Source: Lunularia cruciata (taxonomy: Eukaryota > Streptophyta > Marchantiopsida > Lunulariales > Lunulariaceae). Taken from it: a DNA stretch of 64,000 nucleotides. The notes beneath the pieces were generated by a model, which made no database searches, was not told the DNA's origin, and saw nothing but the letters and a program-made list of their open reading frames with translations. The stretch covers positions 59,596,333 to 59,660,332 of the forward strand of contig OX419756.1 of the NCBI GenBank assembly GCA_948567375.1, given 5' to 3'. This document shows, one piece after another, positions 1-64,000 of the stretch. How positions within the stretch are numbered: the stretch's first letter is position 1; each line of letters begins with the position of its first letter. The translations under genes and the position numbers were made by a program.

Positions 1-429
1 TACATCAGCAAGCGCTACCCTAAGATTAGTTATATGGATGGGTGACAAGTTGATCCTTTTCCTTTTTGGTTGGGCAAACAAGTTTGATCTAAACAAATCT
101 TTGGGAAATCTTCTTGTAGGGAGTTCAAAATAACAGGTAGGTGAGGTACCATTGGAAAGCTCTTGACAAGAAACACATGGAGGAAGCTCTTAACAAGACA
201 TATATAGGAGAACTCAATCAATTTTCAAGGCCTAATTTATTCATTTAGGCCTTCAAAATTGACTCAAGTTTTCAAGGTGTTTTCACATTTGCACTACTAG
301 TGGAAGTACTATTTGGTAACACCTCTATCTGATCTACTTGGACCATCATATATAACATCCTTCCAAATATTACCAAGCCAATTTCCACCTCTAGATAATA
401 TATTTAGCTAATGGTATTACATGTGTAGA
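1..429. other. Uncharacterised left edge
   Basis: AT-rich sequence with no recognisable coding frame. Similarity to the chromovirus pol of the neighbouring elements only becomes visible from about position 430. Apart from the hairpin at 219-261 nothing identifiable is seen. It may be a diverged part of the host element upstream of its protease-RT linker. Confidence 0.4.
219..261. repeat. Inverted repeat (17-bp arms, 9-bp loop)
   Basis: The left arm (219-235) and right arm (245-261) are reverse complements with one mismatch and can form a stem around a 9-base AT-rich loop. No flanking duplication that would mark it as a transposon is evident. Confidence 0.6.
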
Positions 430-1712
430 TCAAGTCTATTGCACAAGGAGAATTTGATGAGGATGGGGAGCCTTAAAGTGTGGTGGTTGAACAAATAGTT
501 AAAGAGTTTGTAGATGTATTTTTGACAAGCTTCCAAAAAGATTACACTTTGACCAAAGTATGCATTTCAAGATCAAGCTATTACCAAGTTGTACTTCAAT
601 GAGTAGACCAATCTATCAACTCTCACCAAAGGAGTTAGAAGAACTTTGAACAACATTAACCAAGTTGTTGTGAAAGGATTTCATACAACATAGGGTATTT
701 CCTTGGGGAGAATCTGCACTATTTGTACCAAAAAAGGAAAGAAAGCTTGATTATATATTGATTATGTGATCTTATAAATAAACCATGAAGAATGCATATT
801 CCTTGTGACTTTTTAGATCAATTGTTAGATCAATTGATGACTTGTTAGATCAATTGTTTGAGCATCATACTTCTCAAAGAAGGATCTTTGAAGTGACTAT
901 TGGGAGATTCAAATTGATGAGGAAGACATGAAAAAATTACCTTTTGTACAAGTTAAGGGCATTTTGAATAGAGAGTTTTATCCTTTGAGCTTGAGTAATT
1001 TTTTTGAATCAAATGTACCAAGTGTTAAAGGGGCTATTAGATCAATATGTGGTAGTGTTCTTGGCTGATATTTTAATCTATAATAAGATGGAGGTAAAAC
1101 ACAAAAACCATGTATGAGAAGTCTTAAGAAAACTACAATAATGGAAGTTCTATTCCAAGAAGTCCAAGTGTGTCTTTTTGCAAAATAAATTGCCTTCTAA
1201 GGCCACAAGGTCTCACCAAAAAAAATCAAGATAGAATAAGAGAAAATAAAAGCTATTACCAATTGGCATAATCCTAAATATGCTATGGATTTTAAGGATT
1301 TCAAAGATTGGCAAGTAATTTTTTATGGTTTGTCTATTTTTATACTCAATAAGCACCATTAATTGAACTCTTGGAGTAGATAACAAGCTTTAATTGGACT
1401 ACAAAGCAAGAAAAGTATTCAAGAAACTAAATATATGGTGTTTTCATAAACCATCCTCCAATCATGTGATCCTCAATTACCTTATGTGTTTGATTTTGAT
1501 GCTTCCAACATTGTAATTGGAGTTGTATTGTTACAAGAACTCCCATGTGGATTGCATCCCATAACCTTTGTATCTTGAAAAATTAATGTAAGAGAAAGAA
1601 AATTACTTTGGTTGATATTAAGAAAAATTTGCAATGGTGTACACAACAAAAGTATGGAGACATTATCTCTTGGAAAAATAGGTGATAATGTAGACCAATT
1701 GCAAATGCTTAC
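430..1712 (+). pseudogene. Nest-0 pol fragment: protease-RT linker, RT, RNase H
   Basis: This segment aligns by eye with the linker, reverse transcriptase and RNase H of the chromovirus copy at 17000-18300, including the stretch before the RT fingers (about 580-650) and the part of RNase H preceding its third catalytic Asp (about 1600-1700). It is full of stops and small indels, so no product is possible. It stops at the target site of Gyp-A and resumes at 6543. Confidence 0.7.
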
Positions 1713-2170
1713 TGTAGTAGTATGGAGTTTAGCAACAAAGTTAGTCAAGGTTAAACAAGTAGCAAATAAGTCAAATTAGCCTAGAATATTCTAGAAGTAT
1801 TAAGGGAACTACTTGGTACCTTCCAAGTATTGAGTAACGTGCATGCCAAGTGACAACCAAGAAGCTTCCTAGCTAGTTTAGCTTGCACCCCAAGTAGGTA
1901 GCTTCTAGAAGTTTCTAATTAGCTTAGCTTGCATGCCAAGTAGACGCCTTTTAGAAGGAAATTTCTTTAGAAGCTTCTTGGTTAACTTGGCTTGCACTCT
2001 AAGAAAGTGGCTGAAGGAAACTTCTTGAGAAGCTTCTCAAGAGCCTTGTATGCTCCTTACAAATACCAAAGCCAAAGCTTAAGCTAGGCATTTGGAGTTT
2101 CACACATGCTCAAGTGTCCCAATATGATCTTCTATTCTCCTATTTCTCTCCTTGGCCTCGGTCTTTTACA
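1713..2170 (+). repeat. Gyp-A 5' LTR
   Basis: Starts TGTAGTAGTATGGAG and ends in CTTTTACA, immediately followed by the degenerate tRNA-Met-type primer-binding site TTGGTATCAAA at 2171-2181. It contains the repeated GAAGCTTC-type motifs seen in all LTRs of this family. Confidence 0.8.
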
Positions 2171-2470
2171 TTGGTATCAAAATGAGAATGGGATGGACAG
2201 GATTTATGGACCACTAAATCCAATTCCGCCAAACCATTGGGATTCTTTTGTTTGGGTAGTACCCAAGCATCATTTCACATAATTCATCATCTCACGTTTT
2301 GCGTAAAATTTTTGATTGCAATCATCTTGTCCAAGGAACCCTGGGTACTTTTGGTTGTACCTTATGGAGAATAGTGGATATGTTGCATCTTTGAGTTAAT
2401 AAATTAGATAAATTAGAGTAATGCTATAAAGTAGTTCATTAAAGACCACTTGGTGTCTCAATTGAGACAA

Positions 2471-5400
2471 ATAGTAGTAGTTGTTTTTATTCTCACCAAA
2501 TTGTGTATTGCATCATTGAATGTCCATTCAAGAATGTGCAACCTTGACAAGTTGCCCATATGAAGTTTGTGGAGTAAAATGATTAAGGGAATGAAGAATC
2601 CCAATAGGAGATTTTTGAGTCACCTATTGAGAATTTGATAAGTTCTAATGAGATTGAAGGCTTGACCTATGCAAGTTTAATTTATTTGCAAGGTATGATA
2701 TTTGATCATGGTTGTAGGATTTTGGTTGAATTTAGAAGTTCAGAGAATTGCATGTCCATGCAATTAGCAAAGGAATTACATATTCCTATCAAGCCAATAA
2801 GTGGAAGCAGATCGATGATGGTAGATAGTACCATACCTCACATCATGTTTCATTAAAGATTAAGAAGAGTATTTAGAGTTTATGAAGTTTTTAGTGACAC
2901 TTCTACACTATGATATCATTTTAGGTTTGCCTTGGCTTGAATGTCATAAGCTTCAATTTGATTGGACCCGATGAAAAATTCAAGTACAACACCAAGGTAG
3001 AAATTTCTGATTAGGTTGTCGAACACCTTTGAATAAGATACCTAAGAATAGTTAGTCCCAAGATGAGAAGTTTATCAAGAAAGCAACCATAGAGTAAGGT
3101 TTGAAGGAAGATAAGTCCATAGATGGGAAATTTATCAATGAAGCAACCATAGAGCAAGCTTTGGAGGAAGAGAAGTCTATTTTTGTAGTGTAGATCAAGC
3201 CAATTGCACAAAGACAATCTAGGAAGGGTCAAGAGCCTCATGAAGCAATGGTTGATCAGGTAGTTTAGGAGTTTATGGACATGTTCTTAGATGATTTACC
3301 AAAGAGATTACCCTTAGATTATGATATGCCCTCTAAGATTGAGTTATTACCAAGGAGTACTTCAATGAGTAGACCAATCTATTTGCTCTCACCAAGGAAA
3401 TTGAAACAATTATGAATAACACTTATGGAGTTGTTGGAGAAAGATTTCATACAATATAGTATATTGCCTTAGGGAGCACCGGTACTATTTGTTCCAAAGA
3501 AGGATGAAGGACTTTGTTTCTATATTGATTAATGTGTAGCTCAATAAACAAACAATGAAGAATGCATATCACTTGCTTCAAATTTATGACTTGCTTGATC
3601 AATTGAGTGGAACACTATACTTCTCCAAGTTGGATCTTTGCAGTGGTTATTGGCAAATCTCCATTGATAGGGAGGATATGCAAAAGATTACCTTTTGCAC
3701 AAGGTATGGGCATTTGAAGAGAGAGTTCTACCTTTTGGACTCACTAATGCTCCAATGGTCTTCATGGATTAGGTGCATAAAGTGTTGGAGAGACTATTGG
3801 ATTCATATGTGGTGATGATCTTAGATGGCATTTTAATCTATGATAATATAGAGGCAAACATGAAAATCAAGTGTGAGAAGTCCCAAGATGACTATGTCAA
3901 TGGAAGTTTTATCACAAGAAATTGAAGTGTGCCTTTTAACAAAAGGAAACCACCTTCTTTGATCACAAGATCTCATCAAAAGGGATCAAGATGGAAGAGG
4001 AGAAAATCAAGGTCATTATTGATTGGCCTACTCCAGAGGATGCCAAAATGTTCTTGAGCTTTAATGGATTGGCACATTTTTACCAATGGTTCATCCACTA
4101 TATATGCATATGGCAGCACCATTGATTGACCTCTTGGGGAAGAACTCAAGCTTTTAGTGGACTGCCAAGCATGAAGAAGCATTCAAAAAGCTAAAACATA
4201 TGGTGTCTTCCAGACCCATTCTTCAACTTCAACTACCTTGTGTGGTTGATTTTGATATTTCAACTTTGCCATTGGAGCTATGGTGCAACAATAATTCCCA
4301 CATGGGTTACATCCCATTACCTTTGTATCTTACCGATTAAACACCACAGAAAGAAATTACTCTACACAAGATTATGAACAACTAGCAGTGGTAAATGTCA
4401 CTAAGATATAGAGACATTATCTCTTGGGAAAATAGATGATCATGCAAATCGATCACAACCCTTCTTGTAGACATTACATTTGCAACGGATGAAGAGTCAA
4501 CATCATCAATGGGAGGAACAACTCCAATTGTTTGACATCAAACTTGAGTACAAACCCAATTGGTTCTATGTCATCCTTGATGCCTTGTCACGAAAATATG
4601 ATTTGAAGTCTCATCATAATAGTAATGACACTAATGTCAATTGAATCCAAGGTCCAAATTGAGCTTAGGACAACTTCACAACAAGATCCCTTCTATTTTA
4701 GATGGTACAACATTTTCTTGCAACATGTGACAATGAATATAACACCTTTTCCCTCAAGGAAGGCCTTTTATTCTATGAGGACCAGATATATATTCCAACC
4801 AAGGGTGATCTCCAACTTGTGTGCCTTCAAGAAGCCCATGATTTGCCAATTGTTGTTCATATGGGTGTGGACAAGACCTTAGGTAACCTCCAATGCCAAT
4901 AATGGTGGCCCAACATGACACAAGATGTTTGAGAGTTTATACAATAATGTGAGAGCTACCAATACAACAAGGCCAGCAACCAAAAACCAAGAGGACGTCT
5001 TTGACCACTCCCCTATTCCATCTACTCAATGGGAACATGTGAGCTTAGATCTTATCACATCCTTGCTCAAGATAAAGTAAGGTCACACAACAATCGTGGT
5101 GTTTGTAGATAATCTTAGTAAGTAAATCCATTTAGCTCCAACCTTTGACACAGTGGATGCTCCAACATCAGCCTAAATCTACTTTGACAATGTCTTCAAG
5201 CATCATGTGATAAATTGTGTATTCATCTATGACTATGACCCTCATTTTACTAATTTTTTTTGGCAAGCACTCTTCTAGATACTTGGTACCAAGCTTAATT
5301 TGTCCATAGCCTATCATCCTCAAAATGAATGGCAAACCAAACATGCAAATCATAATTTTTATGCTATGTGCTTTTGTCAACATTTTCCAAACCAATTGGG

Positions 5401-5995
5401 ACGAGTGTCTTGTAGTTGCTCAGTTTGCCTACAACAGATAGCACCAACTTAATTTTGGCCAAGATCCACTTCTTCTAGATTCCCTCTTGCTCCACCTCCA
5501 TCTCATGTTCCTCATACTTCAACTTTCTTGACCAACATATCCCAATCTCTACAACAAGCCAAATCTCATCTTCTTGTTGCTCAAAATTGTCAAAAACAAT
5601 ATGCGGACCAACACCAAGGTCATGCTTTCTTCTACCCTTTTTACTTGATACCCAAGTCCATAAACTTGCTCCTAATTGGATAAGTTAATTTGATGTCACC
5701 TAAATCATTTCTTCTATTGCTTATCAACTTGCATTGCTTTCTCATATGCAAATGTATCCTATCTTTCACATTTTCAAGTTGAAACCTTTTGTAACTAATC
5801 CCTCTTCCTTTTCCTCTCATATCTAACCTCTTCCTCCTTCAATCCCTATCAAGGAGCATGAGGAGTATAAAGTTGATTACATCCTTGCACATTGCCATCT
5901 TCAACGTGGCTGCCAACAACATATTGAGAAGAAGGTCCTTTGGAAAGGATATCACTTTCATGATTCCACTTAGGATCCTCTTTCTCATTTCCAAA
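2471..5995 (+). pseudogene. Gyp-A pol remnant: PR, RT, RNase H, integrase, chromodomain
   Basis: Recognisable blocks are a protease remnant near 2640-2990, in which the catalytic DSG is altered so the active Asp is lost; RT around 3555-3830 (the FSKLDL and SGYWQI blocks are visible); RNase H around 4230-4600; integrase zinc region about 4800-4970; integrase core about 5040-5450; and a chromodomain about 5858-5990. Stops and frameshifts separate nearly all blocks. This is a dead copy. Confidence 0.75.
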
Positions 5996-6060
5996 ATACA
6001 AAAATGGCCATCCAAGAGTTTATGGCAACAAAGACATCATCAAATAGTGGTGGGGAAATA

Positions 6061-6542
6061 TGTTACATTATGGAGTTTAGCAATAAAGTTAGTCAAGGCT
6101 AAAAAAAGTAGCAAATATGCCAAATTAGCCTAAAGTATTCTAGAAATATTAAGGAAACTACTTGGTACCTTCCAAGTATTGAGTAACGTGCATGCCAAGT
6201 AGCAACTTCTAAGAGGAAACTTTTTGGGAGCTTCTTGGCTAGCTTAGCTTGCACCCCAAGTAGGTAGCTTCTAGAAGGAAGCTTCTTGAATTTTCCAACT
6301 AACTTAGTTTGCACGTCAAGTATGGCGGCTTTAAGAAGGAAGCTTCTTGAGAAGCTTCCCGATTAACTTGGCTTGCACTCCAAGAAAGTAACTTAAGGAA
6401 GCTTCTTGAGAAGCTTCTCAAGAGCCTTGTATGCCCCCTATAAATACCAAAGCCAAAGATTATTCAGAGTTTCACACACACTAAAGTGTCACAATGTGAT
6501 CTTCCATTCTCCTATTTCTTTCATAGATCTTGATCTTTTACA
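6061..6542 (+). repeat. Gyp-A 3' LTR
   Basis: Starts TGTTACATTATGGAG after the purine tract GGTGGGGAAATA (6049-6060) and ends CTTTTACA at 6542. It pairs with the 5' LTR at 1713-2170. Confidence 0.8.
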
Positions 6543-7272
6543 CTTATTGTATATCTCACATTTGGAGCACATGTAGAGTTAACATTATTGATGGGAGGAA
6601 CAACTAATTCTTTTGATGTTAAGCTTGAGTACATACTCAAACTAAGTATCAAACCAAGAAAGTTCAATGTCATTCACAAACTCTCTATAAAGACAACTTG
6701 ATTTGAAGACTCTTCTTGAATTGCTCATAAGAGAAGTAATTACCATAATTAAATCAAATGACAAAATTAACTTAAAGATTGCTGTACAACAAGATCCATT
6801 CTTTGAAATAATGCACAATCATCTTGTAGCACATGACAAGAAGTACAACAATTCTTCATTCAAGGAGGAACTTCTATTTTATGAGATTGGATATATGTCC
6901 CAATTATAAGCCATTAACAACTTCTACACCTCAAGAGGCCCATGAACTACCAATTTTTGGATCATTATTAGTCACATACGTGTGGATAAGACCTTGAGTA
7001 CCCTACATCATCAATGGTAGTGACCAAATATGACACAAGACGTTTGAGAGTTATTTGATCTTGTGACAACTACCAATGCAATAAGATGAGCAACTAGAAA
7101 TTGGGTGGACTACTTCAACCCCTCTTTACTACATTTGTATGATGGGAACATATAAGTCTAGATCTCATCACATCATTGCCCAAGATAACTCAAAGCTAAA
7201 TAAACTTTGTGTGGTGTTTGTTGATAAACTTAACAAGTAGATTCACTTGGCACTCATCATAGATACCATGAG
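6543..7272 (+). pseudogene. Nest-0 pol fragment: RNase H end to integrase core
   Basis: Continuation of the host element after Gyp-A. It carries the end of RNase H (6560-6690), the spacer and integrase zinc region (6780-7080), and the start of the integrase core (7140-7272). It is interrupted at 7272 by Gyp-B. Confidence 0.65.
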
Positions 7273-7685
7273 TGTAAAAGACCGAATATAAAGAAAGAAT
7301 AAGAGAATGGAAACTCACATTAGGACACTTGATATGAGGAAAAACTCCAAATGCCTAGCATGAGCTTCGGCTTTGGTATTTATAGATAGCATACAAGGCC
7401 CTTGAGAAGCTTCCTTGAACCGCTTTCTTAGAGTACAAACCAAGTTAACTAGGAAGCTTCTCAAGAAGCTTCTTTCTAGAAGCCGCCTACTTGGCATGCA
7501 AGCTAAGCTAGTTAGAAGCTTCTAGAAGCTTCTTTCTAGAAGCTACCTACTTGGAGCACAAGTTAACTAGTCGGGAAGCTTACCAAGAAGCTTTCTAGAT
7601 GCTTTTGGAATATTCTAGGCTAATTTGGCTTATTATCTATTTTTTTAGCCTTACTAGCTACATCTCTAAACTCCATATTGTTACA
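7273..7685 (-). repeat. Gyp-B 3' LTR
   Basis: On the plus strand it starts TGTAAAAGACC and ends ATTGTTACA, the reverse complement of the family LTR. The pyrimidine tract just after it (ATTCCCCC) is the complement of the polypurine tract. Confidence 0.85.
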
Positions 7686-7689
7686 TATT

Positions 7690-8027
7690 CCCCCATGGCT
7701 AGTTGGTGATGTCCTCGTTGCCATTGAAGCTTCAAACTCCTAGATGACCGTTTGTGTATTCTGGAGGTGAGAAAGAGGTTCGCATGTGGCATCATGAAGG
7801 GGATACCCTTTCTAAAGGACCTGGTACTCTGTATGTTGGCAACGTCCTTGTTGGATGTGGCAACGTGCAAGGATACGACCAACTTCGTACTCATCATGAT
7901 CATTGATAGGGATTGTGGGAGGAGGTGGTTGGACTCAAGAGGAGAAAGAAGAGGGATTATGAACAAAGGGTTTTAACTTAGAAACATGAAAGGCATGATA
8001 GATGCGCATATGAGAAGGCAAAGCAAG
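7690..8027 (-). pseudogene. Gyp-B chromodomain remnant
   Basis: The minus strand carries a diverged chromodomain coding segment matching the one at 19785-19961 in Gyp-D, directly upstream of the 3' LTR. The reading frame is disrupted. In chromoviruses this domain is appended to integrase and directs integration to marked heterochromatin. Confidence 0.6.
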
Positions 8028-8837
8028 TCAATAAGCAACAAGAAAGACAATTTGGGTGACATCAAAAGATCCTATCCAATTAGGGGCAAGTTTATGAACT
8101 TGGGTATCAAGTGGGAGGGGTAGATTACTGGAGGATAACATAACTTTATCACCAACTTCAAAGGTGAGCTCACAACGATGATGGTCCGCATATTGTTTTT
8201 GACAATTCTGAGTCATAAGGAGGTGAGATTTGGCTTGTTGGAGAGATCGGAGATGGTGGTCAAGAAGGTTGAAGTATGGGGGCTTGAGATAGAGGACGAG
8301 CAAGAAGGGAATCAAGGACAAGCAGATCTTGGCCAAAGTTGAGAAAGAAAGAAGAGAATCTGGTGCTTGCATGTCTAGAATTATGTATGAAAACTCCACA
8401 ACTACAAGACATTGATCCCAATTGGTATGGCAAATGTTGACAAAGGCATGAAGCATATCTTCCAAGGTGCAATTTGCACGTTCAGTTTGCCCATCAATTT
8501 GAGGATGATAGGCTATAGATAAAGCAAGCTTGGTGCCAAGTAGCTGGAAGAGTGCTTGCCAAAACTTTTTGGTGAAGCAAGGATCACGGTCAGAGATGAG
8601 TATATGTGGCATCCCATGACATTTGCAGACATTATCAGAGTAGAGTTGCACCAAGGTTGGAGTATCTACAATATCAACCGTTAGTGCCAAATAGATTTGC
8701 TTACTAAGCTTATCCACAAACACCACAATTGCTATGTGACCTTGTCGTGTCTTGGGTAAAGAGGTGATGAGATCCAAGCTCACATGTTCCCAACAAGTAG
8801 CTGGAATGGGAAGTGGCTGAAGGAGTCCACTCGGCAT
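8028..8837 (-). pseudogene. Gyp-B integrase core (open, DDE retained)
   Basis: A 269-codon open stretch covers the integrase catalytic core and the start of the C-terminal region. The three catalytic acids are visible: Asp in SLDLITSL, Asp in ISDRDP and Glu in DGQTERAN. This part could still fold as a retroviral-type integrase core, but the zinc-binding region upstream (about 8838-9080) and the chromodomain downstream are in broken frames, so it is annotated as part of a pseudogene. It is the best-kept integrase core among the ordinary copies, since Gyp-D has lost its Glu. Confidence 0.8.
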
Positions 8838-9239
8838 TTGGTTACTGGTCTTGTTACGTTGACAACTCTCACACGATCAAACAAAGTCCCGAACATCTTG
8901 TATCATGTTGGGCCACCACCATTGGCATTAGAGGGTGCCCAAGGTCTTGTCCACTCCCATGTGACAAGTTGTTGGTAAATCATGGGCTTCTTGAAGGCGC
9001 ACAAGTCAAAGATTACCTTTGGCTGGAACATAGATCTGGTCCGCATGGAATAGAAGGTCTTCCTTGAAGGGAAAGGTATTACACTCCTTGTTGCATACTA
9101 TCAAATGACCATGTACCATTTGGAAGAAGGGATCTTGTTGTAGAGCTGATCAAAACTTGTTATGGACCTTGGGGTCAATTGAGACCATCGTAATTACCAC
9201 CATGATGAGAGGAAGAGCCTTCAAATCAGGTCATTGTGA

Positions 9240-10772
9240 TAGAGCATCAAGGATGAATGGAACCGACCTGGTTTGTAATCAAGTTTGATGTCAAATAATT
9301 GGAGTTGCTCTTCCCATCAATGATATCGACTCTTTGTGTGCTCCAAGTGTAGGGTTTGCAATAATGGCTTATGATGAGTTCACATGATCACTTGTTTCCC
9401 CAAGAGATAATGTCTCTATACCTTGGTGACATATACCATTGCAAGTTGTTCTTATCTTGAGCAGAATAATTTCTTTCAGCTGTATTTAGTTGGCGAGACA
9501 CAAAGACAATGGGATGTTGTAGTCCATCTAGGAATTCCTTGTTGCAACACAAATCCAATTGCAAAGTTAGAAGCATCAAAATCAACCACACAAGGTAGTT
9601 GAGGATCATATGGTTGAAGAATGGGTCTTGAAGACACCATATGTTTTAACTTTTGGAATGCTTCTTCATGCTTGATGGTCCACTGGAAGCTTGAGTTCTT
9701 TCCTAAGAGGTCAATGGTGCAGCCACATGAACATTATAATGGATGAACCGTTGGTAAAAACTGGCCAATCCATTGAATACCCATACTTTTGTAGTATTCT
9801 TCAGTGTAGGCGAATCAGTAATGGCCTTGATCTTCTCTTCTTCCATCTTGATCTCCTCTAATGAGATCTTATGACCCAAGAAGGTAACCTCCTTTTGCCA
9901 AAAGGCACACTTTGACTTCTTGCAATAAAATTTCTATTATTGTAGTTGTCTTAAGATTTCTTGCACATGATTCATGTGTTTTGCCTCTATCTTTCTATTA
10001 TTGTAGTCATCTTAGGACTTCTCACACATGATTCATGTGTTCTGCCTCTGTCTTTCTATAGATTAAGATATCATCCAAGAACACCACCATAGACCAATCT
10101 AATAGTCCATCCAACACACAATGCATTTGATCCATGAAGACTATTGGAGCATTAGTGAGTCCAAAAGGCAGAACTCTCCACTCAAAATGCCCATACCTTG
10201 TGTGAAAGGTAGTCTTTTGCATATCCTCTCTATCAATAGGAATTTGCCAATAGCCGCTACAAAGATCCAACTTGGAAAAGTAGCATGCTCCACTTAGTTG
10301 ATCAAGCAAGTCATCAATCCAACGCAAGGGATATGCATTCTTCACGGTTTGCTTATTGAACTCATGATAATCAATACAAAAATGAAGTCCTCCATCCTTC
10401 TTTGGAACAAATAGTACTGGTGCTCCCCAAGGAGATATACTATGTCATATGAAGTCCTTCTCCAACAACTCTATAAGTGTTGTTTGCAACTCCTCTAACT
10501 CCTTTGGTGAGAGCCGAGAGATTGGTCTACTCACTGGAGTACTCCAGCAATAACTTGATCTTGAAGCGCATACTTTGATCAAAGTGTAATCCCTTTGGCA
10601 GATCATCCGGAAACATGTTTGCAAACTCTTTAACTATTTGATCAACCATTGCTTGATGAGGCTCTTGGCCCTCCACAGATTGTTCTTGTGCAATTGGCTT
10701 GATCCACACCACAAATATAGACTTATCTTCCTCCAAAGCTTGCTCTCTGGTTGCTTTACTAACAAACTTCAC
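9240..10772 (-). pseudogene. Gyp-B RT and RNase H remnants
   Basis: Minus-strand blocks. RNase H lies at about 9240-9620 (the ERNYSAQD block is visible). RT lies at about 9850-10500, with [14 protein letters not shown], the LPFGLTNAP block and the catalytic VFLDDILIY all in one open segment at 10022-10345. The PR-RT linker is at 10527-10772. Stops separate the segments. The RT active site is of the FLDD type common in this family. Confidence 0.8.
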
Positions 10773-10859
10773 TTTTAGGGACTCATCTCTCTTCCAAGCT
10801 TGCTTCTTGGTTGCCTACTTGGCAAACTTCCCATCTTGGGACTCAGCTCCCTTCTAGGT

Positions 10860-11382
10860 TTGCTTTATGGCTACCTTCTCGACAAACTTCTCATCTTGGG
10901 ATTGACTATTCTTAGGTGTCTTACTTAGAGGTGCCAGACAACCTACTCGGAAATTCCTACCTTGGTGTTGTACTTGAATTTGGCGTCGGGTCTAATCAAA
11001 TTAGAACTTATGATGTTCAAGCTAAGGTAGACCCATAATGATATCATAGTGTAGAGGTGCCACTACAAACCTCATACACTCCAAATACTCCTTCCCAATC
11101 TTGAAGGTAACGGGATGCAAAGTGTAGAATGCAAGGTGCAGAATGCAACACCCTTTCTACCATCTGCTATCATCAAACTACTTCCAATCACTAGCTTGAG
11201 TGGAATACCCAATTCCTTTGCTACTTGCATAGATATGCAATTCTTTGAACTCCTAGAATCAACCAAAATCCTGCAACCTTAATTAGATATTGTATTTTGC
11301 AAGTGAAGCAAACTTGCAAAGGTTGAACCTTCAATCCCATTGGAACTAATAAAGCTCCTAGTAGGCGGCTCAAAATCTCATG
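10860..11382 (-). pseudogene. Gyp-B protease remnant
   Basis: The aspartic-protease region matches Gyp-D 16470-16760. The active-site motif reads VDSRSS instead of VDSGSS, so the catalytic DSG is damaged. Small indels break the rest of the domain. Confidence 0.65.
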
Positions 11383-12286
11383 CTAGGATTCCTTGTTTCC
11401 CTGATCATTCTGCTCTACCATCTCCACTTGAGCAACTTGTGGAGGTTGTCCATTCTTGAGTGGACATTCAACAAAGCGATGCCCCAATTGGTGACAATAA
11501 AAACAACCACCATTTTGTTGCAATTTCTCTCTATCTATTGTGCCAATTGGTCTTTGGTGAATGGCATCAATATCCATTGGTGCTGGCTCCTCCACTTGTA
11601 TGTAGTGTATTGGTAGGCTCTATGGAGGTCGAGGTCAAGACCAAGTTGTTGCCACCAAGGAATCAAAATGTTTGGCCAACCGCATGGCTTCCTCCAAGTG
11701 TTATGGCTCTTGCATGGTTACCTTTAATTTGGTTCTTGCCTTCAAGCCCCTCACAAATTGATCCAGAGCTTCACCTTCCAATATATCATGGAATTTGCAT
11801 GATAGTGTTTTGGAACTACGTGATGTAACTTCTTACAAAGCCAATTTGTTTCAACTCTGCCACCTTATCCCATGTAGCTTGTGTGACATTTATAGCTAGA
11901 AACCGACTAATTATTGCACTCTTGAATTCTGCCCATGTCAAGATTGGTACAAAAAAGTTTCAGTCAGCTCGCTCCACTCAAAATCTCTACCATTGCTTTG
12001 CTACTCCATCCAATTGGCTAGAAGCCAAGAGAATCTATTTTTGCTCATCTTGTAGATTGGTAGCTTCAAAATAATGTTCACAATCAAACACAAAATTCTC
12101 CACTGCACCCAAAAGATTCTTGCCTTCAAATAGCTTGGGTTTAGGGAATCTGATCTGATCTTCTCCTTCTAAAATTGCTACTCTCTCCACTTACTCTTGT
12201 CGCCAAAGATCTCATTCATCCAACAATCAAGTAAGGTGTTTGATTTGTTACTGCATAGCAAGGATAATATCAATTATTGCCGCCAT
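11383..12286 (-). pseudogene. Gyp-B gag with CCHC zinc knuckle
   Basis: The gag start corresponds to an ATG at 12284-12286. The nucleocapsid end is readable at 11383-11595 with a canonical zinc knuckle CFYCHQLGHRFVEC (C-X2-C-X4-H-X4-C). Internal stops lie between. Gag would form the virus-like particle and bind the element RNA. Confidence 0.7.
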
Positions 12287-12557
12287 GGTTTCTAATTTAT
12301 CACACCACTCCCAATCTATATAATTTATTAACACATAGAAACAACATGTCTATTGTTCTCCATAAGTTACAACTGAAAGCACCAAGGGTTCCTCAGATAT
12401 GGTGATCATATACAGAAAATCTTGTCCAAAGTACAAGGTGCTGAATTGTGTGAAACAATGCTTAGGTAGTATTTGGACACAAAAATCCCAATGGTTTGGT
12501 GGAAGTGGATTTGGTGGTCCATAAATGCCATCCATCCCATTCTTGCTCTGATACCAA

Positions 12558-12968
12558 TGTAAAAGATCAAATCCGAGGAGAGAAATAGGAGAATTGAAAC
12601 TCACATTGAGACAGTTGAATGAGGAAAAACTCTGAATGCCTAGCATGAGCTTTGGCTTTGGTATTTATAGGTAGCATACAAGGTCCTTGAGAAGCTTCTC
12701 AAGAAGCTTCCTTGAGCCGCTTTCTTAGAGTGCAAGCCAACTTAACTATGAAGCTTCTCAAGAAGCTTCTTTCTAGAAGCCGCCTACTTGGCGTGCAAGC
12801 TAAGCTAGTAAGAAGCTTCTAGAAGCTACCTGCTTGGGGTGAAAGTTAACTAGTTGTGAAGCTTCCCAAGAAGCTTCCTAGATGCTTTTGGAATATTCTA
12901 GGCTTATTTTGCTTTTTCCCTACTTCATTAGCCTTACTAGCTACGTCACTTAACTCCATATTGTTACA
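12558..12968 (-). repeat. Gyp-B 5' LTR
   Basis: Reverse-complement LTR, TGTAAAAGATC to ATTGTTACA on the plus strand. The primer-binding site is immediately to its left at 12546-12556. Confidence 0.85.
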
Positions 12969-13058
12969 ATGGATGCTCCAATGTTAACCAAGATTTACTT
13001 TGAAAGTGTCTTCATGGACCATTTTTTAGTGCATGGGTTGTAACTACAAGCATGATTG
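12969..13058 (+). pseudogene. Nest-0 integrase-core sliver
   Basis: Ninety bases of host-element integrase between the right end of Gyp-B and the left end of Gyp-C. They match the region of Gyp-D around 19010-19080. Confidence 0.6.
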
Positions 13059-13524
13059 TGTAAAAGACCAAGCTTGAGGAGAGAGATAGAAGAATGGAAA
13101 ATAATACTGGAACACATGAGTGTGTGAAACTTTGAATGCCTAGCATGAGCTTTGGCTTTGGTATTTATAAGGAACATACAAGGCTCTTGAGAAGCTTCTC
13201 AAGAAGCTTCCTTGAACCGCTTTCTTGGAGTGCAAGCCAAGTTAATCAAGAAGCTTCCTTCTAAAAACCACCTACTTGGTATGCAAGTTAAGCTAGTGGA
13301 AGCTTCCTTCTAGAAACTACCTACTTGGGGTGCAAGCTAAGCTAGCCAGAAAGCTTCTCAAGAAGCTTCCTCCTAGAAGTTGCAACTTGGCATGCACATT
13401 ATCTAATACTTGAGAGGGTACCAAGTAGTTTCCTAGATACTTCTAGAATTTTCTAGCCTAATTTGGCCCGTTTGGTACTTTGTTTGTCTTGACTAACTTC
13501 ATTACTAAACTCCATATTGTAACA
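13059..13524 (-). repeat. Gyp-C 3' LTR
   Basis: TGTAAAAGACC to ATTGTAACA on the plus strand, followed by the complement of a polypurine tract. It pairs with 35438-35935. Confidence 0.8.
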
Positions 13525-14770
13525 TATTCCTCCACTACTAGTTGGTGATGTCTTTGTTGCCATTGAAGCTTCAAAATCCTGGATAGCCATTTGTGCATTT
13601 TGTTGATGAGAAAGAAGCTCCCAATTGGCATCATGATGAAGATGCTCTTTCTAGAGAACTTTGTAATTTTTATGTTATCAACGGCCTTGATGAATGTGGT
13701 AACATGCAAGGATCCAATCTACTTCATACTCTTCATGATCATTGATAAGGATGGGAGGAGGAAGAGGTTAGACATAAGAGGAAAAAGAAGATGGATTAGG
13801 AACAAAGGGTTTCAACTTGGAAATATGAAAGATAACATGGATGCACATATGACAAGGCAAGGCAAGTTGATAAGCAATAAGAGAAATGATTTGGGTGACA
13901 TCAAAGAGTACTATCCAATTAAGATTATGTTTATGGATTTGGGTATCAAGTGAGAGGAGTAAGTTACTTGATGAGAGTATGACCTTATCACCAACTTGAA
14001 GGTGAGATCATGACAATGGTGGTCTACATATTGTTTTTGATGATTTGAGCAACAAGGAGATGAGATTTGGCTTGTTAGAAAGGTTGGGATATGGTGGTCA
14101 AGAAGGTGGAACTGTGAAGGAGATGAGATGGAGGAGTAGCAAGAAGAGATTTTGGAACAAATGGATCTTGGCCAAAATTGAGGAAGAAAGGAGAGAATTT
14201 GGTGTTTGCAAGTTAGAAATAATTGTATGCAAACTCCATACCTACAAGACATTTATCCCAATTGGTATGGTGAACGTGAACGACGGCACAAAGTATTCCT
14301 CCAATGTGAAATTTTCATGTTCAATTTATCCATCAGTTTGAGGATGATAGGTCATGGACAAAGTAAGCTTAGTGTTGAGTATCTAGAAGAGTGCTTGCCA
14401 TAATTTTCCAATGAATTGAGGATCAAATATGAGTACACGAGGTATCTTATGATGCTTGAAGACAAAATGTAGTAGATCTATGCCAATGTTGGAGCATCCA
14501 CGGTATCAAAGGTTGGTGCTAAATGGATTTAATTATTAAGCTTATCCACAAAAACCACTATCACTATGTGCCCTTGTTTTGTCTTGGGCAAGGATGTAAT
14601 GAGATCCAAGCTCAGTTCCCATCAAGCAAATGGAATAGGGAGAGTGGTTGAAGGAGTCCTCTTGGTTTTTGGTTACTAGTCTTGTTGCATTGGTAGCTCT
14701 CATATGATCAAACAAACTCTTGAACATCTTGTGCCATGTTGGGTCACCATCATTGGTGTTGGAGGGTACC
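13525..14770 (-). pseudogene. Gyp-C chromodomain and integrase remnant
   Basis: Minus-strand chromodomain (about 13540-13790), integrase C-terminus and core (about 13830-14600) and the start of the zinc region, matching Gyp-D in reverse order. Frames are broken throughout. The segment is cut at 14770 by insertion of Gyp-D and resumes at 20409. Confidence 0.7.
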
Positions 14771-15193
14771 TGTAACAATATGGAGTTTAGTGACAAAGTT
14801 AGTCGGGCTTACAAAGTAGAGAATAAGACAAAATAGCCTAGAATATTCTAGAAGCATCAAAGAAGCTTCTTAGGAAGCTTCCCAACTAGTTAACTTGCGC
14901 CCTAAGCAAGTAGCTTCTAGAAGGAAGCTTCTAGAAGCTTCCAACTAGCTTAGCTTGCACGCCAAGTAGGTGGCTTCTAGAAGGAAGCTTCTTGAGAAGC
15001 TTCCTAGTTAACTTGGCTTGCACTCCAAGAAAGCGGCTCAAGGAAGTTTCTTGAGAAGCTTCAAGGGTCTTGTATGCTACCTATAAATACCAAGGCCAAA
15101 GCTCATGCTAGGTATTTGGAGTTTTCACTCATTCAAGTGTCTCAATGTGAGTTTCTATTCTCCTATTTCTCTCCTCGGTTTTGGTCTTTTACA
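14771..15193 (+). repeat. Gyp-D 5' LTR
   Basis: TGTAACAATATGGAG to GGTCTTTTACA, 423 bp. It includes a block rich in GAAGCTTC palindromes (about 14860-15063) and a TATA-like element, CTATAAATAC, at about 15080, which is a plausible core promoter for the element transcript. Confidence 0.9.
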
Positions 15194-15194
15194 T

Positions 15195-15205
15195 TGGTAT
15201 CAGAG
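15195..15205 (+). other. Gyp-D primer-binding site (tRNA-iMet)
   Basis: TGGTATCAGAG, two bases after the 5' LTR. It is complementary to the 3' end of plant initiator tRNA-Met, the usual primer for reverse transcription of plant Ty3/gypsy elements. Confidence 0.9.
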
Positions 15206-15468
15206 TAGGAATGGGATGGATGGATGGAATTTATGGACCACCAAATCCACTTCCACCAAACCATTGGGACTTTCATGTCCAGATATTACCAAAGCATCAT
15301 TTCACACAATTCATCACCTCGCGCTTTGGGCAAGATTTTCTACACATGATCACCGTGTCAGAGGAACCCTTGATACTTCCAGTTGTAACTTATGGAGAAC
15401 AGTGGACGTGTTGTATCTATGTTTTAATCAACTAGATAAATTGAGTGTAGTAGAATAGAGTAGTAGCA

Positions 15469-16380
15469 ATGGCGGCAATACCGGATGTTATCCTTGCAAT
15501 GCAACAACAAATCAAGCATCTTACTCGATTGTTGGATGAACGAGACCAGCAACGACAAGAACAGATAGACAAAGCGCCAATTCGAGATAGAGAAGATTGC
15601 ATTTGATTTCCGAAACCCAAGGTGTTTGAAGGCAAGAATCTTCCAGGCACAGTGGAGAATTTTGTGTTTGACTGCGAACGTTACTTTGAAGCCACCAATC
15701 TTCAAGACGAGCGGAAACAAATTCTCTTGGCTTCTAACCAATTGGATGGTGTGGCAAAACTTTGGTGGCGATTTCAAGTAGAAAGAGCTGAACGACAAAT
15801 TGCTACGCCAATTTTGACATGGGCAGAATTCAAGGATGCAATACTTGGTCGATTTCAAACTATAAATGCCACCCAAGCCGCACGAGATAAATTGGCGGAG
15901 TTGAGGTAGATTGGCTCAGTGAGAAGCTACATCACACAATTTCAGAACATCATCATGCAAATCCCAGATATCCAAGAAGGTGAAGTTCTGGATCGATTTG
16001 TGCAAGGATTGAAGTCACGAACCAAATTGGAGGTGACCATGCAAGAGCCACAAAACGTAGAAGAAGCCATGCAATTGGTTGAGCGTTTTGATTCCTTGGT
16101 TGCGACAACTTGGTCTCGACCTCAACCTACACAAAGCCTACCAATACCACGAGTGGAAGAACCAACACCAATGGAGATTGATGCTATCCAATGAAGACCA
16201 CTTGGCACAACAGATAAAGAAAGATTACAACAAAATGGAGGTTGCTTTTATTGTCGCCAAGTTGGACATCGCATTGCTGAATGTCCACTTAGGAATGGGC
16301 AACCTCGACAAGTTGCCCAGATGGAGTTTGTGGAACATAATATTTAGGGAAATGAAGAATCCCTGTAGGAGATTTTGAGC
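15469..16380 (+). pseudogene. Gyp-D gag (capsid and CCHC nucleocapsid)
   Basis: The frame opens with ATG at 15469 and runs through the capsid-like region (typical gag block around 15640-16070) to a zinc knuckle CFYCRQVGHRIAEC (C-X2-C-X4-H-X4-C) at 16243-16284. In-frame stops lie at 15604-15606 (TGA), 15907-15909 (TAG) and 16192-16194 (TGA), each explicable by one C-to-T change. Gag is in frame 1 and pol in frame 3, so the family needs a frameshift or another mechanism between them. A similar order is seen in Gyp-B. Confidence 0.8.
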
Positions 16381-16469
16381 CGCCTACTGGGAGCTTGATT
16401 AGTTCCAATGGGATTGAAGGCTCGACCTATGCAAGTTTGCTTCACTTGCAAGGTATGATATCTAATTAG

Positions 16470-17740
16470 GGTTGTAGGATTTTGGTTGATTCTGGAAGTT
16501 CAGAACATTGCATGTCTATGCAAGTTGCAAAGGAATTGGGTATTCCTATCAAGTCATTGTTTGGAAGTAGTTTGATGATGGCGGATGGTAGAAAGGGTTC
16601 TGCATTCCGCACCTCACATCATGTTACCTTCAAGATTGGGAAGGAGTATTTGGAGTGTATGAGGTTTGTAGTGGCACCTCTACACTATGATATCATTCTG
16701 GGTCTACCTTGGCTTGAACGTCATAAGGTTCAATTTGATTGGACTCGACAACAAATTCAAGTACAACACCAAGGTAGAAATTTCCGATTAGGTTGTCTGG
16801 CACCTCTGAGTAAGACACCTAAGAATAGTCAATCCCAAGATGGGAAGTTTGTCAAGAAGGTAGCCATAGAGCAAATATGGAAGGGGGATGAGTCCCAAGA
16901 TGGGGAGTTTGCCAAGAAGGCAACCATAGAGTAAGCTTGGAAGAGAGATGAGTCCCTGGAAGGGAAGTTTGTTAATGAAGCGGCCATAGAGCAAGCTTTG
17001 GAGGAAGATAAGTCTGTATTTGCGGTGTGGGTCAAGCCGATTGCACAAGAACAATATGAGGAGGGCCAAGAGCCTCATCAAGCAATGGTGGATCGGATAG
17101 TTCAGGAGTTTGCAGATGTGTTTCCGGATGATCTTCCAAAGAGATTACCCTCTGATCAAGGTATGCCCTTCAAGATCGAGTTATTGCCAAGGAGTACTCC
17201 AGTGAGTAGACCAATCTATCGGCTCTCACCAAAGGAGTTGGAGGAGTTGTGAACAACACTTACAGAGTTGTTGGAGAAGGATTTCATATGACATAGTACC
17301 TCTCCTTGGGGAGCACCAGTACTATTTGTTCCAAAGAAGGATGGAAGACTTTGTTTCTGTATTGATTACCGTGGACTCAATAAGCAAACTGTGAAGAATG
17401 CATACCTCTTGCCTCGGATCGATGACCTGCTTGATCAACTAAGTAGAGCACGCTACTTTTCCAAGCTGGATCTTCGTAGCGGCTATTGGCAAATTCCTAT
17501 TGAAGGAGAGGACGTGCAAAAGACTACCTTTCGCACAAGGTATGGACATTTCGAGTGGAGAGTTCTACCTTTTGGACTCACTAATGCTCCAGCAGTCTTC
17601 ATGGATCAAATGCATTGGGTGTTGGAGGGACTATTGGATCGGTCCATGGTGGTGTTCTTAGATGATATTCTATTCTATAGCAAGACAGAGGCAGAACACG
17701 TGAATCATGTGCAAGAAGTCCTAAAACGACTACGATAGTG
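16470..17740 (+). pseudogene. Gyp-D protease and reverse transcriptase
   Basis: The protease starts around 16470 with the intact active site VDSGSS (Asp near 16485) and the later hydrophobic block ILGLPWL. A linker containing three imperfect repeats of about 60 bp (16800-17000) follows. RT occupies about 17170-17740, with [26 protein letters not shown] and the active site VFLDDILFY (FLDD). Stops at 16932-16934, 17250-17252, 17287-17289 and 17736-17738 interrupt a single frame, without frameshifts. Confidence 0.85.
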
Positions 17741-17749
17741 GAATTTCTA

Positions 17750-19745
17750 CTGCAAGAAGTCAAAGTGTACTTTTTGGCAAAAGAAGGTTACCTTCTTGGG
17801 TCATAAGATCTGATCAGAGGGGATCAAGATGGAAGAAGAGAAGATCAAAGCCATTATTGATTGGCCTACCCCAAAGGATGCTACAGAAGTACAAGCATTC
17901 AATGGATTGGCCAGTTTTTACCGACGGTTCATCCACTATTATGCTCACGTGGCTGCACCATTGACTGACCTCTTGGGAAAGAACTCAAGCTTCCAGTGGA
18001 CCACCAAGCATGAAGAAGCATTCCAGAAGTTAAAGCATATGGTGTCTTCAAGACCCATTCTTCAACCATATGATCCTCAACTACCTTGTGTGGTTGATTT
18101 TGATGCTTCTAACTTTGCGATTGGAGCTGTGTTGCAACAAGAATTTCCAGATGGACTACATCCTATCGCCTTTGTGTCTTGCCAACTAAATACAGCTGAA
18201 AGAAATTACTCTGCTCAAGATCGGGAACAACTTGCAATGGTATATGCCACCAAGGTATGGAGGCATTATCTCTTGGGGAAACAAGTGATCATACAAACTG
18301 ATCACAAACCATTGTTGCAGACCTTACACTTGGAGCACATGAAGAGTCGGCATCATCGATGGGAAGAGCAACTTCAATTGTTTGACATCAAACTTGAGTA
18401 CAAACCAGGTCGGTTCCATGTCATCCCCGATGCTCTATCACGACGACCTGATTTGAAGGATCTTCCTCTCATCACGGCGGCAATTACAACGGTGTCCATT
18501 GACCCTAAGGTCCATAATGAGTTTCAATAAGCTCTACAACAAGATACCTTCTTCCAAATGGTACACGGTCGTTTGACAGCACGCGACAAGGAGAACAACA
18601 CCTTCTCCTTCAAGGAAGGCCTTTTATTCCATGAAGACCAAATCTATGTTCCAGCCAAAGGTGATCTTCGACTTGTGTGCCTTCAAGAAGCCCATGATTT
18701 ACCAATAGCTGGTCACACGGGAGTGGACAAGACCTTGGGCACCCTCCAACGCCAATGGTGGTGGCCCAACATGACACGAGATGTTCAAGACTTTGTCCGA
18801 TCATGTGAGAGTTGCCAATAGAACAAGGCCAGCAACCAGAAGCCGAGTGGACTCCTTCAACCACTCGCCATTCCATCCGCTCGTTGGGAGCATGTGAGCT
18901 TGGATCTCATCACATCCTTGCCAAAGACAAAACAAAGACACACCACAATTGTGGTATTTGTGGATAAGCTTAGTAAGCAAATCCACTTGGCACCAACCTG
19001 TGATACCGTGGATGCTCCAACCTTAGCGCAAATCTACTTCGACAATGTCTTCAAGCATCATGGGATGCCACGTGTACTCATCTCCGACTGTGATCCTTGA
19101 TTTACCGGGAAGTTTTGGCAAGCACTCTTCCACATACTCGGCACCAAGCTTGCTTTTTCCACAGCCTATCATCCTCAAATTGATGGACAAACCAAACACG
19201 CCAATTGTACATTGGAGGATATGTTGCGGGCCTTTGTCAATGTCCACCATACCAACTGGGATGAATGTCTTGCAGCTGCAAAATTTGCCTACAACAATTC
19301 CAAACAGGCAAGCACTGGATTTTCTCCCTTCTTTCTCAATTTTGGCCAAGATCCACTTGTTCCAGATTCTCTTCTTGCTCTCCCTCCCTCTCAAGTTCCT
19401 CATACTTCTACATTCTTGACCGCTATATCCCAATCTCTCCAAGAAGCCAAATCTCACCTCCTTGTTGCTCAGAATTGCCAAAAACAATATGCGAACCATC
19501 ATCGTCGTGATCTCACCTTTGAAGTTGGTGATAAAGTCATGCTATCCTCTAGTAACCTCCCTCTCCCACTTGATACCCAAGTTTGTAAACTTGCTCCTAA
19601 TTGGATAGGACCCTTTGATATCACCCACATTATCTCTCCTGTTGCTTATCGACTTGCCTTACCTTGTCACATGCATATCCATCCTGTCTTTCATGTTTCC
19701 AAGTTGAAACCCTTTGTTCCTAACCCTTCTTCCTTTTCCTCTTGA
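17750..19745 (+). pseudogene. Gyp-D RNase H and integrase
   Basis: RNase H lies at about 18060-18460, with the acidic residues in VDFDAS, QDREQLA, TDHKPL and IPDALSR. The integrase zinc region is at about 18690-18820 (two His, then C-X2-C in SCESC). The integrase core is at 18894-19260 with Asp in SLDLITSL and Asp in ISDCDP. The expected Glu is Lys (DGQTKHAN, where Gyp-B has DGQTERAN), so this integrase is catalytically dead irrespective of its stops. Stops lie near 18528, 18819, 19098 and 19743. Confidence 0.85.
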
Positions 19746-19784
19746 GTCCAACCTCCCCCTCTTCCTGTCCCTATCAATGATCAT

Positions 19785-19961
19785 GAGGAGTACGAAGTTT
19801 ATTGTATCCTTGCGCGTCGCTATATTCAACGAGGCCGTCACCAACATATGGAGTACAAGGTCCTTTGGAAAGGGTATCCCCTTCATGATGCCACATGGGA
19901 ACCTCTTTCTCACCTCCAAAATGCACAGATGGCCATCAAGGAATTCAAAGCTTCACTGGCG
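19785..19961 (+). pseudogene. Gyp-D chromodomain
   Basis: Starts EEYEVYCILARR and contains VLWKGYP and ATWEP, the hallmark chromodomain blocks whose aromatic residues (Tyr, Trp, Trp) form the methyl-lysine cage. In chromoviruses this C-terminal extension of integrase recognises modified histone H3 and directs new insertions to heterochromatin. The domain is open but separated from integrase by a stop near 19743. Confidence 0.85.
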
Positions 19962-19980
19962 ACGAGGACGTCACCAACTA

Positions 19981-19994
19981 GCGGCGGGGGAATA
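19981..19994 (+). other. Gyp-D polypurine tract
   Basis: GCGGCGGGGGAATA immediately before the TG of the 3' LTR, the expected primer for plus-strand DNA synthesis. Confidence 0.8.
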
Positions 19995-20403
19995 TGTAAC
20001 AATATAGAGTTTAGTGATGAAGTTAGTCGGGCTTACAAAGTAAAGAATAAGACAAAATAGCCTAGAATATTCTAGAAGCATCAAAGAAGCTTCTTAGGAA
20101 GCTTCCCAACTAGTTAACTTGCGCCCTAAGCAGGTAGCTTCTAGAAGCTTCTAACTAGCTTAGCTTGCACGCCAAGTAGGCGGCTTCTAGAAGGAAGCTT
20201 CTTGAGAAGCTTCCTAGTTAACTTGGCTTGCACTCCAAGAAAGCGGCTTAAGGAAGCTTCTTGAGAAGCTTCAAGGGTCTTGTATGCTACCTATAAATAC
20301 CAAGGCCAAAGCCCATGCTAGGCATTCGGAGTTTTCCCTCATTCAAGTGTCCCAATGTGAGTTTCTATTCTCTTATTTCTCTCCTCGGTTTTGGTCTTTT
20401 ACA
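19995..20403 (+). repeat. Gyp-D 3' LTR
   Basis: TGTAACAATATAGAG to GGTCTTTTACA, 409 bp, nearly identical to 14771-15193 and followed by the duplicated target GTACC. Confidence 0.9.
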
Positions 20404-20408
20404 GTACC

Positions 20409-22788
20409 TAAGGTCTTGTATACACCCATGTGACAAGCAATTGGTAAGTCATGGGATTCTTAGAGGTACATAAGTTGGAGATCACTGTTGGCTAGAACAT
20501 ATATCTGGTCCTCATGGAATAGAAGACCTTCCTTGAACAAGAAGGTGTTGTATTCCTTGTTGCATGTTGCAAGATAACCTTGTACCATCTAAAAGAAGGG
20601 ATCTTGTTGTAGAGCTATCTTTAACTCAATTTGGACCTTGAAGTCAACTGACACCATCGTAATTGTCACCGTGATGAGAAGAAGAGACTTCAAATCAGGT
20701 TGTCATGATAGGGCATCAAGGATGACATGGAACCGACCGGGGTTTGTACTCAAGTTTGATATCAAAAAATTGGAGTTGCTCCTCCCCTTGATGTGTTCCA
20801 AATGTAATGTCTATAACATGGGTTTATCATTGGTTTGCATGATCACTTGTTTTCTCAAGAGATAATGCCTCCATACCTTAGTAGTATACACCATTACTTG
20901 TTGTTTTTGATCTTATGCAAAGTTATTCTTTTTTGCATTGTTTAGTTGGTGAGACACAAAGGCAATGGGATGTAACCCATCTAGGAATTTTTGTTGCAAC
21001 ACTGCTCCAATAGCAAAGTTAAAAGCATCAAAGTCAAACATACAAGGTAGTTGAGGATCATATGGTTGAAGAATGGGTCTTGAAGACACCATATGTTTTA
21101 GCTTATATAATGCTTCTTCATGCTTGGTGGTCCATTGAAAACTTGAGTTTTTCTCCAAGAGGTTGATCAATGGTGCCGCCACTATTATGGTGCACATAAT
21201 AGTGGATGAACCGTTGGTAAAAACTTGCTAATACATTAAATGCTCACACCTCTACAACATCCTTTGCAATAGGCCAATCAATGATGACTTTGATTTTCTC
21301 TTCTTCCATCTTGATCCCTTTTGATGAGATCTTGTGACCTAAGAAAGTAACTTCCTTATGCCAAAAAGCACACTTTGACTTCTTGTAATAAAAATTCTAA
21401 TTGATGTAGTTGCCTAAGGACTTCTTGCACATGATTTGTGTGTTCTACCTCCGTCTTACTATAGATTAAAATGTCAACTAAGAACACCACCATTTTCCAA
21501 TCCAATAGTCTATCTAATTCATGATTGCATCTAATCCAGGAAGATTGTTGGAGCATTAGTGAGCCCAAAAGCTAGAATTCTCCATTCAAAATGCCTATAC
21601 CTTATGCAAAAGGTAGTCTTTTGCACATCCTCCCTATCAATGAGGATTTGCCAATAGCCACTACAATGATCCAACTTGGAGAAGTATCATGCTCTACTCA
21701 ATTGATCAAGCAAGTCATTAATTTGGGGCAAGGGATATGCATTCTTCACTAGTTGCTTATTGAGTCCATAGTAATCAATATAGAAACAAAGTCCTCCATC
21801 CTTCTTTGGAAAAAATAGTACTAGTGCTCCCCAAGGAGATGTATTATATCATATGAAATCCTTCTCCAACAACTCCAGGAGGGTTTTTAACTCCTCCAAT
21901 TCCTTTGGTAAGAGTCAATGGATTAGTCTTCTCACTAATCTATTGACTCCTTGGCAATAAATCAATCTTGAAGTGCACACCGGGATTGAAGAATAATCGC
22001 TTTGGCAGATCATAGGGAAACACGTTTGCAAACTCCTGGTATATATTTGGTTCTCATGGAATAGAAGGACTTCCTTGAAGGAGCAGGTGTTGTACTCCTT
22101 GTTGCATGTTGCAAGATAACCTTGTACCATCTAAAAGAAGGGATCTTGTTATAGAGCTATCCCAAACTCACTTTGGACCTTGGAATCGCCATCGTGATGA
22201 GAGGAAAAGACTTCAAATCAGGTCATTGTGATAGGGCATTAGGGATGACATGGAATAGATTGGGTTTGTACTCAAGTTTGATGTCAAAAAATTAAAATTG
22301 CTCCTCCCATTGATGATGTTGACTTTGATGTGTTCCAATGTAATGTTTGTAACAAGGGTTATTGTCAGTTTGCATGATCACTTGTTTTCCAAAGAGTTAA
22401 GACCTCTATACCTTGGTAGCATATACCATTGTTATTTACTCTCAATCTTGTGCAGAGTAATTCCTTTCTGTAGTGTTTAATTTGCAGACACAAAGGCAAT
22501 GGAATGTAACCCATTTGGGAATTCGTGTTGCAACACAACTCCAACGGCAAAGTTAGAAGCATTAAATTCAACCACACAAGGTAGTTGAGGATCATATGGT
22601 TAAAGAATGGGTCTTGAAGACACCATATGTTTCAACTTCTAGAATGCTTCTTCATGCTTGGCAATCCATTTAAAGCTTGAGTTTTTCCCAAAGAGGTTGA
22701 TCAATGGTGTTGCCTCGTGTGCATGATGGTGGATGAACCATCGGTAAAAAATTTCCAATCCATTAAATGCTTGCACCTCTATGGCATT
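20409..22788 (-). pseudogene. Gyp-C middle: duplicated integrase-zinc / RNase H / RT segment
   Basis: Read leftward in element sense, the block from 22042 back to about 20450 covers linker, RT, RNase H and integrase zinc region. At 22043-22788 a second copy of the integrase zinc and RNase H region begins, running to the start of RT where Gyp-M is inserted. RT landmarks on the minus strand lie near 21380-21900 and RNase H landmarks near 20920-21200 and again near 22370-22700. All are broken by stops. Confidence 0.7.
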
Positions 22789-22895
22789 TGTCGTGCGTAT
22801 ATACATCGCTACACAACATACATCGCTGTCAACATCATACACTATAAAAGCACAACTCACATATAAGTCATACATAGACTCTAAAGTGCCACAAT
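22789..22895 (-). repeat. Gyp-M repeat B2 (outer left end)
   Basis: A 107-bp sequence starting TGTCGTGCG at the target duplication. Matching B1 at 23346-23452 has about four differences. It contains CTATAAAAG on the plus strand. Confidence 0.9.
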
Positions 22896-23343
22896 AATCA
22901 GATTGCTTAACACTCTCAACTCAACTCAACTCAGATCAGTACTTGATCTGTCACTCTATAAACTGCCAACAACTGGGCACTGATTACAGTCAAGCCACAC
23001 CCACTCAAGCATAGAGAATCCAGGTGACGCTCGCCGGCCTCTGTCCACCATAGCTAGGAACTCAAAGGCTCAACATCAGAGAAGTGAGCTCTCTGGAGCT
23101 CACTTCGAAACTATACCCCCTGGACTCGAGCTAGCCCTGAAACCCTAACGGTCCCGCTGACGGCACACTCGACGGTGCAAATGGTGCAAAGTGACGGTGG
23201 GCCCCACCGTGAAGTCAGTACCCCGAACACAAAATCTAACCATCGGAAAGTAGTCCTTGAGAAACTGCTAGAATAACTCTAACTACCATCACTGGAACTC
23301 CAGTGTCCGAGCATCTAGATGCGGAACTACAAATGGCGTGACA
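22896..23343 (-). repeat. Gyp-M repeat A2
   Basis: A 448-bp sequence AATCAGATTGC to GGCGTGACA, matching A1 at the right end of the element (32261-32708). Together with B2 it forms a 555-bp unit beginning and ending TG/CA like an LTR. Together with B1 it forms a 557-bp unit that fits between the polypurine-like tract and the leader. Confidence 0.9.
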
Positions 23344-23345
23344 GC

Positions 23346-23452
23346 TGTCGTGCGTATATACATTGCTACACAACATACATTGCTGTCAACATCATACACT
23401 ATAAAAGCACAACTCACACATAAGTCATACATAGACTCTAAAGTACCACAAT
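23346..23452 (-). repeat. Gyp-M repeat B1
   Basis: A 107-bp copy of B2 lying inside the element, two bases (GC) from A2. Its inner edge abuts CGCCCCCC (23453-23460), whose complement GGGGGGCG is the only good polypurine-tract candidate. This suggests that plus-strand priming defines B1 as the start of the replication LTR. Confidence 0.88.
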
Positions 23453-23619
23453 CGCCCCCCTAGCTGGCGGTTAGGTCCCTCTAACTCCAGATAGCCATCT
23501 ACTCTAAGTATATGGTATACCCTCTAATGGGCAAAGATCAGGAGGCCGGGTGCTATGGAGCCCCATCGTTAGTCACCTGTCTGCAATCTATACCATATAA
23601 AGAATGAACTAGCTATAGG

Positions 23620-24057
23620 TCAAGTACATCTAGGACATAACCACTGTCCCTGAGGAACCACCGTGAGGGGAGGAGTCATACATGCCATATGCCATCCTCT
23701 CGAACAGCTATCACACACTAACATAGTAGCAGCTCCACCAGAAGAGCCACATAACATACACCTCAAGCCTGCACGTACAAGTGCCAAGCTTGGGTCCATA
23801 GTACCATCAATGTTTGGAAGGTGGCATGGCGCACAATTGCGCACATGATCCTTCCAAACAACACCATCACGTCCTTCTAACACAAGGACTCCAGATGGCA
23901 AAACCTCGCGCACTCTCAAGATAGTGCGGCCTGTAGAAACATCAAGTGTCGTCGGTGCTGTCTGCTGTAGATATACATAGTCGCCTGGATGAAATCGACG
24001 GATCGAGGGTCTATAACCTCCTCCTCGAATGGTAGCATAGCGTAAAGTATCTCTATG
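23620..24057 (-). pseudogene. Gyp-M pol C-terminus: integrase C-terminal domain and PHD finger
   Basis: In frame with pol after the TAG at 24058-24060. The segment 23980-23800 has the FHPGDYVYL block and following beta-rich sequence typical of the integrase C-terminal domain of Ty3/gypsy elements. Then comes a C4HC3 PHD finger at about 23763-23626: CMLC, then VCDSCSRGWHMAC, then WLCPRC, matching C-X2-C-X11-C-X2-C-X4-H-X2-C-X14-C-X2-C with the conserved Trp before the last cysteine pair. The frame ends at TGA 23620-23622. PHD fingers bind histone H3 tails. Here it occupies the place of the chromodomain in the neighbouring elements and probably guides integration or MTase activity (inference). 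Confidence 0.85.
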
Positions 24058-26523
24058 CTAAGCAATCGCCAAGTTCTCAAAGGCCATCGGCATCACTCTC
24101 CGAAAGATCTCTACCCGCTGAGAACATGCGCTCATCCATACATCGGGGTCATCCAAGTCCAAAACTACAGTAGCATCTTGACGAATGGCTATAGGTAAAT
24201 CTGGATCTCGTCCATAGAGTAGAAAGTATGGAGAGAAGGATGCTAAGGAGGCTTGCCGGCTGAACCGATAGCCCATGGCCAACCAAGGTAACTGGAGATC
24301 CCAATCTCCCAAGTGGCCTCTCTGCAAACCATACTTTCGCAATCCTCTCTTCACCGTCTGAACCACTCTCTCTGCTAAGCCATCTGCCTCAGGGTGATCT
24401 CGGGATGTAGTACGATGATCAATCAAAGCCTTGTCACACAAGACCTGAAACTCTCCCAAGAACTCTGTACCCTGATCAGTCAAAACCTCAGCTGGTGCAC
24501 CAAAATGACTAAGAACTTGATCCAAGAACGAGTAAGCTGTCCCTTCACTAGACTTGTCAGGAAGTGCCACCAACTCAATCCACTTGGAGAAGTGCTCCAC
24601 CATCACCAAAACATACCGATGATGTCTCACAGTCAACGGTAAAGGTCCGGCAAAGTCCAAACTCCAATGGTAATCCAATCCCATGATAGGTAATGGGTGT
24701 AACTGTGGCGTAGGAGCATTGAATGATGCTCTAACTCGGTCACAAACCACACATCTGGCAACAAACTGCTGTACCTTGGTCTGCATACCGCGCCACCAAT
24801 AATGACTCTGGAGTAAGCTATATGTACGCTTTACTCCAAAATGTCCTAGCTCCTCATGAGCATGACGGACCAACTGTGGTCTCTGTGATGGAAGTGGTAC
24901 TACTCGCACTCTACCATCCTCCCATACACGCAAAAGGTGTCTACCCTCCAATCTGAACCGTCTGGCTCGCTGAAGAACACGGTCTCTCTCCTTGGCCCCA
25001 ACTGTGCCACCCACAACACCAGTGCGAAGATAGTCCATCACTAAGACATCATCATGAATGTCTCGCTGAACTGTACCAATATCTTCACTCTCTGGATCTG
25101 TGGCCTCAATAACTCCTCTTGTATGCGTTGAGAGAGATACCACCAAAGTCTCTGCAAATATACACAGAAAGGCCGATGCATGCCAACCTGGCACCATCTC
25201 CTCATCTGTCTCACCATGCCAACGTGCTCCGGTCTGATCCTGCTGGCTGGGACATGGGTTTCTACTCAACCCATCTGCATCACGGTTCACCACTCCAAGT
25301 CTGTGAACAACCGTGAAATCATACTCCTGTAAAATCAGAGCCCATCGTGCAAGCTTCCTTGAAAGCTTGTCGGACTCCATCAACCACTTCAGCGGCTGAT
25401 GATCAGTGATGAGAGTGAAGGGGTTACCAAATAGGTAACATCGGAAATGCACTACTGCCCAAACTGCTGCCAAGCACTCTCCCTCATATGAACTATACTT
25501 TGCCTCCGCTGAATTGTTGGAGCGACTAGCATAGGCCACCACAAACTCCTTCTCCTCATCATCATGCTGGGTGAGCACCGCTCCAAGCCCCAACATACTC
25601 CAATCAGTATGAACCTGAAATGGTCGTCCCCTGATCGGTCTCCTCAAAATAGGAGCAGATGTCAACCTCTCCTTGAGCTCTACAAAAGCTCTCTCCTGCT
25701 CATCTCCCCAACACCACTCCTGTGTAAGCTTGGTCAGCTTCGTCAAGGCCTTGGCAATGGCACTAAATCCTCTAACATAGCGGCGATAGAAGTTCGCCAA
25801 CCCAAGGAATGCTCGCACTCTGCTCACATCCGTAGGCCGAGGAATACGTGCAATAGCCTCCACCTTGGTCTGCTGAACACCAAGTCCTCCGGGGTAGATA
25901 GTGTGACCCAAATACTCAACCTGCTCGTGGAAGAACCTACACTTCCCAAGATGTAGTTTGAGTCCATGAGATCTCAACGTCTCAAACACCTCCAACAACT
26001 GTCTCTCATGCTCCTCCATAGTAGTGCTATAAACCAAAATGTCATCAATATAGCACCAAGCAAAATCCAATCCAGCTAGGATCCTATCCATGACCCTCTG
26101 GAACTCAGCAGGAGCGTTCTTTAACCCAAATGGTAAGAACCTCCACTGATATAACACATCCTTGCCGTGAGGATCAATAGCCCAAAATGTTGTCTTGGAC
26201 TTATCCTCCTCCCTGATCGGCAACTGATGATATCCCGCTCGAAGATCCAAAGTACTGAAGACCTTTGCATGCCCAATCGCATCAAAAATCTCCTCCGGTG
26301 TAGGCATGGCATACTGATCAGCCCTGGTCTGTCGGTTGATAGGACGGTAATCTCCACACATCCGCCTATCTGTATAGTTGCCATGCATATCCTTCTTGGC
26401 TGGCATCACTGTCGCTGATGCATACTCTCCATGTGAAATCTCCACCAAACCAGCCTCAAAAAGGTCACTACTCCGGCTCTGAATCAATGTCCTCTCCATA
26501 TCACTATATTGATACGGACGTCA
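24058..26523 (-). pseudogene. Gyp-M reverse transcriptase, RNase H and DDE integrase (813 codons open)
   Basis: A single uninterrupted stretch from 26520 to 24061. RT has FSTLDLRAGYHQLPI, the LPFGLKNAP block and the active site CYIDDILVY (YIDD near 26050). RNase H has Asp in VHTDWS, Glu in SYEGECLA, Asp in TDHQPL and Asp in DADGLSR. The integrase zinc region has two His (HAHEELGHFG) and CVVC. The integrase core has LDFAGPL, LTDQGTEF and DGLAERVV, with 34 residues between the second Asp and the Glu, the standard D-D-35-E spacing. All catalytic residues are intact. The segment is bounded by TGA at 26521 and TAG at 24058. RT and RNase H resemble Ty3/gypsy but differ clearly from the chromoviruses around it. 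Confidence 0.93.
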
Positions 26524-27074
26524 GAAAACTGGTGTGTCACTAGTCAGCTCAATCCGTATACCAGGTCCCTTCAGAGCACCCAAATCCTTCATACTGAAGG
26601 CAAAACAACTCGTGTGACTCCTCAAGAACCTCCAAACCCTCCGTCTTTCCTCTCTAGTAAGCTTGGGTCCAAGATCTGGCTCCCAAGTATCCTCTGTAAC
26701 TGTAGTAGGAGTGGAAGACGTACTGACTGGCTGCTACACTGGGCCCTTGGGAGCAATGGTGTCATGCTCCCGACCACTAGAGGTCCCAACCTCTGTGTGA
26801 AAAACTCCCTCCACTCTGGCTGCAAGCTCCATACGTCCTCTGGCTGCATCCCATGTGGACCAAGGGTGTAATCCAAGTAGCCCACGCTCACCTGGATGGA
26901 CTCCAAGTAGACCACTCTCCCTAGTAGCTACTGGATGTGTCCCAAGAATACCATGTCCACTCGGTCCATCGCCCCCAGCATGTGCCTGAATCGTCTTGAT
27001 AGGCATAGGGCTCACAAGTGTCCGAGTGGTGATGCCTATCAAGCGCATCCTACGCTGCTCTGCCAAACCAAGGC
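26524..27074 (-). pseudogene. Gyp-M linker between methyltransferase and RT
   Basis: In-frame region with a TAG at 26734-26736. The upstream half (about 26740-27070) is Gly/His-rich with a short internal repeat (GLLGVHPGERGLLGLHP). The downstream half leads into the RT fingers. No known domain is recognised. It may contain a polyprotein cleavage site separating the methyltransferase from RT. Confidence 0.6.
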
Positions 27075-28030
27075 TCCCAATCCAGGTCAAACAGTTCAGG
27101 TCCATAGCCTGACCTAACACCTGACGCCTGGATGCCTCTGACACTGCTGGAACAGTGGTAATACCGGTGCGAAAACCCATTGCCCGCTCTCTCTCATCAG
27201 CATTGGGCTCCACCAACTGCTGTAACTGTGAGTCCCAAACAAGTCTAAGTCCTCCCTCTCAAAAAGCATGAGAGCCTGGGAAACTCATGAGTGTGGGAAA
27301 TGCAGCTCTAGGCTATCCAACTAGGTTCACCACTGCCATAGGTGACCTATCAGCCACTACCACTGTCTGAGACTGACGCCCAACATCCAAGATATCATCA
27401 ACAAGAATGTGGTCCAATCGCTGAATCCCATCATAAGCACGCTGTAGAACCTCTCTGGGTAAGAGGTTCGTCCACCAAAGACGAAGACGATGAGCCCGTG
27501 ATCCCACTCTGGCTGCATCTAACAATACAGTAGGTCCCATCCAAGAATGGACCTGATGTGTACTTGCCACCACTCTAGTGCGAGAATCACCCAACAAAGG
27601 AACGTTCTCCAAAAGGTAAGCTGGAGAAACAGACTGATGAACCTGGAGATGTCGTAGTATCCGTAACATCTCCCAAAACACACCAGACCGAGGATCTTGA
27701 AGACCCAAACCGTGGCCCGCACGTGTATGTCCCTGACATGGCCATCCAGAAATCACCAAGTGAATAGGCCCATGTCTCTCTAGGTCATGCGCCCCCAATA
27801 AGGAAATGTCTCCTGGTAAGGCCTTCTAGTAACCTCTGACTGCTGACATCGGTAATAACTCCGGATACCGATAGGCCAAGTGTGCCACATGATGTAGAGA
27901 GACTCGCCTAGCAGTCTCATCTCTCTCTACATACAAGTACCTCTGTACTCGGATACCCGCCTGTAACACCGCAGCTAGTCCGGTGCTGATCCCACCAAAC
28001 AACTCTAATAGACATATCCCCTCTACTGGA
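27075..28030 (-). pseudogene. Gyp-M C5-cytosine DNA methyltransferase domain (DNMT3-like)
   Basis: Motif I (LLELFGGISTGL, SAM binding, near 28010) is followed by the motif II acid in YLYVERD; motif IV SGWPCQGHT with the catalytic Cys codon at 27736-27738; motif VI LLENV with the catalytic Glu at 27607-27609; motif VIII SRAHRLRLWW near 27490; motif IX ERERAMGF; and motif X VLGQAMDL near 27117. The order is canonical, which excludes the permuted plant DRM type. There is no BAH or chromodomain insert as in MET1 or CMT. By eye motifs I and VIII are closest to DNMT3, but motif IV has PCQG where DNMT3 has PCN. The length, about 320 residues, is normal for a catalytic domain. Three in-frame stops (27826 TAG, 27313 TAG, 27259 TGA) interrupt it, but no catalytic residue is lost. 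Confidence 0.9.
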
Positions 28031-29103
28031 TACTGCCAAGCAATGAGTGTGGTATCCAGAGGTGTCAAAGCAATCGCCTCTGGAGGCTCATCCTCACACT
28101 CATCCCCTGATGGTATGAAGGCTCCACTCCAAGCTTGCTGCACCAACTGATCTGCATGCTGCTGCAATGCCTCCTCTGAACTCCACAATGGAACATCCAA
28201 GGTGGATGGAACAATCCCACTTGTACTCCATAGCCGAGTGATCTCCTCTGGTACTGGAGTATCCTCTGCATGGGCGTTCCCCTCCAACAAGTCACCAGGC
28301 CAAGTAACTGCACCGCTGAAAGCCAAAACTGATGCTGCCATGGTCCCGGACTGTAGTGAGCCAAGACTGCCACTACTGAAGCGTACTGGTAGGCGACATA
28401 CCCATCCCTCACCAGACTGCCAACCAGGTCTATAAGAGGCTGTCTCCTCCCAATAGTCAATGCTGAAACCCATAGGGTATAACACTGCTCCCCCAACATC
28501 AGCTATCGTCGCAATAGCGTGAGCTCTCACCACCAAGCTATCAGTCGGATGACCAGGCTGAACCTGGACAACAAGCTCTCCACGTGTGATGTACTGTGTC
28601 GAACCACCACCAAGAGATGTCTGGATCTGAAATGGACACCTCTCCACATCGGTCTTCCGTAACTCCAGACCAACAACTGCAGCCTTCCCCAACATAAGGG
28701 GCTGCGCACCATAGTCTAACAAGACTCTTTGTGGTGTATAGACCTTCCCTGAAGGTCCCACTAAACGAAAGATCCCCCTCTGGTTATCCAATAGGACAAC
28801 ACCAGGTGTAAACCGCGCTCTCTCAAAGGCCGGTCTAGCTGGCAACTCCTCCAGTCTAGCCGCTGCTGCCTGCCATAAACCACTGGTCGCTGAACGGATC
28901 CCATGCTCCTCAACCAAGTTAGCTCCACTACCAACCACCTTTGCTCTAGTAGTAGGAACCGCACCATCCCTACTCTCACACAACGTGGCAGCCAACCGAA
29001 ACACTGGGGCTGGGTCAACTCCCAATGTAAACATGTCACTGGCTGAAAATAAAGGATGCCGCATAATCAGCTGAGCCGCCCCCAACATCATGCTAGACTC
29101 AGT
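28031..29103 (-). pseudogene. Gyp-M aspartic-protease-like region
   Basis: Open from 29103 down into the methyltransferase. A retropepsin-like active site reads VLLDYGAQPLMLG (Asp codon 28714-28716), where most elements have D-S/T-G-A; Tyr in the second position is unusual. A following beta-rich stretch to about 28450 fits a protease fold. The assignment rests on position between gag and the enzymes and on this motif, so it is moderate. The last 130 residues before motif I of the methyltransferase are unassigned. Confidence 0.6.
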
Positions 29104-31005
29104 CTATGTAGTAGCAGGTGGCTGACTAGCAGGTACTCCATCAAGTACTCCATCACCACCTACCACACCTGCACTGGGACGTCTAGGAACCATGGATGTC
29201 ATCTGCAATGCCTCAGATAGCGTGAAAGACTGGGGAAGTCTGACTTGTCTCCCAACCTCTCCTCTCTGTGGGTCCAACTCCACTGATGCTCCTCTAGGCT
29301 CTGGAGCACGTACTGCACTCCTAGTCACTGCTGCAGATGCATCCACCTGTGCTGCTCCGCACATGAAGTCCAAAGCATCTCTATCACCAGCATATGAGGT
29401 GGAAGCCTCAGCACCCGAATCTGATCTCCTTTGAGCAATAGCCATACTAGCCAATCTCTGCTCCAACTGCTCAATCCGAGTAGCCATAGCTGTGTCAGAA
29501 GTAAGGGCAGGTACTGCACCCCTACTAGGTGTAGATCCTCTACCACCACCTCTACCACCTCGTCCTCCATGAACTGGAGCTCCTCTACTACCTGTCATAG
29601 CAGCCCTACCACTCCGTAACTCCGGGTGTAGGTCAAAACACCGGTCACTAGTATGACCAAATCTATGGCAGTGCTCACACTGCCTCTGTGCTGGCTGTGA
29701 TGCACCAGAGGTATCAGGTCCGCTGCCCTGAGTACACTCTCTCCTATGGTGAGGTCCACCACAAGTCCAACAAGCAACACCACCACTCATTGGCTGCTGC
29801 TGACCCGAAAATGAGGGTAAGGGTCTAACTCCACTAGGCCCTCCACTCGCTCCATAGGATCTGGGCTGTCCACCCTGTCCTTGAAAACCAACTGGGCGTG
29901 GTGCACTCTGCTGCACTCTAGAAGAAGTCACAACCGTGGATGAGGTCTCTCTACCAAATCCAGCTGTCACTACTCTCTCTTCCACCATGTTGAGCTCAAT
30001 ACGCTCAGCCAAACCAAAGACTACTGCCAAAGTGGGCGAAGTAGCCTACAACAACGTAGCATCACGAACTCTATGTCGCAACTCCCTGTCCAGTATCCCA
30101 TACCAAAACTGGACTGCTTGGGCCTCAGTAACTCCCTGAGTGAAACTGATCAGCCGCCTCATGCGAGTGTATGCCTCGCGTAGGCTCTCTCCAGCCTTCC
30201 GCTGGAACTCCTGCAAGCTCCTTAGCTTGTCAGTCCGCACTCCCTGGTAGTTCTGCCTCAAACATAGGAAGAACTCCACCATGGGGTTAAACCCCGGTAC
30301 CACACCACCTCTTGCAGCGGTACCTCCACTCGTAGTAGCACTATCTCCAACTAGTGCACCTCCACTAGCTCCACCCACACTACTCGAGCTAGAACTCGTA
30401 GGTACAGTAGATCTACTCCTGGCCACCGAGCCTGAAGTGATGGAGACATAGTGTGGAGACCAATACTGTCTCCATAACTCAATCTCCTCCAAATGAGCTC
30501 TCCTGAACTCATGGTAATCATCCATCGGTGGACCCTCCAAGTACTGAAACAACCCCTTCCATGCCATGAAAGGTGTGAACAAAGTCGGGTTCCGCATCTG
30601 CTGCAGATCACACCAACTATCAAACTCCTGGATGAGGTCATCCAACTCAATGGTACCCATTGTACCAGAGTAACGCCTAGGGCCTTTGTAGGCCCCATAA
30701 ATCTCGTCCATGTCCCACAACAATGGTGCGGACACACCAAGTGCACTCTCAACTGAATCAGCTCCTGTGTCGAACTCCAACTTAGAGTCAATCTCCTCCC
30801 TCACTGGGACCTGAGATACAGGCTGATACCGAGCACCACTCCGAGTAAACCCACTGCGTACTGCAGGGCTAACTCCTCTGGAATCTCCAAAGAACTCTGT
30901 CGTGACCACGTAACTGCAACAGCAAACCCGAACCACCAATTGCAACCGCAAGTCGCAACCGCAAGTACCCCACCAAGTGCCAACACCGCCACGTGCCAAC
31001 ACCAA
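29104..31005 (-). pseudogene. Gyp-M gag (capsid-like region and zinc knuckles)
   Basis: The frame opens after a TAG at 31006-31008. The first ATG is at 30709-30711 (MDEIYGAYKG), preferred because upstream codons look non-coding. A retrotransposon gag block lies at about 30300-30050 (LRSLQEFQRKAGESLREAY). Nucleocapsid-like motifs follow: an atypical CWTCGGPHHRREC and a canonical CEHCHRFGHTSDRC (C-X2-C-X4-H-X4-C) near 29650-29780. Ser/Gly-rich sequence follows. Stops are TAG at 30046-30048 and TAG at 29104-29106. Gag and pol share one frame, so a single polyprotein is implied. Confidence 0.82.
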
Positions 31006-31472
31006 CTAAAACACCACCCACTAATGTAACTCTAACCGAGATAACTACACTAGGGGAAGGGCAACCTGTAACCTGCCATCATAACACGCACTCTCACGGT
31101 CTGTAGGTCATCACTTCCTGCCTCACCGGAGAGAAACAAAGGTAGTCTGATTGGTCATCACTCCAGCCTCACCACCGAGAGCACACCAGAGCACCAACGC
31201 TCAAAAGTCAAGGCACCTCACACAAACGTGGTGCACAAACAGGAAGCAGAGAATGGAGGGGATCCAATCACAAGAAATCTAAACGAAAAACACTCCATCT
31301 CATAACACAACACGGGACTGACTCTGCCACCATTTGGCATTTGACATAAGAGTAGTTCGTATCTAAGTCCTAAGCTACCAGGATCACCAAGAATGGGATC
31401 AAACTGCCTCTCCTAGCCAAAGCTACATGTGTATAGATAACAATAGCACAGTCACTATGACAACAAGTGAGG

Positions 31473-31538
31473 GTGGACCAGTTGGCTAGGGCACCAGTCT
31501 AGGAACAAGAGATCTAGGGGTCAAACCCTGTTGCGCAC
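31473..31538 (+). ncRNA. tRNA-like / SINE-head-like segment
   Basis: About 66 bases with an A-box-like stretch (TTGGCTAGGGC, 31482-31492) and a B-box with T-stem (AGGGGTCAAACCCTG, 31516-31530). The outer ends pair weakly (GTG/CAC) and the anticodon arm is poor, so it is not a functional tRNA gene. It could be the head of a tRNA-derived SINE inserted in the leader, or a coincidental fold. Confidence 0.35.
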
Positions 31539-31724
31539 AATCTAGCAAGAAAGGCAGATTTTGCCAACCAATGACCAAGATCTACACTAAACTAGCTAGC
31601 CTCACGCCAACAAGCTGGCTTGTTGGCCCTTCTAGGCCTTCGTAGCCTCTCATAGCCCACAGCCCTATGCCTCAAAGCCTTGAAATGCCGAAATTCAGCC
31701 AAATGAGGCCTTTCTTGTTGCCAC

Positions 31725-31835
31725 TTCGAACCTCCTCCAAAATTGGCAAAACTTCTCCAAATCTGCGAAACTCCTCCAAACTAGCGAAACTTCTCCAAAT
31801 CTGGCCAAACAGTGAAACTCCTCCAATTCTGGCCC
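31725..31835. repeat. Imperfect short tandem repeats in Gyp-M leader
   Basis: A motif of about 20 bp with core CGAAACTCCTCCAAA recurs four to five times with variation. Confidence 0.6.
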
Positions 31836-32260
31836 AAAATCTGACATAAATCTGACGTAAACCCTAAAGATGGATGTCTGCCAAATCCCCCGCTAACTTT
31901 CCACTCGAGCCAAATTGACAAAACGGGTTTTTCCAAATCACAATTTCATGAGAAGAGCTTTCCAACTCCACCTTCAATTTCACTTTCTGAGCCCAACTCG
32001 CAGCAAATTGGTCCTACCTTCACCTCTTGAGCTCAAAATCACAACACTGCTCGAAAATTGCTCCTTCTTTGCTCAAAATTTGGCCAGCGCTTCCGCACAC
32101 CGTCCGCCTAACTGCCAAATTTGCATCAACTACACGAGCTTCTGCACACTAGGGAAACACAGAACCTGAATTGAGCTACCACGATCCACCGAGCTTGGAG
32201 ATACCACCAACACTCAACGTTCCTGCACCCGATTTCCCCCTGACTTCACTTCTCTGATGT

Positions 32261-32708
32261 AATCAGATTGCTTAACACTCTCAACTCAACTCAACTCAGA
32301 TCAGTACTTGATCTGTCACTCTATAAACTGCCAACAACTGGGCACTGATTACAGTCAAGCCACACCCACTCAAGCATAGAGAATCCAGGTGACGCTCGCC
32401 GGCCTCTGTCCACCATAGCCAGGAACTCGAAGGCTCAACATCAAAGAAGTGAGCTCTCTAGAGCTCACTTCGAAACTATACCCCCTGGACTCGAGCTAGC
32501 CCTGAAACCCTAACGGTCCCGCTGACGGCACACTCGACGGTGCAAACGGTGCAAAGTGACGGTGGGCCCCACCGTGAAGTCAGTACCCCGAACACGAAAT
32601 CTAACCATCGAAAAGTAGTCCGTGAGAAACTGCTAGAATAACTCTAACTACCATCACTGGAACTCCAGTGTCCGAGCATCTAGATGCGGAACTACAAATG
32701 GCGTGACA
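32261..32708 (-). repeat. Gyp-M repeat A1 (5' end of element)
   Basis: A 448-bp copy of A2 (22896-23343). Its outer end GGCGTGACA abuts the target duplication CATT. In element sense it begins TGTCACGCC, typical of a Ty3/gypsy LTR start. It lacks the 107-bp B segment that follows A2. Confidence 0.9.
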
Positions 32709-32712
32709 CATT

Positions 32713-35437
32713 CTTTGGATTAGGCCAACCAACAATGGCCTTGATTTTCTCCTATTCCATCTTAATCCCTTCTAATGAGATCTTGTGACCCAAGAAGGTA
32801 ACTTCCTTTTGCCAAAAGGTACAGTTTGACTCCTTGCAATAAAAATTCCATAAATGTAGTGACCTTAAGACTTCTTGCACATTATTTGTGTGTTCTGTCT
32901 CCATCTTGCTATAGATTAAAAGGTCATCCAAGAAGACCATCATGTACCAATTTAATAGTCAATCCGACACTCAATGCATTTGGTCCATGAAGATGCTAGA
33001 GCATTAGTGAGCCTAAAAGATAGAACTTTCCATTCAAAATTTCCATATCTTGTGTGAAAGGAAATCTTTTGCATATCTTCCCTATCAATTGGGAGTTACA
33101 AACAACCATTGCAAAGATCCAACTTGAAGAAGTATTGTGATCCACTCAATTGATCAAGCAAGTCATCAATTTGAGGCAAGTGATATGCATTCTTCATTTT
33201 TGTTTATTGAGCCTATGTTAATTGATATAGAATTGAAGTCCTCCATCTTTCTTTGGAATGAATAGTACCAATGCTCCCCAAGGAGATGTACTATTTTGTA
33301 TGAAATCCTTCTCCTACAACTCCATAAGTGTTATTTGCAACTCCTCCAACTCCTTTGGTGAGAGTCGATAGATTGGTCTACTCATTGGAGTACTCCCAAG
33401 CAATAACTCAATCTTGGAAGGCATACCATGATCAAAGCGTGATCCCTTTGATAGATCATCCAAAATACATCCACAAACTCCTAAACTATTTGATTAACCA
33501 TTGCTTGGTGAGGCTCTTGACCCTCCTCCAATTCTCCTTGTGTAATTGGCTTGATCTACACCACAAAATAGATTTATCTTCCTCCAAAGCTTACTCTATA
33601 GTTGCACTAACAAACTTCCCATCTATGACTTAATTTCCTTCAAAGCTTACTTTATGACTACTTTCTTGATAAACTTCTAATCTTGGAACTTATCTTCCTT
33701 CAAAGCTTGCTCTATGGTTGCTTTCTTGACAAACTTCTCATCTTGGGACTTATCTTCCCTCAAAGCTTGCTCTATGGCTACTTACTTGACAAACTTCTCA
33801 TTTTGGGACTTATTATTCTTAGATGTCTTAAAAAAGTGCCAAACAACCTAATTGGAAATTCCTACCTTGGTGTTGTACTTGAATTTATCATCGGATCTAA
33901 TCAAATTGAACCTTATGACGTTCAAGCCAAAATAAACCCAAACTAAGATCATAGTGTTGAGGTGCCACTACAAACCTCACACACTCCAAATACTCCTTCC
34001 CAATCTTGAATATAATAAGATATGAGGTACAAAATGCAAAACCCTTTCTACCATCTACCATCATCAATCTACTTCCAATTACTAGCTTGATAAGAATATG
34101 TAATTCCTTTGCTAATTTCATGGACATACAATTCTTTGAATTTCCGAAATCAACTAAAATCAACCAACCATGATGAAATATCATACCTTGCAAGTGACGC
34201 AAACTTTTGTATGTCGAGCTTTCAATCCCTTTGGAACTAATCATGTTCCCAGTAGGTGGCTCAAAATCTCCTATTGGGATTCCTTGATTCCTTGATCATT
34301 ATGCTCCACAAGCTCCATCTAGGCGACTTGTCAAGGTCACTCATTCTTGAGTGGACATTTAACTATGTAATGTCCAATTTGATGATAGTAGAAACAACCA
34401 CCATTTTGTCACAATTTTTCTCTATATGTAGTGCCAAGTGGTCTTTGTTGAATGACATTAATCTCCATTGGTGCTAGATCCTCCACCTATATGTAGTGCA
34501 TTGGTTGGTTTTGTGGAGGTTGAGGTCAAGACCAAGTTGTTGCAGCGAAGGAATCAAAGCGTTTGGCCAACCATATGGTTTTCTCCAAGTGTTGTCATCT
34601 TGCATAGTTACCTATAATTTGGTTTATGACTTCAACTCCTCACAAATTGATCTAGAGTTTCACCTTCTAGTATATCTAGAATTTGCATGACAATGTTCTA
34701 GAACTAAATGATGTAACTTCTTATAGAGCCAATCTGCTTTAACTCTATCAATCTATCTCGTGCGGCTTGTGTGATATTTATAGCTTAGAATTGACCAATT
34801 ATTATAGTCTTGAATTTTGCTCAAATCAAGATTGGTGCAACATATTGTGCAGTTCAACTTGCTCCACATAGAATTGCCACCATAGCTTTGCTACTCCATT
34901 CAATTCAAGCCAAGAGAATTTTTTCCTTTCATATTGAAGATTGGTAGCTTCAAAATAACATTTGCAGTCAAAAACCAAATCCTCCACTACACCCAAAAGA
35001 TTCTTGCCTTCAAATACCTTAGGTTTTGGAAATTGGATTTGGTGTACTCCTTCTCAAATTGATGCTCTCTCTACATGCTCTTGTCATTAATGGTCTTGTT
35101 CATCCAACAATTAAGTAAGGTGTTCAATTTATTGCTACATAGCAATGATAACCTTGGGCATTGCTCCCATGGCTACTACTCTGTCATACTACTCCTAATT
35201 TATCTAATTTATTAACATAGATGCAACACGTCCACCATTTTCCATAAGTTACAACCTGAAGTACAAAGGGTTCCTCAAACAAGGTGATTGCATTCAAAAA
35301 AATCTGCCCAAAGTGTGAGTTGATGAAGTGTGTGAAATGATGCTTGGGTAAACCCAAACACAAAAATCCCAATGTTTTGGCAGAAAAAAATTTAGTGGTC
35401 CAAAAATTCCATCCATCCCATTCTTGCTGTAATACAA
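32713..35437 (-). pseudogene. Gyp-C RT, linker, protease and gag remnants
   Basis: Continuation of Gyp-C after Gyp-M. RT is at about 32713-33380, the linker with its short repeats at about 33480-33850, protease at about 33870-34240 (active-site region altered, VDFGNS) and gag with a damaged zinc knuckle at about 34260-35170. The primer-binding site near 35427-35437 is degenerate. Dense stops and indels are present. Confidence 0.7.
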
Positions 35438-35935
35438 TGTAAAAGACAAAGACGGAGAAGAGAAATAAGAGAATAGAATATCACAATGGGACACTTGAGT
35501 GTGTGAAACTCTGAATGCCTAGCATGAGCTTTGGCTTTGGTATTTATAGGGAGCATTCAAGGCTTTGGGGAAGCTTCTCAAGGAGCTTTTGAGAAGCGGC
35601 TCAAGCTTCCTTGAGCCACTTTCTTGGAATGCAAGCCAAGTTAATCAAAGAAACTTCTCAAGAAGCTTCCTTCTAGAAGTAGTCTACTTGACTTGCAAGC
35701 TAAGCTAGTTGGAAGCTTATAGAAGCTACCTGCTTGGGGTGCAAACAAAGCTAGTCAAGAAGGTTCCCAAGAAGCTTCCTCCTAGAAGTTACCACTTGGC
35801 GTGCACATTACCCAATACTTGGGAGAGGGTACCAAGTAGCTTCCTAGATACATCTAGAATATTTTAGGCTAATCTGGCCCATTTTCTACTTTCATAGCCT
35901 TGACTAACATCATTACTAAACTCCATATTGTTAGA
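35438..35935 (-). repeat. Gyp-C 5' LTR
   Basis: TGTAAAAGACA to ATTGTTAGA on the plus strand, followed by the duplicated target GATTG. It pairs with 13059-13524. Confidence 0.8.
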
Positions 35936-35940
35936 GATTG

Positions 35941-37333
35941 GATTGGATGCTAAGGGTTCTCATCTTTGATAAATTTTGGCAAGCACTCTTCAAGCTACTT
36001 GATACCAAGCTTATCGTGTTTATGACCTATTATCCTCAAATTGATGGGCAAACCAAAGAAGCAAATTATACTTTGGAAGACATGTTATATCCTTTTGTCA
36101 ATGTTCACAATATTAACTACCAACTGGGATACTTAGCTTGGAATTTTTGAGTTTGCCTACAATAATTCCAATCAAGCAAGTATTGGATTCTCTCTCTTCT
36201 ACTTTAATTATGGGCAAGATCACCTTGTTCCAACTTCCTTTTTTGCACCATTGCCATCTTATGTCCCTTAAATTCCTACCTTTTTGTCCATGTTATCTAC
36301 ATCCTTACACCAAGCCAATTCTTATATTCTCATTGCTCAAAATTAGCAACATCAATATGCTAATAGGCATTGTCATTATGAAAGACCAAGGAAAGAACTT
36401 GGAGAATGGAAAATCAAAGTAGAAAGTCACTTTGGAAATGTTCAAGTGAGTTTGAATGCCTAACACAAACTTGGGCTTTGGTATTTATAGCAAAGTAATA
36501 CAAGGCTCTTGAGAAGCTTCTAAAGAAATTTCCTTATTGAAACTATCATCTTGGAGTAAAAGCTAAGCTACTTGAGAAGCTGCCAAGGAAGCTTCCTCCT
36601 AGAAGCCACTTACTTGGCATACAAGCTGAACTAGTTGTTAATTAGATGTGCAAGTTACTTGATCCTTGAAAAGTACTAGAAGCTTCTCACCTCAAAGCTT
36701 CCTAGATTCTTTTAGGGTATTCTACCACAATGCTTCCTATATGCTTCTAGCATATTCTTAGAATTTGTAGGTTATGCTAGTTTTACCTCATTTTTGCTAT
36801 ATGTATGATTCTTCTAACTCTTTCGCTAACTCCATAGTAATACAATTATGATCTCACCTTTCAAATAGACGATAAGGTTATGTTTTCTTCTAATAACCTT
36901 CTTCTCCTACTTGACATCTAAGATAGTAAACTTGCTCCTTATTGGATAAGTTCATTTGATATTACTCATATCATTTCTCTTGTTATGTACAAATTTTCAT
37001 GTCCAAGTCACATGAGAATGCATCCTATCTTCCATGTATCAAAGTTAAAACTCTTTTTTTCCAAATCATCTTCCTTTCTGACTTGTTTCCAACCTCCTCC
37101 TCCTCCAGTCCCTATCAAAGATCATGAAGAATACAAAGTTGACTATATTGTTGCACAAAGTAACATCCAACATGGTTACCAATGACAAATCAAGTATAAG
37201 GCCCTTGGAAAAGATATCTCCTTCCTGATACAACTTGGGAACCTCTTTTGAATCTCCCAAATGCTAAAACTGCAATCCAAGAGTTTCAAGACTCCATGGC
37301 AATGAGTATGTAACCAACTATTGATGGGAGATA
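35941..37333 (+). pseudogene. Nest-0 integrase core and chromodomain, split by a solo LTR
   Basis: The host pol resumes after Gyp-C with the integrase core (DGQTKEAN block near 36040; Lys at the usual Glu position), is interrupted at 36379-36844 by a solo LTR, and continues with integrase C-terminus and chromodomain remnant (about 37110-37270). Stops are frequent. Confidence 0.7.
36379..36844 (-). repeat. Solo LTR of the chromovirus family
   Basis: A single LTR (TGAAAGACC to AGTAATACA on the plus strand) flanked by ATTA on both sides, sitting in otherwise continuous integrase sequence. It is the residue of an insertion lost by LTR-LTR recombination. Confidence 0.7.
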
Positions 37334-37764
37334 TACAATAATATGGAGGTGGTAGAAGAGTTACTAGCAACTAGTGAGTTAGCAAAATAAGCAAAATACA
37401 ACTAAAAGGATGCATAATTAGCATACATCTAGGAATTCTAAGAACATTCTAGAAGCATTTAGGAAGCTTCTTGGTAGAATGTTCAAGAAGCACATAAGAA
37501 GCTTCTTGGTGAGAAATTTCTAAGAATTTGGTAACTTATACATCAAATTAATGGTTAGCATAGCTTGGACACAAAGTAATCAACTAACTTAGCTTGCACC
37601 CAAGAAATTGGCTTCAAGAGCTTCCTTGGAAGTTTCTCAAGAGTTTTGTATTACTTGTTTATGAATACCAAAGCCCAAAATCATGATAGGCATTCAAATT
37701 TTCTCTCATTTGGGAATTCTAATGTTATATTCTATTCTTGTATTTCTCTCTTTGGATTTTTATA
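37334..37764 (+). repeat. Nest-0 3' LTR
   Basis: Diverged plus-strand LTR following a purine-rich stretch. The start (ATATGGAG block) and the end (TTTCTCTC then TTTTTATA) match the family consensus, so exact borders are uncertain. It marks the right edge of the retrotransposon nest. Confidence 0.6.
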
Positions 37765-39070
37765 ATAGGATATCTTTGCTTCTTACACCTTTTATAATAA
37801 TAGATTTAGGGGATATTATTTTCAATCATATCTTACTTTGCTCAATACTTTGTACTTATTATAACTCACCACACTCTTTACATTGATATGAGTAGACTCT
37901 AAGAAAATTTAAGCGAGCTCTTAAAAGATTTAAGTAGATTTAACTAAGTATGTTTGGTTAGGATTCTAACTATTGTCCTTATTCTTGATAGGATTTGGAT
38001 CCTCCTTTCTTGGAGTGAGAAAATCTCTATTTTTCTCCTTTATTAAAACATTCTCTTTATGGCAAATATTACCATATCCATTGTTCCTAAGTCTTTTAAA
38101 CCATTGTATCTATAGAGGCTCATATGCAATCCAATGCTCATCTACAAATCTTGCTTATGCTTCCAGTAGAGAGCACTCAAAAATGTAATTTGCAAGATGA
38201 GATATTATGGAGATTCATTATAGGAATTGATATTTCCACACCTTCTACCAAGTTTGAGATTCTTAGATTACAATTCTCACCAAGTTGTGGAATCTTAAAT
38301 TGACAAAAAGTATACTACATTTTTTCTAAATTTCCACATCCCTCCCAAATTTGGGGGTGGATTTCCTGGCATCCAATGTCTAGTTGAAGTAGACTTGCAA
38401 GCGGAAGTAGGTGTTGGTGTTAGAAGCATGTGCTCTAGAGCTAGGTGGGTTTATGGTGAAAACATGTGTACTAGCCGGAGCCGCATTTGGAGGTGTGGAC
38501 ATATCAAAAACCATAGTTTAACTCTTGCTCATCTAGGACTTCCAAACTTTGATGGAGGTGTTGAAATATCAAAAGATCAATGTGGAAATATCAATTCATT
38601 CCAAGTACATCTAGAGTGAACATTATGACCTATACCACTGGGAGCTATAATAATATAAAAATGATATAATTAACCCCTTATGAGTGCAGCCAGAGCGAAG
38701 AAGGACAATTATACACAAGGCATGCTTGGGATAGCTTTGTACATATGACATTGAAATTTTTGTAAGTTTTCAAAATCATTTGATATTATTCTTGAAATGT
38801 AATCCAAAATTCATTGCTGAGTTTAGGGTTGAGCTATTGTTATTTCACTATGGGTTTTATTACCGACTACTTTCACTTGGAGAAACAGTCTCCACCAATT
38901 CTCTCACTCTAACAAAGAGTGTCCGAAATCCAATAGCAATCCTAAGCTTTAGGTGTAGAGAGACTTGTTCCGATAATTGGAACTCACTTGACTTTTAGAA
39001 AGGTCTCCACCCCGGCTACAGGCATACCATAAGTGGGATCCTTATCACATAGTTCAACGGTTGTGATTTT

Positions 39071-39104
39071 AGTCTTGTTGTCAGGTTTACCTGACAACAA
39101 GACT
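39071..39104. repeat. Perfect hairpin, 16-bp arms, 2-base loop
   Basis: Arms 39071-39086 and 39089-39104 are exact reverse complements around TT. No flanking duplication is obvious. Confidence 0.85.
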
Positions 39105-40987
39105 GTTTAGATTGCTTTGATCTCAAGGCTTGAACCCTTTCTCATGAGGCCGTCGTGGCCTAAACCTAACCCTAACCCTTGTTTGCTCTAAGTTTTCTTC
39201 TGTGGTGCACTATTCGGCGGAGTTTGTCGACTTGAACGTTCCTTTTGTTCTCCCAGATTTTTCGTCATCGGTCTTACTTATGAGTACTGTGATGTATTTC
39301 CATCGCTTACTTGGTTATCGCGGTTTCACGCGACAAGTCGATAGTTCGCCTCATCTTCAGTCGCATTCAAATGAGTCCCCATCACTCGTCTCTTCCACCC
39401 ACGGTTGTTTTCGGTGAAGTTTCAGGAAACGTAGGATCCTGCTGAGACTTGTGAAGTGTACTAGTCCAAGGAGACTTACGGTCACCCATTTGCACGGATT
39501 TGCCGAGGTATGGAGGACTGAGTTTGAGGAGTTACTACAATCCAGAGACGATTGATGGCCTGTGCATAGCTCGGTAGACCAACTTTACCTGGCCTCTTTG
39601 CTCAGTTAGCCATAAAGAGCCGTTTTGTGAGTTTGATTTGTTTTCCGTCTGGAAACTTGTTCTATGCACCAAAAGTTTACTCGGATGGCGCCCTAGCCAA
39701 GGAGAATCGGTGGTTTGTGCGGGTCATTTTTACGGTGGGTCTCGATGAGGTATGGTTCTACTATAAGCTCTGCGCTGCGACGTAGCAAATACGTGCTTTG
39801 AGTTTAAAAATACGTGCTTCGGGTTACAGAGTTCTTAACATATCACTAGAACTGGCGATTGATCCGTGGTGGTGCTTTAGGGACTTCTCCAAAAGTAGTT
39901 CATCTAGATCGTGTATGGGGGAAACGTCTTATCTCGTTTCGCTTACCTGGACTCCACTTGTGGGTCACCTTTGGGCCTCGTGAAGAATAACTGAAGGTCT
40001 AATCTCCAAGGTCGAAACTAAATCGAAACAGAATTACAGACATGTACATGACACGACACTAAACGGTGCCTTGTGACAGATTAAGAGTGTGTCTGGCAAT
40101 TACAAGTTTTGGCCCAGATAATTTTCCGAGGAGTATATTTGATTCCAGATGTCCCTTTTCGGATTGTTGTCTGGGACGAAAGTTGTATTTGCCAAATATC
40201 CTGAATGGTTTCATTCGTACAGGCAGATCTACGATATGGACGTGGATAACGCATAAGTGTAAGGATGTTGGAAGCCGGCACAGAGCTTGTGGTTTTCATC
40301 TGCTCTCGCACCTAACAGTATTAATATGGAGCTCAACTATTGAACTTTACAGCAAGGCGTGTGACTTTGTCGCTGTTTTCGGTGACCCATCTTGTCGTGT
40401 TGGCTGTACAGTATACAATTGGTATATTAACTTGAATGACATAACTCAATCAATCCACCAATAACTGAATTAGAGATACCAGGCTACCTGATGAGCATGA
40501 TGAGAAGCACCGAATCCACACAAAGATGTGAATTCACAAAGTTACTCACGAACGTACGAACAATTAAACAGATTTGGGGGGCGGCTACCCTTCTTCAAGC
40601 ACAGGAAAATTTAAATCCGATGTTCGGAGTCTACAGCCATAATCGTAAGAACCATGATGCCTGATGGATGGACGTAATGAGAGCTGTGATGAAGAATCGG
40701 CTGGAATGTGAGATGCAGACTAGCAGGAAGATAAATTATCGTATACAGTTCGAAGCCAGTCTCCAGACCCAGCAGGACAAGTTGTGACAGGTGTCTGGTA
40801 TACTCTTACTACTTCAGGCTTCACCCTAACAGGAAGATAACCTAGCTCAAAGCGGGAAACTAGTTCCCCGGACGCAGCTGGACAAACTCCAAAAGACCCA
40901 AGCTTTGATGGGCCGTCCCCTACGATGAAGACTGTAAAGTCCACCTGATAGGAAGGTAAATTAGCACTTCCCAGCAGTTGTCGACTC

Positions 40988-41066
40988 TTTTGGGGCGTAG
41001 CCCCATGTTACCTTTTTTTGTCTCTCCCTTGTACGGCTTGATGGGGTCTTCCCATCCTTCGTTTTT
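40988..41066 (-). repeat. Dispersed repeat R, copy 1
   Basis: On the minus strand it shares GGGAAGACCCCATCAAG, an ACAAGGGAGAGACA-type block and ATGGGGCTACGCCCCA with copies at 44211-44277 and 55655-55728. Confidence 0.7.
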
Positions 41067-43044
41067 CCTACGCAGTCGCCTTCTTACTAGTTGTTGACTT
41101 CGAGCTTGGAAATTGCGTGTTGTACTCTAGTTGGTACTGAGAAACTGGGTGAATCCCAAATTCTTAACAGATATCAATCCCGTGCAGTCGAGCAGGAAAA
41201 TGATCCAAACTAGCGCTAAAACCTCCAGAGCGGAAACACACAACGGTGGGAAGGGAAATAACCTAGAAGTATGGGAATGTCCATGAGATGATGAAACATG
41301 GGGTGTACAACTGGGAGTCTGTATAGGAAACAGTCAACTACGACAGTTATATACCAGAAGCCGATGCACCGCATTTGACATCAAGAAGTTGGGACTGCAC
41401 TCCTTTTCGCTTTTGATTTCACTTTAAAGTCATATGCGTGTGGCCTTGCTATTGGATTTGGTATAGACCATGTACTTGCTGAACTTTCCACCCCGCTTGG
41501 CCCAAGAACATTGAATTGTGTAGTTGGACTTGCCATGGGTGGAGCAAGACGTACCTTCGCTGGCGCGGCCGGAAGGCCCCGATGTATATCCTGGAATGTG
41601 GACAGCTGCAAAGTGTGTAAAGCCACGTACAGATTTACAGCAGTACGACGGGCACCAGATTTAAATTCCAAATTCCGGCGAAGATAGGGATGTAAGTTTT
41701 TGCACTCTGAATATTTGTGAAATGATAGTAGAAGGCGATCGCAGAACGAGGAGTCCAAACCCACTGAGAACAGAACCGCAGCATGAGTTTTTGCAGTCAG
41801 AATACGATGGTCAGGATAAGTGCCGAGGAGCGAAACAGACACGTGAAACCACGTTTCACTTGCCTTCTACTGGAAAAAGGCGACCTCGTTTCACTTGCCT
41901 TCTACTTGCAAAATAGAGAAGAACATCAAATAAGCCCACCTCTCTCTCGGTGGAGAAACCTACAGCCAGTAGCTTTCCAAACCCTTACTACCAATCTCGA
42001 AGAACTATTATTGTACGGTTTACGAACGCTTTCTTGAATTTCTTCCCGAGGAGAACCTCTCTGCAACTGCCATGGGTTCGTTTCCGCAGTATCAATTATA
42101 AAATACACTCCAGGTCATATAAAGACCAGATCCAGTGCACTTTTATTCCCCCTCAATGGTCCAGAATCAGCTACTCCGGCTTCTCTCCTCAACTCTCTCA
42201 GTCTCTGCAAGAAGCCCATATAAAGTGGCTTTTACTGACGTTGGTTCCCCCATCAGCAACCCCAGGTCGCAACTGGTCCAATATCCCTCAGCACCCCTCT
42301 TACGAAGGTTGTGCCACAGGAAGACAGAAGGATCTCCAGAAGTTGTCGAATACAGTACACTCATTTGTAAGCCGAGTTCTTGAAGGGAAGAATCAGTCAC
42401 AGGAGTTTAATACTGGTGGGTAAAACTTCGTCTGAAAGGATTTCAGCCGTCGAAGGTGATGTTGCACCAGGACTTAAATCATCACTCCGGTATGGAAGGC
42501 CAAGAAAAATTTGCTCGTGGCAAGTCCATTTAAAGGCAACTAGTCATCAGAGCATAGCGTAGGCTATGGAGCTTACCACATGAGCTATAATTTCCAGGCA
42601 TAGTTTCCCTAGTCTTGTAGGGTCGGAGATAAGAGCATACAGCACGGCTTCCAAGGCAATTAGGTTCAATAGCCACCAGGCACCAGAGTATACGCCATGA
42701 AAAGGATATCAATCCAGAGAGAACACAACAGGCCCACCGACATATGGTAAAGGGCGGATGGAGGTGGAGATGTGAGGGTCCTCACCAACATGTAAAAGTC
42801 TTGTTAACATCCTCCTTTCCCTAGAAGTGGCGTTTAGAATTTGGAACCACATTAGGGTGTTTCAGAAATAGTTTTGTTCGGTAGTCTAGTTTACCGCATA
42901 CATAACAAATCTTGCAACTACTTTTAGTGAACTCTGCAAGGAGATGAGGTGCTAATAAATAAATGAATGCTTAGTAAATTGTTATACTGGATATCACTTG
43001 CAATTTGCGTTCATTTATAAAGATCAGGCATTACATTAAGGATG

Positions 43045-43142
43045 TTTAGGATTGCGGCAGTGCAATAAATGATTGTCAAAATAGATGAGGTGGTTTAGGA
43101 TTGCCGCAATGAAATAAATGATTGTCACAATAGATGAGGTGG
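43045..43142. repeat. Tandem duplication of a 49-bp unit
   Basis: Two adjacent copies (43045-43093 and 43094-43142), starting TTTAGGATTGC, differ at a few bases. Confidence 0.85.
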
Positions 43143-43529
43143 TTTCTTGAGAGAGTTGCCCCTTTTTTGTGTGTGATTCTTAGAGTGGGATTTATGATAA
43201 TTTTTGGCGGATTAATAATGCAGCTCTCAACTGTTGGAATTCAAATTTACCATCTGCAAATGCAAATGCGGTGTGCAAGTGCTCTTGTCAGTAAACTAAA
43301 CCAGTGTGCTTTGTAGTTTTGCATTGGTGTGGTGGTTCACTTCCATAGATTAGTGCAGCAAGAGAGATAGGACAAGTTATGGAAAATGATTTGCATCATC
43401 TTGTGTGCAACCAAGAAATTAACTGCAGGTCAAGGAATTTTACTCCAAAAGTGCAACAAAAATTTAGCAAAAGGAAATCAAGAACTTGATTGCAATGCAG
43501 GCTCACATTTGTTTGTAAATCACCGGGCA

Positions 43530-43690
43530 CTATCAAGCGGCTACCAATGGCAACGAGCGACTACTAGTAGTAACAAGAGGCTACGGGCACCATCGAGTGG
43601 CTACGGGCGGCTACAAGCAACAATGAGCAATGACCAACAAGCGGCTTCGGGCGCCATGGAGTGGCTACGAGCAGAGACGAGCAGCAACAA
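43530..43690. repeat. Degenerate minisatellite
   Basis: Short units built on GGCTACGGGC / GAGTGGCTACGAGC and AACAAG recur irregularly across about 160 bp. Confidence 0.5.
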
Positions 43691-44210
43691 GAAAAATCCC
43701 ATTCAATCCTAAATTGACACATTACACCGGACAGTAACCAGCGCAGACTAAATTCACCCTAAACCGAGCACTTTATTAAACCTAATATGTAGTTCATGTG
43801 CTATGGTGTGAGAATGAAAACTCCATAAGCCTTATTTTTCTACTAACCACCTCTTATGGACTTTGCTAATAATAAGGAACTTGGCCTGAACTCTGCAGTG
43901 AGACTTTTTTTTCAACACGCACCATCCTGATTTAGTCAACGCTTTGTAATAATCTTTACGAAAATATACTGAGCTTAGTAAAACTATTTCTGAAACCCCC
44001 CATTGTCCTTCGTTGACCAAAAGAAGTGTAAAGAAATCCATACGCTCCGCATCATTCCGTCCTTGTTTGTCATGAAAACGCAACTCTTCTGCTTTCCTTG
44101 TTGTCTTTATTGTCCACTGCTTACTCTTCTTGCACAGTAAGTACGATAGTTGACATCGTATACTCGTTCTTCTTCCATGAGGTGACGATAATTTAGAGAA
44201 CCCAGATAAG

Positions 44211-44277
44211 GCGAAGACCCCATCAAGCCGTTCAAGGAAAAGACATAGGGGGTAAAATGGGGCTAAGCCCCAATAGT
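44211..44277 (+). repeat. Dispersed repeat R, copy 2
   Basis: GAAGACCCCATCAAGCCG, a middle AAGGAAAAGACA block and the hairpin-forming TGGGGCTAAGCCCCA. Confidence 0.7.
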
Positions 44278-46111
44278 ATCCGTAAAAGAAAGACTAGGAC
44301 TATGAGTTTCCTAATGTTTTTCAAAGCTGCCAGTATGTGTCTCATGTTTCCAATCAACGACTTTATTTGGCTGCCAATGAATAATTTCCTCGTGCCGCTT
44401 GCTCGAACGTGCACGGAATGTAAGTAGATTCTTTTGCTTGCCGAATGTTTAAAGTGACAGATGTATAATCCATCATTCGGAAGGTGTCATGTTATCATAC
44501 CTTGAAGTTTCAAGTGCTCGCACTGAAGTTTTGTTTGACAGTAAGAAGGAACCATTCTACGTAAACAGACAGATGCTAGCATCAGTAATCGTATTTCCTT
44601 AAAATGAATCGAAGGAGTGAGAATGACAAGGTAAGATGCCAAGAACAATGAAACTACTCTTCAATGAAATCAATTAAATCAATAGAGATATTGTTACGGT
44701 TGTTGAGAAAATAAAGCTACAACTGATTCGCTCGTATCGTTCTTTAATTTGCTGTTTAAGAGGCGTAAAGTCTCCTGATCGTGGAGACAAGTAGTTAAAT
44801 GTCTGCAATGCTTTTAGTATTATAACCCATGACAGGTGAAAACTTAGCATAACAGGTTGGAGTCCGGTTTGATTATTTTGGTCTGGTCTGAAAAGAATCA
44901 ACATGTAAAGGACAAAGATTCCTGGTTCATGTTTGACGAAGATATGGCAGTAGTAGATGAGATTGTAGTTGATTCGCTGCCTCCTGCCACCAGGTGCAGA
45001 AAGAATCTTATTGTCATCCCTCATATCTCAACTTCTACTCCCAAGGAACGAAGTGAAAGGCCCAATGGTCCAAGAATATACTCCGTAGGAAAAGGAGAAA
45101 AAGAACAGTGGAGAGGACTCGAAGTATAAGAAAGTGCATTCGGAGGATGCAACCATAGCATCTTATTTCCAGTTACAGTAAGACTGATTTCACGACATGG
45201 TATTCTCGACATCTCCAGAAGAATGAGAGTGAATAGATGCTAGCTTGATGCATACATGAACAGGGATTTATTAAAATTTACCCTCACCGAATGTTTCCAT
45301 CGATCATGGTCATGTTTCAAGTGGCATCTTTCCTGATTGTCGCGTAAATGTTAAAATATTTTAAACAGTTCACTCATCCCTCATGTATGTCGACACCGAT
45401 TAGGGTGGCAACAAGCTTAACTATCTTAATCAATACAGACGCTCGTTCTCATGTGTACCATCAAACACGTGAGATTTTCTTGCGGAGGAAGAGAATGGTG
45501 GGGCTTGTTTCACTTATCCGGTCAATCTCGGTGTCATCCACCATCAGGCAAAGTACAATCGGTAGACCCAGAGTTGATTCGTACTTTGAGGTATCTGAGT
45601 GATTTAAAAGCTCCCAATCTATATAGAGTTTTTTAACTCCTAGAGTAGCATAGTGAGAGGAAGAAGGGAGGAGTGCCGAAGCTTGGATGGAAACCTGCAG
45701 ATATGGACTCAAAACATTCTCCGGACAATGACTAAATTGCTAAAACAAAGGAGCGCGGAGAAGAAGTAGGAGAGGAGAGGCACTTGACGTTAATCCAACG
45801 AGACGGATGTCGGGTTGGAGTGAGGATGTGACCCTCCACATCAAGAAGAGATGAGAGAAGAGTGTAAAGCATCATGTTTCCAAAAAAGGGGTACAGGAAC
45901 AATTCCAGATGCCTGATGCTTAATGACGGAGACTGGATGTAGTGTACAGTAATTAGTGTGTTCACGGTCTAGTCTATAAATGAAGAAAGAAAGGTGAACA
46001 CGTTTATGGGAATTGTCAAAGGGCGTTTTTTCTGTGCAAATGGATTAAAAGACATGCGATAGATAAGGGTAGAAACAAAAGGGCCGTCCAACAAGAGACG
46101 TGGAGTGTGAG

Positions 46112-46114
<3 letters not shown>

Positions 46115-46153
<39 letters not shown>
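46115..46153. repeat. (GA)n microsatellite
   Basis: About 19 uninterrupted GA dinucleotides followed by a G-rich purine tract to about 46172. It lies about 1 kb upstream of the P450 start codon. GA tracts are common in plant promoters and 5' leaders, but no function is shown here. Confidence 0.95.
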
Positions 46154-46159
<6 letters not shown>

Positions 46160-47204
46160 AGAGAAAGAGAGGTGCAGAGGTATCATTTGCAGATGTTACA
46201 GTTTCTCGAAATTGGGATTGGGATTGCTGTTTATTTGGAGCAATAGTGATGGTGCCTTGTCTTGGCCGGTACAGTTGTTGCTTTTTTTCCTTCTCGTCCT
46301 CGGGTAGAGTTAACAGAAAAGGTGCGTTGAAGGCTGTGCTAGGACTCTGACTGGGCTGGTATAGGTGAGAAACGGGATCCGCTATATTCTAAAGGGTGGG
46401 AATCTGGTCCATTTCAACGCCTATTGCTGTGGATAGAGAGAGAAAGAAGATAGTTGACACCAACAATAGCCGGAGTGATGGAGGAGGTACGGAGATGGGT
46501 TTCATTTTCTTCGAGAACTGTGTCTGCAGTTCGCATGCATGAGGAAGAAGAGTCAAAGTGAGAGAGAAGATTCAGAGGCATACGTGCCTTCCTGCCTGGA
46601 TCCGGACCTGGACTTGCAATTTAAGAGGAAGATCTTTTCCTTCAGGTAGCTATAATCTCGTCTGGGTGGCAAGGGGGCGTGGGTGTTTGTAGGATGAGCC
46701 AGAGTTCAGGTAGCGTACTTTCCATTTTCGCGCATGCTTAGATCAGTGTAGTGTTGCAGGGGGAGACTGCAGGAGCACGAGGTGCTGATGCTTCTGGAAA
46801 TTCTGGCGAGCTTTCAGGGTGTAGGCGGATGACAGTTTCGGATGGAATTGATCACAACCTGTCCTCTCGGCCGCTATCGCTTCATTGTCCTGCTGCACTT
46901 TGAGAGGCCCGATATGGAGTCAGTTGCTGTTACTCAATTCGAGGATACCGTAGTAGTTGAGGAAGATGGATGCTCCTTCGACAGCCTTACTTCGCCGAAT
47001 TTCAGCTCGACTTGTGGACCACAGGAGTTTCCTGCCAGTGTGCATAGAATTGTACAACTCGACCAGTGGATGAACTTGACGAGAATTTCATAGGAGCAGA
47101 TCCGCTTGTCTTCTTTTTGGTCAACATCTGATCAACCATCAGTTGATTAGTTGGTGCAGTTAAACTTCAGGAGTCCTCTGGAAGACATCAGCAAGTAGGG
47201 AAGA

Positions 47205-50200
47205 ATGTTTATAGGATCGGTTGACTCTCTGGTAGGATGGGGATGGACAGCCTTGTTAGGCGGATTAATTCTTCTTCTTCTGAGCATTTTCTATTTTGGG
47301 GTATGGCGTCCATACCAGCTACACTCGTTCTACAGGCGCCTGCATGTGAACGGGCCACCACATCGGCCTTTGGTGGGCAATTTGGCGGACATTTGGACTC
47401 TACGACGCCAGGCAACGAAAATGAAAATCCAGCCTACTGAAGCCCAAGACCTTGCTGCATGTGCGGTGCCACACTTGAGCTACTGGAGTAAGCTTTACGG
47501 TGAGTTTCTCTTGCTTCATGTGCATCAGAAGTACACTGCATCACTCATATGTGGCTAATGTGATGCCTTGTTTTCACAACAGAATGCCCAGCGTTCTTGG
47601 TACCTTGTTCTCTCTCAACTGCTCTTTCTGGAGACAATAACTCCTTCAATGTTCGTTCATCTAGTCTCTGCGATCCTTCCCTAATGTGCAGAACTCTCTG
47701 TTTCCATCGCAAGTATAAGCCTGCAAACCTGAATGTTGGAAATGCACTAGTATTTTAATGGTTTGTAAGACAAACGAACATGAATCCAGGAAACAATAGT
47801 GTTATCCAGCTCTAGAAACCGTTGCGCCTCGATAGCCGAAGTAAGCTGGACTTTCTTCATTTATTCAATTGGTTATGCGTTAAGTGAACCATAGCTGATA
47901 CAGGGAATGATCGAATTTGCTTGACTTCTTCCGAAATGACGATGGAGGACCCTAAACTTTAGTCCCGGGACGTCAGTTTCTACCAAATTGCTGTTTGTTT
48001 ATCCAATTCTAACCAAACTCATGTCCACTCATTCCGTCGAGGAAAGAACCGTACAAATGGGAAGAAAGGTGGTGTTGTTGTACATGAGAATCTGCCGTCT
48101 GTAATTCTCCTGGAATGTTGAGTCTTGTTCAGGCGCGATGTTCACCTACATGGAAGGTGCAAAGGTGAATCTGTGTGTGCTGGACACTGAAATCATAAGA
48201 GAGTTGTTGGTTCAAAAAGCTGATTGCTATCGAAGGAGCCCATCAAGCTTGCTTTGGAGAAGTTCACATGGAGTAAGTCAGGATATCATTGACCACAAGC
48301 TCGTACACAGTGAACCCGAACGGTGGACAACACTTCGAAGAATATTGGGGCCGGGATCCGATAAGGATCATGTTCAGGTGCATGCTCTTCCCTCCTTACC
48401 TACTCTCCCATCTCTCAATCCTTTAATTCGGTAGTTTTATCGAATTTTAGTGGACTTAATCTTTCAACGTCCTGTTTCTTGTGGAGCTAAGGTCGGTTAA
48501 AATTTCTTTTACCATGAGGGAAGTGTACCTGCCAGTATCCACTACAAAATTGAGTATACTTGTCGAGACCTGCTCGAAATTACCCATTTAGTGGGAGAAT
48601 TGAGAAAGGAGTTCTCTTGAACTGTACTCGCTTTCTGGACACGTATATGTGTGAATCATGGTCTTTTCCATGAAGTCAAGGAGGATCTATCTTCCTGCTG
48701 TTTTCAGCGTGCGGATCCAAAATAGTTTGTATTGCGTTCGCTCCATACATGAAAGTTTTGGCTTGTTGAATGAGAAGTTAAAAAGACCATCCTCTAATCG
48801 AACAGAAAGAGTGGACAGGATTTTGGAATTTAGTTCTAGTCATTGGTGAGTGATCCCTCCGTGAAGGAATCCGCTTAAATATATTATACTAGTGTATGAC
48901 CTCTCCCGTATGGAATCCAGCGTTACCTTGAACTTTGGAACATGAACTTTTCTCTCAATCATCAAAGATAGCACCCAGATAATTAACCCGATTCGTTTCT
49001 TCAGTAACTACCTTTGTCCCGTCTGATTCAACGTTTGCTTCAACGTGTTCATATCTGTAGGTGCATTTACTTTCAAGTACCAAGATTCCTCCCCTAGAAA
49101 CAATGGTCTGTCCAAGGGCCCATAGTGACGATATTTTCATATAATGATTTTGAGGTCTTCATATCTTAATTGGGTTCTTCTGGAAATTCTTGACAGAATT
49201 GCTTGCACACGATTGTGGAAATCAGTAAGTCTTTGGTGCGTAGATGGGACCTTTACATGACAGAGGCTAGCAATGGTACTGGCGAAGTGGAAGTTGATGC
49301 TGCCCGTGACATCAAGAAGATAAGTATGGAGATCTTTCTTATAAACTTGATCGGCTCAACCATATCCAACGAGCAGCTGGAAGAGATCAACTCAGCTTTC
49401 GGAGAAGATGAAAAACAGCCGGCCACCACTGCTGAGCTTCTCAAAGCGCAGTTTGCCAGTATCAGGTCGGCTACCCACTCATCCCTCCTTGCCTAATTTT
49501 CTTGATTTTGTAGATAATTTTTCAACACATCCATGACTCTGCATCATCTGACATAAGATAGTTATGTTCTTGTACATCTTGCAGATTTGGTAGAGTGAGC
49601 TGCCTTAATAAGTTGCTGACAGAAACAGTACAGGCTAGGCTAAAGGCCCACCAGACAGAACTGGCAGCAGACGAAGAACCGAGAAACAGAGACCTTTTGG
49701 ATCTGATGATATCGATGTCTGGTCGTCGATCAGCGGACCGAGAAGTGCAAAAGCTGGTGTGTGATTGCCAGATGATGATAGCTGCTCAAAAGGCGACGAC
49801 TCAACTGATTTCTCAAACCTTGCAGCTTTTGGCTCGCCATCCTGACTGGCAAGCTCAAGCTCGAGCCGAAGTTCTGGACCTGCGTCCACTAGACCCCCCT
49901 ATCGATGAGGATGGAGTGGCTGTTGTAAACTCGGTCTATCCAAAGCTCGCCAAGCTCAAAGTTGTGAGTAAATCCCCCATCACCTAGCGGTTGAAGATTA
50001 ACGCCGGTTCATCTAACTGAAAACCCAAGTCAGTCTTACAGGTATTAGTGAATGGAGTTCTTAATCTCTATTCAGAAGTCTATGGGGTGTTTGCTTTCCT
50101 TGTTTTAGGTGTGAATTGTGTCCTATTTACTACTACTTCATGTCCATATACAGCATTTCTTTTCTCTACCACTCTCTAAGTAGGTGACAGGCTTACGTTA

Positions 50201-50814
50201 GGTGCATTCCTTCATTATCTTGTCTATCAGTTTTGTTTGTCTTCCTGACAATACCGACTTTGAGAATATGGTTCCCTAGATGTTGAGATTTGCGGGAGGG
50301 AAATTATGAGCGTTGATTTTTTCTTACTGATCTGGAAGTTTTGATACCCGTGCAGATGAACCAGATAATCAACGAATCACTGAGGCTGTTCCCACCCGTA
50401 CTCTCCACTGAGAAACTGTGCGAAAAAAGGCACCGTTTGGGCAAATACACAGTTCTCCCAGGCACATTTGTGCAGGTCCCCATTGTACTTCTCCATCATA
50501 GTTCTGATCTTTGGGGGGATGACCCTTATTCTTTTCGACCCGATCGCTTCGAATCTGGAGCAGGGGTTCGTCGGCCCTTCGCACTGCTACCATTTTCTGC
50601 AGGTCCATCTGTGTGCCTGGGATACAACTTCGCTTTACAGGAAGCGAAGATAGTCATGGCAGCCATCCTCAAAAGCTTTTCATTTTCCACCGTGCCACCA
50701 AACCTTGCCATAAACCCAACTCCTAATTCTCTTATTATCCGGAATCTCTTGGTCGATGATATTGCTTTTGCTGCCAAACAACGGTTAACTCGAAGGCACA
50801 CCAGCTTTCTCTAG
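47205..50814 (+). CDS. Cytochrome P450, clan-72-like, five exons
   Basis: Exons 47205-47499, 48133-48377, 49197-49465, 49585-49963 and 50356-50814 join in frame through GT-AG introns to 548 residues, a normal P450 length. An N-terminal membrane anchor (residues about 12-32, Leu/Ile-rich) precedes the proline region NGPPHRPLVG. Helix C has ERWTTLRR, helix K has NESLR (ExxR), the PERF-type motif is FRPDRF, and the haem loop is PFSAGPSVCLG with the ligand Cys. The sequence around PHLSYWSKLYG and KLKVMNQIINESLRLFPP is typical of clan 72 (hormone, terpenoid and lipid oxidation). Two oddities are seen: the haem motif has Ser for the usual Arg, and the I-helix reads AAQKATT instead of AGxETT, losing the acid and adjacent Thr used to activate oxygen. 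The protein would sit on the ER membrane; its substrate is unknown. Confidence 0.85.
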
Positions 50815-52303
50815 CGGCTAGAGGCGTAATTCCACAATCTATCTGATACAGGTTTTACCACTAACGTCTCGTATGTAAGCGATGCACCATCTGCTTTACC
50901 ACTCTTAACCATCCGAATAGATATGTAACGATCTTTATTATGCGATTTCCTTCCTTGATCACCTTAGTAGAAGAACCGATCTTAGAACTAAAGACCGACA
51001 CTGTGAACGAGTTGAAACAACGCACAGAACTGAAGTTCGGAACCCTGAGAAGACCTTTATCCACGCAAAATTTTAACTTTTTACATTCGAATGGAGACAG
51101 GTCAGTTTCTCAGGGACTCACAAGAAAGATAATATCTACAGCAGACGAAAGTTTCCGGACACTCGTTTTCAGAGTCAGGAAGGAGAGAAAGTCGGAATGA
51201 CGAACGAACACGAGCAGTATTGTATGACTTGTACATGTAGAACAGCATCAGCTGCAGGAGGAGAGGATTGAGCTGTACATAATTAAGATAATCAGTTAAA
51301 GTTAGATAGACTACAGAGACATAGAAAATACCACAACAGCAATCGTGTTGTGATACGGGCAATACTCGTGTGATTTTGAAATATGAGCTGACGACGAACT
51401 GATTCGATTCGTACCGCGCACCGTGACTGAAAGTGAGTACGCATTTATCGTGGGCACTCTGACCGTCCTTGGGATCTCCCGCCTCGTGAACAAGTTTCTT
51501 GCTTCTGTCCCAACATGTAATTGAATACTCGCAGCGTGAACTCTGAGTTTGACCTCTGACCCCACAAGAAACTTTGCCACAACACACCCGTCTGTAGTGA
51601 ACCCGTGCTATGCTTGTATGCCCAGATTGACGGACCCGGATGCTAACACACGATGCACCTGTGCCCAGGATCAACGGTCATCTAGTGTACTTGGACTTGG
51701 AGGTTGTCTTTAACCCACAAGAATCTGCTACTACATGAATTGCCAAGCAGCCCTGGTTTAGGACTTTGGGAGGAGCACACAATTGATGACTACGTAAGGT
51801 CTGGCCTGCATGCTCGGAAGTTACTCCGGGTTAGACATGGTTACCCAATTTCATCTACCCCGGTCGATGAGATTCAGAGAATCTGAATGTACTGTGTCAA
51901 AACGAGTTCGTTTGTGCTCGACAACAAGATTATGGTTCTGGAGTATCGACACTTATGAAGGAAGAAACCCGCTTGCGCCCTGGAAGGTTACATCGATTTG
52001 ATTGTTCTAGGACTGCACGTGAAGCTCGGTAGAAGCCTTATGTCCGCTAACTTGCGGTATTTCTCTCCATGACAGAAGATTTTCTCACTGTATCGCAACC
52101 GTCAAAGGATGGGAAATAGGTCAAGGACATAGAGCATGGACTGAAGAAGAGAAGAGAAGTGGGAAATAGAGGAAGCTCCGGGAGCTCCTACTTTAATGAT
52201 CGTTAAGGTCAGGTCCAGGTAGCAGAACTCCGAACTACTGTAAGGGTAGCGCCTACTACTTCTGTCATCATCAGTCTATGGAGCACCAGTGGATTAGTAC
52301 TAT
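50815..52303. other. Intergenic region downstream of the P450 gene
   Basis: Probable 3' UTR just after 50814, then sequence without recognisable features. A 190-codon minus-strand frame at 51102-51674 has no domain and an irregular composition and is not called as a gene. Confidence 0.5.
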
Positions 52304-53129
52304 ATGGTGGTAATGTTGGCCTTTCTGTTAACCATCTATGCTGCTGCTGCTGAAACCAGAACTAGTCCGTTTGAGAGCAAGATTGACCGTGGATTCGCCC
52401 TGGTGGTTTCTACAGAAGATGAAGATGAGAGTTTGAGGGACAAAGGTAGAAACGTCCCGCACGAAGGAAAGGGCTCCTCCTCCTGCTCATCTCAAAATCT
52501 GTAGGTACGTTCACGCTCGAGTAGAAGGGAAGAAATGATTCGAAGAGGGTCTTGGCAGTCTGCAGAAATGAGGGGACCTCTCGTCTGGTCGAGCACTGCA
52601 CCATAAGCAAGATCACGTTTATCCATGCGCTCGGGGGTTGCAATGATTACACCGGAAAGATTCACAAAATGTGGGGATAGGAGACTTTCCTGTAGGTAGA
52701 ATGTTGCAGCAGCATGTCGAGAGCCCACGTTTATCCTGATCATTTAACCAAAGGAAACCACTGACAAACTGCCGAAATTGCGGACCCTTTTCGTCACATC
52801 CTTCTACATGATTATTTCTGTCATGTTTATCCGTATGTTGCAGACAGGCATGCAATGAATTTGGAAAAGACTTGAAAACTACGGCTGCTGATGATGCTGC
52901 AGGAGTGGAGGTCACCACCTGCAATCCCCCCTGCGGCAACAACAGATATCGCACCATGAACAAAACTCCATCTAAGCTGCGTCTAGCATTTGGAAAGCAG
53001 GACCTCCTCGATCATCATGCACACCCTGTTCTGTCTAAAAATCACAAGGCACCTTTTTCTTCGACTCATACTGTAACTCTGTCTGTTTCTCTTTCTGCTG
53101 ATTACACTCTGAAACCTAAGGAACATTAA
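52304..53129 (+). CDS. Candidate two-exon small secreted protein
   Basis: Exon 1 (52304-52500) begins MVVMLAFLLTIYAAAAETR, a good signal peptide with likely cleavage after the Ala run, and continues with an acidic/basic stretch. A GTAGGT donor at 52501 and a pyrimidine-rich acceptor ending TTGCAG at 52843 join it in frame to exon 2 (52844-53129), giving about 160 residues and ending at TAA. Four cysteines occur (SSSC, QAC, TTCNPPC), few for a classical cysteine-rich peptide. No family is recognised. The C-terminal part is Lys/His-rich. The gene model is an inference from splice signals and frame, and exon 1 alone would also end at a TAG just past the donor. Confidence 0.4.
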
Positions 53130-55654
53130 GTTTAAGTCCTTACATATGCACTCAAGCAGCGACCACTGACTGTTGCAGTCCTCGGAAGTGCGGCTTGCGG
53201 CTTTTGTTACCACCATATTACATCTTCAGTCTGTAATCTCCAAGATTGGAGTAGCAATGCTAAATTGTACGCAAGTGAGGAGCTAGTTATTCACATAATG
53301 AATTTGATTCTCAAGAGCAACAAGTCTATGGTAACAAAACCATCTGAAATCAAACGAAGTTTTCTAGAAACTGTTGTTTGATTGTGTAATCTTGAGTGGA
53401 GTGTCTGCCGTATGCACCATCACAATCTGTTGTTGGGACAGGACATACAATATGAAGACCGAATATAGACATGAAATGTACCCGGAGAATCAAATGTATG
53501 TTTCTTGTCCACTGGCATCACCTTAATAAGTCTCTTGTTATGATCCATGCTTTAAATTGCTTTTTATACGTTTGCCTGTATTAATGGAGGAGGGGGATTA
53601 CTACACCTCCAACGGATGCGGGATCTCATATCAGATTGCATGAGGGAGTACAATCCACTTTAAGCACACCCATGACGAAGATCCGGAGTCCTGTCAACGG
53701 TTAAGAAGAGGACCAAACCCCGCATGTACTTTAGAAGGACCACCAGACACCAGTAGAGCAGCAGTATCAATTCTGAGCCTTCTGAAATGTAAATGCGCAG
53801 AGTTGCTCCCCAATTCCGTTGCAACTGAATTTGCTATAGCTATCCTACTCATCATCTCAGTCAGTTTCCACTTAAGACTACAAGCCATTTTCTACTCTGA
53901 TTATATATCATATTTTGGGATAGGCCTATTCGGTTTCTCTATTTTTGAGAATATATAATCTTACGAAGGAATAGCTGTACACTCCCAGTACTCTATCTTC
54001 ATAAGTACTTAACATGAATTTCTTACGTGACAGATGGAGCACCAGAACTAACCCTGAGAACTATGGTAAATTTGGATCTCATTGCATACTGACTTGTGTG
54101 AATGAGGTACTTGAGGCCGGAAAGTACTCTCTGGTGAATGAATGAGAAATTCACCTTTCACTTTTTGTGTCTAGTCAAGTGAAAAATTATAATGTTGCCT
54201 GGCATAAATGAACTCCCTGAGAACTTCAAACCAATCTATAAGTTGAAGGATCACTTCCCAACTGCTAAGAGATCTGATGGGAGTACTGTTAGCATTAGAG
54301 GAGTGAACTGTTTCAAACAGATAATATTGCCGGAGATTATTCTTGATTGGACTTTCTCCTGTCTTAGGTTTGATAGTAAGCGAATCTGGTGCATCTTTGC
54401 CAAGAGAAAGTAAACTTCTTCATATGGGTGTTGAATCTTCCACGTGATTGAAGCTGGAGCAATTGAAGCTTGGTGACTTCTGAGCGCAGGTCAAAATTTA
54501 GCCAACAGTTTCCCAACGACTGATGTATGTTTCGGCGCGAGAGAGACATGCACAACCTGTGTCCAATGCATAGATTTGGCAAATCAAACCAAAGTGCTAC
54601 AGTGGATTTGTGGAGCGCGTAAGATAACTGTGCACTAGCACTGTTACAATTGGAGGTGCTATGAGAGCTTTTTGCATTGAATGCTTGCGATCATATTAGT
54701 GACATAAAATCCTTTGGTCTTGGAAATCCCCCATTGTCGTTACCTGCTACTTATATTTTACTGTACAAAATAGGATCCCCATGAAATGGGGTGTGAGCTA
54801 TACCCGGTAACATCCAGAGCACTCGAGTCCTGATGACTAAGTGAACATGCAACCAAGAAATAACATACTACCCAACCCTCAAGTGTTCCAGTTACATCTG
54901 AAACTAAATACATCTATACTAAATGCATGCAGCCAACGCTCAAGAGGCGCTACCGTAATCATGATCGACACATCGTCAAAACCGGAATGCTACGCTCGGC
55001 AGGAATCCGTTGATAGAGCTCGTGGATTCGAAACTGTCAGACTCGCCTTTGATTCCGTAACCGTTCCTCCTCTCTCAATCCGCATGGTACATGTACAAGC
55101 TTAAGCAGATGAGCCTTTCTAGTCTCTTATAAATCCAGTCAGTGATCGTGGGTTTGAGTTTGAGCTCAAAAACCTCCAGCCACAATCTGTCGTTGGATCT
55201 TATGATTCACACAACTGCTGTCAGGATGACAAGCAAAAAATATCTCGCTTTTATCAGCTGATCATGACTTCGATATCCCCCTCACTTTCGAATCATCATA
55301 ACTATACATTCCACAGGCACATCCAGTGCTTGTAGATCTTAAACTACCCACTCACTGAACGAGAGTTGCTTACACAAGGAAGAAGAAAACATTTCACCCA
55401 CTTGGTTGATGAGAAGTACGAAAGATCCAAAGGATTGCCTCTGTCGTTATTTCCATCATGAACTCGCCGATATTTTAGCGAAAGTAATACGACAAAATAC
55501 TTCGTTGTGGAAACTACACGCTCAGTCGCAAAGGGCCAATGATGGCTCCGCCGATGAAGACAAATAGCTGCTGCAAGTTGAGGGTCATTGTTCTTTGGAA
55601 AGGGTACCTTATTAGTACTAAAAATTCAGGGAAAGGCTACCACAAAGAACGCAT

Positions 55655-55728
55655 GAAGGATTGGGAAGACCCATCAACACGTACAAGGGAGGGACAAATG
55701 AGGTAAAATGGAACTAGGTCCCAATAGT
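55655..55728 (+). repeat. Dispersed repeat R, copy 3
   Basis: AGGATTGGGAAGACCCATCAA, an ACAAGGGAGGGACAAA block and AAACTAGGTCCC-like end, the most diverged of the three copies. Confidence 0.6.
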
Positions 55729-56835
55729 AATGATATGAGATATCTGCTCTACCGCACCTAAGATATCCAAGAGCTATGCAAGTATTAAAGTCTACAAACT
55801 ACAGGAGTATTTGATGAAATATCATCCTAAAGTGAGTGCTCTCTTATGGATTGCACCAACCAATGCAACCATCAACGAGAGGAAGAATGAAGGTGCTAAT
55901 ACTTATCAGTAAACAACTGCTCCCTTCCCATAAGGACGGCCGCTTAATACGGCCAAGGCTAGACTGATAACCAAGAGCATTTCATAGTAGCAGGTACAAT
56001 GGGAGTAGGCCATGTCTAGGGGGTATAGTTAGTATTCAGATTAACCTAATCCTGTTAGTTAGAACCTGTACTGGAAGTTCACAACCCCCTGTCTCATAGT
56101 GTTTAGGATTAAATACTATAATGGGTATGTTGATGCAGTCTCTGATGAAACTGATACTAAATTATTATTGATCAGCTGTCTGTCACGTAGTGCAAATCGC
56201 ATATCCCCACACCCTCCCAGCTTAAGCCTGTGTATCAGGTGAAAGCACCATAGATAAATTCGACCCGGCCTGCCTAACTGCTTGTGAACCCATTCCATAG
56301 GGCTTCAGGACTAGGATAGAGCCGAGATCATCTGCTAACTCAAACGTCAAACATGTATTTTGATCGTTTGCCGTAGATTATATTGCAGTCCATATTCAGG
56401 ACATCTGCAGAGAGAATCGCGATTGCGGTTCGCATGTCCACAGAAATAGTTCTTCCTTTGCTTCTTCTTCTCCTCCTCATTCTGACCTGTTCGTAGTATT
56501 AAAAAAAATTAAACAGTGATGTTAGTCGTCTGAGGTGAATTGCGTGCTGCAGTGGTCTGGTGTGGGTCAATTTAGGTGTTTGGATATATGGTTGTTCAGG
56601 CATGGCCTATGTATGAGTGACGTTCGAGGTTCGTTACTAGTCAAACCAAAATCGCATGTGAGCTGTGCACAGTACTTCCAGCACTGCGTCTCGTGCTATG
56701 AAGACATGGGACGCTGTATTCAAGAGCGGGAGGAGATTTAACTGATTTCTAAAGGGTCATGAATTCCTCCTCAACCGTGTGGGTCTATACCCAGCTGTCC
56801 TGTGCATGAGGCTGGCCAAATCCTTACTTGACTCT

Positions 56836-56859
56836 GGTTGTTGTTGTTGTTGTTGTTGT
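56836..56859. repeat. (TTG)n microsatellite
   Basis: About eight TTG units in unique sequence. Confidence 0.9.
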
Positions 56860-58604
56860 CCAAGACTCCGTATTGATCAAGCTGAGGATGCGAGAAAGTC
56901 AATCTTGAGATGATGATGCACACTGATGGTGGAAACTGAAAGTTGTGGGCTGTAAAGTTGATGATTAACGAGAAAGGCACTAAGAAGTAGTTTATCTAGA
57001 TTGACAGAGGGAGAAGAAAGCGTTCAATGCTCCCTTCTTTCAACAGCAAAGCTGCAAAGTCGGTCAAAAATTTCTTAATACCAACTGCAGCAAGCAGGGA
57101 CGTTTGAATTCAAAACCTAACAAACAATTGGTGCTGAGACTGCGGGCTCTAGGTCTACAACCTTCGAAGCAGCGGCAGAAGCGCACTTTGGAAGACAGGG
57201 CACATTGTCAGACAGAAGACCAGTTGACTTCAATAGTTTGAGGTATTTCTCGATTCAGGTGTTTGCAAATTTCTTTCTGGAGTTGCAACAAAAAGTGCTT
57301 CTCCTGACCAAGTTTGGGTGGCCCGAGAGGATGAAGCGGATGAGCGATGCAAACAACTGTTGCGGAGCGGAGAGGAGTTGAGAGGGAGGGGTAGTCTACC
57401 TAGCAAAGTCGGTGACAGAATGACACACCGTCTAATCATAATCAACGATCCACGTCCAGTTGTCGATCATGCTTTTTGCAGGAGTCACACGGAAGGAAGG
57501 TCTCCTCCTCTCCTATGGTGAGGAGGAAGGAGTAGTTGGTGATCCACAACACGCTCTTCCAACTGCGGACGTACACACTGAGAGAGAGTCAGAACACCAA
57601 CAGAAAAGAACGGACATACAGTGCAGTACACTGTCTTTCTCTCTCTCACTCCTCACACGATTCTGGTCAAGTGCCTGTGGCGCACACACGGACGGAACAG
57701 ATCAGAGTATGTGCTTCCTAACGGGCCACAGGGAAAGGATGACGGCATCTCCAGTTCTCTGTGAATGAATTTTGGGTTCGCTTTTCAATGTCTTCACATT
57801 CTAAACCGTCAAAAGTGCACTGCCTGCCCCACCCGAAGTCCCCACGTCCACTCTCAGCGACAGATCATCTCATCCCTCATACAAACTAACCCTTAGTCTA
57901 AACTTATCACCAGCCAATTTTAAGCATCCCCAACACCCTCCAGCCAGCTAACACTGCATACATTCTACGTATTTAGTTATGTCTTCAGTCCTGTACAGGT
58001 ATTACTACCAGCATAGCGTCCCTTCCAAGTGAAGTAGAAGTGCCTTTTACTTGTTGCGTGAAGCGGAAGTGACATGGTCAAATCCTGACATAGGGAGAAA
58101 AAAAGGAACCGAGAGAGAGCGAGAGGACCTTCTTGTCTCATTGTAAAGCCCAAACGATGCTTTGCAATGATCGACGACGAAGAAGTATGATGAATATATC
58201 CTACAAATAGGTGGTCGCAGGACCTTATGGCACAGGTGCCTCCTCCCTTCCTGTCTCCTTCCTGCTCAGGGTACTCAAACATGAGTATTTGTAATTTCCC
58301 GGATTCTTCTCTCCTCAGTGCTTGCTTGGTGCCCAAATGTAAACGATAAATCAAGAAAAGGAGATACGGTAGCGCATGCATACGAACTGTCTTTTTGTCG
58401 ACTATCTTTTATGAATACTACAGACGAAGCCCATGAAGGTGAGCTGGCCAGAGTTCTAAACTGTAAAGATTCGGGGCGTCCGGCTGTCCATTTGCCCGTG
58501 TTGTCTGAAGTATGCGTGGGTCAATAATGCCTTCACAAGGACGGTGGAGGTGGGGTGCACTTGGTTGGGTGGGAACATCCTCGGGTCAAAGATGGCCTAC
58601 TACT

Positions 58605-58680
58605 CTCTCCTATAAAAAGCTGTGCCTGGGCTCAGAAATTTACTCCACCCGTCTTGTCTTCTTTCCTTCTGTCTTCTGTC
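58605..58680 (+). promoter_or_regulatory. Candidate core promoter
   Basis: TATAAAAAGC at 58611-58620 is followed after about 30 bases by a TC-rich stretch (CCGTCTTGTCTTCTTTCC), the pattern of a plant TATA promoter with a pyrimidine-rich start region. No clear coding gene follows; the nearest open frame (58910-59221, 103 codons) lacks any known domain. It may serve a non-coding transcript. Confidence 0.3.
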
Positions 58681-61175
58681 TGGAATCGTGAACCCCTCTC
58701 CTAACCCACCACCCGCTTGTGGTCGGCAATGGCAGAACTCTCTCACCATCCCATCATTCCCCGCTGCTTGAGAGATAAAAGGAAAGCAAGGACGACCTCC
58801 GCCGTGACTCAGCCAGCTTATAGACTGATTCTGTCACTCTCGCCGAACGAGGGCACATCATAGAAATCTGATCTCCACTCCTTTCTCCATCCTGATTGAA
58901 GATTCTAGGTTGGTGGGTGATGGGAGTCTGCAGCAGCAGAGGGTTTTACAGTCATGGGCGTTGGATGGATTTATTCAACCCTCCTCCTCCGGTGGTTTCT
59001 TTGGTGGTGGGTATTTATGGGCTGGTGTGATAGATCGTGAAGGAGGGAGGCCGCAGCTTCAGGGATTCATATCTGTCTCATTGGACCAAGACCCTAAATC
59101 TCATGCGGTTCGCTCTTGTGCCTGCGCTACAGTTTTCTTCATAGGCACTCTTTCCCTTCACTGCTGTACTACAAGTGCACAGTCTGTCTTCCATTTCCTC
59201 TCATTAATACTTTCTGCTTGAACCGGAGGTTCACGTGTCCTAACTAGATGCCTTATTGATCTTCGCTTGGTAGGAGTCAGGTTCTCTGGGCTGTCTCGCT
59301 GAAGATACTGCATTGTTGATCGGATTACGAAGTTTGATGAGCATGAGATCTCTAGTAAAACAGTGGGAGACAACCGCAGGTATGTACGTCGTATCAGCTA
59401 GATCTCACAGTTTCTTCACGACTCATTTGGCCATTTATGTCTCCCAACGTTTTACCGGATTGTCAGAGTATATTGTCGAGCTGTTTAATTTCTTAGTGGA
59501 TCGATCTACATAAATCCTGTTCAGTTCTGCAAGGCTTGTCTTGTAGATGGATCTATTGCAATGGATATAATTCCAACAGGAACTAGCGACTCATTCCAAC
59601 AGCAAATACTGGGATAGATCGATTTCCTGCACATTTCTCAACTGCACTGATAAGTAGACGTGGGCTGTGGGCTGTATGATCGACACTGCGATATGCCTGG
59701 TACTCCCACCTACTATCTCCTTTGCCTATTATGCTTTCCGAGTAGTACCTCGGCCTCTTCACTGTACTCACAGCATCATCATTCTTGGGCTGTTGGCAGC
59801 AACAGTAGCATATGCTATTTGTATCGATAGATTTTGAAGCAGTCCATTTGTGTAGAGTACCACATCACCTGGTCTGTAGTCTGATCATTTCATAAAGCGC
59901 AGGAGCTCATATTTGAATCGTGAAAAACAGACTTCTCAGATATATCTCGCCACGACGCCGGCCACAGTTTGATGTCGCGAACCAGTCTGAACAAGACATT
60001 TCATTCGAGGTAGGTCGTTCAAGTTCCAATAGTAAGGTCACCACCAGGGAGGGATGATGGCAAAGCTTTCAGGCTTCTCCGGAGAACAAATCGAGTTGGA
60101 GTATACCTATGGCACTGTACAGTAGCGGTAATCGTGAATCTGCCATTAGAGTATCGCCTTTGTGTTGGACCCACATTTACATGGGTAAAGGCCAATTCCC
60201 ATGGATGAGGATGTTCCAAAAGGTTGGTTTGGTGTTCAGATGTTCCAATTATCTTCATCAGCATGCCATGCCAATCTTCGGGCCATTCTTATTCATGTGA
60301 ATGGGGCTTTTTCCAAGTCATTGTGACTCCAATCCAAAGGCTGCAGCAGCTAGTTCGATAATCGTCAACTCCAACAAACGACTGAGCTGCGAATTTTCTC
60401 TTCTGCCACCAGGGATATCGAACACTGAGTAAGTACATTTAGTCGATGATATACAAAGTTCTTTTCGTTGTCTTGCACAGGCAGCTCGATCGTGTACTTT
60501 GGACAAACTTAATCTCACTTTCGATTCAGATTCTACCAAAGAGAACTAGCAATCAACGAACTCTATCAGTAGAACAGCTGCAGCGATGAGATATGCATTC
60601 TGTTAGTCGTTGAATCTCAAGAGAAATATACAAGGGAAAATATAGGAGGATCTGTGAGGACATAAATTGCAAGGACGTCAAAAGCAAGAGTATGTTGTAA
60701 CTACCGTTTGTCATGGGAATCAGGCTTATCAGTAATTTCCTACAGGAAGGGTGGAAAATAGAAATTTTAAGTTCCATGGAAAGAAAATCGAAACATTTTC
60801 GATGGAAACTTCTTTAGTCGCCGTTAACTAGATGCATAAATGATAAATGATTTCGGTTCTCTTGAACATACGAAAGTTTTAACGAGAGTTTAAGAGACGA
60901 AAGTCACAACGAACGTTTGCCATTTCACACATGGAGAAGAACTTGGAGAATTCGAACTACACGTAGTGAGCAGAATAATGGTCAAGAGAAACATGCTACT
61001 TAACGAATTATTTGATATTTTAGGATCAAGATGAGGCTCTCGACTGCTTAGAAACATCTATGTAATAAAACTTCTGAACGAAGCGATATTAATGGGAATT
61101 TGAGCCAGGAGCATAGCGTAATACCCTGCAGCTCCTTTCGATGGCATGTATTCCTAAGTCCATCGTCCGCAATTA

Positions 61176-61441
61176 GAGTCCAACAGCACAATGACATGTT
61201 TACATTACACCTCGCTGTGAGTACACAGACCGAATCCAGATTCCGGTCAACTCAATGGCAACTCTGTTGAGGGATGTATCACTCCTCACTAATTTCCCAC
61301 ATCAAAGGCAAATTCTAACTACATCTACCAAGTCCAAAAACTATCTGTATGTACACGTCTATTCTTTGTACTTCTGTAGTCCACAACCGAATCCAGTTCC
61401 ATTCAATGGCACGTCTACTTACATGTCGCTCCTCGCTAGTT
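61176..61441. repeat. Imperfect local repeats
   Basis: A unit containing ACCGAATCCAG, CAATGGCA and CTCCTCGCTAG-type blocks occurs at about 61216-61290 and 61376-61441, with a partial copy at about 61176-61216. Confidence 0.55.
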
Positions 61442-61662
61442 GAAATGTCAGTCCTAAGTCAAGGCCTTAAGTCAAGTCCCGAGTCTTTGTACCAAGTTCA
61501 CACACCAGGCACTTTGTAAAACTCAACCCCTAGCATCAGGTGAAGGAAAAATGTCCATACCAGACACAGCATTGAAGAAATATAAGTGTGTAATCTCAAT
61601 CATATAAGGATATAAGACATTGTTATGGTTAGATTATCACACATTATTTTATATCTCCACAG

Positions 61663-61833
61663 AAATCCATGGTCCACCGTGTAGCTAGTGTCTAGTATAA
61701 CCCTTATGTCATTTCCTTAAGTAAGAAAGTCCATGATACAGTTAAGCAAATCCATGGTCCACAGTGTACCTAGTGTCTAGTTTACAATCATATTTGTAAG
61801 TAACACTAATCCCCACTTGTAACTTCCTTAAGT
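61663..61833. repeat. Imperfect direct repeat of about 65-86 bp
   Basis: AAATCCATGGTCCACMGTGT, CTAGTGTCTAGT and TTCCTTAAGTAAG occur in the same order at 61663-61727 and 61748-61833. Confidence 0.75.
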
Positions 61834-62522
61834 AAGCCACACAACTGGAGTTTACTCCTTACCAACAAACCACTCTTGTGGCAAAATATTATTTTCACAA
61901 AAGTATAATACTTATTTCATTTTTTTTGCTGCTTCTATTTCACATGTGGATCGGTGAAATTATTGTGTGAACTTTACTCAACTGAGTGAAATAATTAGGT
62001 TAAGCAAATCCATCTGTACAGTAAGAAAGTTAGAGGTAGATCCTGGTTTTCAGAGAAGGATTTAATCTAAAGGAGGAAGGATAGGATGTGCTACTAGTAT
62101 ACTTTAAATGAACCTAGAATACTTTGCAAGATGCTCAAATATAGGGAAATGCATTTTCTGCTTAAACCTTTAAATAGGTCTTGTGATAAGAAACTAAATT
62201 CAATTCCTTTTTTCTCTATAAATACTCTATTTATAGAGTGAAACTTATTTCAAAAACAATATGCTTTGCTTGTAGTTAAGTCATAGTAAAGATTAGCTCG
62301 GAAGATATGATTTTGAATTTTTCTACAATGTCTTAGTAATCTTAATGTAAAACAAACAGTATCAATTCTGGAAATTTACTGATCTGACATGATTTATAAC
62401 TTTTCATCAGACCTGCCTAATTTTCCTCCAATCTGTTTTGATGAAAAACTTAATAGAAATTAACATTTTGTACAGTAAGGAAGGTCATTTAAAACCGGCT
62501 GTACTTACTAGGTTTAATTCAC

Positions 62523-62574
62523 AAAAGGCTTGCAAACTTCACAATAATATTATTGTGAAGTTTGCAAGCCTTTT
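62523..62574. repeat. Perfect 52-bp palindrome
   Basis: Two exact 26-base arms meet without spacer at 62548/62549 (centre AATAATATTATT). The arms start AAAAGGCTTGCAAACTTC. It could extrude as a cruciform or fold as an RNA hairpin followed by a T run. No flanking target duplication is evident. Confidence 0.95.
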
Positions 62575-64000
62575 TCTCTATCATATCTTCAAAGTACAAC
62601 TCTTCGTCTCTCCATTTCTTACGACGCTTATTAACGCTAATTGTGAAGCTCACTACATGTAAAGCCTGACCATTTTATGAAAAACGTAATTCCAAAACAG
62701 ATTCCTATATAAAACATGTTCAACACAGAATGCATGGACGATAATTGAAATATTCATGGAATATAGACGGTTTCTATAATCTGGAAATTTGCATCTCATG
62801 CAATATCGCAATAGAACTATATAGATGAGTATTTCAATAAAGTAGACGAAATTTAGAAGAAGAAAATATCAAAATAAGATTATTTATCATTTATTTTCTT
62901 AAGATGAATATGTTTAACTTGTAAACCTAAAACATTGTCTAGAATTATTTTCAGTACATGAAGAAATATTTGATTTTTTAATTAATTATTTAAAAATCTA
63001 ATATTTATTTTCACGATTTATAAGGTTTAACTTTTTGCATCGTTCAAACCCTCGAACATTATATTTATGCGATCAAGGGCAGGAACTGCAAGCGTATCGA
63101 TAACGGTCACAAAACTCTATGTGAACTCGTTTTAATCGATCGTAAATTTCCGAGGGCGAGGTGACTCGTCCGTTTACACTTGCATCAAATGCACGATACA
63201 TGATAGAAAACCAGGACCTGATTCTATCAGTGAGATGCTGAGAGCAGAGAGACGAGTTACCTGTTTATAAGTTTATCTTCTTTCTTGCAGTGAGACGAGA
63301 CGAAAATTTACCCACTTCGTTACATTGCCAGTGGAGGTTGGCAACCAGAGATGGCATCCCTTTCACAGTAAGAGAGTTGCCAATTTGCATCGGGAGAGTG
63401 CTTTTCATTCACTAGCCTGTAATGAGAATTAGTGCCGAATCTACCAAGCAGAGAACTCTGTAATTTGTTGACCAGAGCCATAGTAACAGGGACATGGACT
63501 TGGAACGTGGGTCCAGCGAGTTGGTTTAGCCTCCTTCTGGATGACATGTTCCTTGAGGTGTACACTCCCGACAATTCCTGAGTTATCTAGTTTAACAACG
63601 TTATGTTGTTGATTACATTGACCACGCCAGACCCGTGGAGATATTTCTATGAAGGAGAAGAAGGAATCGTTCAAATGAGAGATTTTCATGGGATTCGAGG
63701 AGAGATTTCTGCTGACGAAGAGGAAACGGGAAAAGAGCCAACGTTATTTCAGCTGGACACTGAATGCTTTGAACTGTTGTGTAAAGTTGAGATTTCAAGT
63801 ACTCCTATTTTCAGACAGAGTTTACACTTGTTGGTATAATCTTTTGATTCTTTGACATACCAATTTGGATTTATTATGATCAAATATTACATGTGAAAAT
63901 TTCTCGGATGTCTTCACTTATCTCTGGACGGCCGCTTCATGCTACATGTGACAAGCTAGTGTTGACGTATTAATAGTATATTTCATATCAATAGTAATAA
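62575..64000. other. AT-rich right edge
   Basis: Very AT-rich to about 63050, then more mixed sequence. Overlapping open frames near 63320-63839 on both strands have no recognisable domain and no gene is called. Confidence 0.5.

What the first reader, a model, noticed from the sequence alone, without database searches (positions are those of the whole stretch)
27075..28030. A DNA cytosine methyltransferase is built into the pol polyprotein of a Ty3/gypsy retrotransposon
Between the protease-like region and reverse transcriptase, in the same frame, lie all the diagnostic C5-MTase motifs: ELFGGISTG (I), PCQ with the catalytic Cys (IV), ENV (VI), AHRLR (VIII), an ERERAMGF-type IX and LGQAM (X). 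The order is canonical, so this is not a plant DRM, and it lacks the insert of CMT/MET1. Published work (de Mendoza and colleagues, 2018) describes independent capture of DNMTs by retrotransposons in dinoflagellates and charophyte algae and shows such enzymes can methylate CG de novo. This copy may be a related or a separate capture. Methylating its own DNA could help it mimic silent chromatin or limit its own activity.
Basis: partly seen in the sequence, partly recalled or inferred. Interest (0 to 1): 0.93.

Follow-up and report, generated by a model that had tools for sequence, protein, structure and literature searches.

The report
Jumping gene carrying DNA-methylating enzyme
A decayed plant-type jumping gene carries the remains of an enzyme that puts methyl marks on DNA, plus a small module that looks like a histone reader; related elements in liverworts, peat mosses and green algae carry the enzyme too, so this is a family and not a one-off accident.

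Summary

A lone capture is unlikely. Related enzymes occur in Calypogeia, Marchantia, Riccia, Sphagnum and Closterium. RT and methyltransferase distances correlate over 15 elements (Mantel r 0.78). Some relatives encode Gag-protease-methyltransferase in one ORF.

Three things were not in the reading: a PHD finger after the integrase (in 36 of 37 retrieved relatives long enough to show it); split-repeat ends (A-coding-B-A-B), the layout reported for KnitGypsy-Dnmt3 of Klebsormidium; and a second clade with the methyltransferase between RNase H and integrase.

Most likely it methylates the element's own DNA while the PHD finger guides integration; that is inferred. It is a new variant of a known kind, extending it to land plants, from which a 2019 paper calls methylase-coding transposons absent. 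The window's host was not identified.

The parts
22789..32708 (-). Whole Ty3/gypsy-type retroelement, inserted in an older gypsy-like element
   Evidence: Terminal TG...CA, flanked by 4-bp CATT duplication; diverged paralogous site without the element at about 21254-21257
32260..32708 (-). Split repeat A, 5' copy (449 bp, 441 identical to 22895-23343)
   Evidence: Alignment
22895..23343 (-). Split repeat A, 3' copy
   Evidence: Alignment
23346..23450 (-). Split repeat B, first copy (105 bp), preceded by a G-rich, polypurine-like run
   Evidence: Alignment and junction print
22789..22893 (-). Split repeat B, terminal copy (101 of 105 identical to the first)
   Evidence: Alignment
30049..31005 (-). 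Gag, N-terminal part of the frame
   Evidence: PF03732 weak and below its cut-off, E 0.0097
29107..30045 (-). Gag, two CCHC-type zinc knuckles at 29772-29734 and 29679-29638
   Evidence: Motif positions; no Pfam match
28687..28725 (-). Protease active-site region; relatives with the motif read D-T/S-G-A, this copy D-Y-G-A
   Evidence: relative P0022 PF13650 E 1.4e-5
27082..28005 (-). DNMT3-type C5 cytosine methyltransferase domain, motifs I to X, three in-frame stops
24061..26520 (-). Open 820-aa frame: reverse transcriptase, RNase H, H2C2 and rve integrase
   Evidence: PF00078 2.3e-32, PF17917 6.4e-36, PF17921 2e-18, PF00665 3.9e-13
23623..23760 (-). PHD finger at the C-terminus after integrase, last codons before the frame's final stop
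   Evidence: PF00628 E 1.2e-11; PDB PHD matches

Best explanation
This is a decayed copy of a Ty3/gypsy-type retroelement from a clade of the green lineage that took up a DNMT3-type cytosine methyltransferase and a PHD finger. Shown by sequence: gag, protease, MTase, RT-RNase H, DDE integrase and PHD in that order; split terminal repeats (A-coding-B-A-B); a 4-bp target duplication, which points to integrase and not tyrosine recombinase. Shown by comparison: uninterrupted MTase domains with the catalytic cysteine in relatives, some with a PHD finger in the same protein (P0192, P0229, P0230, hosts unnamed), and agreement of MTase and RT distances. Inferred: the MTase is packaged with the particle and methylates the element's new DNA before or at integration, so that the copy enters the genome already marked; the PHD finger, whose sequence resembles readers of unmodified H3K4, tethers the integration complex to chromatin, the job that a chromodomain does in chromoviruses. 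Also inferred: the internal B-A junction, which holds the fused termini around a 10-bp palindrome, serves as template for both ends or as a circle-type integration substrate. I put the identity and family at about 0.97, methylation of its own DNA at about 0.5, and the PHD targeting role at about 0.45; the confidence below is for the combined reading.
Against: No biochemical or methylome data for this clade. The Klebsormidium gypsy MTase showed no activity in yeast, which the authors call inconclusive. The Tetrabaena relative P0193 keeps the slot but lacks a recognisable catalytic motif, so the MTase is dispensable somewhere. No Closterium row lists PF00628, and P0186 (Tetraselmis by its id) runs past the integrase without a PHD. 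Element CpG observed/expected (0.48) lies between its flanks (0.26 left, 0.61 right), so it shows no special mark. Ka/Ks could not be computed because no DNA of relatives was reachable. The PHD class is judged by similarity only. The split-repeat layout rests on one copy here plus one figure legend.
Confidence: 0.55

Rival explanations
1. A separate, lineage-specific capture of a host DNMT3 by this element, independent of other retroelement MTases.
For: Host DNMT3 genes of green plants were not in my sets, so a close host donor cannot be excluded. de Mendoza 2018 described the Klebsormidium case as an acquisition in that lineage.
Against: The window and 51 retrieved relatives (not every one seen beside an RT) fall on one side against DNMT3A, P0099 and P0100, with 93/95, just under the starred level, and with long outgroup branches; RT and MTase distances agree; slot-II rows lie together in both trees.
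Confidence: 0.1
2. The MTase is a passenger or acts on RNA or as a structural part, not as a DNA methylase of the element's own copy.
For: Inconclusive yeast result for the Klebsormidium gypsy enzyme; degenerate MTase in Tetrabaena P0193.
Against: Retention of catalytic residues over distant relatives (44 of 45 for Cys) and DNMT3-like fold.
Confidence: 0.25
3. The terminal layout is an ordinary LTR pair damaged by a deletion in the 5' LTR and a duplication of 105 bp beside the 3' LTR.
For: Only one copy was available as DNA.
Against: The termini TG...CA are flanked by a 4-bp duplication exactly at the A and B ends; a G-rich run abuts the internal B copy; the Klebsormidium element is said to have the repeat structure of DIRS, given there as A-coding-B-A-B, the order also known from PAT and Ngaro elements.
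Confidence: 0.12
4. Assembly chimera or host gene fragment next to a retroelement.
For: None found.
Against: MTase and RT in one protein from Marchantia (P0156, P0151) and Closterium, and in environmental P0228; one frame and one set of termini in the window.
Confidence: 0.01

Closest known systems
KnitGypsy-Dnmt3 of Klebsormidium nitens (de Mendoza et al. 2018, PMC5890265; abstract, sections 9, 11, 15 and passages read)
   Same: Ty3/gypsy domain set, DNMT3-type MTase without rearranged motifs, repeat structure stated to be the same as that of a DIRS element (given as A-coding-B-A-B)
   Different: Its MTase sequence was not among my listed hits, so kinship of the MTase itself is not shown; the main text has no 'PHD' (0 occurrences); it was reported from a charophyte alga, here named relatives include land plants
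SymbioDIRS-Dnmt3 and SymbioLINE-Dnmt (same paper)
   Same: Retroelement with C5-MTase; DIRS forms use DNMT3 type and split repeats
   Different: Those use a tyrosine recombinase or LINE machinery; here a DDE integrase with target duplication
DNMT3A/DNMT3B catalytic domain
   Same: Best profile and fold match, canonical motif order I to X
   Different: 24-28% identity in the structural alignments; no PWWP or ADD match beside it; WPCQ or WECQ in place of SPCN
Chromoviruses (Ty3/gypsy with chromodomain)
   Same: A histone-reader-type module sits at the integrase C-terminus
   Different: The module is a PHD finger; no chromodomain match in the tail at E up to 1
PAT/Ngaro elements
   Same: Split direct repeats A1 ... 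B1 A2 B2 (PMC6681497 passage)
   Different: They are tyrosine-recombinase elements; this element has rve integrase and a target duplication

Membership tests
Ty3/gypsy (Metaviridae) | Order RT, RNase H, integrase with gag and aspartyl protease upstream | tested here: met
   gag and protease by weak match and motifs
Ty3/gypsy (Metaviridae) | Target-site duplication of 4-5 bp with TG...CA ends | tested here: met
   CATT duplication; 4 or 5 bp is characteristic of most plant LTR lineages (PMC6317226 passage)
Ty3/gypsy (Metaviridae) | The same LTR at each end | tested here: not met
   Ends are split repeats A-coding-B-A-B; so it is filed as Ty3/gypsy-type by its proteins, not as a standard LTR element
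DNMT3 | C5-MTase motifs I to X in canonical order, best similarity to DNMT3 | tested here: met
DNMT3 | Placement within the eukaryotic DNMT3 clade in a tree with DNMT1, CMT, DNMT5 and DRM | not tested
   Only human DNMT3A pieces and two distant environmental proteins (P0099, P0100) were used as outside rows
Plant DRM | Rearranged motif order | tested here: not met
   Motif I precedes IV to X in the frame
KnitGypsy-Dnmt3 | DNMT3-type domain in the coding frame of an LTR gypsy element | tested here: met
KnitGypsy-Dnmt3 | DIRS-like repeat structure | tested here: met
   against figure legends
KnitGypsy-Dnmt3 | MTase and RT closest to the Klebsormidium element | tested here: inconclusive
   Klebsormidium RTs lie in the same RT tree, but the nearest named rows are liverwort; its MTase was not retrieved
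DIRS/PAT | Tyrosine recombinase and no target duplication | tested here: not met
   rve integrase present, CATT duplication present
Chromovirus | Chromodomain after integrase | tested here: not met
   Tail ORF matches PHD-type and related zinc-finger families and weakly C1_2, no chromodomain at E up to 1

The most novel reading that the evidence does not exclude
A single ancient capture, older than the split of chlorophytes and streptophytes or spread sideways among green plants, made a Ty3/gypsy-type clade that carries its own writer of DNA methylation and its own histone reader, and that integrates through split repeats with a DDE integrase. The element enters the genome pre-marked and pre-targeted, and persists in living land plants. 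The MTase has moved once between two slots of the coding region.
Probability: 0.35. Interest if true: 0.8.

Novelty: new variant of a known kind. Interest (0 to 1): 0.62.

Why it matters
Host DNA methylation silences retroelements, so an element that encodes a de novo methylase poses a clear paradox. The described C5-MTase cases were charophyte and dinoflagellate. A 2019 paper names green algae and charophytes among hosts of methylase-coding retrotransposons and says they are not present in 'land plants, such as tracheophytes' (PMC6338049, passages); liverworts and peat mosses would be exceptions if that is meant for all land plants. Finding the family in Marchantia, a plant with good genetics, makes the question testable at the bench. 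The added PHD finger would give a second, separate link between element and chromatin.

Tried and rejected
Host of the window: no RNA families or tRNAs found; cytochrome P450 frames at 49562-50811 do not name it. Other DNA copies: viral-contig scans with P0001, the MTase alignment and the RT alignment gave no retroelement locus (the 6 loci match at 31-53% over part of the query and were not opened). The window's own genome could not be searched: the genome search answered 'busy or cannot be reached' 13 times. Ka/Ks was therefore not done. Viral origin: the Foldseek viral library lists phage and giant-virus MTases (best E 1e-15, TM to the 726-aa query 0.31); this is not comparable and does not exclude a viral source. 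DNMT1 and CMT did not appear in the 57 PDB sequences; this is no proof of absence. Primer site: the stretch after repeat A resembles an initiator-tRNA site only weakly, from memory; not claimed.

Full report
What is there. The minus strand of 22789-32708 holds one retroelement. Its frame, read from 31005 down to 23620, has 9 stops in 7386 nt against 84 to 171 in the other five frames. In order it encodes gag with two zinc knuckles, an aspartyl-protease region, a C5 cytosine methyltransferase (MTase), RT, RNase H, an H2C2/rve integrase and a PHD finger; gag (PF03732 below its cut-off) and protease rest on weak matches and motifs. The MTase motifs I, IV, VI, VIII, IX and X lie in canonical order from 28005 to 27082. 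The RT-to-integrase part is an open 820-aa frame; the MTase domain has three stops, so this copy cannot make the enzyme.

Relatives. The MTase search returned 100 proteins, with named hits from Calypogeia fissa, Sphagnum species, Marchantia polymorpha and Riccia sorocarpa; most are unnamed environmental proteins. The RT-integrase search returned 2335, of which the best 120 were listed; named hits include Calypogeia, Riccia, Marchantia, Closterium, Klebsormidium nitens, Tetrabaena socialis and one Tanacetum protein without MTase; ids beginning Tetstr1 I read as Tetraselmis. A third search with the MTase of P0123 gave 14. No vascular plant is named among the MTase hits. Marchantia P0156 and P0151 and Closterium P0160 and P0168 have MTase and RT in one protein; P0189 (Tetstr1) has a partial MTase before RT. 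Seven of seven long proteins examined (P0221-P0227, 1252-1451 aa) run zinc knuckle, protease motif, MTase without RT, and P0228 (2072 aa) is one polyprotein through integrase. In P0192, P0229 and P0230 the MTase lies between RNase H and integrase; Tetrabaena P0193 has a decayed MTase in that slot.

Trees. The MTase tree has 55 rows: 51 of the 231 retrieved proteins, the window, DNMT3A pieces, and P0099 and P0100, two distant environmental hits that I took as outside rows without knowing their source. Proteins covering under 85% of the profile were dropped, except that 8 rows were asked for by name whatever their coverage. The 52 retroelement-type rows stand together (93/95, just under the starred level, with long outside branches; P0099 joins DNMT3A), and the seven slot-II rows lie in one clade with three unlabelled rows (100/99). 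In the RT tree (102 of 231 proteins plus window, quick method) the four slot-II rows also lie together, with unlabelled P0167 (99). Over 15 elements with both domains, three of them pairs joined on equal contig length, tree distances correlate at r 0.784, none of 9999 permutations as high; some MTases there are partial and the deepest MTase branches are weak (61/39). This fits descent of the MTase with the element. It does not fix the date, as spread between hosts is possible.

PHD finger. PF00628 at 1.2e-11. Of 231 retrieved proteins 52 have it at E below 1e-3; of 37 that run at least 150 aa past the integrase match, 36 do, the exception being P0186. These are the best-listed relatives, not a random sample. 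It occurs with both MTase slots (for example P0120 and Marchantia P0068; P0192, P0229, P0230) and in Klebsormidium P0175; no Closterium row lists it. The nearest solved PHDs include CHD4, KMT2D, KDM5B, ATXR5, PHF21A and UHRF1 (best 60 of 91 shown). None of 47 fingers that fit a motif pattern (of 52) has Trp two residues before the zinc-binding His, a position that I recall as part of the H3K4me3 cage; this points to an unmodified-H3 reader, by inference.

Ends. A is 449 bp (22895-23343 and 32260-32708, 441 identical) and B is 105 bp (22789-22893 and 23346-23450, 101 identical). In element orientation the order is A-coding-B-A-B. The termini read TG...CA and are flanked by CATT; a diverged paralogous copy at about 21254-21257 shows the site without the element. 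A G-rich run abuts the internal B. The internal B-A junction is GACA-GC-TGTC, a 10-bp palindrome made of the two termini with 2 bp between. The Klebsormidium element is described with the repeat structure of DIRS (figure legends), and PAT/Ngaro elements have this order (PMC6681497 passage), but those use tyrosine recombinases. A differs at 8 sites, 7 of them transitions; CpG observed/expected in the element is 0.48 with TpG+CpA at 1.26, as expected if the copy has been methylated and is decaying, but the flanks stand at 0.26 (left) and 0.61 (right), so this is no special mark of the element.

Function. Shown: domain order, ends, family, conservation of catalytic residues (Cys 44 of 45). Inferred: methylation of the element's own DNA and PHD-guided integration. 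Against: the Klebsormidium enzyme was inactive in yeast, called inconclusive; Tetrabaena lost the catalytic motif; no nucleotide-level selection test was possible.

Literature. de Mendoza 2018 (PMC5890265; abstract, sections 9, 11, 15, passages) is the base case. PMC6338049 (passages) lists green algae and charophytes as hosts of methylase-coding retrotransposons and says these are not present in land plants, such as tracheophytes. PMC12344493 (passages) repeats DNMT3 in Copia and DIRS elements of streptophytes and dinoflagellates. PMC6317226 (passages) has no 'PHD', 'methyltransferase', 'Marchantia' or 'liverwort' in its main text on plant LTR elements. Searches listed no paper whose title or shown abstract start describes such elements in bryophytes or with a PHD finger; the lists were capped, only open-licence papers were searched and supplements could not be read.

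Noticed in passing
window 20910-21592 and 22445-22781 plus 32708-33040: The element sits in one of two neighbouring, about 82% identical copies of an older gypsy-like sequence, so its insertion is nested.
   Followed up: yes
window 8031-10444 (-) and 16470-19742 (+): Decayed ordinary gypsy elements (protease, RNase H and integrase frames by Pfam, RT frames by my reading); no MTase noticed in the frames of 110 aa or more.
   Followed up: partly
window 47199-50811 (+): Exons of a cytochrome P450 gene (PF00067 in 2 of 3 frames scanned; the first, 47199-47555, is my reading).
   Followed up: partly
window 33628-33807: Three 60-bp tandem copies (82-83% identical to the first).
   Followed up: no
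P0193 (Tetrabaena socialis), residues 571-747: MTase slot between RNase H and integrase kept as a degenerate stretch without recognisable catalytic motif.
   Followed up: partly
P0072, P0077, P0081, P0083, P0090, P0123 and P0192: The residue before the catalytic Cys is Glu (WEC or FEC) instead of Pro; in the alignment this holds for 8 of 45 MTases.
   Followed up: partly
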